A DNA stretch of 63,505 nucleotides from a virus. Both the position numbers and the translations under genes were made by a program. Within the stretch, counting starts at the first letter, position 1; each line of letters starts with the position of its first letter. The notes under the pieces were generated by a model. It had not been told where the DNA came from. It saw only the letters and a program-made list of their open reading frames with translations, and did no database searches. The DNA lies in the IMG/VR virus record IMGVR_UViG_3300020578_000067, positions 1 to 63,505 of that record. One strand, written 5' to 3'. Positions 1 to 63,505 of the stretch are shown one piece after another.

Positions 1-112
1 CTATGTTTCCTTTTGCCCTTTCTCGGTCGCAATAAATACATTCTCCAACCGGAGCAATTTGTCCACGCTTTTCCATTTCGTAGTAAATTTCTTCTATTGT
101 CTTCGCTGTCAT
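1..112 (-). CDS. Small Cys-pair protein, 3' end outside window
   Basis: Function not recognised. The reading frame starts at an ATG at 112 behind a clear ribosome binding site (AAGGAAATAACA then ATG), the same arrangement seen before the gene at 2534-2884. It stays open for 37 codons to the window edge. The visible part has an acidic helix-like start followed by a C-x2-C pair (CIYC) with basic residues, which could be half of a zinc-binding site. The C-terminus lies beyond base 1, so neither family nor length can be judged. Confidence 0.6.
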   Translation of the reverse strand, partial: MTAKTIEEIYYEMEKRGQIAPVGECIYCDRERAKGNI

Positions 113-128
113 TGTTATTTCCTTATAA

Positions 129-368
129 TTAGTAATCTATTTTAACTTTAATTTTTGTTTTGTCGTCTAACTTTGTTACTTTTGCATCATTAATGCAATT
201 ATAAAAAAGAGATTTTTTAATTGCTTTTAAAATTTCTTTGATATCAGTATCGACATCAATGATAATTTCTTCACCATATTTTATTGTAGATATGATACGG
301 TGAATCTTTTTTTCTAATTCCGTATTAAAACGGAGGTTTGCTTTTTTTGAATTAATCATAATATCCAT
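129..368 (-). CDS. Hypothetical protein, 79 aa
   Basis: Unrecognised small Lys-rich protein. It reads as two predicted helices around an Ile/Val-rich beta segment, with no Cys and no membrane segment. The ATG at 368 follows an AAGGTAAC ribosome binding site. It lies just downstream of the hairpin terminator at 399-423, so it either depends on read-through or has its own weak promoter in the 30 bases after the hairpin. No function is assigned. Confidence 0.6.
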   Translation of the reverse strand: MDIMINSKKANLRFNTELEKKIHRIISTIKYGEEIIIDVDTDIKEILKAIKKSLFYNCINDAKVTKLDDKTKIKVKIDY

Positions 369-398
369 ATAGTTACCTTACTTTTTTAGTTAACAAAA

Positions 399-423
399 AA
401 GGTCAAGGCATTGCCTTGACCTT
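399..423 (-). terminator. Rho-independent terminator after 453-857
   Basis: A perfect 11-bp inverted repeat (AAGGTCAAGGC / GCCTTGACCTT) with a 3-base loop. On the minus strand it is followed by a run of six T (TTTTTTGTT). It sits 30 bases after the stop codon of the gene at 453-857, where an intrinsic terminator would be expected. Confidence 0.85.
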
Positions 424-452
424 ATTCATTGTTTTGTTTTGTCTTGCTCTAA

Positions 453-857
453 TCAGATTAGAGTAAAAGTATATTTGGCTGCTGTTTCGTCAAAATCTAC
501 GACCATAAAATGCTCAGTATCAGGAGTCATAAATTCTTTGATTCCATCTGTTGCGAATAAGATAGTCATATAATGGAACTCATACTCACGGAGATTATCA
601 CGGTCTGCCTTTGACAATTTTGAAACTCTATCGTCAGATAGAAAATCATACATATGGCCAAGGTTCAGAGAAAATCTAATGTCTGGTCTAACTTGACCCT
701 TAATGATTTCACTACCTGGATCATTACCCCAATAGGTTTTTTCAACAGATGGCGCATCATAAAGAGATGGAGTCATCTTTCTTTTTGTATTACGCCGCGA
801 AACTAATCTTGTCTTAGCTTTATTGTATTCCGCAGCACTTAGTTTTCTAATTTCCAT
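453..857 (-). CDS. Hypothetical protein, 134 aa
   Basis: Unrecognised. A basic N-terminal stretch (residues about 8-30, rich in Lys/Arg) is followed by an acidic mixed alpha/beta part ending in beta-like segments. It has no Cys motif or membrane helix. Its ATG overlaps the stop of the upstream gene (TAATG), so the two are translationally coupled. It is the last gene before the terminator at 399-423. Confidence 0.65.
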   Translation of the reverse strand: MEIRKLSAAEYNKAKTRLVSRRNTKRKMTPSLYDAPSVEKTYWGNDPGSEIIKGQVRPDIRFSLNLGHMYDFLSDDRVSKLSKADRDNLREYEFHYMTILFATDGIKEFMTPDTEHFMVVDFDETAAKYTFTLI

Positions 858-1282
858 TACTGAATCCTTTCCGGGAAACTATCATTGCTAGTTACAGTTG
901 TTGTAATATTAATTGATTCGTTATTGATTCTGGCAATCGTATCAATACGGCCAGTCATTTGTGCTGACTTACTGTGAGCTTTTGGTCTAGCACGAACCTG
1001 AGTATTTGAGAAATTGTTTTCGGGATCCAAAATCTCAATGTTTGGATCATTGTTGCTATTACGCTGATCTTGAGCTTTAGTCATACGATTTACCGCAGCT
1101 ACAAGATTAAGAAGAAGACCAGCATTAAACTGAAAGCCTTTGGTTGTGTAACAGATAAAGTTAGAATCAACTTGCTCAATACGGCAAACCACGCCATAAT
1201 CGTTATCTTCATCCTCAATCTCCAAGCCCATCAATTTATCATCAATAAGCTCTGCCTTTGACTTGTTGTCAGGTATGAACAT
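857..1282 (-). CDS. Hypothetical protein, 141 aa
   Basis: Unrecognised acidic protein. The ATG at 1282 is preferred over an upstream GTG at 1291 because AGGTGA lies 6 bases before it. The first 70 residues look like a small beta-rich fold (alternating charged and hydrophobic residues). The last 60 are polar, Asn/Thr/Ser-rich and probably disordered. It is coupled to the next gene by TAATG. No promoter with a good -35 is visible upstream. Confidence 0.6.
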   Translation of the reverse strand: MFIPDNKSKAELIDDKLMGLEIEDEDNDYGVVCRIEQVDSNFICYTTKGFQFNAGLLLNLVAAVNRMTKAQDQRNSNNDPNIEILDPENNFSNTQVRARPKAHSKSAQMTGRIDTIARINNESINITTTVTSNDSFPERIQ

Positions 1283-1639
1283 ACTAATCACCTATCGCTT
1301 TCATTAAACTTATCATTAGACTTATTCGCTGACTCATGGGGTCACCCATTGGGACAGCCTATCAGACAGAAAATTCATACACTACACATAGAACACATTT
1401 TTTTTTGGCTGACGGAATCGGCCGCTAAACAGCGAATTCTTTATGAAAGCCTAAAAAGAAGAGATCGCACAAAGCTGCCGCAAAGCCTGCCGCGAAGCTT
1501 GCACAAAGACTGCGATCAAGCCGGGAATAAATCATCAATTAAATAATTAACGCCCCGTGATTTTATTTAAAATTATCCTAAAATTGAGTATGCGTTTCTT
1601 GGGGTATCGCAGCGTTTTGCTTTTTTCCCGATTTCCAAA
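1283..1639. other. Gene-poor intergenic region, about 360 bp
   Basis: This is the longest stretch without a convincing gene. On the minus strand it lies after the glycosyltransferase gene and before the 857-1282 gene. It holds an imperfect short tandem repeat bounded by an inverted heptamer (1463-1517), a run of nine T around 1388, and locally higher GC. A plus-strand open frame (1349-1546) runs across it but has no ribosome binding site and opposes all other genes. A regulatory or structured RNA role is possible but not shown. Confidence 0.5.
1463..1517. repeat. Four imperfect 11-12 bp tandem units inside an inverted heptamer
   Basis: The interval begins GATCGCA and ends TGCGATC, a perfect inverted repeat. 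Between them, four imperfect units related to GCxGSCTTTGYG (minus strand) occur head to tail. Nothing around them matches a gene. They could be iterons, an operator cluster or the stem of a structured RNA. Confidence 0.55.
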
Positions 1640-2458
1640 CTAATCTGGCTTAACGATATTGCGCTCTAGCCAGTTAGCCATTACGCCTTCATATCTCATA
1701 CGACCCCAATGAGTCATTTCAATAGATGGATCTGTCCAAACTTTACCGCCAATTTCTTGCCAGTATCTACAGAATCCATAATCCTCTGATAAGAATCTGT
1801 GCTTGACATCATCAACATAAGAATTAAAGAAAGCGTATGTCCATTCACCTTCTTCTTTTGTAAGACCGCCTGTATCATCAACATATTTCAAATGGGGGTA
1901 TGCTTCTATAAGTTTGAAAATAGTTTCTCTTTTTATGAGCATAAAACCAGTACCGGCATCATAAACAGAAATAGCACCCTTATCAACCTCAACACGGTTA
2001 TTGACAGGATCTGCAATAGCATTAACAACATATCTCAAACCGTGCTCTAATAACTTATCTGGCTCCACGCCATTTTTTGCAGCCAAAGCAACAGCTTCCC
2101 AGTTTACATTTTTAATTGGATAAGACCCGGTAACAACATCTTTATCATGCCATAAAAGTTTTATAATGTCATCAGGAATAAAAGCAAGGTCACAGTCAAT
2201 AAACATGATATGAGTGAACTCTTCATTGGCCATAAACTTGGCAACCATCTGGTTTCTTGATCTAGAAATTAAAGAGTCAGAAAGCGTGCAAACTGAAAAT
2301 TTTAAGCCGACTTCTTTAAAAGCCATGGCTGTTCTAATTAAAGACATAACAGTAGGCTCAGATATTAATTGGTCATAACATGGTAAAGCTAACATTGGAT
2401 ACCACTCAGCAATTTGCTCAGCGTTAATCTCAATGGTTTCTTCTTGGAAAATTGTCAT
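1640..2458 (-). CDS. GT-A type glycosyltransferase
   Basis: Probably transfers a sugar from a nucleotide-sugar donor in the host cytoplasm; acceptor unknown. The protein has 272 residues. It shows the beta-strand plus D-x-D signature of the GT-A fold (FIDCDLAF, D88/D90), which binds the metal and the nucleotide diphosphate. A 'SRSRNQ' segment precedes it and a conserved 'GTGFMLIKR' segment follows, as in phage GT2/Anp1-like enzymes. It stands alone between a terminator and a possible leaderless promoter (TATAAT ending 7 bases before the ATG), so it may be expressed independently of its neighbours. Possible targets are host surface glycans, virion proteins or DNA; the sequence does not decide. 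Confidence 0.75.
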   Translation of the reverse strand: MTIFQEETIEINAEQIAEWYPMLALPCYDQLISEPTVMSLIRTAMAFKEVGLKFSVCTLSDSLISRSRNQMVAKFMANEEFTHIMFIDCDLAFIPDDIIKLLWHDKDVVTGSYPIKNVNWEAVALAAKNGVEPDKLLEHGLRYVVNAIADPVNNRVEVDKGAISVYDAGTGFMLIKRETIFKLIEAYPHLKYVDDTGGLTKEEGEWTYAFFNSYVDDVKHRFLSEDYGFCRYWQEIGGKVWTDPSIEMTHWGRMRYEGVMANWLERNIVKPD

Positions 2459-2465
2459 ATAGAAA

Positions 2466-2471
2466 ATTATA
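2466..2471 (-). promoter_or_regulatory. Possible -10 box for a leaderless glycosyltransferase mRNA
   Basis: TATAAT on the minus strand ends 7 bases before the ATG at 2458. There is no recognisable -35 and no ribosome binding site between box and start codon. Immediately upstream is the terminator of the preceding gene, so this transcription unit appears to restart here. Confidence 0.5.
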
Positions 2472-2472
2472 C

Positions 2473-2507
2473 AAAAAAAAATGGGCCTGGGAGTTACCCA
2501 AGCCCAT
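2473..2507 (-). terminator. Rho-independent terminator after 2534-2884
   Basis: An 11-bp stem (ATGGGCTTGGG / CCCAGGCCCAT with one G-T pair) with a 5-base loop, flanked by A runs on one side and T runs on the other. It could therefore stop transcription in both directions. On the minus strand it follows the stop codon of the gene at 2534-2884. Confidence 0.9.
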
Positions 2508-2533
2508 TTTTTTTAATTTTGTTTACAAATTAA

Positions 2534-2884
2534 TTAGGCATTATTCCTGGAAGAAGTCTTGACAGACTTAACATCCTTAGCCGTAACACTGCTCTTTGCA
2601 TTCTCTGAGTTATTTTCAGCAACAGTTGGGCAGCGGTAGAACAGTTTGTTTTCGTTCCGATCAAAGTGAATCGTAACTTTCATGTCAAGTTTCTTGGCTT
2701 GAGCACGAATTCTCTGCTGTAAAGAATTAAACTTCTTACCAGGCTCAACATTTGCGATCATCTTAACCGCTCCCGTCTTGCTGGAATCAATCAAAGAATC
2801 AATGATTGACTGAAGTTCTGCCGATGTTCTACCCGACCGAGTGATCTGGGGAAAACTATCAACATTCTGGATACTGATGTTCAT
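2534..2884 (-). CDS. Hypothetical protein, 116 aa, monocistronic
   Basis: Unrecognised. The ATG at 2884 is chosen because AAGGAA lies 7 bases before it; the longer open frame up to 2950 has no such site. Residues about 20-90 look like a compact alpha/beta domain, with helix, 'GKKFNSLQQRIRAQAKKL', then two strands ending 'KLFYR'. The C-terminal 28 residues are polar and Lys/Ser/Thr-rich. It has its own promoter candidate (2977-2982), a 5' leader with a small hairpin (2905-2921, GAGAGC/GCTCTC) and its own strong terminator. It is therefore a single-gene unit that may be expressed at high level. Confidence 0.7.
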   Translation of the reverse strand: MNISIQNVDSFPQITRSGRTSAELQSIIDSLIDSSKTGAVKMIANVEPGKKFNSLQQRIRAQAKKLDMKVTIHFDRNENKLFYRCPTVAENNSENAKSSVTAKDVKSVKTSSRNNA

Positions 2885-2976
2885 TGTCATTTCCTTATTT
2901 TTGCGAGAGCACCTTGCTCTCTGTTGAACGTCATCGTAGCAGTCACCCAACTGAATTGTCGGTTGTTTCTCAATGA

Positions 2977-2982
2977 ATTATA
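2977..2982 (-). promoter_or_regulatory. Candidate -10 box upstream of 2534-2884
   Basis: TATAAT on the minus strand, in the only gap between the large terminase gene and the monocistronic gene. The -35 region has no good match to TTGACA. The predicted leader is about 85 nt and contains a 6-bp hairpin directly before the ribosome binding site. Confidence 0.4.
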
Positions 2983-3034
2983 AAATTCTTTGTTTGCCCA
3001 AAAGACTGGTGCCGGTTGGTTTCGGAAAAGACCG

Positions 3035-4780
3035 TTAGATAATCTCTAACCATTTTTTATTTTCTTCACTATTTAATTCATGCTTGCTATACCCATCAAC
3101 AAAGGTTTTAATATCAGAGTTATAAACTGTCACAGTTCCATAATCTTCCATGTCTTCTAAATCCTCAACCGCTCTTGGATCTTCAACACCATATATTTCA
3201 ACTTCAAGTTCTAACTCTACGGCCATGTTGTCAATAGAATTAAAAACAGAACCGGCCAAAGCATCAGCCAAATCCTTACTTCCAGAATTGGGATGGTCAA
3301 TTTTATTATTGGAAAAAAGTCTTAATTTCAACAATTCTTCCTCAACAAGAAGTTCATTCCAATACCCCCTCAGTCTTGTGTCATAAATTGAAGTCATCAA
3401 GGTGTCATAGTCTGTCTTCTTAACGCTATGGAAATCTGCATTAATGCCTTGAGCCCTTAAGCTTTGGATCATTTCAATTGATTGCCAACGGTCAAAAGTC
3501 ACCTTAGCAACATCAAATTTTCTACACAAATCTATAATCATTTGTCGCACAGAAGCAAAGTTAATTTCGGCACCGGGGCTTGCTTCCCAAGCATGAACAA
3601 AATCAACATTAATGATCGGCAACTTTTCAATCCCCATTGAAGTTTTGACTTCTTTAAAGCCAGAACAGTGAGTCATACATAAAGCCGATCTGTCTCGTTT
3701 TAATCCAAGGTCAACATGGATAAATCTCCTGTGTCCATCTTTATTGTTGAACCAGGGCTTATAAACTCCGTCTTCATCAACAGGGTTATCGCTGTGCATA
3801 AAAGCTTTTCTTACAAGATCTGCATCTCTAAAGTAAGCATCTTCCATGTTAGGTGGCTCACACTCAAAGCGAGCCTTTGCCTCAATTGGATTTCTGATGT
3901 ATTCGGACTCAAGTTGCTCTCTTTGGATAGTAGGGTTAACTTCCCAAGTTGCAGCTTTAATTGACCAAGTTTTAGGTTCTCCTTTCTCAATTGAGCCGAA
4001 GTACCTTTGCTGAATAAAGTCTCCTTTATATCTTGGGAACGAAAGTAGAATAACTTTGCCGACTTCGGGGAAACGAGACATAACGGATAACTTACTCATG
4101 TTATAAATCGCTGAGGCTGAGCCTTTTGCTCGGATTTCACCTTTAACTTCTGCGTCCGTCTTAAAAGCTGATATTTCATCCAACACAACGGTTAAAACTT
4201 CATAACCTTCCCAACCTTCACTTTCAGAGTGACCAGAGAAACATCTTACAGGTCTGCTAAAGAAAAAAATCTCAGAGACTCTGGGTTCAAAACCAACTTG
4301 ATTAAAAAACGGAGAACTCAACAAAAGGTTTTTGAGAGGTTCAAAGAAAACACGCTGAGCTTGTTGCGCATTAACGGCCAGGTTGAGCAAATCTATATAC
4401 ACACCGTTGGCTTTACCGTAATAACCAAGCGGGTCCTTTAAGCAATGTAATAAATAAGAAGTATATGCAATTGAGATCCTTGAGCAGTGGTCTTTTCCGC
4501 TACCCTTACCCAACATGCAAATCACTTCATTATCTGTATATTTCTTATAATAATCACTACCAGCTTTTGTACCCATTATCTTTTGTAATGTTTTTTCTTT
4601 AAAAATTTGCGTACTATGACGGACAATTTCTGATTGAATTGGCGACAAATTAGGGAGACCAAGATATTTTTTATCAGTAACAAAAACGTCAATAGAAACT
4701 GGTTCTTCAACCAGTTCATCTTGATTCAACAATTTATCAAAATCTTCATAATTAAGATTGACACCAATAAAGTCAGACAT
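3035..4780 (-). CDS. terL: Terminase large subunit (DNA-packaging ATPase/nuclease)
   Basis: Motor that pumps phage DNA into the prohead and cuts it. The protein has 581 residues, normal for TerL. The ATPase domain has a Walker A-like loop GKGSGKD (91-97) and Walker B VVLDE (198-202). The C-terminal RNase H-like nuclease shows HVDLG (D357), a second acidic position in TFDRWQS (D430) and KDLADA (D503/D506). The ATG at 4780 is preferred over a GTG two codons earlier because AGGTG precedes it. The gene lies 77 bp after the candidate small subunit. Unusually, no portal or capsid gene follows; the next genes are unknown and a glycosyltransferase. Confidence 0.95.
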   Translation of the reverse strand: MSDFIGVNLNYEDFDKLLNQDELVEEPVSIDVFVTDKKYLGLPNLSPIQSEIVRHSTQIFKEKTLQKIMGTKAGSDYYKKYTDNEVICMLGKGSGKDHCSRISIAYTSYLLHCLKDPLGYYGKANGVYIDLLNLAVNAQQAQRVFFEPLKNLLLSSPFFNQVGFEPRVSEIFFFSRPVRCFSGHSESEGWEGYEVLTVVLDEISAFKTDAEVKGEIRAKGSASAIYNMSKLSVMSRFPEVGKVILLSFPRYKGDFIQQRYFGSIEKGEPKTWSIKAATWEVNPTIQREQLESEYIRNPIEAKARFECEPPNMEDAYFRDADLVRKAFMHSDNPVDEDGVYKPWFNNKDGHRRFIHVDLGLKRDRSALCMTHCSGFKEVKTSMGIEKLPIINVDFVHAWEASPGAEINFASVRQMIIDLCRKFDVAKVTFDRWQSIEMIQSLRAQGINADFHSVKKTDYDTLMTSIYDTRLRGYWNELLVEEELLKLRLFSNNKIDHPNSGSKDLADALAGSVFNSIDNMAVELELEVEIYGVEDPRAVEDLEDMEDYGTVTVYNSDIKTFVDGYSKHELNSEENKKWLEII

Positions 4781-4857
4781 AAACACCTGGGTTGGGGCAG
4801 TTTGAAGGGTCTCTTTGTATAAGCGTAATGTCTAAAATTACAGTCTCTTGGTATAAA

Positions 4858-5448
4858 TTATTTTTCAATTTCAGCCTCTTCAATTTCTTCTGTATCAATA
4901 ACATCTTCTTTGTCCATAATCTCAAATGCTATTGCAAGTTCCTTCCTAACAGCGTCTGCAATCTCTGGATATTTTGAAATAACATCTCTGAGAACTCTTG
5001 ATAAGATTTGGTTCACACTTTCTGCCTTCTGCATTCTTGAAATATAATCACTATCAGAAGTGTTCATGCCCAATAGTTTATGCAACTGTGCTTTTTTGGT
5101 AGCTAACTCACCCGCTAATTTGATTGCCTGAATTCTCGCTGGCACCATGCCATGATCTGTAGCAATATTGATTGTTTCCCATGCTTCTTTGCTTAACTGG
5201 TCAAACTCTTGTAAAGCTTTGATTGTATTAAACTGAACTCTTTCAAGAAAGTAAGGGTCTTCGTCCACCTGTTTAGAAAGTATTTTTTTATACTCTTCTA
5301 TGTAGTCTTTGACTTCGCCGGGTTTTAATGACATTAAAGATGATATTTCATGTATAGAATAACCTTTTACATGAAGTTGGCCTACATCTTCAACATCTTT
5401 TAATTTTTCAATTAAAGTTTGACTTTTTGCTCTTTCAATATCTGGCAT
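4858..5448 (-). CDS. Probable terminase small subunit
   Basis: Likely recognises the packaging site on DNA and loads the large subunit. The call rests on position directly before terL, size (196 aa) and architecture. There is an N-terminal helix-turn-helix-like segment (residues about 25-55, 'GYSIHEISSLMSLKPGEVKD'), then a long all-helical oligomerisation region, then a very acidic tail (residues about 175-196). No diagnostic motif is visible, so another helical DNA-binding protein is possible. The ATG overlaps the end of the glycosyltransferase gene by 37 bp with only a weak ribosome binding site. Confidence 0.6.
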   Translation of the reverse strand: MPDIERAKSQTLIEKLKDVEDVGQLHVKGYSIHEISSLMSLKPGEVKDYIEEYKKILSKQVDEDPYFLERVQFNTIKALQEFDQLSKEAWETINIATDHGMVPARIQAIKLAGELATKKAQLHKLLGMNTSDSDYISRMQKAESVNQILSRVLRDVISKYPEIADAVRKELAIAFEIMDKEDVIDTEEIEEAEIEK

Positions 5449-6491
5449 ATTCTATTACCGTAATCTTTCACTGCAGACTCCCAAATCATTTCATCATATA
5501 CTTTTACAACATTTTGGTATGTCTTGGCAGAAACTTCTTCATAAGAAGAAATTACATATAACATTTTATCACATAAATCTTGGAAATTTGGCTCTGCCCA
5601 TTGCCCATGCCCTTCATATATACCATTCATGTTGGTTGTTCCCATTTTATAATCCAAAGCAACTGACAGCTCTGCATACTCCGTACATGCCGTAGCGTTA
5701 GTGCATATTGTTGGAATTGCTTTTGCCAAAGATTGATAAGGCAATAAACCCCAACCCTCCCCGCTTGTTGGATATATTAAGCAGTCAACTTGATCGTAAA
5801 TTAAACTTAATTCGTTTGCTGGCAAATCTACATCAACAACTGTTATGTTAGGCTGATTGTATACACTCTTCATTTCTCCATTTTTAAAAATTCTTGCATC
5901 TGGAGAATCAACGCTTTTATAAAGAAGATGAACATCGTCTCTCTCGCCAAACAATTTTAAAAAAGCATTGACAGCAATCTGACTGTTTTTTCTTATTGAA
6001 GGAGAACCTATGCTTAAAAATGTAAAAGGTCGGTGTGGATACTTTTTCAAACTTGGGCTGTACAGGTTTTTATCTACCCCCAGTTTAAAATTGAATACAG
6101 GCACTTCTACGCCCGAATCAATAAACACATTCTTTGCCCACCGCGAAGTCGTCCAAATCTCATCCATTTTGTTCATGTGCTCAACCCATTCTTTAGGCAA
6201 AGCATTTGTTTCCCAATACGAAAATCCGATATTGTACCCATTGCAATAAGAATAATCATTTGGAAGACGATTATTAATTAAAATATCACAATCAACATTT
6301 ATACCTTGTGATTGATATTGAATACCAATACCAGATGTAGTTAAAATTTGGACATCACTTGGTATTAAACATGTTTTTTCTATTTCAAACTCAAAAGAAG
6401 CAAGATGGTTGAAAATATTATCTTCGGCGTTCTTATATCCTTCATTTCTTTCTTGAGCTAAACTTGTTCCATTCCAAACAATTTTTGTCAT
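5412..6491 (-). CDS. GT-B glycosyltransferase (GT4-like)
   Basis: Transfers a sugar from an activated donor; acceptor unknown. The ATG at 6491 is two bases after the upstream stop and preceded by AGAAGAA; protein 359 aa. The C-terminal half has the donor-binding pattern of GT4-like enzymes: 'FLSIGSPSIRKN' at the start of the second Rossmann domain, then 'CLIYPTSGEGWGLLPYQSLA' with the E-G-x-G-L-x-P motif. The N-terminal half carries 'GFSYWETNALPKEWV' and 'IWTTSRWAKNVF', typical of this subgroup. It is a relative of the gene at 13467-14519 but clearly diverged. Its position next to the terminase does not explain its role. Confidence 0.85.
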   Translation of the reverse strand: MTKIVWNGTSLAQERNEGYKNAEDNIFNHLASFEFEIEKTCLIPSDVQILTTSGIGIQYQSQGINVDCDILINNRLPNDYSYCNGYNIGFSYWETNALPKEWVEHMNKMDEIWTTSRWAKNVFIDSGVEVPVFNFKLGVDKNLYSPSLKKYPHRPFTFLSIGSPSIRKNSQIAVNAFLKLFGERDDVHLLYKSVDSPDARIFKNGEMKSVYNQPNITVVDVDLPANELSLIYDQVDCLIYPTSGEGWGLLPYQSLAKAIPTICTNATACTEYAELSVALDYKMGTTNMNGIYEGHGQWAEPNFQDLCDKMLYVISSYEEVSAKTYQNVVKVYDEMIWESAVKDYGNRICQILKEQKVKL

Positions 6492-6492
6492 A

Positions 6493-7248
6493 TTATTCTT
6501 CTGGGTCAAATGCAAGTTCTCTACCAGAATTGTTAGCGGCTTTCTTTAATTCTACAAGCGAATAACCGTGTAGTTTTGTATATTGCACCCTGTAGTTGTA
6601 CCAGCCAGATGTTCCTACCCAAAACTTTGGGTCTGTATCTTTTGCTAATTTTTCTAGTTCCTCTGCTTCAAGTAAGAAACTTAAAACACCCAAAGGCATA
6701 TACACTGTCATGTCGTAATTTTCATGTTTTTCTTTTGCATATTCAGCCAAAAGGTCTTGGTACATTTTAATAATTCGCTTTACCGGCTCACCAGTAAAAT
6801 GATCAATCTCTCCATTGGCATTTCTAATTCTGGGGCAGTAACTGTCTACAGTTGTAATGGTTCCAAAAGTTCTACACACCATCGGGCGGTATTTATAAAT
6901 AGTGCATCCGTTTTTGTAGAAAGCACAAAGCCTTTTGGATTCACCACCTGGTTGCCAACTTTCATCATACATGGCATCAATCAGGGCATTTTTAATACCA
7001 TCAAACCATTCATCAGCAGCTTCTTGTCCCTTATCCTCTAATACCAAATAATAATTTTGATTTAAATTATAAGCTATATTGGCACACTCAGTCATTGGAA
7101 TAACAAGACCAATGTGACAGCACTTACCAGAGCCTAAGCACTTGTATTCGGTTGTGTTCTGCTTTGCCTCAATTACTCTAATTTGGTTATACACCATATC
7201 TAATTTTGCAAAAGTTGTAATATCTCTTGCTGTTACACTTCTTTTCAT
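6493..7248 (-). CDS. YkgJ-type Cys-cluster (metal-binding) protein
   Basis: Matches the pattern of the YkgJ / CxxCxxCC family, small proteins thought to bind zinc or an iron-sulfur cluster; biochemical role not established. Here the cysteines are C37, C43, C44, then C108, C115, C125 ('YKYRPMVCRTFG') and C138. The segment Y-x-x-R-P-x-x-C-R is the family hallmark. Length 251 aa, with a C-terminal helical extension. It is coupled by ATGA to the upstream basic HTH gene. It lies between a resolvase/HTH group and a glycosyltransferase, so it could be an accessory modification enzyme. Confidence 0.75.
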   Translation of the reverse strand: MKRSVTARDITTFAKLDMVYNQIRVIEAKQNTTEYKCLGSGKCCHIGLVIPMTECANIAYNLNQNYYLVLEDKGQEAADEWFDGIKNALIDAMYDESWQPGGESKRLCAFYKNGCTIYKYRPMVCRTFGTITTVDSYCPRIRNANGEIDHFTGEPVKRIIKMYQDLLAEYAKEKHENYDMTVYMPLGVLSFLLEAEELEKLAKDTDPKFWVGTSGWYNYRVQYTKLHGYSLVELKKAANNSGRELAFDPEE

Positions 7249-7541
7249 TTTCCTAATCCCTTTCTTCTTTTTCTATTCTCTTTTGCTCTTTGTCTTCTTC
7301 TTCTTTCAACCTCTAACTGCATTGCTGATTTTGGTTTTCTTAAAGAAGTGGCGGCCAGGTTTCTTCCTTTGCCTCTAAATTTAAGCAAATCATATTTTTT
7401 TACCCAGTTATATAAGGCCTGGGGAGTTATAGTTATACCATAACTTTGCTTTAAAATTTTGCAAATATCCGTCAAGTTCATTCTTTTTTTGACATAATGT
7501 TCGTAAAGCCAAGTTTGATCTTTGTAGGGTTCGTTTGCCAT
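7245..7541 (-). CDS. Basic helix-turn-helix protein
   Basis: Probably binds DNA. The ATG at 7541 overlaps the stop of the RuvC-like gene (TAATG); 98 aa. Residues about 15-55 resemble a homeodomain-like HTH ('NLTDICKILKQSYGITITPQ' followed by 'ALYNWVKKYDLL'). The last 40 residues are extremely Arg/Lys-rich, as in proteins that coat or bend DNA. Coupling to a Holliday-junction resolvase suggests a shared role in DNA processing or packaging, but a transcription factor is equally possible. Confidence 0.65.
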   Translation of the reverse strand: MANEPYKDQTWLYEHYVKKRMNLTDICKILKQSYGITITPQALYNWVKKYDLLKFRGKGRNLAATSLRKPKSAMQLEVERRRRQRAKENRKRRKGLGK

Positions 7542-8107
7542 TATTTGACTTTCCAATACCAAAGGGAAATTCCCATTGCATCAACAATGTCATCGTCTTC
7601 TAAATTTGGAGTTTGTAAACCAAAACTTACACCGACAATTTCACGAACTCTTTGCTTTCTTTCATTTTTCATTTTAACCTGCAGAGATCCTTTTTGACCA
7701 TTCTTTGCTAAATTTGCAGAGTCTTGCTTTGACAAATTTTTATAGCCGATGGCTGGCTTCCAAACAAGAGGGCTTACATCCTCTATCGTGGAACATTTGT
7801 CTGACAGCACCCCCCAAACAAACCCAATGATATATGAAAGAATCCTGCTGGTCTGAAAATTTTGAATATAGACAGACTGTTCTATAACAGCACAATCTGG
7901 CTTGTATTCTTCAACAACCAACAGGAGTTCTTTTTTAATTTTTCTAAATTTATCTGACTGATCTTTATCTTTTACTAGATCAATTTTTCCATTTGCGATA
8001 AAGTTTTTTTCTCTGTCAACTATAGCCCAAGCAAGAGAATGAGAAGCTGGGTCAAGGGCAATAACCCTTGACCACTCATGTTTGCCAACTATATTTTTTA
8101 AACTCAC
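7541..8107 (-). CDS. RuvC-like Holliday junction resolvase
   Basis: Cuts branched DNA before packaging. RNase H-fold signatures: 'VIALDPASHSLAWAIVD' (D19), 'CAVIEQ' (E76), and the C-terminal 'LEDDDIVDAMGIS' (D171-D176). Start: a TTG at 8161 opens the longer frame, but a GTG at 8107 lies exactly 6 bases after a TATAAT box that overlaps the stop of the preceding gene, so a leaderless GTG start is preferred (188 aa, close to bacterial RuvC). The gene is coupled to the basic HTH protein by TAATG. It may also act as a general debranching nuclease, like phage T4 endonuclease VII in role though not in fold. Confidence 0.85.
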   Translation of the reverse strand: MSLKNIVGKHEWSRVIALDPASHSLAWAIVDREKNFIANGKIDLVKDKDQSDKFRKIKKELLLVVEEYKPDCAVIEQSVYIQNFQTSRILSYIIGFVWGVLSDKCSTIEDVSPLVWKPAIGYKNLSKQDSANLAKNGQKGSLQVKMKNERKQRVREIVGVSFGLQTPNLEDDDIVDAMGISLWYWKVK

Positions 8108-8113
8108 ACAAAT

Positions 8114-8119
8114 ATTATA
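8114..8119 (-). promoter_or_regulatory. Possible -10 box for a leaderless resolvase mRNA
   Basis: TATAAT on the minus strand spans the stop codon of the preceding gene and ends 6 bases before the GTG at 8107. That spacing would place the first transcribed base on the start codon. No -35 match is seen. Confidence 0.4.
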
Positions 8120-8423
8120 ACTCTTTTCTGAGCTTTTCTTCGTCCCAACCCCAAGAAACAAGTCGTTGTATAAATCTTTCTATTTTGCATTGTTCACAAA
8201 GATTTTCTTTATTATATTTTGACAATACAGTTGTACAAGTTTTTGTTTTACAAATTCTTTTGTTGTTTTTATTTTTTTTATTTTCGTGATATTTTGCTAA
8301 AGTTTTTTGATTAGTTACAATTTTTCTACACTCACTGGAACAATAAGTTGCATTGTATACTTTAGCAATAAAAATTTTTAAACAATCTTGGTTTGTGCAT
8401 ACCCGCTCTTCTTCTCCGAACAT
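8115..8423 (-). CDS. Double zinc-ribbon/zinc-finger protein
   Basis: Small metal-binding protein, perhaps DNA- or RNA-binding. The ATG at 8423 has a strong GGAGG 5 bases upstream; the frame continues upstream without one. Cysteines form one site with C-x4-C and C-x3-C near residues 9-33 ('YCSSECRK') and a second with C-x4-C and C-x2-C near residues 60-80 ('LCEQCK'), joined by a Lys/Asn-rich linker. The C-terminal helix ends at the resolvase promoter. The first half resembles zinc fingers of HNH nucleases or transposases without the catalytic part. Confidence 0.65.
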   Translation of the reverse strand: MFGEEERVCTNQDCLKIFIAKVYNATYCSSECRKIVTNQKTLAKYHENKKNKNNKRICKTKTCTTVLSKYNKENLCEQCKIERFIQRLVSWGWDEEKLRKEL

Positions 8424-8433
8424 CGTCCTCCGG

Positions 8434-9174
8434 TTAAAAGGGGTCTTCAACCCCCGGCGCATCCTCTGACCAGCACATCTTGGCTAAATCGCAGTTTTGA
8501 CAATTTGCCGAGGTTCTCTTGTAAGGGTGCTTTGGCTTATTACCATCAACAAAATCTTGGTAGATCTTGTTGTATTTTTTAAATAACTTGTCAATAAAGT
8601 CATCATCTTTTTCTATAAATATTGGCAAGATCTCTTGGTTATTTTTATTTTCGTAAATTACATATCCACTATTTAAATTCAAACATTTCATATATATTTG
8701 AGCTTGCCTGTAGTGTTCATCTTTTGGCTTGTTGTAGAGTTGTCTGTAGTGGAAGCCTTCTGAACTTATTGACTTTAGCTCAATTAATTTATGACCGTAC
8801 CAGTCAATTATACCATCGGCAGTGCCTTCAATCGAAGGATTAGAATAACTTACAGGAATCTCCTCTGCAACTAAGATCCCAATATTATTAAAATATTTAT
8901 AAAGACGATCATGCACAGCATGCCCATTGTCAAATATCCTATGCGTTTGTGCGCTGAAGGATGTCTCCAAAACAACGCCCTCAAATAAATAATACCAATA
9001 TCTAGCGCACTGGTTGGTATAACTGGGGTGGAAGCCACCTACTTTTTTAAATTCAGGTTTGTTCCTCTCATTTAAACTGCTGTCTATCTTTAATAACAAC
9101 TCTTCGGTTATTTCAGCATCAGTCCTTGGAGCCTTTACCTCTTTGGGTGCCTTTAATACTTTTAAAGATTTCAA
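8434..9174 (-). CDS. Cas4/RecB-like PD-(D/E)XK exonuclease
   Basis: Nuclease of the Cas4/RecB-nuclease family, probably with an Fe-S cluster, acting in recombination or end processing. Catalytic pattern: H85/H88 region, D120 in 'EGTADGIID', E132-x-K134 in 'LIELKS', then a Gln/Tyr helix 'HYRQAQIYMKCL'. Candidate cluster cysteines are C56 and the C-terminal C225, C228 and C234, the spacing of Cas4. Length 246 aa is typical. The TTG start is supported by AAAGGAG 8 bases upstream and by TTGA overlap with the previous stop. It is not linked to CRISPR; stand-alone phage Cas4-like nucleases are common. Confidence 0.85.
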   Translation of the reverse strand: MKSLKVLKAPKEVKAPRTDAEITEELLLKIDSSLNERNKPEFKKVGGFHPSYTNQCARYWYYLFEGVVLETSFSAQTHRIFDNGHAVHDRLYKYFNNIGILVAEEIPVSYSNPSIEGTADGIIDWYGHKLIELKSISSEGFHYRQLYNKPKDEHYRQAQIYMKCLNLNSGYVIYENKNNQEILPIFIEKDDDFIDKLFKKYNKIYQDFVDGNKPKHPYKRTSANCQNCDLAKMCWSEDAPGVEDPF

Positions 9175-9491
9175 TTATTCGCTCCTTTTGCGGCAATTTT
9201 TAGTACATTTATATTTTCAGATAAAGCTTCATACATTGTTTTCCAAATGTCATTTACAAGTTTGTCTTGTTCACTCATCATAGTAGACTTTCTTTTAAAA
9301 GCCTGCGACTTAATAATCATTTGAGTTCTATAGGCAGCCAAAACATTGGCATATTTAATTGCTTGGACACCATGATAATCACTAGGATTATCAACAATAT
9401 CTTGCACTACCCTCATACACTCTAAAAACTCACGAGCTCTATCTCCCATAAGTTTTCCAATTAATTCTACATCGACAACAATGTCCGTCAC
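9171..9491 (-). CDS. Hypothetical helical protein, 106 aa
   Basis: Unrecognised. Almost entirely helical by composition, with no Cys motif or membrane segment. It starts with a GTG that overlaps the stop of the deoxyribosyltransferase gene (GTGA), and its own stop overlaps the TTG of the nuclease gene. This tight coupling suggests it may be an accessory subunit of the nuclease. Confidence 0.6.
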   Translation of the reverse strand: MTDIVVDVELIGKLMGDRAREFLECMRVVQDIVDNPSDYHGVQAIKYANVLAAYRTQMIIKSQAFKRKSTMMSEQDKLVNDIWKTMYEALSENINVLKIAAKGANN

Positions 9492-10021
9492 AGCAATTTG
9501 TCTCTTTCAGTTTTGTCAGCCCAGCCAGACGCTCGGGAGATTGCACCCAGTATATCGGGTAAAATTTCTGTGCAACTGTTTATTATCATGAGATTATCCA
9601 TTATGTTGAAATCTTCAATTTTGGGATACAGTTCAGATCTAAGCCATTCTGGTCTATCATGGTAAACCTTCTGTAGATACTCGTTCACTCGGTCAATATA
9701 TTCACCTGGTAAATAACCGTTGTAATGCCCGTACACTTTTTTATTTAAGGCTCTAGCGTACCCAACCTCAACACAAACACCAGGGTCGGCAGAAGGTCCA
9801 CGGAAAGGTTGTAAGTTTGCCACAATGCAATCTGCCATATTAATTTTTGCAAGATTGATTTCATATATCTCTTCGTGTTTTACAACTTTTTCGCCCTGGT
9901 ATCCGTTGTCTATGGGTAAAATTGGTTCAACATTATAGTTTTCACAAATAGATGCTATGAAATCAAACCAGCCCTGATCGTATTTTCTTAACACATCAGG
10001 TCCAGCAAAATAAATTTTCAT
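9488..10021 (-). CDS. Nucleoside 2-deoxyribosyltransferase family protein
   Basis: Family members exchange the base of deoxynucleosides or hydrolyse the N-glycosidic bond of (modified) deoxynucleotides. Signatures: N-terminal 'IYFAGPDVL', the central 'ADCIVANLQPFRGPSADPG' loop, and 'CVEVGYARALNKKVYGH' with the likely catalytic Glu at E85. Length 177 aa fits. It has an AGGAG ribosome binding site and lies directly after the Dcm methylase, so it may salvage or clean up nucleotides for phage DNA synthesis. The exact substrate cannot be read from the sequence. Confidence 0.85.
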   Translation of the reverse strand: MKIYFAGPDVLRKYDQGWFDFIASICENYNVEPILPIDNGYQGEKVVKHEEIYEINLAKINMADCIVANLQPFRGPSADPGVCVEVGYARALNKKVYGHYNGYLPGEYIDRVNEYLQKVYHDRPEWLRSELYPKIEDFNIMDNLMIINSCTEILPDILGAISRASGWADKTERDKLL

Positions 10022-10022
10022 T

Positions 10023-11345
10023 TTAACTCCTAATTAATTTATGAAGTTCGTTGCCAATCCATTCGGCAACTGGTGAGGCTATTGCATTGCCACACATTTT
10101 ATACCGATTGGTATCGGCAATTTTTTTACCATTAGAATCAAGTTGAGTGTGGTTATCAGGAAAGCCCATTAATCTTTCACATTCTAAAGGTGTTAATCTT
10201 CTTAAGACAAGCTCTGGTGTGCATACAGCATGTTGAGATGTTGTATCAATAGTATAACTAGGATCACCAACATCACCAAATCCTTTTCCAGCTGGCCCTG
10301 CCGTGTCTGAGCGACCAATCAACGTGCCCTGTATTGGAATAGCAATTTGTTCACCAACCAAGGGTACTTGCCCTCCGCCTGTGCCCATCCTATGTTTCAA
10401 GGTTGGGAAGATTTCATCTTCATATATGCGCACATCGTTGACTCTAGTACCGTCAACAATTAAAACAGTAGCCCTGCTCTCACCACTATTATCAAAAGAA
10501 TTTAAAGTAGGACTGGTTTCCTCGCTACGCCACACTTCGGCTGGCAGGTTACCTTCATCATCTCTAGCGCCCGACCTAACCACCTTGACATACGGTTCAG
10601 GAACGGAATTCATATCAGGTCGTTCATGATTGTAGAAAGATGTGCTCACCCCTCCTTGACCGTATTTACTATATCCTGTTTTTCTACACCAGATAGGTTC
10701 ACTAATGCCTGCCTCAAGGGCTCGGGCAGCCTGTTTCCTTTTCTTTCTGCCCTTTTTAATATCCCCATCGCTGTCTTTGGGGACAGATAATATTTGACCT
10801 CCACTTCGCTCAATGGCTGTAGGATCCCAACAAGCGACGAGAAAAACCCTTCTTCTTCTCTGGGCGACTCCGAACCACTGTGCATCCAACACATGCCATT
10901 CAATTGCCAATGCCCCGATGTTTGCCATTTGGTTGATGACTTCACCGAAATCTTCTCCTTTATTGCTTGTGAGGGCACCAGCGACATTTTCCCAGATTGC
11001 CCATTTTGGATATTCTCCGTTTGTTGCATCTCGCATCTCCTTTATTATTCTTACACCTTCAAAAAATAAACCAGATCTTTCTCCTCCTAGACCTGATCTT
11101 TTACCAGCAACCGATAAATCCTGGCACGGCGACCCAAAAGAAATTAGATCAACAGCAGGAAGCATCTTTGCGCTTACAGTTCTCACATCTTCGTATTTGA
11201 TTACACCAGGCCAATGTCTTTTTAAAATTTCTTGACAATTTTTATCCCATTCAACTTGGAATTTACAATCCCAACCTGCTGCATCAAAACCTAAGTCAAA
11301 TCCACCGACACCGGCAAATAAACTTCCATAAGTTAATTGTTTCAT
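10023..11345 (-). CDS. DNA (cytosine-5) methyltransferase
   Basis: Methylates C5 of cytosine in DNA using SAM, probably to evade host restriction. All main motifs are present: I 'LFAGVGGFDLGF', IV 'FGSPCQDLS' with catalytic C74, VI 'WENVAG' (E119), VIII 'QRRRRVF', IX 'RRLTPLECERLMGFPD' and X 'GNAIASPVAEWIG'. The 440-aa length leaves a sizeable target-recognition region between VIII and IX (residues about 195-375). The gene has AAGGAAAA upstream and directly follows a Dam-type methylase. No cognate restriction enzyme is visible, so it is an orphan phage methylase. Confidence 0.95.
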   Translation of the reverse strand: MKQLTYGSLFAGVGGFDLGFDAAGWDCKFQVEWDKNCQEILKRHWPGVIKYEDVRTVSAKMLPAVDLISFGSPCQDLSVAGKRSGLGGERSGLFFEGVRIIKEMRDATNGEYPKWAIWENVAGALTSNKGEDFGEVINQMANIGALAIEWHVLDAQWFGVAQRRRRVFLVACWDPTAIERSGGQILSVPKDSDGDIKKGRKKRKQAARALEAGISEPIWCRKTGYSKYGQGGVSTSFYNHERPDMNSVPEPYVKVVRSGARDDEGNLPAEVWRSEETSPTLNSFDNSGESRATVLIVDGTRVNDVRIYEDEIFPTLKHRMGTGGGQVPLVGEQIAIPIQGTLIGRSDTAGPAGKGFGDVGDPSYTIDTTSQHAVCTPELVLRRLTPLECERLMGFPDNHTQLDSNGKKIADTNRYKMCGNAIASPVAEWIGNELHKLIRS

Positions 11346-11346
11346 T

Positions 11347-11742
11347 TTATTTTCCTTTAAATATAATTAGAGCAGAAGGGAATGGTGCGGGGTTCTTCTG
11401 GTCGTCAAACTTTAGTCTACCCTTGATAAAACGAATTTCATCAGAATTCATGACAAAGTTATGCCACCACCGAGTATCGGTACGACTAGGAATAAGAAAA
11501 ACTGAAGTCTTCCCTTTTGCCTGTTCCTCAACAGCTTTTTCTAACCACTTGGCAATAACATTGCCATAAGGAGGGTTAACGAAATTACAGTTACCCCATT
11601 CAACTTCCAAACCATCAAACTGAGGATTAGGAGGACAAGGATCAAAATCAAAATTAAATTCTTCATTAAGTTTCTCATAAAATGCCTTTGGTGTTTTCCA
11701 GTTATCTCTTGCAGCAGTAAAATGTACTTTACTCTTATTCAT
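11347..11742 (-). CDS. Phage DNA N6-adenine methyltransferase (Dam type)
   Basis: Methylates adenine in DNA. The short 131-aa protein has the phage Dam layout: 'NWKTPKAFYEKLNEEFNFDFD' at the N-terminus, the catalytic NPPY (56-59) in 'CNFVNPPYGNVIAKW', then 'VFLIPSRTDTRWWH' and 'GRLKF'. It is coupled to an upstream microgene by an 8-bp overlap. With the neighbouring Dcm enzyme the phage can mark both adenine and cytosine. Confidence 0.9.
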   Translation of the reverse strand: MNKSKVHFTAARDNWKTPKAFYEKLNEEFNFDFDPCPPNPQFDGLEVEWGNCNFVNPPYGNVIAKWLEKAVEEQAKGKTSVFLIPSRTDTRWWHNFVMNSDEIRFIKGRLKFDDQKNPAPFPSALIIFKGK

Positions 11743-11896
11743 CCCATTTTTTCCCTATAATAATTTTTGGTGTTTCATGGCATATTCCACATCTACCCCA
11801 ACTACCATTGCCCCAGTGAGTTTTCCACTCACGACAGCATTTAATTACTATTTCAGGACCGTACCGCTGCACTAATTTTTTTCTACCTTCATTCAT
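11735..11896 (-). CDS. Small Cys/Trp-rich protein, 53 aa
   Basis: The frame opens at an ATG at 11896 that overlaps the stop of the nuclease-like gene by 8 bp and ends inside the start of the Dam gene. Coding character is supported by this tight overlap at both ends. The protein has Cys residues in 'IKCCREW' and 'GRCGICHE', a possible zinc site, between basic segments. It is too short for family recognition. Confidence 0.6.
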   Translation of the reverse strand: MNEGRKKLVQRYGPEIVIKCCREWKTHWGNGSWGRCGICHETPKIIIGKKWDE

Positions 11897-12188
11897 AATC
11901 ACTGTCTCGTATTAATTCTTTAAAGACATGCCATTCAACTATTGCAACTTTTACATCTGAATCTTCTCCAAATACAACCGAGATACAAGGATGTTTATGA
12001 TTTTGCTTCCAAGCATCTCGACGCATTTTAATCCAGGCTGTTCTGGATAAAGTGAATGACGCGCCATTATGTTTATAGTCAACGAGGAATTCATGAAATT
12101 CAGCATCCCCTTTTTTAAAACCCCTGCCAGAGTTTTTAACTGGTTTTGCACCATCTCTTTTCGCTTCTTGTTTTTCATTTCTTTTCAT
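11889..12188 (-). CDS. Putative PD-(D/E)XK-like nuclease, 99 aa
   Basis: Tentative. A basic N-terminus is followed by 'SGRGFKKGDAEFHEF', 'LVDYKHN' (a D-x-K strand), 'SFTLSRTAWIKMRRDAW' and 'HPCISVVFG'. The order Gly-Asp, then strand with D-x-K, then a Ser-rich helix resembles small resolvase-like nucleases of the PD-(D/E)XK superfamily (Hjc or VRR type). The start is strongly supported by AAGGAGG 6 bases before the ATG. It lies between microgenes in the recombination block near the RecA-like gene, which fits a DNA-processing role. Confidence 0.5.
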   Translation of the reverse strand: MKRNEKQEAKRDGAKPVKNSGRGFKKGDAEFHEFLVDYKHNGASFTLSRTAWIKMRRDAWKQNHKHPCISVVFGEDSDVKVAIVEWHVFKELIRDSDYE

Positions 12189-12339
12189 CTAAAGCCTCCT
12201 TACATAAACGACATGTAAATTTTTCTTTATTTTTTGTTACATAATACTTTCCACCAGTTAAACCGCAAGGAGTTTCGTAAAAATCCTGACCGTATTTACC
12301 GATTGAGTAATGAATTGTTATGTCGTCTTCAATTTTCAT
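12175..12339 (-). CDS. Small zinc-ribbon-like protein, 54 aa
   Basis: Open frame from an ATG at 12339 to a stop inside the next gene (14-bp overlap). The C-terminal half carries C-x2-C ('FTCRLC'), and one more Cys lies at residue 25. It has a mixed beta-like composition, and the ribosome binding site is weak. No function is recognised; it is one of four overlapping microgenes between the RecA-like and Dam genes. Confidence 0.55.
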   Translation of the reverse strand: MKIEDDITIHYSIGKYGQDFYETPCGLTGGKYYVTKNKEKFTCRLCKEALDEKK

Positions 12340-12343
12340 ATTA

Positions 12344-12444
12344 CTATTCTACTGGTTTGGAAGGCACAGCATAGTCGTCACCACGGCATGCACACGGGCA
12401 TTTGGATTGATTTTAAAATTACTCCCAAGGTCTTGATTTGTCAT
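12344..12444 (-). pseudogene. Frameshifted Cys-rich microgene
   Basis: An ATG at 12444 begins a short frame that stops at 12349. The -1 frame over the second half reads 'SKCPCACRGDDYAVPSKPVE' and stops at 12344, 4 bases before the next gene. That frame looks strongly protein-like (C-x-C-x-C) but has no start codon of its own. A single -1 shift near the TTTTAAAA at about 12411-12418 would give a continuous peptide of roughly 34 residues. A base error, a real frameshift or chance cannot be separated here. Confidence 0.35.
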
Positions 12445-12544
12445 GTTTGTCTTCCATCCTTTGCACAGCAGCCATAAAGAAAACAATACACAATCCCAAA
12501 GCAAAACCAACAGGATCACAAATAAAAGTTTTAATCTTGTTCAT
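12419..12544 (-). CDS. Single-pass membrane microprotein, 41 aa
   Basis: An ATG at 12544 lies inside the end of the RecA-like gene (14-bp overlap). Residues about 7-27 are a hydrophobic helix ('VGFALGLCIVFFMAAV'), preceded by a Lys-containing start and followed by a charged tail, so it is probably an inner-membrane peptide with one segment. Function unknown. The ribosome binding site is weak and translation may depend on coupling. Confidence 0.5.
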   Translation of the reverse strand: MNKIKTFICDPVGFALGLCIVFFMAAVQRMEDKHDKSRPWE

Positions 12545-13457
12545 TAGATATAATCCTAGCAGATATATCGGCTATCTGCTTTTCATCTAGTTCAATCTTA
12601 CTAATTCCGTTCCACTTTTCTTCTTTATAAAAGAACCAAGCTCCCCTCCTTTCAATAATGTTCATCTCAACAGCAATATCAAGGAGTTCACGATACTTGT
12701 CCAAGATACCTTCTTGGGGAAGGACATAGTAATGACCACTTGTCCCGATGCTTGGAATTTGCTTTGTCTTTTCAATTGTCCAAGTGACTCGCTGTGAAGT
12801 AATCATGTTTGTGTCATCCCTTTCCATTTCCTTAGAAGACATTGACAAAAACAGTTTAACAATATTGTGCATGTTGTGATGAACAGTGTTGCCCATTTTT
12901 GCTTTTGTAACTGCATACATACCAGAAAGATCAATAGTTTGATGAGCAATAAACATCATCATATTTCTTTCTTTATGTAGATAGTTGACTAATTTTTGAA
13001 GCAGGAAACCTTGAGATCTAGACTGCAGACCCATTGCTTTGCCACCTTCAGGCTTGTCGTAAAACTCTTCCTTAATAATATTTGAGAGAGAGTCAAATAA
13101 AAAAATATGTTTTTCTTCTTCATGAGTCAAATACGGATAGACATTCTTAAGAATATCTTCTGCAACTGTTGATTGAATGACAACAATGTCATCAATATCA
13201 ATACCACACTTGGCAGCATACCCTTCGTTAAAAGAATATTCAGAATCAACAATAACTGGTCGGAATCCTCTTGCTTGTGCCTCGGATAAAATCCTAAAGG
13301 CCATCGTGGACTTGCCCACTGATGGCGTACCCCAAAATAAATGTGTTGCACCTGTGTTCAAACCTCCACCCAATGCTCTATTTAATCCAACGCTGGGCGT
13401 AGGAATAACCTCATGAACTGGCATGGTGTCACCCTTGCGCTTATCAACTATTAACAT
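12531..13457 (-). CDS. RecA/UvsX-like recombinase
   Basis: ATP-dependent strand-exchange protein for phage recombination and recombination-dependent replication. The 308-aa RecA core shows Walker A 'GTPSVGKST' (43-51), Walker B 'HIFLFDSLSN' (D122), and an 'MMMFIAHQT' strand followed by the DNA-binding loop region. The N-terminus matches the start of the core ('PSVGLNRALGGGLNTGATHLF'). It is shorter than bacterial RecA because the C-terminal domain is reduced, as in UvsX-like proteins. The ATG is preceded by AGGAATAAAAA. A RadA- or DnaB-like ATPase is less likely given the L-loop layout. Confidence 0.8.
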   Translation of the reverse strand: MLIVDKRKGDTMPVHEVIPTPSVGLNRALGGGLNTGATHLFWGTPSVGKSTMAFRILSEAQARGFRPVIVDSEYSFNEGYAAKCGIDIDDIVVIQSTVAEDILKNVYPYLTHEEEKHIFLFDSLSNIIKEEFYDKPEGGKAMGLQSRSQGFLLQKLVNYLHKERNMMMFIAHQTIDLSGMYAVTKAKMGNTVHHNMHNIVKLFLSMSSKEMERDDTNMITSQRVTWTIEKTKQIPSIGTSGHYYVLPQEGILDKYRELLDIAVEMNIIERRGAWFFYKEEKWNGISKIELDEKQIADISARIISNEQD

Positions 13458-13466
13458 TTTTTATTC

Positions 13467-14519
13467 CTATCTAAAAAAATCTGTTCCGAGTCTTTTTACA
13501 ACTGATTTCAAGAACTCATCACAGCGAGTTTTCCAATTATAGTTGGCGTAAACAGCCGGTGCCTGACCAAAATAGTATTTTATTTCGGTATCAAAGTTGT
13601 CTACAACTTTTCGCATAAGATACACTAATGAATCAACATTTGGCAGAACAACTTCTCCCTGGGTGTATCCTGTGTGTTGTGTCGGCCCAATTGTTGATTC
13701 AACAACATTTGACCCCAAATAATTTTCATAAGAACACCATACACCTGTTGATATCACAGGCATCCCTGTCGCAAGAGCTTGAAGCGGTATAAAACCAAAT
13801 CCTTCACCTTCACTTGGGTATACCAAAACATCATGATCATAGTAAAGTTGCACCATTTTTTCTTTGGTATACGTTTCATAAATATATTTAATACCTTCGT
13901 GTGGCGACACCAAGAATGATGAGTGACCAAAGCCCTTTGCTTCTTCATGACCGTGATATTTCAATGTCAAAGAAACATCCGCTCTATGACGAAAAGCCTT
14001 TAAAAAAGCCTCCTGAGCCAGATCAGCACGCTTACGGGGGCTTCCAGAATCAATATGCAGGAATTTTATTTGACGATTGTTGCCTCTTTTTTTAGGTTTC
14101 CACACATCATCAATACCCATCTCAAAAACATATGTTGGAGTTTTAATATTAGAATTTAATACAGATTGTTGAGCAAAAAAGTTGCCAACCCAAATTTCAT
14201 TAACAGAATTCATAGCATCAATCCAATGATCCCAAACTTTAGTTGCTTCTAAATGCACCCCTTGTATTTTGTATTGATGATCGTAAAATTTTTTAAAATC
14301 TGGAGAGCGCAAATTTTGCATGTTATGCAAGTTATACCACTCTGGTTCCATATAGAATAATTGAGTATTTGCATCTGGTGAATTTTCCAAAACTTGCATT
14401 TTTTTGTTTCTATATGAAAATTTTGGAAAATGTTCCAAAAATTTATAATAACTGTATGAGTAACCCGAAGCGCCATTTGCATCTTTAATATGCTGGTCTG
14501 TATGCAGAGATATTTTCAT
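13467..14519 (-). CDS. GT-B glycosyltransferase (GT4-like)
   Basis: Sugar transferase, 350 aa, acceptor unknown. Donor-site motif 'VLVYPSEGEGFGFIPLQALA' (E-G-x-G-x-x-P), the second-domain entry 'KFLHIDSGSPRKRADLAQEA', and an N-terminal 'SLHTDQHIKDANGASGYSY' that could be the acceptor-side Gly-rich loop. It is coupled by ATGA to a methyltransferase-like gene, which is coupled in turn to a second methyltransferase. The three look like a small modification operon placed after the DNA polymerase gene. It is related to the gene at 5412-6491. Confidence 0.85.
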   Translation of the reverse strand: MKISLHTDQHIKDANGASGYSYSYYKFLEHFPKFSYRNKKMQVLENSPDANTQLFYMEPEWYNLHNMQNLRSPDFKKFYDHQYKIQGVHLEATKVWDHWIDAMNSVNEIWVGNFFAQQSVLNSNIKTPTYVFEMGIDDVWKPKKRGNNRQIKFLHIDSGSPRKRADLAQEAFLKAFRHRADVSLTLKYHGHEEAKGFGHSSFLVSPHEGIKYIYETYTKEKMVQLYYDHDVLVYPSEGEGFGFIPLQALATGMPVISTGVWCSYENYLGSNVVESTIGPTQHTGYTQGEVVLPNVDSLVYLMRKVVDNFDTEIKYYFGQAPAVYANYNWKTRCDEFLKSVVKRLGTDFFR

Positions 14520-15004
14520 TGTAAAACAACAAGTCTTCTTGTTGAATGAGGAATGAACCCGGGGGTATCAACATGACAAAACTTCATATCTATTGATGCA
14601 ACAAGAGTCTTTTTTGTATTTTTCATTATTAATTCAAATTGATCAACACTCGGTTGATGTTCTATTGAGTGTTCAATTATGGTAATTTTTGATTCCTCAA
14701 CAATCTTAAAAAATGAATCCCATTCATCTTTCTCGCCTTCAATTTCCAGACCGAGCGCCATGACACCAAAATTATCATCCAACAAATCACCATGTTCGTT
14801 AACCCATGCTGAAACTGTTCCATGATAGGAATCAACCATTGTTTTTAAAGGATCAATTGGTATTACATTATATGGGTACGCGCCCCCAATTGTTCTTTTA
14901 TAAGCACCAACATCAATAATAAAACTTACATCAGATAAAAAATATTCTGCAATGTGATGTCTCAAAAGATACTCTTTTGATATTAAATATTCCCATCTGT
15001 CCAC
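14516..15004 (-). CDS. Methyltransferase-like protein, 162 aa
   Basis: Tentative SAM-binding fold: 'VSFIIDVGAYKRTIGGAYP' resembles motif I (D-x-G-x), followed by 'VIPIDPLKTM' at the motif II position. The protein is short, so it may be incomplete or only structurally related. The GTG at 15004 overlaps the upstream stop (TAGTG) and is preferred over a GTG at 15043. It is coupled at both ends to a SAM methyltransferase and a glycosyltransferase, so a joint role in modifying a glycan or other small molecule is plausible. Confidence 0.5.
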   Translation of the reverse strand: MDRWEYLISKEYLLRHHIAEYFLSDVSFIIDVGAYKRTIGGAYPYNVIPIDPLKTMVDSYHGTVSAWVNEHGDLLDDNFGVMALGLEIEGEKDEWDSFFKIVEESKITIIEHSIEHQPSVDQFELIMKNTKKTLVASIDMKFCHVDTPGFIPHSTRRLVVLQ

Positions 15005-15609
15005 TACTTGCCAACTCTCGGCATTATTAAAGCAGTTCCACACCCAACCGCAAAATTCACCATATCATGACCGTTTTCTTTTGCCCAATCAACAGCGGCG
15101 TAGTAAGAGCCAATGGTCGGATGATCCCCATCAGAGCTATTGTTTGTATCATGAACAGTTATAGCCCAAACCTTATGTTTGTTCATATTTCCACCATAAT
15201 TATTTAAATCTTTATATACCTGTTCGTATGAATGGTCTGCATCAACATGTAAATAATCAATTGAAGGGAATAAACCGTAACACTCATCTGTTGTATTGAC
15301 AATCAGATTTATTTCTGGATAGCCCTCTATGCCTGTCTCTGTGTACACGGGCAACCCCCAGGGACCAATATTTGCATCAATTAAATTAATATTAAACTGG
15401 CCGAGAAGACCTTCTTCAATTAATGTTCTTTGCGCCTCTACCATTAACTTTGGAACAAAGCCAGCCCCCGAACCCAAGCACACAACACTACTGGCTCTTA
15501 ACGAGTAGGGTAATGTGTAATAAAAAGATCCCATGCCTAAATGATTACCAACAGAACCGTGTGATTCTGACCATTTAGATGTTTTGATTATCTCCTCAAA
15601 CCTTGACAT
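15004..15609 (-). CDS. Class I SAM-dependent methyltransferase
   Basis: Probable small-molecule or sugar O-methyltransferase, 201 aa. Motif I 'SVVCLGSGAGFVPKLM' binds SAM. The later 'IDYLHVDADHSYEQVYKDL' and 'WAITVHDTN' (acidic metal/SAM ligands) are characteristic of the Methyltransf_24-like group that acts on sugars and small molecules. It overlaps the polymerase gene by 14 bp, with AAGGAAG before its ATG. With the next two genes it forms a putative modification operon. Confidence 0.75.
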   Translation of the reverse strand: MSRFEEIIKTSKWSESHGSVGNHLGMGSFYYTLPYSLRASSVVCLGSGAGFVPKLMVEAQRTLIEEGLLGQFNINLIDANIGPWGLPVYTETGIEGYPEINLIVNTTDECYGLFPSIDYLHVDADHSYEQVYKDLNNYGGNMNKHKVWAITVHDTNNSSDGDHPTIGSYYAAVDWAKENGHDMVNFAVGCGTALIMPRVGK

Positions 15610-18600
15610 AATCTTCCTTTTTAAGAGATTTTCTTTCTATGTAATTGTCAATAGAAATTATACCATTCTCGTTTTCAATTTTGTATGAATCTAAGCGAGT
15701 TAATGTTTTTTGGTCCTCAATTTTATTGAGTCTAACAGCATACCAATTTCCAACCGAGACAACATGTCTAAGTTTTTTAAAAATTACAGGGAAAATAACA
15801 ACCTTGAAGATTGAGTCTCCGTCCCAGCAGTAAAGGTTGGACATGTCTGTGCCTTTTGATGTGGTAAATGTCCTCTGATGGAATACATACATCAATGTCT
15901 TTTCATCATTTACCAAACCCAAACCAGTGTTATACAACCACTCTTGTTCATGTTGCTTGCCTTTTGATATTTTCATCATTAGGTTGTATAAAGGAGTGCC
16001 GTGGTATTCATATGCATCACAAAAAGCATGCAGTGTCCTGTCACCTATTAATGCATAAACAAAATCTCTTGTTGCAAGTTCAGTATTTCTTTCTGCAAAA
16101 ACTGTTGTTGAGCCTGAATGATCTTCAAATTCAATCCGCAAATACTGAGGTGTCTTTTTTGTAGACCGGACCACCGCTTTTACAAGAGTGAGAGGAGAAT
16201 TTGTTTCATGGAAATCAACAATCTCTCCCACAAGAGTGTCAATTTCGTTTGCCCCTCCAGTTTGCTTGAGAGAGAAACCCAAGATGGGCAAGTAATACTT
16301 TTCATGGTCATACTGAGAAGCATGACCGATTTCAGAAAACGCACCAACCTTGTCAAAGTTTTCTCTCAGTGTGCTCTTAACAGCTGTCTTGCGACATTTA
16401 TTTGTGAACTCTTCATAAGAATTAAAAGGTCTCTTTGCAAAAATTTCTTCAATAGCAGCTTTACCACAAGAAGCAACATTTGAAAGACCAAAACGAATTG
16501 CGTCACGATCAATTGTGAACAACTCACCTGAGATATTAATATCTGGAGGTAATATCGTGATACCCATTCTCTGCGCTTCCATCAAGTATGCAGTAATCTT
16601 GTCAGTCGCAGTTTCGTTATACAGCAAAGCCCAAACAAACTCAACAGGGTAATGTATTTTTAACCACATCGTTTGGTATGAAAGCATTGAATAAGAAACC
16701 GCATGAGATTTATTAAACATGTACAAGGCTGCCAGTTCAAACTCAGACCAAATTTTCTTTGCTGCAGTCTTTGTAATATAAGGATTGTTAATAAACTTCT
16801 CCTTAAACTCATCAAAACCGGCAACATCCCTTTTCTTACCAATGATCTTCCTCAACTTGTCTGCTTCGGCCCATGTAAAACCAGCAATAAGCACCGCCAT
16901 CTGCATCAGTTGCTCTTGGAAAATAACTGTTCCATAAGTTTCTGCAAGGACTTCTTTCACAACCTCATGAGGGTATGAAGGTTTAGCGTTGCCCTTCTTG
17001 CAGTCAATGTATTTCTGCCCCTGCGAAAGAAGAGCGCCTGGCCTAACAAGGGCGTTGGAAACAACTAGGTCATTGAAATTGTCAATGCCCATTCTTTCAA
17101 TTAAATTTCTATAAGCAGCGGCATCTGCTTGGAATACACCTACAGTATTACCAGAATTAAAATTCTCAAAAATTAAAGGGTCGTCTAGGGTTAGCGATGC
17201 CTTTCGTGTATCAATTCCCCTTGTTTCCTTAATCTTGTTTATGCAATCTTTAATCACAGAAACAGTCTTGAGACCAAGAATATCAATTTTAATTAGACCG
17301 ACAGCCTCGGCATCTTCCATATCAAAAGCCGTAACAACCGATCTTTCACCGGTTGCCGAATCTTTACGGGTTTCAACAGGGCAAACTTCACTTAACGGTA
17401 ACGAGGAAACCACCATGCCAGCAGCGTGGACTCCAGCATTTCTAATCCGACCTTCAAGCATCCTTGCAGTTGTCGGAATATCTGGATATTTCCGACAGAA
17501 GATTTTACCCTTCTCTGTTGCAACCAGTTCATCAATGGTTTCAAAGTATGGGGTAATAGCATTGATTTCTTGATACGGAACCTGAAAGACTCTAGCAACA
17601 TCCTTAACTGCTGACTTTGGTTTGAACTCTCCATATGTCGTGATAGCTGCAACATTATCTGCACCCCAACGCTCTCTTAAATAATTACGGACCTCACCAC
17701 GGCGCTTGTCCTCAAAATCAAGGTCAATATCTGGGTAGTCGTTTCTTTCCGGATTGATGAATCTAGAGAACAGAAGCCCATACTTAATGGGGTCTACAAG
17801 AGTAATATCCAAAAGGAATGCCAAAACAGAACCACCGACAGAACCACGACCAGGGCCGCGACCAATACCGTTATTGTCTGCCCATTTAACAAGATCCCAA
17901 ACAATCAAGAAATAATCAGAGAACCCAAGATTGTTGATAATTGACAATTCTTCTTCAAGCCGAACCTTGTATTGTTCACCAAGACTCCTGTTCTTGATTG
18001 CAAACTCTGCAATTTCACGCAGATAATTGTTTGATTCAAGAACCTTGGAATATTTGGGAAGAAGATTGCGTTTTGTGACAACCTCGGCTGAACACTTCTC
18101 AGCAATCTCCATTGTATTTTCAAGGTATAGCACATTATCATAGCCAACCTCCCTAAACCAAGAATGAACCGTTTGGGCATCTGCAATATAAGGATTAATC
18201 TCATCAAATCTTAAAAACCTCTGAGGATACATTGCATTTATCTTGTCCACAAGGTCATGCTTGTGGTCGCTTACTGAGGTAATATTGGCTTGGGCAATTC
18301 TAATATCTGCAGCACTTAATGAAGGGTACTGAGACACCATTAGAAGAACCTCTTCGGCTCCACGGTGGCTGTGCGTTGGAAAATGGCAGTCAGCCGTAGC
18401 AACAACCTTTTTGTTATAGGTGTTGGCCAGTTTGATTAGATTGTCATTGAGGTTTTTTGAGTTCCATGCTTGGATTTCGTAATAAAAGTCATCTCCAAAG
18501 ATTTTGATAAATCTCTCGGACAATTCTTCAGCCCTGGCATAATTACCAGCCTCAATTGCCTTTGAAATTGCACTGGCCATACAACCAGAAAGGGCAACAA

Positions 18601-18991
18601 TATCGCCCCTGACCATCTGCTCTAGAAGAGCAAAATCAATGCGTGGTTTATAATAAAAGTTTTTGGTCCAACCCAATTGAGACATTTTGAAAAGTTTGTT
18701 TAAGCCCTCATTATTCTTTGCAAGAAGGATGAGATGAAAACGCTCGTACTTTGTTTGTTCGTCTTGACCAATTGAGGGGACAAAATAAGCTTCAATGCCA
18801 AAAAGGGGTTTTACATTATTCTTACGACACGCATCCTGAAATTTAAGAACTCCACCCATCGTGCCGTGGTCTGTAATTGCCGAAGCAAATTGACCGTTTG
18901 TACTTGTAATCTGTGCAATTTCATTTGGCGTAGACATACCATCTAGCAATGAATATTCGCTGTGACAGTGCAAATGCACAAAGTCAATCAT
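15596..18991 (-). CDS. dnaE: DNA polymerase III alpha subunit (DnaE type)
   Basis: Replicative C-family polymerase. 1131 aa, close to bacterial DnaE. The PHP domain is intact: H6-x-H8, D41-H42, E67, H86 and 'ADCHF' (D201/H203), so it may provide 3'-5' proofreading. The palm has 'GRGPGRGSVGGSV' (about 377-389), the catalytic pair in 'YPDIDLDFED' (D421, D423) and the third Asp in 'LIKIDILGL' (D570). A C-terminal OB/tau-binding-like region follows. It starts one codon boundary after the nucleotidase gene. A phage carrying its own DnaE rather than a family A or B polymerase is a less common strategy. Confidence 0.95.
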   Translation of the reverse strand: MIDFVHLHCHSEYSLLDGMSTPNEIAQITSTNGQFASAITDHGTMGGVLKFQDACRKNNVKPLFGIEAYFVPSIGQDEQTKYERFHLILLAKNNEGLNKLFKMSQLGWTKNFYYKPRIDFALLEQMVRGDIVALSGCMASAISKAIEAGNYARAEELSERFIKIFGDDFYYEIQAWNSKNLNDNLIKLANTYNKKVVATADCHFPTHSHRGAEEVLLMVSQYPSLSAADIRIAQANITSVSDHKHDLVDKINAMYPQRFLRFDEINPYIADAQTVHSWFREVGYDNVLYLENTMEIAEKCSAEVVTKRNLLPKYSKVLESNNYLREIAEFAIKNRSLGEQYKVRLEEELSIINNLGFSDYFLIVWDLVKWADNNGIGRGPGRGSVGGSVLAFLLDITLVDPIKYGLLFSRFINPERNDYPDIDLDFEDKRRGEVRNYLRERWGADNVAAITTYGEFKPKSAVKDVARVFQVPYQEINAITPYFETIDELVATEKGKIFCRKYPDIPTTARMLEGRIRNAGVHAAGMVVSSLPLSEVCPVETRKDSATGERSVVTAFDMEDAEAVGLIKIDILGLKTVSVIKDCINKIKETRGIDTRKASLTLDDPLIFENFNSGNTVGVFQADAAAYRNLIERMGIDNFNDLVVSNALVRPGALLSQGQKYIDCKKGNAKPSYPHEVVKEVLAETYGTVIFQEQLMQMAVLIAGFTWAEADKLRKIIGKKRDVAGFDEFKEKFINNPYITKTAAKKIWSEFELAALYMFNKSHAVSYSMLSYQTMWLKIHYPVEFVWALLYNETATDKITAYLMEAQRMGITILPPDINISGELFTIDRDAIRFGLSNVASCGKAAIEEIFAKRPFNSYEEFTNKCRKTAVKSTLRENFDKVGAFSEIGHASQYDHEKYYLPILGFSLKQTGGANEIDTLVGEIVDFHETNSPLTLVKAVVRSTKKTPQYLRIEFEDHSGSTTVFAERNTELATRDFVYALIGDRTLHAFCDAYEYHGTPLYNLMMKISKGKQHEQEWLYNTGLGLVNDEKTLMYVFHQRTFTTSKGTDMSNLYCWDGDSIFKVVIFPVIFKKLRHVVSVGNWYAVRLNKIEDQKTLTRLDSYKIENENGIISIDNYIERKSLKKEDYVKV

Positions 18992-19516
18992 TTAGTTCCA
19001 ATCTAAATCGTAAAGTGTTTCTATTGTTGGAAATTCGTTCCAGTGCGGCTCATTGTACCACTGCTTTCTCAGGTAAGCATTTACACCTTCATTCAAAAGA
19101 ATTCTTACTTCGTTCGGATTATCTTCAACAACAAAAGCCGGATTCAATTTTTCAATCACGCCGTGCTTCTCATGTATGTTTGTAAAAGAAACACTGGATG
19201 CTCCAACTCTCCATGTGTCCAGCCATTCATGAGTCGTCTTCATTGCAGCACTACAGCGCCTTGCTGTCACAATATGTATATCAATATTTTGGCTAAACCA
19301 GTAGTTGATCTGGTGCCATGCGTCCGCGTATGGCTTTAAATTTTTCCAAAATATTGTGTTGTTGAATACGTTCATTGCCTCTGGATCATTTGAATCACTA
19401 ATCAACCAATGTGAATAGTCATAATCGGCCACGCCTTTTGCCATGAATATCTGGGATATGGGCGTATCAATGTCGGCAATAACGCCATCTAAATCTAAAA
19501 CAATATTTTTCTTCAT
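18992..19516 (-). CDS. HAD-superfamily 5'(3')-deoxyribonucleotidase-like phosphatase
   Basis: Likely dephosphorylates (deoxy)nucleoside monophosphates. HAD motifs: I 'VLDLDGVIAD' (D8, D10), II 'IHIVTAR' (T84), III/IV 'AFVVEDNPNE' (D132). The ATG at 19516 gives 174 aa, the size of NT5C-like enzymes; the open frame extends upstream only through a terminator hairpin. There is no clear ribosome binding site. It sits directly before the polymerase gene, consistent with control of the dNTP pool. Confidence 0.8.
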   Translation of the reverse strand: MKKNIVLDLDGVIADIDTPISQIFMAKGVADYDYSHWLISDSNDPEAMNVFNNTIFWKNLKPYADAWHQINYWFSQNIDIHIVTARRCSAAMKTTHEWLDTWRVGASSVSFTNIHEKHGVIEKLNPAFVVEDNPNEVRILLNEGVNAYLRKQWYNEPHWNEFPTIETLYDLDWN

Positions 19517-19535
19517 AATTTTGGACAAGCAAATA

Positions 19536-19555
19536 GGGAGCCCCGAAGGGCTCCC
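19536..19555 (-). terminator. Hairpin with TTCG tetraloop after 19570-20214
   Basis: An 8-bp GC-rich stem (GGGAGCCC / GGGCTCCC) closed on the minus strand by a very stable TTCG loop, 14 bases after the stop of the gene at 19570. The following TATTTGCTTGT is only moderately T-rich, so it may be a partial terminator or an RNA-stabilising hairpin within the replication operon. Confidence 0.65.
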
Positions 19556-19569
19556 CATCGCCATTCACC

Positions 19570-20214
19570 TCACCAAGTGTCTTTTTCAATTTCTCCGGTT
19601 GTATAAAACTTCTCCTGCTTCTCATAAGGAAGAGTTAAATACATATTTGTAAGATCATGATATGGCAAATTCTTAATTGAATCTGGCATTTCAGAAACCT
19701 CAAGAGGGATCAGGCTGTAGTTTGTATCTGATGCACCTGAGCCAGTTCTAGAAATCTTATAGAACCGGTCTGTGATCGTACCAAACTCCTTGGCATACTC
19801 AATCAGAGTAAGACCAACATGGCGCTGATTAAAAGTCGTGTCAAGAACTCTCGGCTCCCAAACACCCGGCTCTGTCTCAACAGCAATGTTGATCAGAAGA
19901 TGAGGCTTTGGTCTCCAAGCTTTATCAACAGTAGACTTCTCAGCAGCCCAGCAACGATAGTTGTACTTTTCTAAACCGGCAGTAGAGGCAGCCCTCCACT
20001 TCCAATTAATTGGCGATGTAACAACCGGCACATTAATTGCAGTACCAGACTCATCGTCATAATTCTTAGCGTCCTCCGTCATTTCCTGACGGAATCTGAT
20101 CCGGTACGACTCTCCTGCCGACACCGTGAAATATTTCTTAACAGATGATTTTCCACCTTGTGGTGTGACCACCTGCTTTTCTAATTCATTTAAAGTTTTC
20201 ATTGATTTAAACAT
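19570..20214 (-). CDS. Putative single-stranded DNA-binding protein
   Basis: Tentative. 214 aa, beta-rich, with aromatic and basic residues in the first half ('YFTVSAGESYRIRFRQEM', 'INWKWRAAS', 'NYRCWAAEK'), as in OB-fold SSBs. Position between primase and polymerase, just before a stable hairpin, suggests an abundant replication protein. It lacks the usual acidic SSB tip but ends acidic ('GEIEKDTW'). AGGAG lies 7 bases before its ATG. No sequence motif proves ssDNA binding. Confidence 0.45.
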   Translation of the reverse strand: MFKSMKTLNELEKQVVTPQGGKSSVKKYFTVSAGESYRIRFRQEMTEDAKNYDDESGTAINVPVVTSPINWKWRAASTAGLEKYNYRCWAAEKSTVDKAWRPKPHLLINIAVETEPGVWEPRVLDTTFNQRHVGLTLIEYAKEFGTITDRFYKISRTGSGASDTNYSLIPLEVSEMPDSIKNLPYHDLTNMYLTLPYEKQEKFYTTGEIEKDTW

Positions 20215-20223
20215 GTTGTTCTC

Positions 20224-21156
20224 CTATATTGTAAGTTTTTTGTTTTCAATTATGTTTTGTATTTGTTGTTTGTTCATCTCACCTGGGTCTTTAAGCCCAG
20301 TTGAGTTTTCCACCGTGTAAATCTCTTTACCACGGCAGAGATCTATTATAGCACATTTCATTGCCTCCCCTGCCTCGTCGTTATCAGAAAAAATTATGAT
20401 TGAATCAAAATACCTTTTCATCATCTTGACTTGGCTGGATGTTACTTGTGCTCCAAGAGTTGACACAACATTTGGATAACCGGATTGATGAATTGCCATA
20501 GCATCAACACTGCCTTCTGTAATTATACAACTGTTAAAGGATTTGGCGTTCTGGAGATTGAAAAGGTAATCAGCCCTACGAAAACCACGGTTATAAAGAT
20601 ATCTAGGTTCTTGATCCTCACGAATTGCCCTGCCGATGTAACCGACCAGTTTATAAGACTGATCCCTTACTGGTATTACGATTCTTTCTTTAACTCTGGA
20701 AAAGCCGACCTCAAAGTATTCAAGGGTTTCAAGAGTAATGCCTCGATTTGTGATCCCCTGCAATAACACAACATCTTCTTCTTTTGAAAAATCAATTTCA
20801 ATATCAACAATGTCCAAGTCTTCTGTATGCTCTTTTTTGAAAAAACCTTTTTCTATCTCTTTCTTAAGAGCAATCGGATCTAACTTGATATCTTTACCGT
20901 ATGGCTTGCCAGTTAATGCTTTGTAAAGTTGTCGGAAATTTCCTTTCTTGCCACAAGATGGGTTGAAGCATTGCCAAAGCCCAGTTTTCCTATTGATATA
21001 GAACGCAGGACTATTTCTGTTTTTGTGAAAAGGACAAAACAAATTAAACTCTTGTGATGTTTGAGATTCAATGCTAATAGAAAGTTTCTCTAACAACTCA
21101 AGAATCTGTGATTCCATATCAAATATTGAAAATGATTTGAAATTTGAAGATTTCAT
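20224..21156 (-). CDS. DnaG-like primase (zinc finger + TOPRIM)
   Basis: Makes RNA primers for phage replication. CHC2-type zinc finger: C41, H44, C63, C68 ('FCPFHKNRNSPAFYINRKTG' then 'LWQCFNPSCGKKG'). TOPRIM: 'CIITEGSVDAMAIH' (E214) and 'IIFSDNDEAG' (257-260). Length 310 aa, shorter than DnaG because the C-terminal helicase-binding domain is missing. The ATG at 21156 overlaps the upstream gene; an ATG at 21117, two bases after the upstream stop, is an equally good start and would trim 13 residues. It is adjacent to the DnaB-like helicase. Confidence 0.9.
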   Translation of the reverse strand: MKSSNFKSFSIFDMESQILELLEKLSISIESQTSQEFNLFCPFHKNRNSPAFYINRKTGLWQCFNPSCGKKGNFRQLYKALTGKPYGKDIKLDPIALKKEIEKGFFKKEHTEDLDIVDIEIDFSKEEDVVLLQGITNRGITLETLEYFEVGFSRVKERIVIPVRDQSYKLVGYIGRAIREDQEPRYLYNRGFRRADYLFNLQNAKSFNSCIITEGSVDAMAIHQSGYPNVVSTLGAQVTSSQVKMMKRYFDSIIIFSDNDEAGEAMKCAIIDLCRGKEIYTVENSTGLKDPGEMNKQQIQNIIENKKLTI

Positions 21157-21319
21157 TTTTTCTGTCGTAGTCTGTTTTCAGCACAGTGTTTTTAAATTCT
21201 CCGTGCTGAGAGCGCCATTCATCCTCAATCCAAGGTCTAAGCCTTATAATAGTTTCAATATCTTCGGCTTCACCTGAAATTGCTTTCTTAGGTATTAAAT
21301 ATCCCATTCTTCCTGCCAT
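21119..21319 (-). CDS. Hypothetical protein, 66 aa
   Basis: Unrecognised small protein between helicase and primase, overlapping both (25 bp and 38 bp if the longest frames are used). The start is at 21319 or at an ATG at 21307. It has mixed charge and a Trp ('LRPWIEDEWRSQH'), with no metal site. Tight overlap on both sides supports coding, and its place suggests a helicase-primase accessory role, which is only inference. Confidence 0.5.
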   Translation of the reverse strand: MAGRMGYLIPKKAISGEAEDIETIIRLRPWIEDEWRSQHGEFKNTVLKTDYDRKNEIFKFQIIFNI

Positions 21320-22512
21320 TTCCCTGTTTCAAGGTTCCATCTTAAAAAGAAACCAAATTGTGTTGATCTTCTGACTTTTCTAGATACGATCTGGAACAGG
21401 TCGGAATTATATTCACGGTGGATAGCAAGCACTAAGTCAGCGTCGTAAGCTAACTGCTTGCTCCAAGCAACCTCTTCTAATTCCGGTGGTCTTTCGGAGT
21501 GACCATCGCTCATTGTTACAGCAGCAACATCAACAATTGGCACACCATTCTTGACTGCCATTCTTTTAAAAGCTTTAGATAAATTTTTGGCTTTCTCTGT
21601 CTCATTGCGAGCACCAGAAGCGTCATCAAATAGACCGTGATAATCAAGAATAACAATGTCTGGTTTATACTGATCTATTTTTGCCTGCACCATATTCTGG
21701 TCTGCTGTTTCAAGACCCTCAGATGTGACAAGATGAATAGCGTGCTTACCATCAAAAGTCTCCTCAGCCCATTTCTCATAAGGCTCAACAACAGTTGGAT
21801 TGGCCCTTACAAGATCTGTATTAGTAAATACACCACTGCCGTTTGTAAGTAAAGTGTCTAGCCTGTGGCCTTCCTGCTGTTTATTCATTTCTAATGAAAT
21901 AATTAAAGGTCTGTAGCCTGCGCGCCATGCGTTTACTGCGAACAGTCTTGCAATAAAAGACTTACCAACTCCAGTCCATCCCAGCAGGACAATAAAATCA
22001 CCCGGTTGCCAACCGCCAAATTGCTTATCAATAACATTGATACCACTAGGGATACCCTGCAATTCGTTATTGCCCCTCTTGGCTCGCTCTCTTAAATCAA
22101 CAACCCTGTCCTTCCACTCACCAGCAAGATCAGTATCTTTGAGGTTGCTGGAGAATTTATAAAGTTGTAATGTGTTCTCCATAAGATACGCCAGCGCCTC
22201 TTTAGGACCAAGATCACCAAGAAGCGCATTTGCTCTAGAGACAATAACCCTAGTTTGATAAGACAAAGACTCTTTCTTTGCCTCATCTATATAATATTTT
22301 AGTGGTTCTGGAGTTGCATAAAACTCAAACTCAGGATGGTGCTGTTTTACAGTTTCTTTTGACGGAACTTTTTTGTGCTCATCATAATGATTGGTAATAA
22401 AATTCCAAACATCTCTATACTCTATAAAGACATTTTCAATGCCTTCGTTTACTGCCGTAACATAATCATTTGTTTGCATTAAAGAATTCAACAAACGTAC
22501 TTCGTAATTCAT
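21295..22512 (-). CDS. DnaB-like replicative helicase
   Basis: Hexameric 5'-3' DNA helicase at the phage fork. 405 aa. A short helical N-terminal domain (1-125) is followed by a RecA-like domain with Walker A 'LLGWTGVGKSF' (178-185), 'PLIISLEMNKQQ' (H1a-like), Walker B 'DIVILDYHGL' (D290) and the DNA-binding segment 'KNLSKAFKRMAVKNGVP'. It ends in 'IVSRKVRRS', the arginine-finger region. ATGA overlap with the upstream gene. A recombination-type RecA protein is excluded by the DnaB-like 'SLEM' and linker. Confidence 0.9.
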   Translation of the reverse strand: MNYEVRLLNSLMQTNDYVTAVNEGIENVFIEYRDVWNFITNHYDEHKKVPSKETVKQHHPEFEFYATPEPLKYYIDEAKKESLSYQTRVIVSRANALLGDLGPKEALAYLMENTLQLYKFSSNLKDTDLAGEWKDRVVDLRERAKRGNNELQGIPSGINVIDKQFGGWQPGDFIVLLGWTGVGKSFIARLFAVNAWRAGYRPLIISLEMNKQQEGHRLDTLLTNGSGVFTNTDLVRANPTVVEPYEKWAEETFDGKHAIHLVTSEGLETADQNMVQAKIDQYKPDIVILDYHGLFDDASGARNETEKAKNLSKAFKRMAVKNGVPIVDVAAVTMSDGHSERPPELEEVAWSKQLAYDADLVLAIHREYNSDLFQIVSRKVRRSTQFGFFLRWNLETGKWQEEWDI

Positions 22513-22820
22513 TCTTTCATCATTCTGTCGTGAGTGTCCTTAACAATTTGCATAAACATGTTCTTAGACTCTCGTTCTTGCTTTACCTTGTCTGTAATTT
22601 TTTTAGACTCAACCGCAAAATCAAAAATAAGAAACGGTCCTGGTCTTGATTTTACGAAATGGGTTATGGAATCAAACAACAACCCTGAGTCGTAGTGTTC
22701 GGCTAATGCTTGAGCAACAGCCTCTTGCCTCGGTGAATCTGGAATAAATAATTTATTTGATTCTCTGCAGGATTTTTCTAAGAACAGAAGAAGATCTTGT
22801 CCTGTTGTTCTGTCGCTCAT
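22509..22820 (-). CDS. Hypothetical protein, 103 aa
   Basis: Unrecognised soluble protein, mostly helical, with no Cys. The ATG at 22820 has a strong AAGGAGG and lies inside the 3' end of the WhiB-like gene (68-bp overlap). It is coupled to the helicase gene by ATGA. Candidates would be a helicase loader or regulator by position; the sequence does not show this. Confidence 0.6.
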   Translation of the reverse strand: MSDRTTGQDLLLFLEKSCRESNKLFIPDSPRQEAVAQALAEHYDSGLLFDSITHFVKSRPGPFLIFDFAVESKKITDKVKQERESKNMFMQIVKDTHDRMMKE

Positions 22821-23058
22821 TTTCAACCTCCTTCCAAGTGTAGTTTAGATATTCAAATTCAGAAATACCACCGTAAGTTCCATAAATGTCTCCAGAATTC
22901 CATGCATATGTAAAGCACTCTTTTCTTACTGAACATTCATTGCACACTTGAACGGCTTGTTCTATTTCTGATTTTTTGTATGAAAACCAAATACTTCTAT
23001 CTTTGTGTTCAAAACACAAAGCTTTAGATTTCCAATCTTGCGTATTACTGCTTTTCAC
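22753..23058 (-). CDS. WhiB-like iron-sulfur transcriptional regulator
   Basis: Redox-sensitive [4Fe-4S] transcription factor of the Wbl family, which works by binding the host sigma factor. Four conserved cysteines C15, C39, C42 and C48 ('CNECSVRKEC'), a Trp/aromatic position in the C15-C39 interval, and the beta-turn 'GDIYGTYGG' (56-64, usually G-[VI]-W-G-G). It ends in a basic tail for DNA contact. 101 aa, GTG start. The family is restricted to Actinobacteria and their phages, so this gene identifies the host phylum. Phage homologues can repress host whiB genes or steer late transcription. Confidence 0.9.
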   Translation of the reverse strand: MKSSNTQDWKSKALCFEHKDRSIWFSYKKSEIEQAVQVCNECSVRKECFTYAWNSGDIYGTYGGISEFEYLNYTWKEVENERQNNRTRSSSVLRKILQRIK

Positions 23059-23251
23059 TGTCTAACTCTTGGAGTTTGGCTTCAATTTGGCTGTCAATTG
23101 AATCCCAAAGTCTCTTCCAAGCGTCTTCATCTTCAAGCGAAGTCGCCTTGCATTTAGCACCAGCATCAAGCCTTAGCGATTCGTAATTGCCAAGATTTTT
23201 GGTAATACCAATGGATGCCCAAATCTCCACTTCATTTGTATTCTCTGCCAT
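23045..23251 (-). CDS. Conserved small acidic protein, 68 aa
   Basis: Function unknown. The N-terminal 'ASIGITKNLGNYESLRLDAG' resembles a segment recurring in small actinophage proteins of unknown function (recalled from memory, not searched). The rest is an acidic helix. AAGGG before the ATG; overlaps the WhiB-like gene by 14 bp. Confidence 0.6.
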   Translation of the reverse strand: MAENTNEVEIWASIGITKNLGNYESLRLDAGAKCKATSLEDEDAWKRLWDSIDSQIEAKLQELDSEKQ

Positions 23252-23252
23252 G

Positions 23253-23684
23253 TCATTCCCTTGTTTTTGCTTGGACCTTCCGAGAAAGGTTTTGTATTGT
23301 GTATTTTTTTGTATTTACAACTGGTCTACCAGGTGTTCTGGTGTTGAAAAATTCAACCATGATGTAAACATCCTCCTCAGTATAGTAGCGCCAATTGCTA
23401 TAACCGGGGCATCCGCCCCCAAACTTTTTTGCTTCAGGGATAAGAAATTTTTTTTCATATTTTCTAAGAGTATCAGGTCTTTTTTCCACAATCTTAGCAA
23501 CTTCACCAACAGTATAAATTCTATATAGAATTATTTCGTGACCAACAAAAGGAATTTCAATAATTTCTTTGTTATCAAGTCTTTGTACATAAATTTTATT
23601 TATCCTCTTGGATATTTTTTTTAATTTAACGATATAATTTGAATATGTATAAAATTTATTAGTAACAAGAGCATTATTAATCAT
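23253..23684 (-). CDS. MerR-like winged-helix DNA-binding protein
   Basis: Probable transcription regulator or DNA-binding protein. Residues about 55-115 match a MerR-type winged helix: 'YTVGEVAKIVEKRPDTLRKY' helix-turn-helix, then a wing with 'NWRYYTEEDV'. The N-terminal 50 residues are a separate beta-rich, Lys/Ile-rich domain, and the C-terminus is basic. No effector domain is present. Coupled to the upstream zinc-ribbon gene by ATGA. Together with WhiB it forms the likely regulatory group of the phage. Confidence 0.7.
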   Translation of the reverse strand: MINNALVTNKFYTYSNYIVKLKKISKRINKIYVQRLDNKEIIEIPFVGHEIILYRIYTVGEVAKIVEKRPDTLRKYEKKFLIPEAKKFGGGCPGYSNWRYYTEEDVYIMVEFFNTRTPGRPVVNTKKYTIQNLSRKVQAKTRE

Positions 23685-23875
23685 TTCTGCCTCTTATAAC
23701 CACTATTCATCTTAGAGACAAAATCTTTCAAAAAGGATAATTTTACATCTCTAGTATCTGCACATATGGCACATGTGATATCAATGTAATACTCACCAGC
23801 AAACCAATACTCTTCTCCTGCAAACTTTGGTCCACCGCATTTGGAACACTTAAACCTTAGACCTTTGATGTTCAT
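23681..23875 (-). CDS. Zinc-ribbon protein, 64 aa
   Basis: Two C-x2-C pairs ('FKCSKCGGP' and 'ITCAICADT'), about 20 residues apart, form a classic zinc ribbon, followed by a basic helix. The ATG at 23875 is preferred; a TTG two codons earlier overlaps the upstream stop (TTGA) and is possible. Probably binds nucleic acid or a protein partner. Confidence 0.65.
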   Translation of the reverse strand: MNIKGLRFKCSKCGGPKFAGEEYWFAGEYYIDITCAICADTRDVKLSFLKDFVSKMNSGYKRQK

Positions 23876-23877
23876 AA

Positions 23878-25050
23878 TCAATCCAGCCAGCAGTTGTATT
23901 CAGCAGTAACAATTCCCCTCTCTGGGTGAACAAACATCAAAGGCTGAGAGGCTCTGCCAACAGCAGCCAAACTCTCCATTGCATAAGTATTTGTTGACTC
24001 TGGGCTACCCGAAATACGGCACTGAACTGTGTTAAATGTCATTTTAGTAGGAGTATGGAAATGTCCAAAATACACATCATCAAAATGTTCCGGTATAGCA
24101 CCAACCTTCCAACCGTACACTTTTTTCTGGAAAGAGTAGAATGTTGAAAGACTACCGAACTGGTCCCCGTGAATTAATAAAGATGTATAGTTTCCAATCC
24201 TGTCTATTCCGTACCAGTTTCTTTCACCCCGGCCGTCTGGGATAACAAACTTAATACGCTTTTCACTTTCAAACATTAACTGCACTATTCTATACAACAT
24301 TCTGTCCCCATTTGTCTCTGGGTCGTGATCTCTTCTACCTCTGCCACCAATGGCACCGTGATTTCCGATCACACCAACAAAGGTTATGTTTTCAAAATTT
24401 TCCAACATCTTGGTAATGAACTTTTTCATTATTCTTGGACCATCGACGGTAATTTGTCTATACAAACCACCGTCAACAAGAAACGACTGGCCAGGGAAGA
24501 TCAATTCCCCTTCAATAATGTCACCCAAACACCAAATGTGTAAATCCTTAACCGGATGGTCCTGCCTTTGGATTTCAGTAAGGTGTATAACCTTTTCTGC
24601 AAACTGGTCAATCCGACCTTCGCAAACCGTTGAGTTGTAATCAGGAGTAACTTTACACAACTGCCAGTCAGCGAGAACGGCAACAGCAACCTCTTCATTT
24701 TTCTTAGTAGAAAGTTTGGCAAGTTTTGGTTTGGGAACAGGAGCAATTTTGTTAGACTCAATGTCTTCCTTAACTGCACGGTAAACAGCATCAGCTAAAT
24801 GGTCTTCTTTGCTCTTTAATTTTTCAAACTCCTGCAGCAGTTTTGTATAACTTATTTTTAATTCTGATTCCGACAATATCGGGGTGTCGCTCAAAGCATC
24901 TTTTGGCATTTCAATAATTCCATTTTCTTTTCTATATTTACAAAGCCCCATAGAGTCAATAGACTTACGGCACGATGAGTCTGCATAGCGCTGATTGGCG
25001 GTATTTGGAGTGAACTCCACGCCACAGCCCTCTGCTCCACAAATTTTCAT
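23878..25050 (-). CDS. Metallophosphoesterase with N-terminal zinc finger
   Basis: Calcineurin-like phosphoesterase, perhaps a nuclease or phosphatase. N-terminal Cys-rich part (C4, C9, C27, C37) looks like a zinc finger. A helical linker follows, then metal motifs 'CLGDIIEG' (176-181), 'VIGNHGAIG' (229-232), 'LIHGDQFGS' (294-296) and 'YFGHFHTP' (329-332). The first motif is 'LADWQ' (D128) where most members have D-x-H, so one metal ligand is replaced by Gln. 390 aa. It is preceded by an extended -10 promoter 7 bases from its ATG and has no ribosome binding site. It opens the regulatory/replication block. Confidence 0.85.
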   Translation of the reverse strand: MKICGAEGCGVEFTPNTANQRYADSSCRKSIDSMGLCKYRKENGIIEMPKDALSDTPILSESELKISYTKLLQEFEKLKSKEDHLADAVYRAVKEDIESNKIAPVPKPKLAKLSTKKNEEVAVAVLADWQLCKVTPDYNSTVCEGRIDQFAEKVIHLTEIQRQDHPVKDLHIWCLGDIIEGELIFPGQSFLVDGGLYRQITVDGPRIMKKFITKMLENFENITFVGVIGNHGAIGGRGRRDHDPETNGDRMLYRIVQLMFESEKRIKFVIPDGRGERNWYGIDRIGNYTSLLIHGDQFGSLSTFYSFQKKVYGWKVGAIPEHFDDVYFGHFHTPTKMTFNTVQCRISGSPESTNTYAMESLAAVGRASQPLMFVHPERGIVTAEYNCWLD

Positions 25051-25057
25051 AAGGTCA

Positions 25058-25066
25058 ATTATATCA
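25058..25066 (-). promoter_or_regulatory. Extended -10 promoter, leaderless
   Basis: The minus strand reads TGATATAAT, a perfect extended -10 (TGnTATAAT), ending 7 bases before the ATG of the metallophosphoesterase gene. There is no -35 match and no room for a ribosome binding site. It follows the HNH gene at the structural/replication boundary, where a new transcript is expected. Confidence 0.6.
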
Positions 25067-25085
25067 GATTTGGCAGGGGGCGGGT

Positions 25086-25526
25086 TTAATCATTTGGGAA
25101 TTTTTTTCTCGGTGAAGGAAGCCGATTTGTAACCTTTTTTTTACCAACCCGATTTCTATCATTCATGTTCTTGCGCAACTTTTCACGGTGCTGTTCGCTT
25201 GGCCTTTTACCTTCTCTATGAATTGCGCTGTGTTCTTTCTGTGAACATAAAAATAAATTTTCTAAACGATTATCTGTTTTTATCTCATTAATGTGGTGAA
25301 TGCTTTCCCAAGCATGCAAATATCTTTCTAAATATTCCTCAAAAATAGCTCTATGTTCATAAATATAGCCCTTAATATTTGCGGGGTGATCTGGGTTGAG
25401 TATTCTTACATAGCCTTTATCGTCTATGTATTTACCACCATTATAGTTTGGGTTGGATTCTCCGAAACCAACTTTATCAGACCACTCAACATCTTTTCTT
25501 TTGGATGCGAGTTCTCGTCTTTGCAT
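25086..25526 (-). CDS. HNH endonuclease (homing type)
   Basis: Probable free-standing homing endonuclease. 146 aa. The first half holds 'NPNYNGGKYIDDKGYVRI', typical of HNH_3 homing proteins. The catalytic part is 'WESIHHINEIKTDNRLENL' (H-H-N...N) and ends 'EHSAIHREG'. A basic C-terminal tail probably contacts DNA. The ATG at 25526 is one base after the upstream stop, with AGGG before it. Its place between tail genes and replication genes is typical of mobile insertion. Confidence 0.85.
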   Translation of the reverse strand: MQRRELASKRKDVEWSDKVGFGESNPNYNGGKYIDDKGYVRILNPDHPANIKGYIYEHRAIFEEYLERYLHAWESIHHINEIKTDNRLENLFLCSQKEHSAIHREGKRPSEQHREKLRKNMNDRNRVGKKKVTNRLPSPRKKFPND

Positions 25527-25527
25527 T

Positions 25528-26187
25528 TTATCCCTGACCGCCAATGTCCTCTACATAAAATTGCATTCTATTTTCATTGCAAGGAATTGTGAAAGTTGAC
25601 GGGAAGGCATTGCTTGAACCGCTGTCTCGGTAAATTTCAACATTAAAAACTCCACTACCATTAGAACCAGCAATTCCTGCTGAAGTGGTAGTAACAAATG
25701 TGTATGTGCCAGCTCCAAAAATAATAGGAGCTGATCTTATGGTTGTATTTGCGGTAGTCGGAGCACCAGCAGCGGCATTTAAGTATGTGTGAATTGGCTG
25801 GTGGATTTTCCAATTATATATAACAGTTCCAGAAGCAGGAACATTACCAGATGTTAATCTTAAAACATATGTTGCATCTTCTTGCCCAGGGTTGGAAACT
25901 TGAATGCCGGGGAATACAAGGTTTAACCTAATATATCTGCTACCTGGTAGTGTAACTGAATTATCAACACCGCCACCTTCATTTTTAAGATTTATTATCT
26001 CATGGTATGTGTCCATGGTTGCATGAGATATTGAAGATGTAACTTGTTTAATTTTTATTAAACCTCGCGGGTTGTCGTCAGTTGCCTCCTTTACCTGCTG
26101 TATGTTTTCAGACATCTGCTGAAGGCGCTCGGATGTGATGGGGGTACCCGCTGTCCAAGCAACCTGAGTATAATTTTCATAAGCCAT
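25528..26187 (-). CDS. Minor virion protein, beta-rich
   Basis: Likely tail-tip or decoration protein, 219 aa. A short helical N-terminus ('ITSERLQQMSENIQQVKEAT') is followed by an all-beta domain with Ser/Thr/Gly repeats and the ending 'ENRMQFYVEDIGGQG'. The helical start resembles N-terminal adaptors of phage tail proteins that sit on a trimeric fibre. It follows the S74 fibre gene with a GGAAT ribosome binding site. No enzymatic motif. Confidence 0.6.
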   Translation of the reverse strand: MAYENYTQVAWTAGTPITSERLQQMSENIQQVKEATDDNPRGLIKIKQVTSSISHATMDTYHEIINLKNEGGGVDNSVTLPGSRYIRLNLVFPGIQVSNPGQEDATYVLRLTSGNVPASGTVIYNWKIHQPIHTYLNAAAGAPTTANTTIRSAPIIFGAGTYTFVTTTSAGIAGSNGSGVFNVEIYRDSGSSNAFPSTFTIPCNENRMQFYVEDIGGQG

Positions 26188-26196
26188 ATTATTCCA

Positions 26197-27672
26197 TTAT
26201 ACTCCGATTATCTCATTTAATCTAGCCTCTAGATTTTCTACTCTTTCTATTAATTCTTTTATGGCAGAGGTTAATATGGGGACTAGCCCAGCATAATCAA
26301 CCATCCATGGACTATTTTTAACATCGTCACCGCCAACTGTGACAGGATGGGGATACGCTTTGTATAAATCTTGGGCTATAAAACCATGTGCTTCTTTATT
26401 GGGATCTTCAATCCATTTAAATGAAACTGGATTAATTTCTTTGATTATTGATAAACCGTTAGACAATATTTTAATATTTGATTTTAATCTACTGTCTGAC
26501 GAGGTGACGTACTTAACTGCCGAACTTCCATTAAATTCAATAGCACCAACAGCGTTGTTAGTATTGTAATTTACAAATCTTATGAAGTTCATGCCGTTGT
26601 CGTAACCCCTACTCATATCAAACATCTCACCAGTAGTGCTTGTCATTGTAAAATCGCAACGCCCTGTTGACCTAATACGTGCCTCAGCGCCTGATCCATT
26701 GGAGGTAAGGAAATAATCTTCAGCACTAAAACGATCAGTTCTTATGAAATCCTTAAATAACTGCGTGTTCCCTGTGCTGTTATCTGAGTTCATTATTCTT
26801 ATACCGGAACCACCCGTCCCTCTCAAAAACCCGCTTGTAGTGATTTCAATACCGTTTGTCCCATCCGAGACCATCATTGAACCGCTAAAAACACCATCTG
26901 CACCCGTTATTGTTGCACCCGATAATGAACCTTGAAATAATCCTTCTTGTGCATATAGATATCCATTAGAATATAGAACAGCACTTCCGTTGTTGCTGGC
27001 AATATAAGTTGAAGCAATGTCCCATCCGCCAACATAACCATCATTTGCGATAACTGTTCCACGAACCAACACGTCGCTAAATTCAGCAATACCATTTGCA
27101 TTGATTGCCCAACCTACACTGCCTGATATATAATTATTGCTTTTAATTATAGCATTTGTTGTAACGAAATCTGACTGCAGATCAATGATTGACATTACAT
27201 TTTCAATTTGCGTGTTGCCAATTGCATTGGCTGCTATTTTAATACCAGTAATTGTCCCAGTCGCGATTTCATTGGCCGTAATAGTGTTAGCAGCTATTTG
27301 ACCAGCAGTTATGGTGTTGGCAGCTATTTGACCAGCAGTTATGGTGTTAGCAGCTATTTGATTAGCAGTTATGGTGTTGGCAACAATTCTGTCTCCTTGA
27401 ATTGTATTGGCGGTTATTGCTTTACCATTGAAAGTATTTGCTTCAAGCCGAATACCAGCCGGTTGTAAAACTTTAGACTGTATAGTTCTGACAATAAAGT
27501 CTTCAAAATTAATTCTATTTTGCTCCTGACGAGTGATTCTAGTGGGGGAACCAACAGTGCTGGTTGTAAAATCAAAAACAGAATATTGGCCAACATCAAT
27601 CAATGTAGAATTAATACCATTATGGCTGTGACCGCCGGTTGCTTGAAAATAAATTGAATTTTCTGATGCCAT
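26197..27672 (-). CDS. Tail fibre with S74 intramolecular chaperone
   Basis: Receptor-binding fibre, 491 aa. Residues about 90-145 are ten-residue repeats (A-N-T-I-T-A-x-Q-I-A), expected to make a trimeric beta-structure. A beta-rich shaft follows. The last 100 residues are a Peptidase S74 / endosialidase chaperone domain with 'SDSRLKSNI' (self-cleavage Ser), 'VSFKWIEDPNKEAHGFIAQD' and a final coiled coil. In this family the chaperone trimerises the fibre and is then cut off. TAATG overlap with the upstream tail gene. Confidence 0.9.
   Translation of the reverse strand: MASENSIYFQATGGHSHNGINSTLIDVGQYSVFDFTTSTVGSPTRITRQEQNRINFEDFIVRTIQSKVLQPAGIRLEANTFNGKAITANTIQGDRIVANTITANQIAANTITAGQIAANTITAGQIAANTITANEIATGTITGIKIAANAIGNTQIENVMSIIDLQSDFVTTNAIIKSNNYISGSVGWAINANGIAEFSDVLVRGTVIANDGYVGGWDIASTYIASNNGSAVLYSNGYLYAQEGLFQGSLSGATITGADGVFSGSMMVSDGTNGIEITTSGFLRGTGGSGIRIMNSDNSTGNTQLFKDFIRTDRFSAEDYFLTSNGSGAEARIRSTGRCDFTMTSTTGEMFDMSRGYDNGMNFIRFVNYNTNNAVGAIEFNGSSAVKYVTSSDSRLKSNIKILSNGLSIIKEINPVSFKWIEDPNKEAHGFIAQDLYKAYPHPVTVGGDDVKNSPWMVDYAGLVPILTSAIKELIERVENLEARLNEIIGV
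27284..27373 (-). repeat. Three 30-bp tandem repeats in the fibre gene
   Basis: Three nearly identical 30-bp units (two to four differences) encode the ten-residue unit A-N-T-I-T-A-G-Q-I-A. Degenerate copies extend on both sides. Such in-frame repeats can expand or contract and change fibre length. Confidence 0.85.
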
Positions 27673-30600
27673 TACTCCGCCTTTCTTAATAAAATTTTAT
27701 GTTCAATTGTGTCGCCAAAAGAAATGCTATGAGAAATAACCCAATAACTAACATTTGTAATATCCAAACTTAACAATTCAGTTATTTCAATTCTATCACC
27801 AATTTGAATTTGCGGGATGGCAATGCTCGTAACATCCACGACAGGCATTGGTGTTGTAAATTTTGATATTAAAAAATCTGCTATGGTTTGTGCTTTTACA
27901 GGGTCCATAATATATGGATTATTAATTACGACTTCTTTTAAACCATATCTTCTTATAGATTCAGACAAAGATGCCACTTGTTTTTTAACTTGGTTAGAAC
28001 CAGATTGACCAATCACTGGGACACCAGAGATAGATGTTGCCTCTTGCTCCCCCGTTAAAGGGTTTGTGCCCTGAATGTACGCTAGATTACCGCTAGGAAG
28101 CGCCGAGGTCGCTGATAAAACGAGTTCGGCAAAATACGGCGTTGTGTTGAATTTAGAAATTTCCAGAAGCGGTGGCGATCTAAAAGCAGCGTTTGCTGCC
28201 GTAACGAAAGGGAACAGGATATTAAAAACTGGGGCTCCTTCATATTTAATTTCATAATACCTAGATTCTCTGACAGGATCGTTTGCATAATGAGCAGATG
28301 GTGTTGTGTCAAACATCCCTCTTTCAACATTTAAAAAATTTTGTGAATCTAAATCATTATATTTAATAATTTCGTTACTTATTTTAATATAACCGCTTTG
28401 ACTAAAAGGAGGAGTATTTGTTGTATTTACAGGTATGCTATTAGATGATGAAGATATATTATTTCTTAAAGTAACAGCACCAAGTGTAGAGCCCTCTGTT
28501 GCGTTCCACACAGGTCTCCTGGATGTCAAAGCAGGAATTTCGTCTGTAACCTCAACAGTTACTTTATTAACTTGTAATTGTACATTATATTCTGCTGAAA
28601 CGATGTGAGAGTTGCCTGATATTTGTTTTTGCACAGAGTAGTGTTGGTCAATTGATGGTTCATAAAATCTATAAAAATGGTAATAAGTAAATTTATTATT
28701 TTCATCAACAAAGAATCTGCCAAAATCACCAAGTGCAATATCATCAATAATTGCCTTCACACTCTTTTCGTTTCCGTATAAATGTGGAAATTTTGTTAGT
28801 GGTTTAATTTGTGTTGCAATATATCTATTGCGAATTTCGTCTCCATCTAAACACTTGTTATATATAATCAACTCATCAATTAAAAAATCTTTACCAGCAT
28901 TAGCAATTGTGATGTCTCCCAAACCAAATGTAGAAACTATGGAGTTGCTTTCTGTGGCTTTATGTTGGCCGTTTAAATAATATTTTATAACTTTATTTTT
29001 TTTTGTTACACAAATGTGTTGCCATTTATCAGGATCTAAGGCCGTATTTGTAGATACTATTTTATTTCCATTGCTACCATTTAATGTAAAACCATTTCCA
29101 GAGTTATTATAAAAAAATGTATAACCATAATTAACGGAATTTGCTGTAGTTACATTTGTTATATATGTTCCGCTATTGCTAAAAGTTCCATTAGGAAATT
29201 TTACATATAATTCAATAGTAAATTCTCCATCGTTATATTTAGAAGAATTTGTATTTTCTAAATCTAGAGATTCGTCATAAGGAATTACTATGGAAGAAGA
29301 CGTTACAACTTTTACAGATTTGCTTCCTGGCTCTGAAACAAGTCCGGTTGTTTGATTAATTTCAACAGGACCAATATACTTTCCGTCATTTCTGTAATGA
29401 TTTCTGTTTTTAGAATTTTTTACAGATGTCACATTTCTTGAGCCAACAGCATCCTCTGCGACAGTTGTGTACGCAGAACTGACGGGGATCTGCACTTGAC
29501 CTGACCCAGAAAGTTGGCTATATAGTTTCAATTGGAAACTGCTCCCGCTACCTTGAGCGCCAGCTCCATGGTAGAATTCAATTCTTAATTTATAAGGCAC
29601 ACCGGCATCTAAATTTAAATAGAATCCCAAATATTCATAAGATGTCAAATTTCTTGTTGCAGTTGCCGTTGCATTTAAATTCCAATAATCAAGAATTATT
29701 GTATTATCTAAGTACGCCCTAATCCCCGCATTTCTTGTTGAAATATTAATAGAGTAGTCTCCACTTTGAGTAGGAACAAAATATCCGTCAACAACCCCAT
29801 TAAAATATTCACTTTGAGCTGTTGAGTTTACGCTTTGCAAAACTCCATTAATACTTGGAATAAAAGCAAAATCTGAAATGTCTAGGCACAACTGAGTGTT
29901 TGAGTTGAATCCGTAAACGCCCGACGCAGAGGTGCTGTATGAAACATAAGAAGCAGGAATGTAAGGTTTAATTCTTAAAGCCCTGTCGTATGCTGAAAGC
30001 TCTCGGTCAAGAGCGTCAGCGACAATATCTTTAAGAGTGTTTTCTTTACCTACTTCAATTTTCCAAGCACGCAGTCTCAACCCCTGTCCTGGGGTGATTG
30101 CCACACCCGTTTTATCTGGAGAAAATTCTGAAAACGAATACAGCGCAATTGCGTTTTTTCTTCCATAATCGTTGAATGGATAGATTTGATTTGATTCTTT
30201 TTTTGAAATATTTGTCAACATCATTAAGTTTTCAATGGCTTCTCCAACAGTTGCGTTTTGAATATGGAAACCTTTAGTAATTTGTTTTTCAGTTAAAAAT
30301 TTTGTTTTATCAATGCACTTAACAGAAACCTCCATTGAACTTCCGCCAGTCCACTCATCAATATAGAATTCTCCAAAGTCAATGTATTCAAAAGGATCAA
30401 AAGACACAACTTCTCCAGAAGTGTGAGAAGAAGCTGTTGTCGTACCAAACCCGCGTTCTAAAATTGTCACGGTTTTATCTGTTCTTGTGGAGCACAAAAC
30501 CATTTCTTCATTTAGTTTGTTTGGAGAAATTGTCAAAATAAAGTTGTTTGTTGCATTTCCATTCAAAAATCCTGCCGCGTCCAAAACTGTGAGGCTGTTT

Positions 30601-31592
30601 GAGGTCGTATTCATGTTTGCTGTCAAAACAGTGTTAACGAGTAAAGAGTTGCTTTTTACAATTTGCCAACCGTTATATATGTTAACTTTAAGATCTTTTT
30701 TCATATACTTGCCGTATAGTGAATTATCATTAAAAGGACTGAAATGTTTTGTTGTATTATCAAGAGTAATAGAGGCCGTGCTTGAGCCACCTCCTCCGAT
30801 AGGAATGGAATTTTCATACAATTCCCCCACCCTATCCACTGAGTGACTAATTACATAGTCTGTAACATCAACCTCATAAATTGGAACAACTTCCATTATC
30901 CGAGCATTGTCTAGTTTATTTCTAGTACTTAAAATTGTAAGTTTAATTTGATAAATATCGTATGTTCCAGCAGTATCTGGAATATTATGAATTTTATAAT
31001 ATTCGTCTTTGCCCATTTCACCGTACTGATCATAAATTTTTGACAGTGTGTTATTGTAAGCTTCTATTCTATACCATTGAACCTTGCCGAAATATTCAGA
31101 TGTTACAATTTTTATCTTATTTATTTTTCTTTGTGTAAAAGTATACTCAACATAAGGGGATGTAGTAAACGCAAAACCGCCATCGGCATATGTTGATGAT
31201 GTTGATTTAGCATTTGATCTCCAACCAAATTTAAAATTATCTTCTGTGTCTGATGGCATTGCGTACCAGTTGCCATTTGCTCTAATAACTTGACCGTGCT
31301 CATCTTTATCATTACAGACAGCCCAAGCAAAAGTTTGGCGTTCAGAACCGCTCATTGATTGTTCCGGTTTAAAGTAAAACCCAGATTGGAGAGTGGTCCC
31401 CGCCATTTGAGTACTCCTAGTACCCCGAGATGTGTTGGAATATGTATCATTTGTTGCTATCGTAAGATTTTCTACATGTCTATTATCTAAAAATGTAATT
31501 AAAATTTTAGGTTTGACCCTTTGTGCATATGCATTCGTAGCACTAGAAAATGAGTTGGACAGCGTTTTGCCGTGCATATCTTGCGTTAGCAT
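27672..31592 (-). CDS. Large tail protein with PA14 and LamG domains
   Basis: Probable tail-tip/baseplate hub protein with carbohydrate-binding domains, 1306 aa. The ATG at 31592 overlaps the previous stop (TAATG) and has GGAGG. The N-terminal 250 residues are beta-rich. Residues about 595-705 resemble a PA14 domain ('DGYFVPTQSGDYSINIS', 'PYKLRIEFYHGAG'). Residues about 765-930 resemble a LamG/concanavalin-like domain ('FTIELYVKFP', 'WQHICVTKKNKVIKYYLNG'). The C-terminal 350 residues recall tail-hub proteins. PA14 and LamG both bind sugars, so it may contact the host surface. Confidence 0.75.
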   Translation of the reverse strand: MLTQDMHGKTLSNSFSSATNAYAQRVKPKILITFLDNRHVENLTIATNDTYSNTSRGTRSTQMAGTTLQSGFYFKPEQSMSGSERQTFAWAVCNDKDEHGQVIRANGNWYAMPSDTEDNFKFGWRSNAKSTSSTYADGGFAFTTSPYVEYTFTQRKINKIKIVTSEYFGKVQWYRIEAYNNTLSKIYDQYGEMGKDEYYKIHNIPDTAGTYDIYQIKLTILSTRNKLDNARIMEVVPIYEVDVTDYVISHSVDRVGELYENSIPIGGGGSSTASITLDNTTKHFSPFNDNSLYGKYMKKDLKVNIYNGWQIVKSNSLLVNTVLTANMNTTSNSLTVLDAAGFLNGNATNNFILTISPNKLNEEMVLCSTRTDKTVTILERGFGTTTASSHTSGEVVSFDPFEYIDFGEFYIDEWTGGSSMEVSVKCIDKTKFLTEKQITKGFHIQNATVGEAIENLMMLTNISKKESNQIYPFNDYGRKNAIALYSFSEFSPDKTGVAITPGQGLRLRAWKIEVGKENTLKDIVADALDRELSAYDRALRIKPYIPASYVSYSTSASGVYGFNSNTQLCLDISDFAFIPSINGVLQSVNSTAQSEYFNGVVDGYFVPTQSGDYSINISTRNAGIRAYLDNTIILDYWNLNATATATRNLTSYEYLGFYLNLDAGVPYKLRIEFYHGAGAQGSGSSFQLKLYSQLSGSGQVQIPVSSAYTTVAEDAVGSRNVTSVKNSKNRNHYRNDGKYIGPVEINQTTGLVSEPGSKSVKVVTSSSIVIPYDESLDLENTNSSKYNDGEFTIELYVKFPNGTFSNSGTYITNVTTANSVNYGYTFFYNNSGNGFTLNGSNGNKIVSTNTALDPDKWQHICVTKKNKVIKYYLNGQHKATESNSIVSTFGLGDITIANAGKDFLIDELIIYNKCLDGDEIRNRYIATQIKPLTKFPHLYGNEKSVKAIIDDIALGDFGRFFVDENNKFTYYHFYRFYEPSIDQHYSVQKQISGNSHIVSAEYNVQLQVNKVTVEVTDEIPALTSRRPVWNATEGSTLGAVTLRNNISSSSNSIPVNTTNTPPFSQSGYIKISNEIIKYNDLDSQNFLNVERGMFDTTPSAHYANDPVRESRYYEIKYEGAPVFNILFPFVTAANAAFRSPPLLEISKFNTTPYFAELVLSATSALPSGNLAYIQGTNPLTGEQEATSISGVPVIGQSGSNQVKKQVASLSESIRRYGLKEVVINNPYIMDPVKAQTIADFLISKFTTPMPVVDVTSIAIPQIQIGDRIEITELLSLDITNVSYWVISHSISFGDTIEHKILLRKAE

Positions 31593-32593
31593 TAAACTTC
31601 CTCCAACTCTAAATCGCATTTATAAAAATAAACATTCTGAGTTAAATCTCTTCTCACAATGTCTTCTGTGTAGGACTTTACAAATACATTATAACTCGTC
31701 TCAACCGGCAAATCTTGAGGATTCGTACCGTAACTTATAATTTTCAAAATATGAGAATTCATGTCGCTTGCAATTTCTCTTATATAATCCCTGGCTTCTC
31801 TTTTATCAAAAGTTTCATATTTTTTAGATGGCAACCATTCCCAGCCAATTTTTACAACCATTTTATTTGGAGTACTTGATTTATAATATCTAGATTTTTT
31901 AGAATTCCAATTTATTTTTTCAACTTTTACTTGACCAACATCATAACTAATATTTCTATTTTGAGCGGTGAGAGGCTTGTCGTCTAAAACGATTAAAGAA
32001 ACAATTGAACCTGGGAAGCGGCTTGTTGAGGTTATTCTGAGTATGTCAGCAACAACCAGACCTGTGACTATTGACAAATTTGCTTTTAATAAAAGAATTT
32101 CGCCAGCCAGCAACACAAACAACGAAGAACCAGACAGGTTTGCACTTAAGAGTTTGATAATTTTTGCATTTATGGTTGTGTTTAAATTTGAATCAAGATT
32201 AACAGCAGCCTTTATTATTTTTAAAGATGTAATGTTTGTAGAAAGATTGCCTGTTTGCGTCGCTGGTATGGCATACCTAATGGCAAGAGAAGTTGCGCTT
32301 AGGTCCACACTCGCATCGGCAATTACCAAAGCTTTTAAAATGTAAATTCCAACAACGACCGTTGCGCCATCAATACTGAGTATTGAACTAACTGTTTGAA
32401 TTAGACCAGCCAAAGCGGTTAGATTTGATTCAAACGACAGAGCAGAGTCTGCTTTTACAATTTTTCCTGCAACTGCTGTTTGTTCTGACTCAATAGAAAG
32501 GACGGCAGCAATTCCGATAATTGGGCCTCCGTTGTAGAACTTTTCACCAGAAGCATTTGCTGTAATCTCATATGTAAATTCTTCGTTAGACAT
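31592..32593 (-). CDS. Distal tail-like protein with repeat insertion
   Basis: 333 aa. The C-terminal 130 residues are clearly related to the whole next-upstream protein (32593-32988). Shared features are 'SRYYKSS' / 'RRYYRSI', 'WEWLPSKKYETFDKREARDY' / 'WDYLPSLSSKTIDNRKGRDY', 'YTEDIVRRDL' / 'YSESLIRREI', and the common ending 'EEV'. The N-terminal 190 residues are four or more degenerate repeats of about 20 residues (A-x-L-S-I-E-S-x-x-T-A-x-A-G-x-I), Ala/Leu/Ile-rich. Position after the tape measure and before the hub suggests a Dit-like ring protein; the repeats may form an elongated beta-solenoid. Confidence 0.7.
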   Translation of the reverse strand: MSNEEFTYEITANASGEKFYNGGPIIGIAAVLSIESEQTAVAGKIVKADSALSFESNLTALAGLIQTVSSILSIDGATVVVGIYILKALVIADASVDLSATSLAIRYAIPATQTGNLSTNITSLKIIKAAVNLDSNLNTTINAKIIKLLSANLSGSSLFVLLAGEILLLKANLSIVTGLVVADILRITSTSRFPGSIVSLIVLDDKPLTAQNRNISYDVGQVKVEKINWNSKKSRYYKSSTPNKMVVKIGWEWLPSKKYETFDKREARDYIREIASDMNSHILKIISYGTNPQDLPVETSYNVFVKSYTEDIVRRDLTQNVYFYKCDLELEEV

Positions 32594-32988
32594 TACACTT
32601 CCTCAAAAACCATGTTAACTCTATAATAATCACAACCTTGAGAAATTTCTCTTCTTATAAGAGATTCCGAATAAGATTGGAGATATACATCTATTGTTTC
32701 AGCATTCTCATCTGCTGTAATTTTTATTTTCATTGGTATTTTATTTGCAATTGCTGTAAGCGACTTTAAATAATCCCGCCCTTTTCTATTGTCTATTGTT
32801 TTTGAAGAAAGAGATGGCAAATAATCCCATTGAAAAGAAAATGTTCTTTTAATAGACCTGTAATATCTTCTTTTGGAGCCAGAGTCCAGTTCAACTTCTG
32901 AGGCATTAATGTTTATCACATCATTTATTTGTCGGCCCTGCTCGGTAATTTCTTGATTATTTAAAGACAAAAAACTTACAATTGTCAT
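32593..32988 (-). CDS. Distal tail (Dit-like) protein
   Basis: 131 aa, beta-rich. Located directly after the tape measure gene with TAATG coupling, the standard place of the distal tail ring protein in siphophages. Homologous along its length to the C-terminal half of the next gene (see 31592-32593), so the two arose by duplication. No motif independent of context proves the role. Confidence 0.65.
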   Translation of the reverse strand: MTIVSFLSLNNQEITEQGRQINDVININASEVELDSGSKRRYYRSIKRTFSFQWDYLPSLSSKTIDNRKGRDYLKSLTAIANKIPMKIKITADENAETIDVYLQSYSESLIRREISQGCDYYRVNMVFEEV

Positions 32989-35900
32989 TACATTCCTCTA
33001 TTCAAGCCATTATATGTTGTTATAACCCTTGATTCAAGACCGGCTTGTTTTTGGTTGGCTGGGACAACCTTTACATTGTATTCCCTCATCATTGAATTAA
33101 ACCATTCTTTTTCACCAATAAAGTTATCAACATAGAAGTTATAATTATGAGTACTTTCAGAATTTAGACTTTGTACTCCAACTCCTCCGTTTACAATTTT
33201 TGCATATGTTGACATTGGTGGAACATACTTTGGTATTTCCGGGACAGAGATGTTGCTGACATAGCCACCGACTTTGTATTGTTTAGCCCCACTAAATATC
33301 CCTTTATTTATTCTTGAAAGGAGATCAATACCGTATTTATCAACTGATGCTTTGTTAATAACATATTCTCCGCCATGAAGAATTGCTGGCACTCCAAGGT
33401 CCGACAGACCTGTGATCCGCCCCCCTTGGAAGCGTCCTTTTGCTCGGTACCCGTCTAAGTAAAGCTGTCTTTTTCTATAAACATCTTCTCCGCCGGGGAA
33501 AAATTCTTTTCTTGATTTTGCATCCCAATCAAGCGGGTTACGAAGTGCCTTTTCCGATCTTGGCTTCCACCCCTCAAGTCTTAATTTTTTTGATTCATTT
33601 GGTTTTGCTATAGTAGTCCAGCCCCCAAGACCTACCGAATCTTTCTTAGTGTCAGCAGTTTTCTTGGTCCAGTTTTCGTCCATAAAATTAGAGTCCCAAC
33701 CAAGAGCAGCCATTCTATTAGCAACCAGCATTTGTTGCAAAGGGGACGCTTGACCTGCTGTTTGTGGATTGCCGTATAGCAATGTACCGCCAAAGTCTTT
33801 CCAAGCTTTATTATTTATACTTAAGCCACCAGTTTTTTTCTTAGAAGTATAGCCAACTTTATCCGCGTCCTCTGCCCAGCCGTGCGCTGATTCTTTTGGC
33901 TGTACCAAATTCCACCATTTTTCGGATAAACCACCGTTTTTCTTTTGTTTTTCAAATTCAGCTCTTTCTTGTGCAACTTGTTTGTTTTCCCCTATTTGTT
34001 TTCCAAATTCTTTTACAATTCCACCCTTAAAGAATCTTGGGATTAAACCACCAGTAAAACTTCCGTCAGGATCGGGCGGGAGACCTCTCTCGATCCGCAG
34101 CTGGTCTAGGAGTTCTTGTATCTCATCTTCTCTTGAACTTTGAATATATGCTATCTCTTCTGAACTCAAGACAAGGCGAATGTTGTTTAAGGTTCTGTTA
34201 ACGTTTTCTCTCATCTCGTCCACGATCGCGGCCGTCTCTTCAATGGCTCTTCTTTCTGCTTCTCTATATGCCATTTCTGCATTTTCTAATTCAATGTCTC
34301 TCATGGAGTCTGCATGCTGCTGAGTTTCAGATGTTTCAGCTCTTCTTGTGGAATTAGTTGCTATTCTTCTTGGCAGTGGTTGTGCCCATGGAGAAGAAGC
34401 ACCATCAGCGGCATCTGGATGTACTCTTGTATTTGTTGGAATCTTTTCTTGCAATGGTTTTAAGATTCCTCTAGCTTGGTTGCGATACTGCGCTAAGTGA
34501 GCAACAACCGTTTCCACTCTTAATCTTTCATACATATCAGATAATGGATTCTTCTGTAGGGCAATATGACTGCCCCTCCAAAGGTCCAACATCTTTACTT
34601 TCCAGGGTATATTTAACCACGTTTGCGCAATATCGTTTTGGGTACCAGCGAGATCGCCCCCAGTTATTCGCCAGTCAACACCAGGCAACATCTCACGAAC
34701 AGACCGACCAAAATTCTCAGAAAAAGGATTTGTGCTACCTGATCTGGCCATAGTTATATTCCTAGGAACAATAACCCTATCAAAAAGAAATGCCATACTT
34801 TTGAGCATTGCTTTTAATGTAGAGCGGTTCGCCATCGGGTTCCTTGGGTCGTTTGCCGAATAGAGACCTGAAATTCCTATCTCATTCCCTCCAGTGTGAT
34901 AACTCATAGAAATAAGTCTCCTAAACACTGCTTCAGACTGAGGGTCCGAAAGTAAGTTCATATCGCCCCTCGGGGCAAAGGCGGGATCCATATTCCTCAG
35001 GAAATCTAGTATGTCTGTTCGTCTTTTTTCATCTAATAATTGAAAAACATTAAAGCCGTCAGGATCGGGGCCAAGACCAAAAACATATTCATTTCCTTTT
35101 TCTGCTTGTTTTATTATTCTTTTAATTTCATCTAAAGTCAATTCATTTGAGAACGGTATTGATCTACGAACAAATTCAGAAATTTTTTTTACAAGAACTG
35201 CGACAGGATCTGTTTGATTTAACACATCTCTTATTCTTGTAGTAGAGTATAATTCATCAATTAATGCTCGACCTTCTTGATCTATCCGAAGACTTTCCCC
35301 GTATTCTTGCCAAGTAAGAGGAATTCTTCTAGGTATACCTGGAATATCAGCCGCAGAAAGCGTCTGATTCGCTCCAGGCAAATTAGCCGAATACATCCGG
35401 TCAAGGGTTTGTCTAATTTCAGCAAGCCTATCTGAAGTAGTCAATGGACCATGAGAGCCAATCATTATTCCTCTTTCAACTTGGGTTGCAATCCTCATGG
35501 CTTCTTCTTGTTGTCTTAGCAACAACTCTCGCTGCTCCTCTAGCGCTCGTCTTTGTGGGCTTGTTGGTCTTGCTATGGGGTTCTTTAGTGTTGGTCTCAA
35601 TTCAACGGGCGTGAGGTCTCTCATCCTCCCTGGAGACAGTGGTCTATAGCCGAATGCTGGGAAACCCATCAGAGGATCTGAGCGTTGGCTGGGTGATTGC
35701 GGACGTTGATAAATCCACCGATCAATTCCCAGATAGTCGTCCACGACGCGCCTATAATTGGAAGTTATATTTGTGTCTAATATTGGATTATTGAGACCAA
35801 AATAAGACCTAAAATTATTTGGTATATTTTTTATATAATTAGTAAAATTAGAATATTTTTGTATTAAAAGACTGCCAAGAGTTCGGCTTACAAACCTTTC

Positions 35901-38900
35901 AGCAAAAAACTTTTGAAGAAATGACTCATATTGTGGCGGTTCATCTGGTAAAAAAGCGTCACGAAATGATGGGGGTCTTGGGATTCGGGCGGGACCTCGG
36001 AAAAATCGATCAATTGAGTAATTCCGATTGGCCGGTTGTGATCTCAAAAAATCAAGAAGCTCTTCCCTTCGCTCACTTGCCACTAAAGCATTGAAAATTG
36101 GGCTAGGGGGATCTCCTTGCATCTGTCCCCAAGGAGGGCGGGGAATATCAGATCCAGGTCTCAATATATCAAAGGCCGCACTTCGCCACCGAGGGGGGGA
36201 AGTTCCATAAGAAACATTTATAAAAGTATCTTCCAACTCACGAACACTGCCAAAGTGTTCTTTGGCCATTTTCCTATAAGCCAATTGATCTTTAATAGCT
36301 TTTAAGTTCAATTTTGCTGGTTTAATAAATTTATTAATTAAAGGTTCTTTTATTTGCATTTTTGGCATTACCTGCCCTTGCATAAAAGATCCAAGCTTGC
36401 TTAATTCTGGAGTTGCATAAAGCCCCAGAGCTCCCGCAACCGATGAGGGTGTCTTTGAAAGAGAATTGCCAAGATTCATTCTTGCGTACAATTCATCGCC
36501 CCGTCCCGCAAGGGATTTAGAAATCCTAGAAACTAGATTTGGTGCAACCTTTGTGCCAACTGTTTTTGCAATTGGTTTTAATAGTTTTGCACCCGTTAGA
36601 AGAGCAACAACAGCACCGGCAAGAATACCAACCTCTTTCAGCCTTCCCTTTCCAGATACTTTTTCACCAGTTTCAATATCTTTGCCAAAAACGACTCTTG
36701 ATGCAATTGGCAATAATTCAATTGGGTTTATCAAACGAGCTCCAAAACCGAAAGCTTTCCAAGCTTTACCAAAAGTTGAGTTTTGAAAGTCTTCTCTTAT
36801 TTTTGCAAGTTTTTGGTCTTTTAATGGATCTGTGTAAGAAACGCTTGGCGTTTTCGCACTCGCAGCAAATTGTGCAGGGTTGTTAACTGCATATCTGATT
36901 CTGTCTCCAATATCTTCTTTGTCTGTTTTTTTCTTTGCTTTTGTTATTGGAGTTAAACCAACTTTGCCTTTTGATTCATCAAGAATCCCGCCCTTTGCTG
37001 AACCGACTCTTCCACCCGTAAAATAACCTTTTGTTTTATCGAATACGCCTTGATTGATATTTTGAAGCATTCCGCTACCATATTTATCAACAGCACTCTT
37101 TCTTACAACATATTCTCCACCATGTAGAACTGCGGGAATTCCCTGATGCATTGGACCGGTCGTTGGACCGCCTCCTGAATAATTAATTGGACCTCCGTGG
37201 AAGGCTATCGGAGTTTTACCTCTTGAACCACCAGCATTTTGTTTGAGACCACCAGCATTCTGTTTGAATTGGTTTGGGTTGATGTTTGTTGGGTATAGAG
37301 AAACCTCAACAAGTGATGGGTTAAGATATGCCTTATTTATAAAACCACTCAACTCATCTGTAGCAACCTTTGTCCAGTCTCGCCAAGGGTCTGTTGACTT
37401 TGAACGAGTTCTTGACCAGTACAAACCCACAGCAGCATGGTGACCAGTATCGGACAATGCTCCCCGTGCGCCTGAACCTGCTCCTGGTGCGCCCGTTGTT
37501 GTTGTCGTTGTTGTTGATTCACCAGCGGCTTCAAGTTCAGCCATTGTATCTTTAATTGCTTTTTTAACCGCTTCTTTGATTGCCAGTTTTTCAAGAGATT
37601 TGTTCATTTTTTGAACAACGCCGTCCATTGCAGAGCCTATTCCTGTTTGCGCCTTCAAAAGTTCTTGTTTTACAGATTCATTGGCATCAGCAATTGCTTT
37701 TGTGAAAAGACTCTTCAAACTCTTTGGATCGTCTCCTTGGTATTTTGATTCAAGATATGTATTTAAAGCATCAAGACCTGTCCCATAAGCGGTCTGGATA
37801 GAACCACCAGGGGCGAATGCCGCTGTAATTGCGGTTCCTTGACCGGTGAGCATTTGTCCTGTAATACCCAAAAGCGATTGAGCATTTCCACCAGTTCCGG
37901 TATCAAGACCAAATTTATTTCTGGCTACAGTAATGAGGCTATCAAAACCTGCGGAGAAGAAACCAACGGCTCCGGTTGTGGAATCCATACCGGCTTGTAT
38001 TTGTGCTGGAAGGGCTGTAAAGAAATTCTGAAATGCCGTAGATATATCTGAAGATGTTGTTTTTGCTCGCTCCGCAATTGTTTTAAATCTTGTTTCAAAG
38101 TCTTGTTGCGAGATCGCCCCCAGCGATGTTTGTGTTGAAATAAATGTTTCAAGTTCCTTGATTGATTCATCAAACAGTTTTGAAGCTTCTTCCCTTTGAT
38201 TTCTTATTATTGTTATTGCATTTGATCTGTTATATGACTGCAATTCTTTTGTGCGCTCTTTTTCAAGATTATTCATTTCATCAGTGAAATCTTGCTGGGT
38301 CTTCATTTCCTCTAAATCAAGATTTCTTGCATCGTCAATACGACCTTCATAAATAGCAAGCGCCCTGTTCTTTTGGTAGTTTTGACTTTGTAATTCTCTT
38401 TCTCTTCTTCTCTTTCTCCTATCAGCTTCATATTCTTCTGTTTTTGTAAGTCTTTCTTCTGCTTCCGCGAGGGCTTCAATACCAGCAATTTGATCATCAA
38501 AAACCTTAAGAGCAGCGTCTTTTTGTTGATTAAGAGCATCAACCAGCTCATTACCCAATTGAGATAATGTATTGCTGAGGTTAGAAACAACAGCATCATA
38601 GAAACTCTTTCTTACTTCTTCTTTGGCTTGTGCTGTGGCCTGAGACACCGCTTCTGCAATTTTTTTACCAGCAGCATTGGCGGCTGCTGGATCTTTGAAA
38701 GAGTTCAAAAATGCTTTTAAGAGACCCTTGCCAACTCCTGGCATTAGCGTCTCAATCTTCTCTCCTAACTTTTTTATGCCGACCTTTGCCTGATCGCCTA
38801 AGTTTCTAATGACATTAGAAGTTTTACCAATTAATCCATTAATTTTATCTCCAACAAAATCAATTGCTCCAGAAATACCGTTTTGCATTGCTTGTAAAGC

Positions 38901-41900
38901 ACCACGGATCTTGCCCCCCAACCCTGGGATCCAGCCAAGTCCTTTGGCAAGAAATTTAAGAGCTTCAAAGAAAAGGTTGTTAATGGCTTTTAATGACCAT
39001 CTAGCCGCATTAACAACACCAATAGGAATTTGTTCAAGCAGGTTAACTGCCGATATAGCCAAGAGGGTGATAATTTCAATTACCAGTGGCGCGAAGTACT
39101 GTGTTAGGAAATTCAAAAGCATCTTAAAAAGTTTTTTCAACCCTTCTCCAATCTGGCTAAATGCTTTTTCAATCATTTCACCACCCTTGGTTGAGTCACC
39201 TTTGAATTTTTCAAACAAGCCCCTAACCAAAAGAATAAATCCACCGATCACTTTCCAGACAGCTGATGCAATAGTTTTGAAAACGTTTAATGCAACGCTT
39301 ACAAATGGAACAACATATTTTTCAACAAACTCTTTAATGTTTTCGGCGGCCTTTTTAACATTTTGGCTGAACCTTTCAAGCCCTTTACCCATATCGTCCA
39401 TTGATTCTCCGCCCTCTTTTCCTGCTCCGAGGAAACCTGCAAAAAGATCAAAAAATGGGGCAAGGAGCGCAATTGCAGTATCTTTAACCACAAGAAGTGT
39501 TTTTTTGAAATTTTCCATTGCTCTTTTACCAGCTTCACCAAAATTACCAATAGTTTTTTTAATTGTGAAGAAGCCAGTAATGATTAATCCAATAACAAAC
39601 AAAATTGGCAAGCCAACTTTGGGAATTCTTAATAAACCTTGGACAAGAGATGTGAGCGCTTGGTCTGCAACCATACCGAACTGACCCATGTTGTATGTAA
39701 GTTGGTTTATCAAACCAGAAGACAAGAAGCCTGCCTGTCTTTGCAAACCGGCACTTGCTTTTTGAGCCCCACTCCTGAATCTATCTCTAAAAGTAGGTCC
39801 GGTTCCATCCCCCCTAAGCCCAGAACCTGCTGCTCTTAAACCAGCAAGCGCTGCTGCTCCTCGGGACGCGCCAGATGCTTTTGCATCTTCCATTGCTTGT
39901 TTAGCAGCTTCTCTTAATTTTCCTAAGCCAGTAGTGGCCGTAACAAAAACATTGGTTATTGTTTTACCAAAAGGTATAAAGCCAAGAGCAAAACTTGCTA
40001 TTCTTCCATGAGCAAAAATAATGTGTTTTGCAAATTGGGCACTTCCAAGACCAAACATTTTAACAGCAATACGAGCCGCTTCCAAACCTTTTATTAAACC
40101 TGTAGTATCAAGTCCAAAATTTTGTCTAATTCCTGAAAGGGCAGGATTCGTTACAAGATTTCCTTGTGCATTGCGGACATTCAGAGGTGTAGAATGAACA
40201 GTTAATGCTCCGTAAATGTTTCCAATACTTGCAATATTTTTTGTAAGCCTATCAAAGAGTTTACGAGCTGCTTCACCGGCTTTCTTTTGTCCTTCTGTTG
40301 CTGTTAGCTGTTGTCCTTCAATTATCGTTCTTTCAAGATTTGCAATGAAATCTATTGCTGATTTTCTTAAAAGACCGCGAACTGCCAAGATTGGCGCAAG
40401 GGCTGGCCCAACAGTTACGCCTACGCCAAGTCTCGCAGGGGTAAGACCTGCAAAGAATCTTCGCACTCGCCCAGGAGTTCTACCGGGAGGCGTTGGACCG
40501 CTTGGAGGCGTTGGACCGCTTGGAGGCGTTGGGGGTGGACCGCTTGGAGGCGTTGGACCGCTTGGAGGCGTTGGACCGCTTGGAGGCGTTGGGGGTGTTG
40601 GGGGAGTGCTCCCTCCACCGGCTCCTCCTCTTGCTGATCTGGCGGCCCTCACTGCCGCAACTGTTTCTTTTATGTCAGAAATTTCATCACGAATTAGTGT
40701 TTCAGCTTTATCAATTTCATCATCAATTATTGTTCCAAAAAACTCAATAGCTTCTGAAGTGTCTCGTATCCCATCTGAAATGTCATACACCTCGGTTTTG
40801 ACTCTGTGTCTAAGGTCTTCCATTTCTTCAAGAATAACCAAGACCCATTGTTCAACATCAACACCCTCAATTTGGGCAAGTGGCTGCGCCCCCAATGCTG
40901 TAATCAAATCACTTAATTGATCAATTGTTGCTGTTTCAATTTTTGACAAACGATCTTTAATGTTGTCAATTGAATCTTTAAGGATTCTTTCTGGTTTACC
41001 AAGTTCTTCTGTTGCCAAAGCAATCATTGAATCAATATCCATACCCGAGTATGAACGACCAGTGAATTTTTGCAACTGGGCGATAAGATCAATAATTTGC
41101 TCAGATGTTCTGCTTTCTATTCTATAAAATTCTTCAATTAATTCATGAATCACATAATCAAATTCATCAGCAAAATCTGGAATGGGAGTGGAGGCAACAT
41201 CGTCAGCAACATCTGTGATGGTCTCTTTAGCAACCTCTATCTTTCTTTCAACCTCAACCGCAACTTCTTTCAAAGCTTCGGCTGGTGTTTTTGCAACATC
41301 GGCTGGTACGGGCACCGGCTTGATTTCTGCTGTTGCTGTTTCAATTGGTTCTATAGCAACAGTTGTTATTGATGCATCAACAACAATACCCATCTCTTTA
41401 AGTTTTGCGACAAGCGCTTGAATCTTTTGTGCAGAGTTTCCACCAGCAGCCTTACCTCTTACATCAAAAGCACGAAGAATATATCTTAATGTGTCGCTTT
41501 GGAACTCAGCAAAGTTTTGAGAAGCAACTCCTGTTTCAATAATTTGCTGTTTAATTCTTTCAGCCAAAATAAGTCTTTCATCTCTGCTTATACCAAACCC
41601 TAAACTAGCTGTTTTTGATGGAGCGCCAGCAACTGTCTTTTCTGGAGTTGTCGGCGTGGAGACTGCAGTTTCCTTTGGTTGGAATCTTGATATGGTTCTT
41701 GCCTTTGCCTTTGCAAGATCCATTTCTTCATTAAGAGTTTTTTGGAACAGAACGAGGCGCTTAAATAATTCTTCTATACCTCCACCTTTTTCAAATATTT
41801 TAATGTTTTTAAGTTTTGCAAACGCCTCAATTGGATTTCTAAGGGCATCTTGAATTGTTAAACCAATCTTTGCTAATTCATCTTTTAATTTTGAAACTTC

Positions 41901-44900
41901 ATCTATTGCCAAAGAGCCAGCAGTTGTCGCTATTACATCAAGCCCTTTACCTTGGGCTTTAAGCGTCTCTAAGAACGCAATAAGCACATCTTGTGCAACT
42001 TGCAAAGATTCTTCAATTTCGGCATTAATTTGACCCAATACCGTTGGACCGTCTGGAACGGCGGCACTTAAAGATTTTGGTCGTGCAGATCTTGGCAGGT
42101 CAGTAGGTTGTTTCTTAAATTCCTCAAGAGGTCTGAATGGAATATCCATTAAAGGCTGCATTGCCGCAAACAGGTCAGGGTATGAGAGGCTCTTGTATTC
42201 AGCTTCTTGTTGAATCGCTTTTAATTGTTTTACATAATGTTGGATTTGACTTGCTGTCATCGTTTCAAGGGACAACCCAGCTTTTTCTATTTTTTTAAAA
42301 AGTTCTACAATGAGATAATCGGTAGTACCTTTAATTGGAGGCTTAGTTCTTGATCTAATTTCGTTTGCCATCTCTTCCAAAGAGGCAAATTCTCTTGTAA
42401 AACTTTTTTGCTTAGCTTCTTGGTAAACTTCAATAGTTGTTTTTAAAGCTGCAATTAAACTGTCTGCTATATCTTTATCAATCTTGCCAGAACGAGCCTT
42501 TTTGATGAGGTTTAAAATCTGAGTTCTTGCTTCAGCAACTTCTGGTGGTATTTGTCGAGGTCTAATGTCCAAATATGGGTTTGGAGTTTTCCCTGATTGC
42601 ATCTGCAATTGAGTAACACCGGGAATTTTTTCCCCATCTCGATATAGAGGCTCATCTTCTCTACGAGCGGCTAGTCGAGCTTTGAACAGCCTTAGGCGAC
42701 CGCCATATGATTCTGATGCCTTTTTCCTTATAACTTTAATTTTTGAAATTTCTTCATTGAGCGTTTTTATTTGAAGGTTGTGTTCTTCAATAGCCTTATC
42801 AATTTCAACAATTTGAGGATCTGTGGTTAGAACGTTAAAATGTTTTTGCAAATCTCTTCTAACTTTTTCAAGGTCTTTAATCTTTTTTTGGACCGACGCA
42901 ATTTGCCCTTCTTTAAATTCAATAGCTTTTGATGCTTGCACCGAGCTCACAAGTTCTAGAATCATTTGTCTTCGCTGTTGTTCATAGAAAGTCAAAAATC
43001 CATCAATCTCTTCTTTGATAGATTGCTCTGCGGCAACAGCTAGTGCATCGTCTTTGTCATACGGGGCTAACTTCTTTGCGAGAGCTGCGCGAGACACCGC
43101 TTCGGCATCACCCTGTGCTGCAGCAGCTGTTCTGAGGATGTCAGACAAAATAGCAGTCTGTTTGCTCCCACCGCCTGGAACCAAAGCCTGTGCGCCAAAA
43201 TTTGCTCTTCCTCTACCAAACTGCTGCAGAGTAGATTTGATTGTTGATATATCCATTTGCAATAAACCTTCAACAGATGCGAGTTGTGGAAGGTTGTCTA
43301 TATAGACCCTTTCTATGTCACTTATAGGAATTCTTTCAAAAAGGTTTTGGATGAACTGGAGTGTTTGTGCAACAGATTTTAAACTGAAATCTGTAGTATC
43401 AAAAAGTTTTGCAGCTTCTTGCCAAAAACCTGGTAGAGTAATTTTTAATTTAGAAGCAATATTTCTTATAAGATCGCCTGTAATTCTGACACCACCCTTA
43501 CTTACTGCTCTGCCTGATATATAATATGAAGAGGCACCAAGATCTTTTAAAGCACTAAGTATGGCTTGTTCATCTTTTTGAATCAACTCAAGAGTTGTTA
43601 AAATGTTTTGTTTAGCAACTGTTTCATAATTTTTTTGCAAAGTTTGCATTAAAAGAAAAAGATCTGTTGATGTTGCTTCAGCTTGTGTAACAGCATGCAG
43701 AACTTTTCCAGTTGCTGGATCAACAAGGTCAAGACCAAAACCTTGTTTAAAAACTTTATTTAAATCTCTTAAAGCCTGTTCAAGTTTTTGAATTTCTTCA
43801 TTTATTTTTTTTAAATTGCTTTCTTCTGTTTCAATTTGTTGTTGTAAAATTTTTTTATAATTTTCAAAATTTGATTTTTGAGCAATTTCTGTTGTTAAAG
43901 AATTAATTTGAGCTTTTAAAGCATTAGCTTTTTTTTGATAAGCTCTATATGATGCCATCCCCGCTCTATCATCTTTATCGGGCACGCCCTTAGATTCTAG
44001 ATTTTTTTCAATTTTAGACAGTTCAGTTTCTAACTCTTTCAAATGTCCTTCTGCTTGTTGGCGCTCTTGTTCAACAACATCTTGAGTTATTTTTTTTAAT
44101 TTTTCTTGAAGTTTTTTAATATTTTTTAAACCTTTTGATTGTTTTAATCTGCGGAGCTCGTTTTGTACTCCTTTAGCATCTTGAACCAAACCCTCCTTAA
44201 CAATTTTCATTTCTTCTGGGGTTAAAGTTTCCAGAGAGCCGAGCCTTGCCCGAAGATCTCCCCCCATAAAACCTTTGTCTCGGGGCTGACGACCACGAAA
44301 CCGAGCGCGTGCAATTTTCCGGTATTGCTCAATCTGCTCTTTGTTTCTTTGAGCCATTGCCTCTCTTTCGGCTATCAAGCCTTCTGGCGACATCGCCTCG
44401 CGCAAAGAAACAATGACAGAAGCGTCGTCTCCGCCAAACTTGGTTCTTAATTTTTCTGTTAATGATTGAATTTCTCTCTGATGAGAAATCAAATCAGAGC
44501 GAACTTTTATTTTCTGGTCTTTTAAATCTTTTTGTATTTTTTTCTCTTCGGCTATTGTCTTATCAACAATAGCGACCGCCTCGGCTTGAATTGATTCTTC
44601 TGCTCTCATTGTTGGAGAAAGTTGTCCAATCAAAGACCTTCTAACTTGACTTTTTGCTTCAAACAATGATTTAAGTTTGTTCATTTCTTCATTATTTCCA
44701 GATCTGATTGCTTCACTTATTTGTTGTGAAATCAATGCCTGTTCTGCTTCAATTTGAGAAATTTCATTTTTAATTTGTGGCTGTTGTGCAACAAGCGAGT
44801 CGTATTCAGAAACTGCTTTTGTTGTTAATTCTGCAATTTTATTTGCTATTGCTTCGTCTCTGTTACTTTCAAGTGTTAAAATACTTTGGACCTTCTCTTG

Positions 44901-47900
44901 AATTTGTTGATCAAAATCTTTCAATCGTTCTTGTAATTTTTCAACACCTCTAAGACGATCTTGTAATGTCATTGCAAGAGATGGTTTTGTTTCTTTGCTC
45001 ACGCCACCCTTGGTGTCTGAAATTTTTGGACCGGCAGTTCCTGCTATGTCTGATGCCTCAAGCTCTTCTCCAATCAAAGCCATTGCTGTATTTGTTGCAG
45101 CTTTTTCACTTATTACACCGCCACCAGAAACACCCATAACTGCCGAGGTGTGTCTTTTAGAAATTTGCAGTAATCTTGTTAATTGTTTTAAAATGTCAGC
45201 AATTTTTAAAACTTGATCTTCAAAACCTTTTATTTCTTTGAATACGCCTTTGACTACTGGGGCAAAATCACCAGGTATAGAAATCTTTACCATATCTGCT
45301 AATTCTTTTATAGAATCAAGACCTAGGCCACCAAATTTTTGAGATATGTCTGCTAAAATTGCTTCAAAACCACCCTTTGGGTCATCCGTTAGAGCTTTAG
45401 CATTACGCAGTCTATTCATCATCGCTTTAAACCCTTCAGGAGCGTTTATTGTACTAGCTTTAACTTGCTGCATTAATTCAACAATAGCCCTGACAAGCGA
45501 TCTTGCAATTTCTGAGGTAACACTCACATACTCGGCTTTAACAACCGACTGAGCATCTAGCACACTGGTCTCAATGTCTGCGAGGTCATTTGCAATTTTT
45601 AATAAATCTTTTGCCCCCCGACCAACGAGAGAAACCGCATTTGCTGATAAAGTTTCAGAAATTTTTTGGTACAGATCATCCAAAGCTTTAGTGGCTCTAG
45701 AGCTGAGGTCTGATGATTGTTCTTTAAGTTTTTTAGAAGGTTTGGTGACAATAGATTTAACTTCACCAACAATATCTTCAGCTTCTTTGGCAATCGTCTT
45801 TGCTAATGTTTCATCGGTGGCTTCAGCAACTCTTGCGCCTGCATCCTCTGTTGTCGTTGTGGTTTTACGAGTCTTTTTTGCTGGCTTAGCTTCGCCTGCT
45901 TCAGCCGCAACTTTCTCTCCAGTTGTTTCTATCGTCTCAGATAGAGCAGTATCGGTTGCTTCAGCAACATGACCCGTCGCTGTAGTAACTGCTGCTGTAG
46001 ACTTGCTTGGACCTCTAGGAGCACCTGGCTTAGAAGCAACTGACTTTGTTTTGTTATAAATATCTTTTATAAAATCTTCTAATGAAATATTAAGAGCTGT
46101 TGTGCGATTTTTAAAATCATTCATAATTTTTGTAATATTAAATTTCTTTCCTAAGTTTAACCCCTTGAGTTCGCGTATTTTTGCGACCATTATTACCTGA
46201 TCTGAACTGAGCGCTTTCAAAGCATCTTCTGTAGGAGCCACAGCTATGTTGTATATGTCTTCAGCAGAAAGAAGTGTCTTGGGAATCTTCGGCGCTCTTG
46301 GTTTTGTTCCAGTTTTTGGTGCACCGCTTGGAGCAGGGGTTGGTGCAGGTGCTGCTGGTGTTGGTGCAGGTGTTGGTGGGGTTGGTGCAGGTGTTGGTGG
46401 GGTTGGTGGGGTTGGTGTGCTGGCACCCCCTCCTGAGCCGCCCCCAATCGGTGGCTTCATCGGTACCGGGGGCCTGCCGCCCCCACCGCCTCCACCAGAA
46501 CCTCTGCCTCCAGGAGGTCTTGGAGCGGGGACCACGGTGGACGGGTCAAAGCCGTATGCTCTCAACACATTAAAGAACTCCTCAGCCATTCCCCGACCAA
46601 TAGCAACAGCCTCTGGCATCATTGATGCCATTGCATTCCCGGCACTATCTACAATCGTTTTATAAAAACCGCCAAGCCCAAGTAATTGTTGAGATGGGGA
46701 CATCTGCGCAAGGGCTGCTTCTATCTGCATTCTTGCATCTGGCATCAGGCCAGAAAAATCTGGTTGTTGTGTTTTATCAATATTCAGTTTACGCAGTATT
46801 CTGTCAGATTCCTTTCTCTGTCTAGCCGAACCATCTGCAAGTCGGATTGCTTTTTGCAATTCTTGAAATTCTCTTTTTGTTGCTTTAAGGTAAAAATTAT
46901 TTCCAATCTGTGTCAGTCTATTTCTAAATTTATATAAAAGATCAGAAGATGTTAGCAACTCTTCCCTAACGGGGATTAATTCCCTTTTAAGTTTTGAAAA
47001 AGGGTTTAAACTAAATGTTTTCATTGAAAAGAACGCAGACTTTAATTGGAAAAATGCACCTACCAAGCGAACAATTGGACCCAACATTGCAACAAAAAGT
47101 ATTGTTATACCCATAACTTTTTTGAATGTTGGGTCAAGTCCACGAACGAACTCTGCTAGTTTTTGTAAAATTGGAACTATAAACCCTAATATATCATTAA
47201 GCACAGGAACAATTTCTCGGCTTAGTGCTTTCAAAGATTCTCTTGCTCTTTGGTATCTTACTTCGGCAGAATTAAGAGATCTTTTTATTTCTTCTTCATA
47301 CTTAGCAGCAGCCGTTGTTCCCTCGCCACCGCCTTGAACAGCGGTAAACAACACTCTACCGGATTCTGTTTGAATTTTACCAATTTGGTCATTACCTGCT
47401 TTTTGCTGCTCAACTAAATAGCGAGCAAAGTCACCTCTAGCTTTGGTAAATGAATCTGCAATTTGCTTGTCGCCAGATTGTGAAAGTCTTACAACATTAG
47501 ACAAATCTTCAAATTTATCGATTTGCATTTTAGAATATTTATCTCCAAGGCCTGCTGCTGCAGCTCTGCTTTGGACATAGGTTTGCAACAGATTACTGAG
47601 TTCTCCCTCTGTTGTTATGGCTTCTTTTTGATTGATAGCAATTGCCTTCAGTCCGCTTGTCATTTGATCTTGGAATTGAGCAAGGTTTTGAATAGCAACT
47701 TCCATTCTTGGTCCTTGACGAACACCGAAAAGCCTTGCAAAAAATTCAAGAGTTCCTTGGGCACCCAAAGAGCCTCTCTTCATCGCATTAAAGCTGTCTG
47801 CTAATCTCTGTAGACTCTGAACTCCAACACCAGACTCAACATTAAAATCTTTATAACTTGCTTTTAGGGTATCAATCATTTCACTGTTTTGCTTGGTCGC

Positions 47901-49097
47901 AGCAATCAATCTTTGTAGAGAAACTTTTACGGAGTTAGCGGAAGCACCCAATTGAAAACCAGCAGAGACCATCGGCACCAGAAGAGCAGCAGCCTCGGTC
48001 ATTGACAAACCAAAAGATGTTGAAGCAGCCGTTAGTTCTGGAAAGCCCTTTGCAATTTCTTTAAGAGATAGGGCAGTTTTGTTTTCAACCATGTTGAACA
48101 TTGCCAACTGACCATTTAATTGTGCAATTACATCAAGATAATCCTCATTGCTCTGAACCAGCAAACCCTGATCTCTTCTAACACGCAAAATATTTTGATA
48201 CAAAGATTTTATGAATTCTTGTGATTGTGAAATATCAACATTACCAAGCTTTTCTACGGCAGCAGTGATATCAACCAACCCAGCAAGGGCATCAATTGAT
48301 TCAATACCCAACTCTGCGTAGTCACCAGCAAGACCCTGGGTTAACTCTCTTGCGACACCATATTTCAAACTTATTGCGTCAAGTTCTTTGCCAAGACTAG
48401 ATATTGCTCCTTGAAGGGACATGACTTTGCGACCATTATCAATAAAAGCATTGCCATTTTCAATAACCTCAACGCCTGTTCTTTTAGACGCTTCGGCAAT
48501 ATCTTCATATGAGTCACTAATAAGCTTTGTAGTTCTAATGGTTTCTGTTTCAAGCCTTCTATAATTGGCAAAAGAATTTCTAAGCCAGAAGGCAATCGGG
48601 GCGGTAAGTCCCATTGTAATCCGGTTGCCAGCATAAGAAACTTGGGTCGCCAGACTGTTATAGGCTCTCGCTTGAGCCCTAATATCTTGAGTTCTTACAA
48701 GTTTGCTTAAATCTTTTTCAACAGCCTGTTGTGCCCTTAAAGCAACAACAACATTATTAACAGATCTAGCCTGGGCGGCACTGGATAACGAGCCGGAACG
48801 AATTTGTCTTTCAAGCTCTTCTGCAACTTTTTTTGTATTGCGAAAGTGTCCAGCAAGCACAACTTGATGCTGCGAGGCAATCAATGTGCTCTGTGCAAGG
48901 TGGCTATTTGTAGCCGATGTTGATCTAAGCGCTTTTTCTAAAGCCTGCGCTGAGTTTGCTGTTTTTAAAGACCTTGAGCCAAATACAGATAGCGAATGAA
49001 CAACCTGTTGTACTTCTCTGGACATGTTGCCCAGAGCGGTTGTAAGAGCGTCATTGACAGTCGCTTCTACCCTAACTCTACCTGATTGATCAGCCAT
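32988..49097 (-). CDS. Giant tail tape measure protein (5369 aa)
   Basis: Sets tail length and helps DNA entry. Residues 1-700 match the phage tail tape measure (TP901-like) core, ending in a hydrophobic segment (about 656-700, 'MGITILFVAMLGPIVRLVGA'). Residues 850-945 are a Gly/Pro/Thr hinge. Residues 950-2820 are helical with many coiled-coil stretches. Residues 2825-2870 are a second Pro hinge of G-P-T-P-P-S units. Residues 3150-3400 hold several hydrophobic helices typical of tape measure ends. Two copies of a 'PAVLHGGEYVVRKSAVDKYG' module occur (near 3985 and 5245), separated by 1200 residues not typical of tape measures. At about 0.15 nm per residue the tail could approach 800 nm if all were extended. 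The frame is unbroken for 16 kb. Confidence 0.95.
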   Translation of the reverse strand: MADQSGRVRVEATVNDALTTALGNMSREVQQVVHSLSVFGSRSLKTANSAQALEKALRSTSATNSHLAQSTLIASQHQVVLAGHFRNTKKVAEELERQIRSGSLSSAAQARSVNNVVVALRAQQAVEKDLSKLVRTQDIRAQARAYNSLATQVSYAGNRITMGLTAPIAFWLRNSFANYRRLETETIRTTKLISDSYEDIAEASKRTGVEVIENGNAFIDNGRKVMSLQGAISSLGKELDAISLKYGVARELTQGLAGDYAELGIESIDALAGLVDITAAVEKLGNVDISQSQEFIKSLYQNILRVRRDQGLLVQSNEDYLDVIAQLNGQLAMFNMVENKTALSLKEIAKGFPELTAASTSFGLSMTEAAALLVPMVSAGFQLGASANSVKVSLQRLIAATKQNSEMIDTLKASYKDFNVESGVGVQSLQRLADSFNAMKRGSLGAQGTLEFFARLFGVRQGPRMEVAIQNLAQFQDQMTSGLKAIAINQKEAITTEGELSNLLQTYVQSRAAAAGLGDKYSKMQIDKFEDLSNVVRLSQSGDKQIADSFTKARGDFARYLVEQQKAGNDQIGKIQTESGRVLFTAVQGGGEGTTAAAKYEEEIKRSLNSAEVRYQRARESLKALSREIVPVLNDILGFIVPILQKLAEFVRGLDPTFKKVMGITILFVAMLGPIVRLVGAFFQLKSAFFSMKTFSLNPFSKLKRELIPVREELLTSSDLLYKFRNRLTQIGNNFYLKATKREFQELQKAIRLADGSARQRKESDRILRKLNIDKTQQPDFSGLMPDARMQIEAALAQMSPSQQLLGLGGFYKTIVDSAGNAMASMMPEAVAIGRGMAEEFFNVLRAYGFDPSTVVPAPRPPGGRGSGGGGGGGRPPVPMKPPIGGGSGGGASTPTPPTPPTPAPTPPTPAPTPAAPAPTPAPSGAPKTGTKPRAPKIPKTLLSAEDIYNIAVAPTEDALKALSSDQVIMVAKIRELKGLNLGKKFNITKIMNDFKNRTTALNISLEDFIKDIYNKTKSVASKPGAPRGPSKSTAAVTTATGHVAEATDTALSETIETTGEKVAAEAGEAKPAKKTRKTTTTTEDAGARVAEATDETLAKTIAKEAEDIVGEVKSIVTKPSKKLKEQSSDLSSRATKALDDLYQKISETLSANAVSLVGRGAKDLLKIANDLADIETSVLDAQSVVKAEYVSVTSEIARSLVRAIVELMQQVKASTINAPEGFKAMMNRLRNAKALTDDPKGGFEAILADISQKFGGLGLDSIKELADMVKISIPGDFAPVVKGVFKEIKGFEDQVLKIADILKQLTRLLQISKRHTSAVMGVSGGGVISEKAATNTAMALIGEELEASDIAGTAGPKISDTKGGVSKETKPSLAMTLQDRLRGVEKLQERLKDFDQQIQEKVQSILTLESNRDEAIANKIAELTTKAVSEYDSLVAQQPQIKNEISQIEAEQALISQQISEAIRSGNNEEMNKLKSLFEAKSQVRRSLIGQLSPTMRAEESIQAEAVAIVDKTIAEEKKIQKDLKDQKIKVRSDLISHQREIQSLTEKLRTKFGGDDASVIVSLREAMSPEGLIAEREAMAQRNKEQIEQYRKIARARFRGRQPRDKGFMGGDLRARLGSLETLTPEEMKIVKEGLVQDAKGVQNELRRLKQSKGLKNIKKLQEKLKKITQDVVEQERQQAEGHLKELETELSKIEKNLESKGVPDKDDRAGMASYRAYQKKANALKAQINSLTTEIAQKSNFENYKKILQQQIETEESNLKKINEEIQKLEQALRDLNKVFKQGFGLDLVDPATGKVLHAVTQAEATSTDLFLLMQTLQKNYETVAKQNILTTLELIQKDEQAILSALKDLGASSYYISGRAVSKGGVRITGDLIRNIASKLKITLPGFWQEAAKLFDTTDFSLKSVAQTLQFIQNLFERIPISDIERVYIDNLPQLASVEGLLQMDISTIKSTLQQFGRGRANFGAQALVPGGGSKQTAILSDILRTAAAAQGDAEAVSRAALAKKLAPYDKDDALAVAAEQSIKEEIDGFLTFYEQQRRQMILELVSSVQASKAIEFKEGQIASVQKKIKDLEKVRRDLQKHFNVLTTDPQIVEIDKAIEEHNLQIKTLNEEISKIKVIRKKASESYGGRLRLFKARLAARREDEPLYRDGEKIPGVTQLQMQSGKTPNPYLDIRPRQIPPEVAEARTQILNLIKKARSGKIDKDIADSLIAALKTTIEVYQEAKQKSFTREFASLEEMANEIRSRTKPPIKGTTDYLIVELFKKIEKAGLSLETMTASQIQHYVKQLKAIQQEAEYKSLSYPDLFAAMQPLMDIPFRPLEEFKKQPTDLPRSARPKSLSAAVPDGPTVLGQINAEIEESLQVAQDVLIAFLETLKAQGKGLDVIATTAGSLAIDEVSKLKDELAKIGLTIQDALRNPIEAFAKLKNIKIFEKGGGIEELFKRLVLFQKTLNEEMDLAKAKARTISRFQPKETAVSTPTTPEKTVAGAPSKTASLGFGISRDERLILAERIKQQIIETGVASQNFAEFQSDTLRYILRAFDVRGKAAGGNSAQKIQALVAKLKEMGIVVDASITTVAIEPIETATAEIKPVPVPADVAKTPAEALKEVAVEVERKIEVAKETITDVADDVASTPIPDFADEFDYVIHELIEEFYRIESRTSEQIIDLIAQLQKFTGRSYSGMDIDSMIALATEELGKPERILKDSIDNIKDRLSKIETATIDQLSDLITALGAQPLAQIEGVDVEQWVLVILEEMEDLRHRVKTEVYDISDGIRDTSEAIEFFGTIIDDEIDKAETLIRDEISDIKETVAAVRAARSARGGAGGGSTPPTPPTPPSGPTPPSGPTPPSGPPPTPPSGPTPPSGPTPPGRTPGRVRRFFAGLTPARLGVGVTVGPALAPILAVRGLLRKSAIDFIANLERTIIEGQQLTATEGQKKAGEAARKLFDRLTKNIASIGNIYGALTVHSTPLNVRNAQGNLVTNPALSGIRQNFGLDTTGLIKGLEAARIAVKMFGLGSAQFAKHIIFAHGRIASFALGFIPFGKTITNVFVTATTGLGKLREAAKQAMEDAKASGASRGAAALAGLRAAGSGLRGDGTGPTFRDRFRSGAQKASAGLQRQAGFLSSGLINQLTYNMGQFGMVADQALTSLVQGLLRIPKVGLPILFVIGLIITGFFTIKKTIGNFGEAGKRAMENFKKTLLVVKDTAIALLAPFFDLFAGFLGAGKEGGESMDDMGKGLERFSQNVKKAAENIKEFVEKYVVPFVSVALNVFKTIASAVWKVIGGFILLVRGLFEKFKGDSTKGGEMIEKAFSQIGEGLKKLFKMLLNFLTQYFAPLVIEIITLLAISAVNLLEQIPIGVVNAARWSLKAINNLFFEALKFLAKGLGWIPGLGGKIRGALQAMQNGISGAIDFVGDKINGLIGKTSNVIRNLGDQAKVGIKKLGEKIETLMPGVGKGLLKAFLNSFKDPAAANAAGKKIAEAVSQATAQAKEEVRKSFYDAVVSNLSNTLSQLGNELVDALNQQKDAALKVFDDQIAGIEALAEAEERLTKTEEYEADRRKRRRERELQSQNYQKNRALAIYEGRIDDARNLDLEEMKTQQDFTDEMNNLEKERTKELQSYNRSNAITIIRNQREEASKLFDESIKELETFISTQTSLGAISQQDFETRFKTIAERAKTTSSDISTAFQNFFTALPAQIQAGMDSTTGAVGFFSAGFDSLITVARNKFGLDTGTGGNAQSLLGITGQMLTGQGTAITAAFAPGGSIQTAYGTGLDALNTYLESKYQGDDPKSLKSLFTKAIADANESVKQELLKAQTGIGSAMDGVVQKMNKSLEKLAIKEAVKKAIKDTMAELEAAGESTTTTTTTGAPGAGSGARGALSDTGHHAAVGLYWSRTRSKSTDPWRDWTKVATDELSGFINKAYLNPSLVEVSLYPTNINPNQFKQNAGGLKQNAGGSRGKTPIAFHGGPINYSGGGPTTGPMHQGIPAVLHGGEYVVRKSAVDKYGSGMLQNINQGVFDKTKGYFTGGRVGSAKGGILDESKGKVGLTPITKAKKKTDKEDIGDRIRYAVNNPAQFAASAKTPSVSYTDPLKDQKLAKIREDFQNSTFGKAWKAFGFGARLINPIELLPIASRVVFGKDIETGEKVSGKGRLKEVGILAGAVVALLTGAKLLKPIAKTVGTKVAPNLVSRISKSLAGRGDELYARMNLGNSLSKTPSSVAGALGLYATPELSKLGSFMQGQVMPKMQIKEPLINKFIKPAKLNLKAIKDQLAYRKMAKEHFGSVRELEDTFINVSYGTSPPRWRSAAFDILRPGSDIPRPPWGQMQGDPPSPIFNALVASERREELLDFLRSQPANRNYSIDRFFRGPARIPRPPSFRDAFLPDEPPQYESFLQKFFAERFVSRTLGSLLIQKYSNFTNYIKNIPNNFRSYFGLNNPILDTNITSNYRRVVDDYLGIDRWIYQRPQSPSQRSDPLMGFPAFGYRPLSPGRMRDLTPVELRPTLKNPIARPTSPQRRALEEQRELLLRQQEEAMRIATQVERGIMIGSHGPLTTSDRLAEIRQTLDRMYSANLPGANQTLSAADIPGIPRRIPLTWQEYGESLRIDQEGRALIDELYSTTRIRDVLNQTDPVAVLVKKISEFVRRSIPFSNELTLDEIKRIIKQAEKGNEYVFGLGPDPDGFNVFQLLDEKRRTDILDFLRNMDPAFAPRGDMNLLSDPQSEAVFRRLISMSYHTGGNEIGISGLYSANDPRNPMANRSTLKAMLKSMAFLFDRVIVPRNITMARSGSTNPFSENFGRSVREMLPGVDWRITGGDLAGTQNDIAQTWLNIPWKVKMLDLWRGSHIALQKNPLSDMYERLRVETVVAHLAQYRNQARGILKPLQEKIPTNTRVHPDAADGASSPWAQPLPRRIATNSTRRAETSETQQHADSMRDIELENAEMAYREAERRAIEETAAIVDEMRENVNRTLNNIRLVLSSEEIAYIQSSREDEIQELLDQLRIERGLPPDPDGSFTGGLIPRFFKGGIVKEFGKQIGENKQVAQERAEFEKQKKNGGLSEKWWNLVQPKESAHGWAEDADKVGYTSKKKTGGLSINNKAWKDFGGTLLYGNPQTAGQASPLQQMLVANRMAALGWDSNFMDENWTKKTADTKKDSVGLGGWTTIAKPNESKKLRLEGWKPRSEKALRNPLDWDAKSRKEFFPGGEDVYRKRQLYLDGYRAKGRFQGGRITGLSDLGVPAILHGGEYVINKASVDKYGIDLLSRINKGIFSGAKQYKVGGYVSNISVPEIPKYVPPMSTYAKIVNGGVGVQSLNSESTHNYNFYVDNFIGEKEWFNSMMREYNVKVVPANQKQAGLESRVITTYNGLNRGM
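40483..40606 (-). repeat. 18-bp tandem repeats in the tape measure hinge
   Basis: About six copies of an 18-bp unit, with identical central copies, encode G-P-T-P-P-S on the minus strand. Two copies are interrupted by Gly/Pro codons. The DNA-level identity suggests recent slippage expansion of a flexible linker. Confidence 0.9.
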
Positions 49098-49142
49098 AAC
49101 TATCTGTTGATATTATTACATATTTATTTAATAAAAGCAATA

Positions 49143-49472
49143 TTAATTAGTCTCAAATCCAAGACCAAATGGCAATGCAACAGCTGCATCTTTTGTAATA
49201 ACCTTGGGTGGTTCTGGGTCAAACCAATCATCATTAAAGTCAACATCTGCGCCCTGTGCCAAGGCAGCAACTTTTATTTGATTATTCATTTCATTATTAC
49301 AAGCGCGATATAAGAGGAATAGTTCTTCAAGAGTTAAATTTGCCTCTAATTCTTGAAGACTTTTCCACGCGCCAGTTTTTATAAATATTTCTGATTCATA
49401 CTTGAGGATCGGTATGTCTCCCCATTCTAGGGGGGTTCCACTACCGTCCTCGCCGGTTAGGAAGGGTCGGAC
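49143..49472 (-). CDS. Tail assembly chaperone, frameshift extension (GT type)
   Basis: A 109-codon open frame with no suitable start codon, in the -1 frame relative to the preceding chaperone gene and ending 46 bases before the tape measure start. It reads as a normal protein ('LEWGDIPILKYESEIFIKTG', 'WFDPEPPKVI'). In most long-tailed phages such a frame is reached by -1 ribosomal slippage and gives a longer chaperone that binds the tape measure. With the upstream part the fusion would be 206 aa. The Asp/Trp/Pro-rich C-terminal segment is typical of these extensions. Confidence 0.8.
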   Translation of the reverse strand, partial: VRPFLTGEDGSGTPLEWGDIPILKYESEIFIKTGAWKSLQELEANLTLEELFLLYRACNNEMNNQIKVAALAQGADVDFNDDWFDPEPPKVITKDAAVALPFGLGFETN

Positions 49473-49762
49473 CCCATTGCAGCAGACATTAATTCACCGA
49501 AACAGCGAAGATCAAGTGCGTCTTCAAGCGCATCCTTGTCCTCAGCAAGATCGGGATCAACAGCAAGAAGAGCAACTGAGGCTGCTTCCACCATCACATC
49601 AATATCTTCATCATTAAGGTTGTCCTCTGTCTTCAGATCCTTAACAATTTTCATGAACTTTCTAAGATTGCGGATTGTAAGAGGGCGGACTGTTCTTTTC
49701 TTGCCATCGGCAAAAACAATTTCTTTACCCAAAAACAAATCTTTATTCTTTTCTGTTGCCAT
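49457..49762 (-). CDS. Tail assembly chaperone (G type)
   Basis: 101 aa, helical and acidic, with a basic segment 'ADGKKRTVRPLTIRNLRKFM'. Its position between the tail tube gene and the tape measure gene, together with the frameshifted extension, identifies it as the short tail assembly chaperone. It would coat the huge tape measure during assembly. Strong AAGGAG before its ATG and a promoter candidate 45 bp upstream suggest high expression. Confidence 0.85.
   Translation of the reverse strand: MATEKNKDLFLGKEIVFADGKKRTVRPLTIRNLRKFMKIVKDLKTEDNLNDEDIDVMVEAASVALLAVDPDLAEDKDALEDALDLRCFGELMSAAMGSDPS
49472..49475 (-). promoter_or_regulatory. Probable -1 frameshift site
   Basis: In the short overlap between the two chaperone frames (about 49459-49490) the zero frame reads GCA ATG GGG TCC. 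The Gly tRNA on GGG can re-pair with GGG one base back because four G are present. Nothing else in the overlap allows perfect -1 re-pairing, but the site is not the classic X-XXY-YYZ heptamer. Confidence 0.55.
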
Positions 49763-49789
49763 TTATTCTCCTTATGTAAAAGGGGACAC

Positions 49790-49833
49790 AAAACCCCTAG
49801 GTTTTCAGTATACCATACCAACCTAGGGGTTTT
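49790..49833 (-). terminator. Terminator after the tail tube gene
   Basis: A perfect 14-bp inverted repeat (AAAACCCCTAGGTT / AACCTAGGGGTTTT) with a 16-base loop, 27 bases after the tail tube stop codon. The distal arm ends in TTTT. It probably reduces read-through from the strongly expressed tube gene into the chaperone and tape measure genes. Confidence 0.85.
49807..49815 (-). promoter_or_regulatory. Extended -10 inside the terminator loop
   Basis: The minus-strand loop of the terminator contains TGGTATACT, a near-perfect extended -10. Transcripts starting about 7 bases later would carry only half of the hairpin and so escape it. This would give the chaperone/tape measure unit its own promoter. 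Confidence 0.4.
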
Positions 49834-49860
49834 GCGCGATAGTTTGGGTTTTTTAACGAA

Positions 49861-50442
49861 TCAGGATGTTTGATCCACGATCTTGCCGTACTCGTATCCA
49901 ACATCTTCCGTCTTTGGAAGGATGCGGAAACCAACAGCAAAAACCGAAGCCTCAGCCCTCTTCATCGTGATATTTGATGCTTCCATCGAGATTGCTCTCT
50001 TGGTATAGAACTTACGAGTCTTGACTGCACCAGCGGCTGAGCCCGGGGCTGTGCCTGCGACAACCAGACCCTTCTCATACGGGAACACCGACTGAGCACC
50101 GAACTTGAATGTTCTTGTATTTGCACCATCGTTGTTGTTGATAATCGTATCACCACCAGTGTTCTGGTCGTAGTTCCATGCGATAGCAAGGTTGTTCAGA
50201 GTTGCCTCTGCCATGGTGGTCTTAACCATCACCTTCACCTTTGATTGCACAATTCTGGCGGCATCGCCATACTGATCAATTTCAATATCCACCATGTCCG
50301 GCTCCCATGAAATCTCAACACCATTCTGCGTAGCGCCGAGGTCACTGAAGGCGTCCATTGCTCCAATTGTAGTTGCGTTGGCGGAATCGCCAAGCTTGAG
50401 TGTGGCCTCACCGACCACGATATTTGACACATTAACTGCCAT
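49861..50442 (-). CDS. Major tail (tube) protein
   Basis: Forms the stacked hexameric rings of the tail tube. 193 aa, beta-rich, with 'GVEISWEPDMVDIEIDQYGD' and a Thr/Asn-rich loop, a pattern typical of phage tube proteins. Strong GGAGG before its ATG and a strong terminator behind it fit a highly expressed structural gene. It lies between the tail-completion genes and the chaperone pair, the canonical siphophage order. With the giant tape measure, a very large number of copies per virion would be needed. Confidence 0.8.
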   Translation of the reverse strand: MAVNVSNIVVGEATLKLGDSANATTIGAMDAFSDLGATQNGVEISWEPDMVDIEIDQYGDAARIVQSKVKVMVKTTMAEATLNNLAIAWNYDQNTGGDTIINNNDGANTRTFKFGAQSVFPYEKGLVVAGTAPGSAAGAVKTRKFYTKRAISMEASNITMKRAEASVFAVGFRILPKTEDVGYEYGKIVDQTS

Positions 50443-50454
50443 AATTCCTCCTAA

Positions 50455-50649
50455 TTATTCGAGGATAAAAATTTTTTTTCCTCTTTTGTCACGCCATTTA
50501 GCGATCTTTTTTATATGGTTTGGGTGAACTTCTCCAATCCTTTTACCGATTCCTAGAGATTTATTCCACTCAAAATCATAAACCTTATTTTCTATTTTGA
50601 CAACATATCCTGGGGTTTTCCCAATGTATGTAATAGTAGTATAGTCCAT
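50455..50649 (-). CDS. Hypothetical small basic protein, 64 aa
   Basis: Unrecognised. Beta-rich and basic ('TYIGKTPGYVVKIENKVYDF', 'AKWRDKRGKKIF'), resembling small SH3-like folds. It sits between the tail-completion gene and the tube gene and has its own extended -10 (TGGTATTAT) ending 8 bases before the ATG, without a ribosome binding site. It could be a minor tail or assembly protein; the basic character would also allow nucleic-acid binding. Confidence 0.6.
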   Translation of the reverse strand: MDYTTITYIGKTPGYVVKIENKVYDFEWNKSLGIGKRIGEVHPNHIKKIAKWRDKRGKKIFILE

Positions 50650-50657
50650 ACAGTCTT

Positions 50658-50666
50658 ATAATACCA
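50658..50666 (-). promoter_or_regulatory. Extended -10 promoter, leaderless
   Basis: The minus strand reads TGGTATTAT, ending 8 bases before the ATG at 50649, with no -35 and no ribosome binding site. It would drive the small basic protein and probably the tail tube gene. Confidence 0.5.
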
Positions 50667-50669
50667 TAC

Positions 50670-51086
50670 TTATTTTACCACAATTACCATTTTGAAATCT
50701 AAATTCATTCTATACACGCCATTTATTTCTAAAGGGGCAACTAGACCCGCTCCGGTTTGATAACTTGAGAGAATCCTGTAATTGTTGCTGGTTATGCCAT
50801 TTTGACCATTCACCCCATCTCCAACACTTAATAAATTGATCACCCGGTTAGATATTTGAAAAAGCCTATTCATGTCTGTATCAAAAACAGAATATCTTAC
50901 ATAATCGGCTCTTTCCCAAAATGTCTCAACATTTGAGACAGTTGGGTGATAAAAATAAACAACATAGGGCGCTGGTTCTCCGTCCGTTGCCACCACGGGG
51001 AAAAAATTCATTGTTTTTCCAGCGACATTTGCCAGAGTTGAATCATTTTTTAAAAATGTATTAACATCATAAACACTTATACTCAT
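50670..51086 (-). CDS. Tail terminator/completion protein candidate
   Basis: 138 aa alpha/beta protein immediately before the tail tube region. The pattern helix, 'PAPYVVYFYHPT', a central 'YSVFDTDMNRLFQISNRVIN' and a strand-rich end fits the fold of tail terminator proteins that cap the tube and join it to the neck. ATGA coupling with the upstream neck gene. The assignment is from position and general pattern. Confidence 0.6.
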   Translation of the reverse strand: MSISVYDVNTFLKNDSTLANVAGKTMNFFPVVATDGEPAPYVVYFYHPTVSNVETFWERADYVRYSVFDTDMNRLFQISNRVINLLSVGDGVNGQNGITSNNYRILSSYQTGAGLVAPLEINGVYRMNLDFKMVIVVK

Positions 51087-51412
51087 CTAAAAACTCCAGC
51101 AATTTGATCTTGTAATTTCTCTAGGAGATATGTGTTCAAATCTTGTGTTATTTGTTCTAATGTAATCCCGTATTTGTACAATAATACATTTTCATCAACA
51201 CCAGCGATATCTAATGTTACGGAGTTGTCCATTGCAACAATTTCAATATCCGCATTATCAAATGCGTCTTCATGACCATAAACAATTGAATTATAAAAAT
51301 ATTCTCTGGTGGCCTCACCAGCGGAAACAAAAGATTGTTGTATATTGATTTTTGTCATTTGAAGCTTATCGTAAAACTGGGGGAGGTCAGAATTAATTTT
51401 AAACTGCATCAT
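51083..51412 (-). CDS. Neck protein candidate, 109 aa
   Basis: Small mixed alpha/beta protein in the position of HK97 gp10-like neck or tail-completion proteins: between head-closure and tail-terminator candidates, coupled to both by ATGA. The early part 'LPQFYDKLQMTKINIQQSF' is a likely amphipathic helix. There is no motif that separates alternatives. Confidence 0.5.
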   Translation of the reverse strand: MMQFKINSDLPQFYDKLQMTKINIQQSFVSAGEATREYFYNSIVYGHEDAFDNADIEIVAMDNSVTLDIAGVDENVLLYKYGITLEQITQDLNTYLLEKLQDQIAGVFR

Positions 51413-51801
51413 GATTGTTCCACAACAGTTCTAAGGCTTGCAATAATGTGATGTTTTTTGCCGTTCCAACCAAATTTTGGCTGTATGGTAATAACTTCAA
51501 ATGGTCCTGCTTCCAATACATTGCCATATCTATCTTTTAAATTGTATATTCTAGATGTAGTTATGACAGTATTAGAGTACTGACCAGGGACAATGATTTG
51601 CAGAACAGGAATAAAGTCTTGATACGGTGCGGTTCTAACCTTGGCACCAGCAGAGAACTGATCTTCTGGCGAGACGGCAATAACCGGGACTGTTTTGTTA
51701 TATGTGAAAGTATAATACTTTTGACCAGCATCGTTGGTCGTGGTTGTTTTTAAGTGAACATCGGCGGTTTGATTATACCGAATAAAGCCAGCGACAGTCA
51801 T
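51409..51801 (-). CDS. Head-closure (head-tail joining) protein candidate
   Basis: 130 aa, nearly all beta. Features such as 'DVHLKTTTTNDAGQKYYTFT' near the start and a C-terminal 'ASLRTVVEQS' fit head-tail adaptor barrels (SPP1 gp16-like). Position between the connector and the neck protein supports this. TAATG overlap with the connector gene. Confidence 0.55.
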   Translation of the reverse strand: MTVAGFIRYNQTADVHLKTTTTNDAGQKYYTFTYNKTVPVIAVSPEDQFSAGAKVRTAPYQDFIPVLQIIVPGQYSNTVITTSRIYNLKDRYGNVLEAGPFEVITIQPKFGWNGKKHHIIASLRTVVEQS

Positions 51802-52730
51802 TACACAACATAATCCATAATGAAAAGAGTGTAATCCATCAACAACGTATCAACTTCAATATTACCGGTTGACTCATAAAAATTATCTTTCATGCTAAAC
51901 TTTACGACATCAAGATCTACTGAGTAAATCCCATGTCTTCTGTAGGCTGAGTCATCATTCATCGCGTCAGCGATTAAAAGAATGGCCGCTTGTTTTATAT
52001 TTTCTGGAACATACTGCCACCCGTAATCGCCCAAGATTGAATATTGGGATGTCTTTTTAAAACGGTTGCTTAGCATTGTTATGGTTGTGCTTTCCAGTAA
52101 GGAATTTTTCCATTTAATATAAAATGATGAATTAAAATTAAACGGTTGATATTTTACTTTTTCCATATTATCTAAAGTTACCTGAGTTGAGTCATGCAAA
52201 TTCTGTTCTTCAGATGTCCCAACATCAATCTTCACTGTTTTTAAATTAAAGATTGGTAATGGTAGATGTAGTTGTTTATAACCATTACCCTCGATTTCAA
52301 CTGTTTGATTGTAATAAGGTTCAAAATTTTGACCTGTAAAAGCGTTAATAATATTTTTAATTCTTTTTTCAATTTTTTCAAATTTATTGCTATTCTGTGG
52401 TTCAAGTTCCGGGTATTCCGCAAAGAACTCTTCGTATGTCACATAAGGAACATAGACATTAAAAATTATAGATTGCGTGTAGGCCGTATTGGCTACAGTG
52501 TATGAAAAATCTGCTCTGTGCTTACCCGCCGATTTTAAAATATACAGACCAGAGGCTTGTTGACCGTATGTGATGTTATAAATGCCAGCAGAGGCTCTTG
52601 TGGCATTTGTAGGACCAGATATAAGATCACCAAACTCATGATAGAGAGAAACAGATACGGCATTGTTGGCAGGGTCCGCCGGAAGAGTCAGAGTTATGGT
52701 TTTAGATGTGTTTATTTTGACTTCATCCAT
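51801..52730 (-). CDS. Head-tail connector with N-terminal beta domain
   Basis: 309 aa. The C-terminal two thirds match the helical head-tail connector type (gp6/gp15-like): 'TYEEFFAEYPELEPQNSNKF' then 'EKRIKNIINAFTGQNFEPYY' and 'VPENIKQAAILLIADAMNDD'. The first 95 residues form an extra Ig-like beta domain, unusual for this family and perhaps surface-exposed. It follows the halogenase cassette after a gap of 86 bp with a -10 box (TATAAT) 9 bases before its ATG. Confidence 0.65.
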   Translation of the reverse strand: MDEVKINTSKTITLTLPADPANNAVSVSLYHEFGDLISGPTNATRASAGIYNITYGQQASGLYILKSAGKHRADFSYTVANTAYTQSIIFNVYVPYVTYEEFFAEYPELEPQNSNKFEKIEKRIKNIINAFTGQNFEPYYNQTVEIEGNGYKQLHLPLPIFNLKTVKIDVGTSEEQNLHDSTQVTLDNMEKVKYQPFNFNSSFYIKWKNSLLESTTITMLSNRFKKTSQYSILGDYGWQYVPENIKQAAILLIADAMNDDSAYRRHGIYSVDLDVVKFSMKDNFYESTGNIEVDTLLMDYTLFIMDYVV

Positions 52731-52739
52731 TATGCTTTA

Positions 52740-52745
52740 ATTATA
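52740..52745 (-). promoter_or_regulatory. Possible -10 box before the connector gene
   Basis: TATAAT on the minus strand ends 9 bases before the ATG at 52730, in the only sizeable gap between the halogenase cassette and the connector genes. There is no ribosome binding site or clear -35. It would separate expression of the structural unit from that of the cassette. Confidence 0.4.
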
Positions 52746-52816
52746 CAGCATATAGATTTAATGAGGAAATCTAGAAATCTACTAAGATTTATCGGACATT
52801 GTTTTAATAGCAAATA

Positions 52817-53638
52817 TTATTTTTTGAAAAAGTTGAACCATTTTTTTTCTTTTTGCGCCTCTAAATCGGCTTCCCTCTGTTTTTTTCTATAAATTTGGTT
52901 TCTGTCTGGGGAAACCAGGCCGCCCTCTCCGAGGCCAGAATTAACAATAAATCTAAACATTGATTCATTGCCCCATAAAATTCTTTTAAAATTATTTTTT
53001 CTTATAATTGGCACCATAAACTGTATTGGAGTACCTGCAGGTATTGTAAACTCTTTGTCAGTAGTTATATTTAATACAACGTGTATTTGATTATAAAAAT
53101 CTGTGTGGACAATACCTGGTACAACAGTATAGTTTGGATTGGGTTCATGCAGAATTGGTAGCACCATTAAAGAAACACCTTTTGGTGTTCTAAATCTCCA
53201 AGGAGAAACAAGTTTAGGAAATTGTCCAGTTGGTATTGCTTTTATATTTGTTATAGGACAACCATGAACGCTGTGACTCTCAAAGCCAGAAACTTCAAAA
53301 GAACCAAAGTGCCCGTCCAATTGTCCTAATTTTAATTCAAATGTTTTACCATTAATAGATGGTCTTACTGTAACATCTGTCCAAAGGGGAATTACAAAAC
53401 CATTTGTAATATAATCGTAGGTTCCTTGGCATCTCCTAAGAGAACCTTTCATCTTTGGTAAATCTTTCCACCAAGATGGAAGTTGCTCGGATGGAAGAAA
53501 TGGTGGTATGTCCATTAAGCGATTGTCTTGTGGAACGATTAATACTTCTCCCCTTTTTGGGGTTGGTAAATCTTTTTTATAATATAAAATTTTATATTTG
53601 AATTTGTCTGAGCGCTTCGGCATGATCAACTGTTGCAT
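52817..53638 (-). CDS. Unknown protein of the halogenase cassette, 273 aa
   Basis: No function recognised. Trp-rich N-terminal part ('PPFLPSEQLPSWWKDLPKM', 'RRCQGTYDYITNGFVIPLW'), a central beta domain, and 'EFTIPAGTPIQFMVPI', which resembles the barrel end of dUTPase/dCTP-deaminase or cupin folds. The C-terminal 40 residues are basic and helical. It overlaps the halogenase gene by 47 bp from the first ATG, or 32 bp from an ATG at 53623. Tight coupling suggests it acts with the halogenase, as substrate carrier, partner or downstream enzyme. Confidence 0.6.
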   Translation of the reverse strand: MQQLIMPKRSDKFKYKILYYKKDLPTPKRGEVLIVPQDNRLMDIPPFLPSEQLPSWWKDLPKMKGSLRRCQGTYDYITNGFVIPLWTDVTVRPSINGKTFELKLGQLDGHFGSFEVSGFESHSVHGCPITNIKAIPTGQFPKLVSPWRFRTPKGVSLMVLPILHEPNPNYTVVPGIVHTDFYNQIHVVLNITTDKEFTIPAGTPIQFMVPIIRKNNFKRILWGNESMFRFIVNSGLGEGGLVSPDRNQIYRKKQREADLEAQKEKKWFNFFKK

Positions 53639-55055
53639 GTCCTGTCTGATTTAGCTTCGCCTCGGAGACAAGATAGTTTACCTGCTCTTCGACATCGTAT
53701 GAGTATATCATTTCAAATGCCCTCTGTGCGGAAAGAAGACCCTGCCCCTGTGCCACATGATAAAAATGAGGAACTAAAAACATTTCATAATTATTATTAC
53801 TAATATCATATAAAAATGGCGGACGCTCCTGCCAAAGTTCTAATAGTTCAACAAGATAATCTGGTTTTTCCATATGTTTTTGATCTCTCCACATTTGTGA
53901 ATCCACTCTATCGGAAATGTAATGTAAACATATCATTGCACATATATTTTCCATCATTTTATTCATTTTTTTATTATATGAATCTTGTAACTTTTTAGAG
54001 TTAATATCATAATTACCCAAATTTTGAGTTAAACATCTAATTTGTTGAATTGTTGAACCAATACTTGTGGCCTCTAGAGGCTCCACAAAAGCTGCCGCTA
54101 AGCCAACAGCTACGCAGTTCTTCACCCAAAATTTTTCAAGATGCCCTGGATCAAATCTAAAGGCTCTCGCTGGTTCAACTTGTCTTTCAAGAAGTTTGGA
54201 AACTTCCTGGATTGCTTGATCATCGGTGCAGTGAAGAGATGAATAAACATATCCATTACCTCTTCTGTCCTGTGTCGGTATTTCCCATACCCAGCCATTT
54301 GGCATAGCCCTAGCCCTTGTATAAGGACGTATTTGACCAGAAGGATCAGATTCAGTAGGGAATGCAATAGCAGAATCCATTTGCATATATTTCTTATAAG
54401 AGTTCCATTTTGTATTTCCAAGTTTGGACATCAAAATTCTTTTAAACCCAGTAGCATCAATCCAGAAATCTGCATCAACAATATCGCCATTGCCAAGAGA
54501 AACGGATTGTATATAACCATTTTCACAATTTAAATTTATATTTTCAATTTCAGAATCAATCATTTTAATATTTCTAAATATACAAATATTTGTAAAATAT
54601 TGATTTAATTTGAAAGTATCAAAATGAAACTGATTAACTGACTGATGTGGATAATTAGCATTAACTTTATTTTCAATTAAAGCTCTTGATGTAATATTTT
54701 CTGTGAGGGTTTTATTGTTCTTAATAAGGCCATTATAGAGAGCAAAATAACCAATAGGTTCCTCTGTTGCAGCATGTGCAACGCTATGGAAATAATCCGG
54801 GGTACGGTTGGTCCAGTTTTCAAAACGAATTCCATATTTATGCGTAGCTCTAGACTGCACTAACATGTCTGCTAATGGAATTTCACACATTTCCATGAAA
54901 CTTCGCCAGTGCTCGGTTGAGCCTTCGCCAACACCAATAATGCCAATCTTAGAAGAAGATACACAAGTAATTTTAAATTTAGGGAAAACTTTTCTTAGGA
55001 TCAAGGCTGAAATTAGCCCAGCAGTGCCGCCTCCAATAATGGCAATTTTTTTCAT
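53592..55055 (-). CDS. Flavin-dependent tryptophan-halogenase homologue
   Basis: FAD-dependent halogenase, which uses FADH2, O2 and halide to form hypohalous acid and halogenate an aromatic substrate. 487 aa. Dinucleotide-binding 'IIGGGTAGLISALIL' (8-20). The presumed catalytic Lys is K73 in 'THKYGIRFENW'. The family signature G-W-x-W-x-I-P is 'NGWVWEIPT' (254-260). The conserved Glu is E328 in 'AFVEPLEATS'. All are intact, so it is probably active. It needs a reduced-flavin supply; no flavin reductase is visible here. Viral homologues are known from cyanophages, including one that prefers iodide. Free Trp, a peptide or another aromatic could be the substrate. ATGA-coupled to the upstream gene. 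Confidence 0.9.
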   Translation of the reverse strand: MKKIAIIGGGTAGLISALILRKVFPKFKITCVSSSKIGIIGVGEGSTEHWRSFMEMCEIPLADMLVQSRATHKYGIRFENWTNRTPDYFHSVAHAATEEPIGYFALYNGLIKNNKTLTENITSRALIENKVNANYPHQSVNQFHFDTFKLNQYFTNICIFRNIKMIDSEIENINLNCENGYIQSVSLGNGDIVDADFWIDATGFKRILMSKLGNTKWNSYKKYMQMDSAIAFPTESDPSGQIRPYTRARAMPNGWVWEIPTQDRRGNGYVYSSLHCTDDQAIQEVSKLLERQVEPARAFRFDPGHLEKFWVKNCVAVGLAAAFVEPLEATSIGSTIQQIRCLTQNLGNYDINSKKLQDSYNKKMNKMMENICAMICLHYISDRVDSQMWRDQKHMEKPDYLVELLELWQERPPFLYDISNNNYEMFLVPHFYHVAQGQGLLSAQRAFEMIYSYDVEEQVNYLVSEAKLNQTGHATVDHAEALRQIQI

Positions 55056-56122
55056 ATAAATTTATATTTAATTATTTTCTCTATAATATTTGTATCAAAA
55101 TTAGTTATTAATTTATTATTTATTACTAATAGTTCTATATCATCCATTGAATTAGTGTCTAGATCAATATTATTTACAATACACAATGTATAAACAGAAG
55201 ACTCTAAAAATGACTTTTCTTTGTACAAAATAGAATTATCAATCGTAAAAGATTTTTTACTATTCTTAAGTAAAGAATTAAGTGTTTTATATCTAATATG
55301 AGATAAAAAATAATTTTCTAATGATTCTGGAAATATATTTTTTTCTTCAATTTCTTGATATATTTCATTATTACCCTGTATATATCTGGCAACTCTCATA
55401 TCTGTTTCCAAGGAATTTATTTCACTTAAAATATCATTTATACCAAGTGCATTTATAAATGCCATTGCTTTTACGGCAGGACCCTCTTCACTGGAAAATG
55501 GAGACTTTGAAACCTCTGACCATTCAAAAATTTGTTTTAAAATACCAGAAAATGTTCTTGAATATGTATTTACAATTTGAGTACTTTTATCTTTGAAATC
55601 TTGATCTTTTGTATCGGCACGAAAGATATGACCTATACCGCTTGCTGAAAGAACTACCTTCATAGAAATAATGTCATATCTAGTTGTTCTTGGATAAAAA
55701 GGAACCGGACCAAATTTGTTATAGTCACATCTAACAAATTCTACTCCATTTGATAATGAACCAGTTCCGCCGTATGTTGATGGTGGTGTGCCAGCAGACG
55801 GCAATTCAATTGAATTCCAAAAATTATAAAATGAAAAAGGATGTGTTGTTGATCCTTGAGCAATATCTTGAAAATTCTCATATGCAAGCATTTGCATAAT
55901 ATAATCACCATTATCACCAACAATTTGATAATCATGATATCCATGCATAGGTGATTTTTCTTTAAAGCAAAGCAAAACACCATTATCTGTTTGATAATAG
56001 TCAACATCAGGTGCTTCAATCAGTCCACCCGTTGTTTTTGCAAATGCTTTAACATCTCCACTTAGATTTGCTAGATGGAAAAAATCATACTCGAATGGAT
56101 TAATTTCATTAATATTTTTCAT
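55052..56122 (-). CDS. Unknown protein of the halogenase cassette, 356 aa
   Basis: Not recognised. The ATG at 56122 overlaps the oxygenase stop (ATGA); a GTG three codons earlier is less likely. Residues 1-200 are mixed alpha/beta with aromatic-rich segments ('MHGYHDYQIVGDNGDY', 'FYNFWNSIELPSAG'). Residues 200-356 are mostly helical. No membrane helix or Cys motif. Coupled on both sides to oxidative enzymes, so it may be a partner or protein substrate. Confidence 0.6.
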   Translation of the reverse strand: MKNINEINPFEYDFFHLANLSGDVKAFAKTTGGLIEAPDVDYYQTDNGVLLCFKEKSPMHGYHDYQIVGDNGDYIMQMLAYENFQDIAQGSTTHPFSFYNFWNSIELPSAGTPPSTYGGTGSLSNGVEFVRCDYNKFGPVPFYPRTTRYDIISMKVVLSASGIGHIFRADTKDQDFKDKSTQIVNTYSRTFSGILKQIFEWSEVSKSPFSSEEGPAVKAMAFINALGINDILSEINSLETDMRVARYIQGNNEIYQEIEEKNIFPESLENYFLSHIRYKTLNSLLKNSKKSFTIDNSILYKEKSFLESSVYTLCIVNNIDLDTNSMDDIELLVINNKLITNFDTNIIEKIIKYKFI

Positions 56123-56721
56123 ATAAACCACATCACTAAGCTATATTTTACACCAGATGTTACTGGGTGTGCTATATGGGTGTAAGGGAAATTAGACGGA
56201 AACAAAACAAGTTCATTTGTGTTGAGTTTTATTGTTTTTTTGAAATAAGGAAATTCAAGTTCTCCACCTTCAAAAGATTCTCCAAAACATCCAACTAAAC
56301 TCAAAACTCTGCTTGTGTCTGGAGAGTGGTCATGGTGTGCGTGATATTGCGAATTATTCTGATATTTTAGCAATTGCATTCCCTGAATTGACTGTAGATG
56401 TAAATCAAAGCAACGTCTATAATCCCATATACATTCATCAATATTGAAAAATATTTCTTTGTATTGTTTTGCTAAATCTTTAATATCATCAACAACAGTA
56501 TCATCAAGCAGTGGCCAAACATCGGCTTCCATGGAGCTTCTATATTCTGACTCAGCAGTATTGCCAATATCACCAGTAACAGATCTATTCCAAGAAATAT
56601 ACGGCCATGATTTTTCCGTTTCTTTTTCTAAATTTTCTATAAAATCTGATACATCAAAATAATTTTTATAGACAAAAACGCACGGCATCTCTTCATATTT
56701 TTCAATTAACACAGTATTCAA
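56119..56721 (-). CDS. 2-oxoglutarate/Fe(II) oxygenase, prolyl-4-hydroxylase-like
   Basis: Hydroxylase that couples oxidation of a substrate to decarboxylation of 2-oxoglutarate. 200 aa. Iron ligands H129-x-D131 in 'YHAHHDHSPD' and H185 in 'YTHIAHPVTSG'. K192 in 'GVKYSLVMW' sits where prolyl-4-hydroxylases bind 2-oxoglutarate. The jelly-roll strand 'SFEGGELEFP' is also typical. The start is uncertain: TTG at 56721 gives the full frame; a GTG at 56712 and an ATG at 56688 are alternatives. Such enzymes usually hydroxylate Pro or other protein residues, so a protein substrate is plausible. Next to a halogenase. Confidence 0.85.
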   Translation of the reverse strand: MNTVLIEKYEEMPCVFVYKNYFDVSDFIENLEKETEKSWPYISWNRSVTGDIGNTAESEYRSSMEADVWPLLDDTVVDDIKDLAKQYKEIFFNIDECIWDYRRCFDLHLQSIQGMQLLKYQNNSQYHAHHDHSPDTSRVLSLVGCFGESFEGGELEFPYFKKTIKLNTNELVLFPSNFPYTHIAHPVTSGVKYSLVMWFI

Positions 56722-57103
56722 AGCTTTCTAACTCTTGATTGTCAATTACAATTTTACAAGATTTTTTGCCAATTTCCGATGAATAGATACAGAATTTTGC
56801 ACGATGTTTTTCTAATAGAAAGGGTTCATGTATATTATCATTAACTAATAATTGAATATTTTTATTAAAAATAATATAATCATTATGATACAGAATATTT
56901 TGATGAAAATATTGTTTTATATTTTGAAAATAAGAACAATTTCTAAACTCGGGAACTTCAATAATTTCTACTTTATCAAAATTACTTTTAGCTTTTTCAA
57001 TATCTTTACATAAACCAATATTAATTGGTAAATTATTTTTTTTAGATAAAACTGAAGCCTCATCAATTAGATTTTCTGAAGGGCAAAACACAACTCTTTT
57101 CAT
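56702..57103 (-). CDS. Unknown protein of the halogenase cassette, 133 aa
   Basis: Not recognised. Alpha/beta composition with four cysteines at dispersed positions; begins 'MKRVVFCPSENLIDEAS', like a Rossmann-type first strand and turn. Starts one base after the upstream stop and overlaps the oxygenase frame by 20 bp. Could be a glycosyltransferase-like or Rossmann remnant, but no motif supports this. Confidence 0.55.
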   Translation of the reverse strand: MKRVVFCPSENLIDEASVLSKKNNLPINIGLCKDIEKAKSNFDKVEIIEVPEFRNCSYFQNIKQYFHQNILYHNDYIIFNKNIQLLVNDNIHEPFLLEKHRAKFCIYSSEIGKKSCKIVIDNQELESFEYCVN

Positions 57104-57104
57104 A

Positions 57105-57338
57105 TTAAAGAGAGTTCAGTTTATTGTTAATTTCTTGATATTTTTTGTACGCATCATATAGATTCGCTTGTACACTTGGGGTTTCCCAATCTTTAAAATC
57201 TTCGATTTTAGAGAAATCATAAGTATCAGGATCTAAACCAAGTATAACCATTGAAGAATATATTGTAGATTCAAAACCATTTTTTGCTGCGCTCAATGCA
57301 GCTTTTTTTTGTTCATTTGAAAGTGAAAAATTAATCAT
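57105..57338 (-). CDS. Hypothetical helical protein, 77 aa
   Basis: Small helical protein with 'FSLSNEQKKAALSAAKNGFE' and 'MVILGLDPDTYDFSKIEDFK'. Strong GGAGG before its ATG. It lies between the Gly-rich adhesin genes and the oxidative cassette and may belong to either. It resembles small proteins seen next to phage tail-fibre genes but is not assignable. Confidence 0.6.
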   Translation of the reverse strand: MINFSLSNEQKKAALSAAKNGFESTIYSSMVILGLDPDTYDFSKIEDFKDWETPSVQANLYDAYKKYQEINNKLNSL

Positions 57339-57345
57339 TTTCCTC

Positions 57346-58893
57346 CTAAGAATTGATAATTGTTATAACAGATCCACCGTTGGCGGAAACACCACCAACA
57401 GAACCTCCACTGACATTTGTAGTAGCCGAAATGGGCGTAGCGCTGTCTGTAACTATGATTATACCACCGCCTCCACCTGATTTACCATTTGTACCAGCCG
57501 TAGTGGACCCATTTGTGCCACTAGATCCTGCGCTACCACCAGGACCACCCACACCACCAGGATATGTTCTATGACCAACATGAGCCGTTGGACCGCCGAT
57601 TCTTGCTCTTCCTTGATGATGTTGGCCGTGCAAATCATGCCTTGCTCTAGAAGCATGTGTAATGTGAGAACCTTTGGCCCCTACAACGTGATGTGCATCT
57701 GCTTCATGGTAATGATTATGCCCAAGAGGACCGGTTGTTGTATTAACATTATGTGCTACAGCACCACTATGACCTAATTGACCTCCTGCTGTGTGATCAA
57801 TGCCATTTTGATGAAAAAAACTAGCGTCAGCACCAACTGGTGCATGACCTGTTGACGCAACGCCATGATGTGGATTGCTCCCGTGGTGGTGATTGTGAGG
57901 ATGAACCGGTGTCGCATCGTGTACGGTATAGGCCCATGTTCCGTGAGCATGAGGGGCATATGTTGCAGGGGTATGACCGCTATGAGGTAAGCCCAATGGA
58001 TAGGCCCCACTTGAACCAATGCTTATGGTTGGTCCATGCGTTCCATCGCCAGAAATATAATGAGCATGATTTTGTGTATAGTGAGCAATTGACGCAGCGG
58101 GGGCGGTCGTTCCAGTATTACCAACATTACCTAATGTAGCACCAGAGCCAACTGCAATGCTTCCGCCAACCGTTGCGTTTGATCCTTGAGCTTTAATAAC
58201 ACCAGAACCAGTAATTGATTTGGCACAGATTAAAACAACTGCACCACCAATTCCACCATCACCCTTGATTGCAGCTGGAACATCAGTTCCTTTAACTCCG
58301 TTTGATCCGCTGGCACCCTGTGTTCCAGGGCCACCGGCAGCACCAATATTTCGGCCTGGTAAAGAGCCAGGTTGTCCTGGCCAAGATGTTGGAGCACCTC
58401 CTGCGCCGGTACCGTCTGCAGCAAGCGTTAGCCCTCCCTCAACACCATCTTCTCCACCAGCACCGCCAGAAAAAGCAATAAAAGCACTATTAGAATCTAC
58501 ATAACCACCAAATATAATATTTTCTAAAGCGTTAAGAACATAAGATGGTGCTTGTGAGGCAATATATGTCGATCCCGCAGCATTACCGCCAAGAGATCCT
58601 ATAGTATTAGAGGCAATGGGGGCTGTTCCTCTTAGAGTTGCAGTTGAAACTGTTGTACCAGAAGCAACGCCAAGATTTCCATCTAATGTCAAAGTTCCTT
58701 TAACAAATACTTTAAAACCGTTTGTGTTTAAATGGCAATTAGAATTAATTGTTAAGTTATTATAATACATGTCTCTGCTAAGAGAAATATTGGCTACAAT
58801 AACAACATCGCCATCTGTTCCGACACCGTATACTGAATCATTGCCTATTCTTTGGACTTTTGCTGGCGAATTATATTTATCTATTCCTGGCAT
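57346..58893 (-). CDS. Gly-rich adhesin with His-rich insertion
   Basis: Probable receptor-binding tip protein, 515 aa. The N-terminal about 100 residues ('YGVGTDGDVVIVANISLSRD', 'MYYNNLTINSNCHLNTNGFK') and the C-terminal 45 ('GGGGGIIIVTDS') match the next gene, a 239-aa paralogue. Between them lies a Gly-rich region and then about 170 residues rich in His, with many H-x-H and H-H steps ('HPHNHHHGSNPHHG', 'HNHYHEADAHH'). In phage T4, H-x-H motifs in the fibre tip bind iron; Gly-rich adhesins of T-even phages fold as polyglycine-II helices. A metal-stabilised tip is therefore likely. Confidence 0.75.
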   Translation of the reverse strand: MPGIDKYNSPAKVQRIGNDSVYGVGTDGDVVIVANISLSRDMYYNNLTINSNCHLNTNGFKVFVKGTLTLDGNLGVASGTTVSTATLRGTAPIASNTIGSLGGNAAGSTYIASQAPSYVLNALENIIFGGYVDSNSAFIAFSGGAGGEDGVEGGLTLAADGTGAGGAPTSWPGQPGSLPGRNIGAAGGPGTQGASGSNGVKGTDVPAAIKGDGGIGGAVVLICAKSITGSGVIKAQGSNATVGGSIAVGSGATLGNVGNTGTTAPAASIAHYTQNHAHYISGDGTHGPTISIGSSGAYPLGLPHSGHTPATYAPHAHGTWAYTVHDATPVHPHNHHHGSNPHHGVASTGHAPVGADASFFHQNGIDHTAGGQLGHSGAVAHNVNTTTGPLGHNHYHEADAHHVVGAKGSHITHASRARHDLHGQHHQGRARIGGPTAHVGHRTYPGGVGGPGGSAGSSGTNGSTTAGTNGKSGGGGGIIIVTDSATPISATTNVSGGSVGGVSANGGSVITIINS

Positions 58894-58894
58894 A

Positions 58895-59614
58895 TTAAAC
58901 CAACTGCGAGTAGATTACTGTTCCGTTTTGGCACCCAGTACCACCAACAACATTTGTGCTTACATTAGCAGGGAGCGTTGCCTGAGCTGATATTATTATT
59001 ACAACTCCACCGCCTCCTCCTCCAGAACCGGCAGTCCCTGGTGCGTTAATTGAAGCATTGACAGTGGTTGCATCCGTTGATATATATCTAGCACTTAATA
59101 TTACAACGCCACCACCTGCCCCAGAAGCACCGCCTGCCCCGCCTCTCAAGAATAATGGATTTATTTGAGAGGCGGTTACTGAGTACCCGCGAACTGCCTG
59201 AACCGGCTGATACCAGTACCCACTCTGAGTTGTTTTATCCCCTGTTCCCCCAGCGCTTGTGGTAGGTGCAGTGGCATTTGCTGTTGCACTATTTCCTCCA
59301 AGTGCATTTATAATGTTTCCCCCAGCGGTGGCTCCACCGCCAGCAATACTTCCATTTGCACTAGACCCTGTTGCAAACCCGATCACAGCACCGTTACGTA
59401 ATGTTAAAAGATTTTTAACAAACACACGATATCCATTTGTTATTAATTGTATATTTGCTTGAATTTCTAAATTAAAATAATACATATCGGATGTCAAAGT
59501 AGTATTTGTAGAAATTGTTACAGAACCATCAGAACCAGACCCATAGATAGGGTCTGGAGCATCAATGAATGATGCAAAAGCATTGGCTGCTGGATATTTT
59601 ATAAAACCTGTCAT
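58895..59614 (-). CDS. Gly-rich adhesin-like protein, short paralogue
   Basis: 239 aa. Shares the N-terminal beta segment ('YGSGSDGSVTIS', 'MYYFNLEIQANIQLITNGYR') and the C-terminal Gly-rich end ('GGGGGGVVIIISAQATLPAN') with the 515-aa protein downstream, but lacks the His-rich insertion. Gly/Ala/Ser-rich middle ('GGAGGASGAGGG') suggests a polyglycine sandwich. TAATG coupling with the upstream gene. Probably part of the same host-recognition device. Confidence 0.7.
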   Translation of the reverse strand: MTGFIKYPAANAFASFIDAPDPIYGSGSDGSVTISTNTTLTSDMYYFNLEIQANIQLITNGYRVFVKNLLTLRNGAVIGFATGSSANGSIAGGGATAGGNIINALGGNSATANATAPTTSAGGTGDKTTQSGYWYQPVQAVRGYSVTASQINPLFLRGGAGGASGAGGGVVILSARYISTDATTVNASINAPGTAGSGGGGGGVVIIISAQATLPANVSTNVVGGTGCQNGTVIYSQLV

Positions 59615-59982
59615 TATGTTTCCTCAATTCCAAATACAGCAATATTGATTGCGGTATTTGAACTGCACAGTGCAGTTATTTGATCAGAGTTTGTATTATT
59701 TGCCGTTGATCCATTGTTATTCAAAACCATTGAGCAGTTAAAAGTGACGGTTTCATTTGCAGCAACAGACAGTGCACTCAATATATCATGAGTATTGGCT
59801 TCAGCAACATTTGCTGGTTTTAAACGAACGGTAACTGTTTTTGCACTATTGGTTGTGTTTGTTAAAATAATTTGTTTAATAATTGATGTTGTGCTTTGGG
59901 GAACAGTATAAATTACGGAAGAGGCTGTTGTTAACTGAGTTGGGCTTGAAGCCCCAGAGAGTCTTTTTTGTGTTAAAGCCAC
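59614..59982 (-). CDS. Small beta-sandwich virion protein, 122 aa
   Basis: All-beta, Thr/Asn-rich, one domain: 'TASSVIYTVPQSTTSIIKQI' then 'ILTNTTNSAKTVTVRLKP'. This type of Ig-like protein occurs near phage fibre genes and may decorate capsid or tail. The GTG start overlaps the previous stop (TAGTG) and has GGAGG 7 bases upstream. Confidence 0.6.
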   Translation of the reverse strand: MALTQKRLSGASSPTQLTTASSVIYTVPQSTTSIIKQIILTNTTNSAKTVTVRLKPANVAEANTHDILSALSVAANETVTFNCSMVLNNNGSTANNTNSDQITALCSSNTAINIAVFGIEET

Positions 59983-60194
59983 TACAAAACCTCCATATAT
60001 AGTCTAATTAAGATATTCCGATTTTCCTGAGAGGAATTACCACCGCCAGAAGAAGAAAATTCCACTACAGCATTGGAAGAGTTTTTATAAAAAATTTTTC
60101 CATCTGCATAATTAATAGCAAGTTCGCCATGTTCTAGCGAGGCTGGAACATTTGAAGATGTGCCACTATTTTTAAGCTTTATAGTATTGGGCAC
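59982..60194 (-). CDS. Short fibre adaptor-like protein, 70 aa
   Basis: Begins 'MPNTIKLKNSGTSSNVPASL' and 'EHGELAINYADGKIFYKN', the N-terminal adaptor found at the start of many phage fibres and also in the next gene ('IRIKRRSSGASGAPSSLENA', 'EIAYNEVNDVLYYG'). After this domain the protein stops, so it is either a free adaptor or a fibre truncated to its attachment domain. GTG start with GGAGG. Confidence 0.65.
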   Translation of the reverse strand: MPNTIKLKNSGTSSNVPASLEHGELAINYADGKIFYKNSSNAVVEFSSSGGGNSSQENRNILIRLYMEVL

Positions 60195-60206
60195 CTCGGC
60201 CTCCTA

Positions 60207-61103
60207 TCAGAATGTGCCACCATCAATTGTAGCAGTATTGGCTGCTAAATTAGCCAGCTGAGCACTATGCGCTTGAACATCAGTTCCAATTACAAGACCA
60301 AGGTTGGTTCTCGCTGTTGCTGTATCAGTGGCTCCTGTTCCGCCATGGGCAACAGCAATGGCAGTTGCTTGCCAAGTTCCCGTTGCAATTGTGCCTAAAG
60401 AGGTAAGACTTGAACCCGTTATCCCCGAACCCAGTGTTGAGCTACTTAGGACAGATGTACCATTGATATAAAAAGCCTTTCCACTTGCAAGATTTAAATG
60501 CTCTGAGGATGTCCAGGCATCTGTAGAATCAACCCAGTTAAAAGTTTTGTTGGAGGCACCCAGAACGGTGATGCCAGCACCATCTGCTGTTGTATCATCT
60601 GGCGCTGCAACATTGGCAAGAACAACATTTTTATCCTCAACAGTAAGTGTTGCAGTATTTAGTGTTGTTGTATTGCCTTGAACAACCAAATCACCGGTAA
60701 CGGTCAAATCACCAGGAGTTGTAATATTGGGAGCTAATGATATTGTATTCCCAGCAACTGCAATTTGATTTGCTGTTCCACTTATTACAACTGTTGCATT
60801 AGTAATAGCGTTATCAACATAAAGTTTTGTAGTGGCGTGTGTATCAGCAGTTGGCGTAGGAACAATAGTGATTCCAGTAAATGTTTTATTGCCAGTTACA
60901 GTTTGAACACTGGACAAAGTAAGGTATGCACCAGCACCACCAATTGCTTCTACGCTTGTAGCAGCCCCGCCTGCGCCTCCTGTGCCTTTGCCATAATAAA
61001 GAACATCATTAACTTCATTATATGCAATTTCTGCATTTTCTAAAGAAGATGGCGCACCCGATGCTCCAGAAGACCTTCTTTTAATTCTAATGGTATTTGC
61101 CAT
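60207..61103 (-). CDS. Tail fibre protein, 298 aa
   Basis: Modular fibre. The ATG at 61103 comes two bases after the upstream stop with GGAGGAAA before it. N-terminal adaptor domain (1-45), then beta-rich shaft with 'TVTGDLVVQGNTTTLNTATL', a common phage fibre segment, and 'VAHGGTGATDTATARTNLGL', the collar repeat found in many tail fibres. It ends abruptly in 'TIDGGTF', similar to the end of the neighbouring 91-aa protein ('LLDGGNY'), so no large receptor-binding head is present. Confidence 0.8.
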   Translation of the reverse strand: MANTIRIKRRSSGASGAPSSLENAEIAYNEVNDVLYYGKGTGGAGGAATSVEAIGGAGAYLTLSSVQTVTGNKTFTGITIVPTPTADTHATTKLYVDNAITNATVVISGTANQIAVAGNTISLAPNITTPGDLTVTGDLVVQGNTTTLNTATLTVEDKNVVLANVAAPDDTTADGAGITVLGASNKTFNWVDSTDAWTSSEHLNLASGKAFYINGTSVLSSSTLGSGITGSSLTSLGTIATGTWQATAIAVAHGGTGATDTATARTNLGLVIGTDVQAHSAQLANLAANTATIDGGTF

Positions 61104-61104
61104 A

Positions 61105-61380
61105 TTAGTAATTTCCTCCATCTAGTAATGTATTTGCGATGGAATGAACATGGTCAGTCCTCGCAGCAATATTTAAAACCCCAACAGATGCCACTCTCGC
61201 AATATCTTCTGGGGCTGTTGTCGCATATGATGCATTTGCCAAGTTAATTGTAGCAGGAACGGTGTTAATAACACTTACATCATTTGTTTGGATTGTTATT
61301 GATGTTACATCGCTATTAGAAACAGTAAGTTGTGTGATGTCCCCAGTTTTGACAGTTAAATTTGTTATTTCCGCAGACAT
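61105..61380 (-). CDS. Small fibre/spike protein, 91 aa
   Basis: Beta-rich repeat-like first half (short Thr/Ile/Val strands), then 'VGVLNIAARTDHVHSIANTL' ending 'LDGGNY'. The 'ARTDHVH' motif and the ending are typical of short phage tail-fibre segments; the end is shared in form with the 298-aa fibre. Coupled by TAATG. Confidence 0.65.
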   Translation of the reverse strand: MSAEITNLTVKTGDITQLTVSNSDVTSITIQTNDVSVINTVPATINLANASYATTAPEDIARVASVGVLNIAARTDHVHSIANTLLDGGNY

Positions 61381-61709
61381 TACGAAACATCCGGGCTAAC
61401 CGTCACCTTCCCTTGCAACAAGGTGGTGACCACGCTTCCATTGGTTTGTTGTAAATCATAAACATAAATACCTGGCCTAATATTTGCAGAGTTTGCTGAT
61501 GTCATTGTAAAAGTAAGGGTGCCGTTTGCATTATCTGTTTTAGACACATCAAAAATTGCTGTATTTGAGGTGGCATGGACAGATGTTTTCATAGATGCGA
61601 CAAAAGACATTGCCGAAATATTAATATTGGCATTTGCCGAATCTTTTAAACGAACCTCATGAACATAAGTGTCGCCTCGATGTATTGCAATATTTTTTTC
61701 CGCCGCCAT
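61380..61709 (-). CDS. Baseplate/fibre attachment protein (RGDT family), 109 aa
   Basis: Two short beta domains. N-terminal 'IAIHRGDTYVHEVRLKDS' is a widespread phage motif (R-G-D-T followed by an Ig-like strand pattern), found in BppU-like baseplate attachment proteins; the second part is 'GTLTFTMTSANSANIRPGIY'. ATG three bases after the Cys-rich peptide gene's stop codon begins. Probably anchors the small fibres. Confidence 0.65.
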   Translation of the reverse strand: MAAEKNIAIHRGDTYVHEVRLKDSANANINISAMSFVASMKTSVHATSNTAIFDVSKTDNANGTLTFTMTSANSANIRPGIYVYDLQQTNGSVVTTLLQGKVTVSPDVS

Positions 61710-61790
61710 CTAGCAATCGCACTCCTCACAGCCACATTCGCAGCACTCGGTGCATTCACAGCCACATCCACAATCTTTTGTTCTAGACAT
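61710..61790 (-). CDS. Metallothionein-like Cys-rich peptide, 26 aa
   Basis: Too short for most gene finders but well supported: an ATG at 61790 behind GAGGTCGGT, starting 11 bp after the endolysin stop and ending next to the baseplate-protein start. Ten of 26 residues are Cys, in C-x-C and C-C steps separated by Gly, Glu and Asp (C7, 9, 11, 13, 16, 17, 19, 21, 24, 26). Such density implies binding of several metal ions or many disulfides. It may bind Zn/Cd/Cu in the cell or be a metal donor to virion proteins such as the His-rich adhesin. Function unproven. Confidence 0.65.
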   Translation of the reverse strand: MSRTKDCGCGCECTECCECGCEECDC

Positions 61791-61800
61791 ACCGACCTCG

Positions 61801-62331
61801 TTACTGACCGGGCTTTGGTAATGCTTTCCACGCTGCTTCCATTTTTGCAGCGTCCTTGGCAAATTCTTGTTCAAGTTCAATGTGAATCCACTTGCCACCA
61901 AATGAGCCAGCATTATCTTTTTCGTTATAAACTTTTACGCCCTTGGCCCCCTCCCCACGCGAGCAACGAAAACCTCTTCCATAACCAACCTTTTTGTCAG
62001 ATTTGTCGGCATCGTATGCGTAGTCATGAATCTCAACAATGCCGAGCTCCTTTGCATACTTCAGGAACCAATCCCACATCTCAACGCCAACCTTGCGGTC
62101 TGTGTATCCGATGTCCGCAGCTGCCCCAGTGGCATGAACCGACAGGTACTTCTCCATGCCCGGGTCACCAATTTTCTTTCCTTCTGTATGCTTATTCCTC
62201 ATAAGACGGGCCGAGTAGATGCCCATATTGGTTGCTTTCCATCTGCGACCACATGCGGCAACAAACCACTCGGTTCCCGCGCCAGCTTTTTTGCCGTCAA
62301 ATGATGGGTAATAAGGATACTTACGAGGCAT
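61801..62331 (-). CDS. Endolysin, M15-type peptidase
   Basis: Cell-wall peptidase that lyses the host. 176 aa. Zinc ligands fit the M15/VanY-like pattern: H66-x6-D73 in 'VHATGAAADIGY' and H150 in 'KWIHIELE'. Single catalytic domain with no clear wall-binding domain. The ATG at 62331 overlaps the stop of the upstream small membrane protein (TGATG) with AAAGGG before it. The two upstream small membrane proteins would be the holin(s). Confidence 0.85.
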   Translation of the reverse strand: MPRKYPYYPSFDGKKAGAGTEWFVAACGRRWKATNMGIYSARLMRNKHTEGKKIGDPGMEKYLSVHATGAAADIGYTDRKVGVEMWDWFLKYAKELGIVEIHDYAYDADKSDKKVGYGRGFRCSRGEGAKGVKVYNEKDNAGSFGGKWIHIELEQEFAKDAAKMEAAWKALPKPGQ

Positions 62332-62525
62332 CACTTAGACCCTTTACCAAAAGCAACATCTTTTGGATTTACATATCTCACCAAGACTGGCAGGGTAGCG
62401 GCCCAAAGTGCATTAAGGGCAGCCTTGGGATCGCCAGTTGAAGCATATACAGCTACAGCAGCGCCAAGAACGCTTCTTGCGTAAGAGGCAATAATAGCCT
62501 TGTTTTGTTCAGATAATTTAATCAT
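62331..62525 (-). CDS. Holin-like small membrane protein, 64 aa
   Basis: Contains an Ala-rich amphipathic/hydrophobic helix ('IIASYARSVLGAAVAVYAST') and a second ('AALNALWAATLPVLVRYV'), with a polar start and a basic end. Size and place directly before the endolysin suggest a holin or lysis accessory. AGGAGG before the ATG; a TATAAT box about 30 bases upstream. Confidence 0.6.
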   Translation of the reverse strand: MIKLSEQNKAIIASYARSVLGAAVAVYASTGDPKAALNALWAATLPVLVRYVNPKDVAFGKGSK

Positions 62526-62551
62526 AAAAACCTCCTATATGATATATAGAC

Positions 62552-62557
62552 ATTATA
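62552..62557 (-). promoter_or_regulatory. Candidate -10 box before the holin/endolysin genes
   Basis: TATAAT on the minus strand in the gap before the 64-aa membrane protein; predicted leader about 20 nt. A small inverted repeat (CTATAT/ATATAG) lies between it and the AGGAGG site. It has no clear -35. Confidence 0.4.
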
Positions 62558-62559
62558 GC

Positions 62560-62808
62560 CTATTCAGAATCTGCATGGTTAGTCTTAGCTTTGCTAAAAA
62601 TGGCTTGAATTTCACTTTGATCAAGTTTGCCATCATCTAAGAAAGCGTTTGCCAAACCCTCAACGACCTTGGCAACCCCTCCAATTCCTGCCATCAAACA
62701 TGCTTTCCAAAGATCAACACCAGCAATGGCACCGGCTCCGATAACGCCTAATCCAGACGCTCCAAAGACAGCTAAAATTCTTAATAACACATTTCTTGTA
62801 TTAGACAT
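62560..62808 (-). CDS. Holin-like protein with EF-hand-like tail, 82 aa
   Basis: Two hydrophobic segments (residues about 8-30, 'ILAVFGASGLGVIGAGAIAG', and 33-50) followed by 'FLDDGKLDQSEIQAIFSKA', which resembles one EF-hand/dockerin calcium loop. Membrane protein upstream of the endolysin, so a holin or antiholin is likely. The acidic loop might sense divalent cations; inference. Confidence 0.6.
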   Translation of the reverse strand: MSNTRNVLLRILAVFGASGLGVIGAGAIAGVDLWKACLMAGIGGVAKVVEGLANAFLDDGKLDQSEIQAIFSKAKTNHADSE

Positions 62809-62816
62809 AATTTCTC

Positions 62817-63505
62817 CTATTCATCATTACTAAGCATTACGCTTATGTAATGAACCAAAAAAGCAACAGATGTTGCAATTAAGGTAATCTTTCTAGTATC
62901 CCCAGAAAGTGTTGCAAAAACAATAATAGTGCTAGATATTGTAAATGCAAGAGCAGCGGTTTCTTTGCTGAACTTTTTAATAAAATTCCATATACTGAAT
63001 TTTTTCATTCCATCCTCCGTGTATTTATAAATACTATTTGTGGTGTAACTTTCATCATCACCATTTGGCCCCTCAATCTCGGGAGCCTCCTCATCCTCCT
63101 CTTCCCCCTCCTCTTCTTTTTTAAAAGCAGAATTGCTGTCTGATGGCTTGGGGGAGTTTAAACCTCCGCCAGAACCTCCTGAGCGTGGTTCTGGGCCTCT
63201 GACGGGGGCTGCGGCTGCTGCGGTGGCAATGCTTGCTATAGCAAGAAGAGTCCTTCTTTCTTTAACTGGAATTGCCGACCCTGTTGGTACATAATCATCA
63301 AAACCATCTGCATAAATGTTTATTTCTTCTTCAAAAGCTTCTCTGACTTCTGCCGGGGCATCCTGAACAGCTTCAATAATTTGAGTTTTTTCTTCTTCTG
63401 TTATATCTGAAGTATCAATTGATTGAAAAACCTGTGTGGCTTGTTCTTGCGTTATTTCTTGCAAAACATCTTTATTTGTAGCCAAATCAACAGCTTCTTC
63501 TGTTG
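62817..63505 (-). CDS. C-terminal part of a membrane-anchored protein, 5' end outside window
   Basis: The frame is open to the window edge, so the true start lies beyond base 63505. The visible part begins with a helical segment ('ITQEQATQVFQSIDTSDITE', 'EVREAFEEEINIYADGFDDY') of a kind recalled from freshwater actinophage proteins of unknown function. A short hydrophobic Ala stretch, an acidic low-complexity linker rich in Glu/Asp/Gly/Ser, and two hydrophobic segments at the end ('AALAFTISSTIIVFATL', 'KITLIATSVAFLVHYISVML') follow. It is probably a large envelope-associated or virion protein. Confidence 0.6.
   Translation of the reverse strand, partial: TEEAVDLATNKDVLQEITQEQATQVFQSIDTSDITEEEKTQIIEAVQDAPAEVREAFEEEINIYADGFDDYVPTGSAIPVKERRTLLAIASIATAAAAAPVRGPEPRSGGSGGGLNSPKPSDSNSAFKKEEEGEEEDEEAPEIEGPNGDDESYTTNSIYKYTEDGMKKFSIWNFIKKFSKETAALAFTISSTIIVFATLSGDTRKITLIATSVAFLVHYISVMLSNDE

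Follow-up and report, generated by a model that had tools for sequence, protein, structure and literature searches.

What is encoded in the short interval between the RecA-like recombinase gene and the Dam-type DNA methylase gene of this virus, and do its small open reading frames (ORFs) serve host takeover or the handling of phage DNA? The interval belongs to the window, the whole 63,505-nucleotide stretch of IMG/VR record IMGVR_UViG_3300020578_000067 analysed here. It had been read, from the letters of the sequence, as a chain of four to five overlapping microgenes, each overlapping its neighbour, of a kind that often encodes host-takeover or anti-defence factors in phages.

Arrangement of the locus

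The features of the locus are listed in Table 1. According to their coordinates, the RecA-like gene and p41 overlap by 14 nt, p54 and p99 by 14 nt, and p55 and the Dam gene by 8 nt; the overlap of p99 and p55 measures 14 nt from the GTG start of p55 and 8 nt from its ATG. p41 and p54 do not overlap and are 79 nt apart. A real chain is present, consisting of four minus-strand genes, but the proposed fifth peptide found no support, and the overlap of every gene with its neighbour is broken by the spacer between p41 and p54. The four labels of the sequence-only reading suit the proteins: membrane peptide for p41, zinc-like for p54, nuclease-like for p99 and Cys/Trp for p55.

Table 1. Features of the RecA–Dcm region, with positions in the window
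Feature	Position	Strand	Remarks
RecA/UvsX-like recombinase gene	12531-13457	minus	Upstream anchor of the module; Pfam RecA 1.3e-19, phrog_97 3.7e-38
p41, 41 aa, one predicted membrane helix	12419-12544	minus	
Spacer, 79 nt, no supported gene	12340-12418	minus	
31-aa ORF, part of the "frameshifted Cys peptide"	12349-12444	minus	Judged not a gene
p54, 54 aa, Cys/His-rich, putative zinc site	12175-12339	minus	
AAGGAGG, Shine-Dalgarno-like site for p99, within the p54 coding sequence	12195-12201	minus	
p99, 99 aa, putative Holliday junction resolvase	11889-12188	minus	phrog_2002 1e-15
p55, Cys/Trp-rich	11735-11902	minus	55 aa from GTG 11902, or 53 aa from ATG 11896
Dam-type DNA adenine methylase	11347-11742	minus	Pfam Dam 1.1e-18
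C5 cytosine DNA methylase (Dcm)	10023-11345	minus	Pfam DNA_methylase 6.4e-60

Pfam searches placed methylase and deoxyribosyltransferase genes downstream of the module. Promoter and terminator scans gave sites no more commonly than in shuffled sequences (7 versus 7.0; 1 versus 1.2), and a tRNA scan found no tRNA.

p99 is related to phage Holliday junction resolvases

The p99 protein matched phrog_2002, annotated as "Holliday junction resolvase", over residues 3-95, and the same family was matched by all 39 of the 39 aligned p99 members, that of the window included. When profiles were compared with hhalign, p99 matched the protein annotated as resolvase in Streptomyces phage Kenrey with a probability of 99.6% (1.3e-23). 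Four residues, E8, D28, D37 and K39, are invariant across the 39 sequences. Conserved acidic residues and a lysine characterize PD-(D/E)XK nucleases, and these positions may represent the putative active site that such a nuclease would need. By sequence, p99 is a member of the phage Holliday junction resolvase family phrog_2002, and it is referred to here as a putative resolvase.

The structural evidence was less conclusive. The predicted model of p99 had low confidence (pLDDT 64.6), with an order of helices and strands that could fit a nuclease fold; comparison with the PDB gave no significant match and no convincing match to a nuclease, which counts against a recombination module. The best PDB match of the p99 sequence profile was a telomere-binding Myb domain, with an E-value of 0.014.

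Gene order around the RecA-like gene

The RecA-like gene scored 71.1 bits against Pfam RecA, well above the cut-off of 27, and its phrog_97 match is UvsX-like. A RecA-like gene was located upstream of p99 in 70 of 81 sequences (80 loci and the window). The gap between the two ranged from -14 to 2633 nt with a median of 543.5 nt, and was zero or negative in 13 of the 70.

This slot accommodates variable cargo of up to 2.6 kb. ORFs of at least 60 aa formed 14 cargo clusters, ten of which were submitted to Pfam; nine had matches and one had none. Five of the ten resemble proteins of DNA or nucleotide metabolism, namely SNase, pyrimidine-dimer glycosylase, MazG, a deoxyribosyltransferase-like protein (below cut-off) and a C5 methylase. 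The remaining matched clusters are a glycosyltransferase, a ferredoxin, DUF6899 and another methyltransferase. The glycosyltransferase cluster, with 20 ORFs, was the commonest cargo. The window has a GT4-like glycosyltransferase gene of its own (13467-14519) upstream of RecA, and the 20-ORF cluster found between RecA and p99 in relatives (L028, L037 and others) looks similar to it; the glycosyltransferase seems to move around this locus.

The position directly at the RecA stop was compared in the 74 loci whose RecA 3' end could be used, p41-type genes being defined as ORFs of 36-50 aa with a hydrophobic stretch and a start near the RecA stop. A p41-type gene occupied this position in 31 loci (21 distinct proteins; the window and three near-identical contigs are among the 31), p99 in 14 and another ORF in 22, and seven loci had none. 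In two distantly related loci, L020 and L021, the order RecA, p41-like membrane protein, p54, p99 and p55 forms one overlapping chain. In Kenrey, the RecA-like gene is followed by three small genes and then by the resolvase. No description of the RecA/p41/p54/p99/p55 set was recognised in the titles and abstracts listed by literature searches, and a search combining Stanwilliamsviridae with Holliday junction resolvase gave no match.

Recombination module or host takeover

The locus is, in our judgement, likely to be a stretch of a phage DNA-recombination operon, probably translationally coupled; this estimate applies to the module and not to the roles of its small proteins. The RecA-like recombinase would make joint molecules in replication or repair, and p99 would cut four-way junctions, allowing DNA to be finished and packaged. 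Ribosomes that end one gene would start the next, keeping protein amounts in step. The accessory proteins of the module would be p41, with its predicted membrane helix and, in most relatives, an acidic-aromatic tail, and the putative zinc proteins p54 and p55.

This reading draws on several lines of evidence: the placement of p99 in phrog_2002, with homology and gene order in Kenrey; the association of RecA with p99, gapless in part of the sequences; the order kept in L020 and L021 and the frequent p41-type gene at the RecA stop; purifying selection on the four small genes, described below; the Shine-Dalgarno-like site for p99 inside p54, which is clear; and the methylase and deoxyribosyltransferase genes downstream. 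Several observations count against it. In 29 of the 74 loci, the position at the RecA stop is taken by neither p99 nor a p41-type gene. Homology of p41 to the L020 protein or to Kenrey gp68 could not be demonstrated, and Kenrey gave no p55 match. Few lineages are known to have p54, and in phage DSL-LC01 it follows a ribonucleotide reductase gene. Finally, p55 has a codon score like that of wrong frames and adjoins p99 in just 13 of its 27 loci.

The best surviving alternative is the earlier proposal of a host-takeover or anti-defence cluster, in which each of p41, p54 and p55 would inhibit some host function. Passages of PMC11323111 describe phage small proteins as often acting on the host, the Dam and Dcm methylases alongside are themselves anti-restriction candidates, and the RecA-p99 slot is variable, its commonest cargo, glycosyltransferase, falling in the PHROGs category of morons and host takeover, as does the glycosyltransferase of the window. 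However, p99 belongs by sequence to a family of recombination enzymes, half of the Pfam-tested cargo clusters look like DNA or nucleotide metabolism, and the order with RecA and p99 is kept in L020 and L021. PADLOC returned no match for p41, p54, p99, p55 or the 31-aa ORF, which is weak evidence, as its library consists of defence and not anti-defence proteins. Host takeover gained no support from the analysis and appears unlikely.

With the recombination module, a loose label of host-takeover microgenes is replaced by a testable proposal for presumed actinobacterial phages. One putative enzyme has been named and one false gene removed, and three uncharacterised small families, p41, p54 and p55, are now defined by alignments and kept positions and are open to annotation.

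The small proteins p41 and p54

The p41 protein has a hydropathy peak of 2.15, and its start lies within the RecA coding sequence. The C-terminal motif F(W/Y)E was found in 18 of the 21 distinct p41-type proteins; the window has PWE, and the tails of L020 and L021 differ. Relationships outside this group were difficult to establish. The membrane protein of L020 has no detectable sequence homology to p41, and a tblastn search with the relative from L052 found no p41 in named phages. Kenrey gp68 was considered as a homologue and rejected, as profile comparison gave no match and the likeness is confined to size and hydropathy. The PHROG matches of 19 p41 members were scattered over eight families, with a best E-value of 0.0034 and at most two members in each.

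The last p41 codon was GAA in 10 of 18 relatives and GAG in 8 of 18, which indicates that the ending is conserved as protein. Both phenylalanine codons and the W/Y variants also occur, and together this variation rules out that the FWE tail exists only to write the Shine-Dalgarno site of the next gene. GAG is nevertheless more frequent at the p41 end than at other sites (it makes up 189 of the 727 Glu codons of the large window genes and 6 of the 32 remaining p41 Glu codons), and in all eight GAG-ending relatives a gene begins within a few bases of the stop, on its downstream side. The choice of GAG at this position may serve the ribosome.

Single-strand-binding proteins recruit their partners through acidic tails. 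By analogy, p41 could be co-produced with the RecA-like recombinase and tether phage recombination to the membrane, where its acidic-aromatic C-terminal tail would hold the machinery of recombination or replication in place. We regard this role as a long shot; if true, it would make p41, at the RecA stop, the most surprising of the three small proteins.

Homologues of p54 were found in L037 (58%), L020 (51%), L021 (47%) and the Actinomycetia phage DSL-LC01 (49%, E 4e-11). Residues H10, C25, C43 and C46 do not vary among four aligned sequences, and L021, which is outside that alignment, keeps all three cysteines; this Cys/His pattern suggests a putative zinc site. As in the window, the p54 end overlaps the p99 start in L037, L020 and L021. 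Two scans of virus contigs for p54 yielded three and four loci, both missing L020 and L021, so that the p54 count is a lower bound.

p55 and the following DNA methylase gene

The p55 protein was detected in 27 of 83 sequences, including the window (E ≤ 1e-6); a divergent p55-like ORF of L060 is part of alignment A6 and stands outside the 27. Residues C20, C21, C36 and C39 are the same in all 18 sequences aligned. A DNA methylase gene directly follows p55 in 24 of the 27 loci: Dcm in 17, Dam in four (the window and its three near-identical contigs) and another C5 methylase in three (L053, L054 and L051, the last inferred from its first 30 nt). The predicted p55 model (pLDDT 85.7) is zinc-ribbon-like. 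Structural comparison gave weak matches, mostly to MCM N-terminal domains (best VIA Z 3.1, rmsd 3.9 over 48 residues), and Foldseek gave no E-value below 1.

In phage Mu, Com switches on translation of mom. A Com-like zinc regulator, switching on translation of the next DNA-modification gene, would agree with the methylase gene found next to p55 in most loci, with the start of the following gene lying within the p55 end, and with the zinc-ribbon-like model. Against it, the hhalign probability was 0.2% in a comparison with a single Mu Com sequence, by which distant kinship could be missed; six junctions of 88-91 nt had no unusual RNA structure (z from -0.23 to 1.32); and in L020, L021 and L057 no methylase adjoins p55. 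Tested in this way, with no detectable homology and no junction RNA structure, Com-like regulation by p55 received no support and is very unlikely.

The spacer between p41 and p54

A "frameshifted Cys peptide" had been proposed between p41 and p54; most of it falls within the spacer. Its components are the 31-aa ORF, with a Shine-Dalgarno-like GGAAG ahead of ATG 12444, and next to it, in another frame, an open stretch of 22 codons containing CPCAC. Codon usage resembled that of wrong frames: on a scale where genuine frames average about +0.165 bits/codon, the 31-aa form scored -0.127 and a 56-aa form -0.245. Scores as high as these occurred in roughly 36% and 60% of wrong-frame samples, respectively, and scores as low in 2.8% and 0.0% of real-frame samples.

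Clear matches among the fetched loci were restricted to three contigs, which are near-identical to the window (99.96-99.98% identity over 8 kb, with an identical p41-p54 junction). The composite peptide also gave a weak 14-residue match in L061/L062 (E 0.02), located in an ORF that is out of frame with a longer, 254-aa ORF. The 22-aa half had no match among named phages, and two DNA-pattern scans of virus contigs returned the three near-identical contigs and one chance antisense match and nothing else. In L020, the p41-like gene and p54 overlap by one base, leaving no room there for the peptide. With its wrong-frame-like codon score, no convincing homologue beyond the near-identical contigs and no space in L020, the peptide was rejected as a fifth gene, and a real product frameshifted from the 31-aa ORF is extremely improbable. 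In L037, cargo stands between the p41 and p54 positions, at the point of the spacer, and the 79-nt spacer is possibly the scar of lost cargo.

Coding evidence for the four small genes

ORF length was assessed against 5000 first-order Markov sequences of 830 nt each, with the composition found here. The longest same-strand ORF reached at least 99 aa in 1.5% of these sequences, and at least three ORFs of at least 53 aa were present in 1.3%. Consequently, ORF length alone is only mildly unlikely, and the real evidence for genes is conservation.

For p41, the median dN/dS was 0.35 and the maximum 1.04 (73 unsaturated of 136 pairs, from 17 of the 19 members in alignment A3); for p55, the median was 0.22 (53 unsaturated of 78 pairs, from 13 of 18 aligned members). 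A single p54 pair gave 0.30, and the two unsaturated p99 pairs of 10 gave 0.027 and 0.039, indicating strong selection. Comparison of L020 with L021 resulted in pN/pS of 0.028/0.266 for the p41-like gene, 0.031/0.302 for p54, 0/0.564 for p99 and 0.039/0.201 for p55. All four genes are under purifying selection. The codon scores of p54 (0.002) and p55 (-0.155) were weak; the score of p55 counts against a gene and is outweighed by conservation. That p41, p54 and p55 arose by chance as ORFs of a densely coding phage is hardly credible: each length is only mildly improbable and the codon scores of p54 and p55 are weak, but homologues of all three show purifying selection and kept positions.

A conserved +1-frame segment within the C5 methylase gene

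An ORF on the minus strand (10646-11029) is nested in the +1 frame of the Dcm gene and contains a segment like KYYLSPKACxGILRRAxxRGKxLPxxLxxAL. In phage C5-methylase genes (L117-L129; L130-L209), this segment is better conserved in the +1 frame than in the methylase frame. Eighty virus loci were picked by the methylase frame upstream of the segment; three were truncated and 77 usable. The motif L(S/T)x(K/R/Q)(A/T)xxG(I/V/L/M)(L/I) was present in the +1 frame in 73 of the 77, 21 of the 73 being duplicates, and in no frame in the remaining four.

Over 16 codons outside the motif in 15 distant non-duplicate motif loci, the +1 frame had a mean pairwise identity of 0.483, compared with 0.193 for the methylase frame and 0.241 for the +2 frame; 300 synonymous shuffles reached at most 0.173. 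In the same distant set, 20-10 codons before the motif, the methylase frame was better conserved than the +1 frame (0.71 versus 0.50), which indicates that conservation changes frame near the motif. This upstream contrast was not seen when all 52 loci were compared without gaps (0.36 versus 0.39).

Thirteen annotated phage records were found with a +1-frame query and are thus a biased set. By listed coordinates, the match lies +1 to the methylase gene in 12 of the 13, P1 (L126) included; the exception is FP_Toutatis, where the methylase is split and the match shares its frame. The strict motif occurred in 10 of 13 sequences (12 annotated records and the window). Identity over 30 codons in this strict-motif set was 0.344 in the methylase frame, 0.683 in the +1 frame and 0.318 in the +2 frame, and none of 500 shuffles reached the +1 value.

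An ATG, GTG or TTG in the +1 frame was located at most 15 codons upstream in 48 of 52 loci, so that a nested gene and programmed +1 frameshifting are both possible. The pattern points to a hidden nested gene, or to a product of programmed frameshifting, in the methylases of many phages, P1 included. Among the listed literature matches, no description of such a segment in C5 methylases was recognised; the methyltransferase passages of PMC5009743 concern a yeast gene.

Host and other genes of the window

The suggestion of an actinobacterial host was supported. The window has a WhiB-family gene (22756-23058, minus; Pfam 4.4e-13), and WhiB marks actinobacteria and their phages. The 136 named-phage records that contain a p99 relative (E ≤ 0.01) all belong to phages of Streptomyces (127) or Rhodococcus (9). 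A search of genome contigs gave two matches, in metagenome bins called planctomycete and archaeon, which we took for mis-binned phage and did not use for the host.

Two further ORFs are on the minus strand. One, of 5369 aa (32988-49097), makes up a quarter of the window. The other, a 214-aa protein (19570-20214) in the replication gene group, looks SSB-like by eye, ends in EKDTW and had no Pfam match.

Comparison with known systems

The pairing of p55 with a methylase gene resembles Com/Mom of phage Mu (NC_000929), where the gene of a small Cys-rich protein likewise stands immediately ahead of a DNA-modification gene and overlaps it. In contrast to this likeness in layout, p55 has no sequence match to Mu Com, its junctions have no RNA structure, and the methylase pairing is not universal.

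Phage DSL-LC01 (OQ999401) encodes a p54 homologue with the same Cys pattern, hypothetical protein WJZ48429.1. Its gene (L110, 9001-9183) directly follows a ribonucleoside-triphosphate reductase gene and is not beside RecA or p99; no relative of either was detected in the record, indicating that p54 is not tied to this module.

The upstream gene of the window has its family match among phage UvsX/RecA-like recombinases (phrog_97), and its protein is 27.5-28.0% identical to the best 15 of 421 named records. The closest parallel to p99 is found among the phrog_2002 resolvases, such as Kenrey gp70 (OQ995430), which p99 matches over nearly its whole length; p99 is 39-47% identical to the best 40 of the 136 named-phage records with relatives. 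The small neighbour genes in such phages differ from those of the window, but Kenrey gp70, like p99, lies downstream of a RecA-like gene; in Kenrey, three small genes separate the two.
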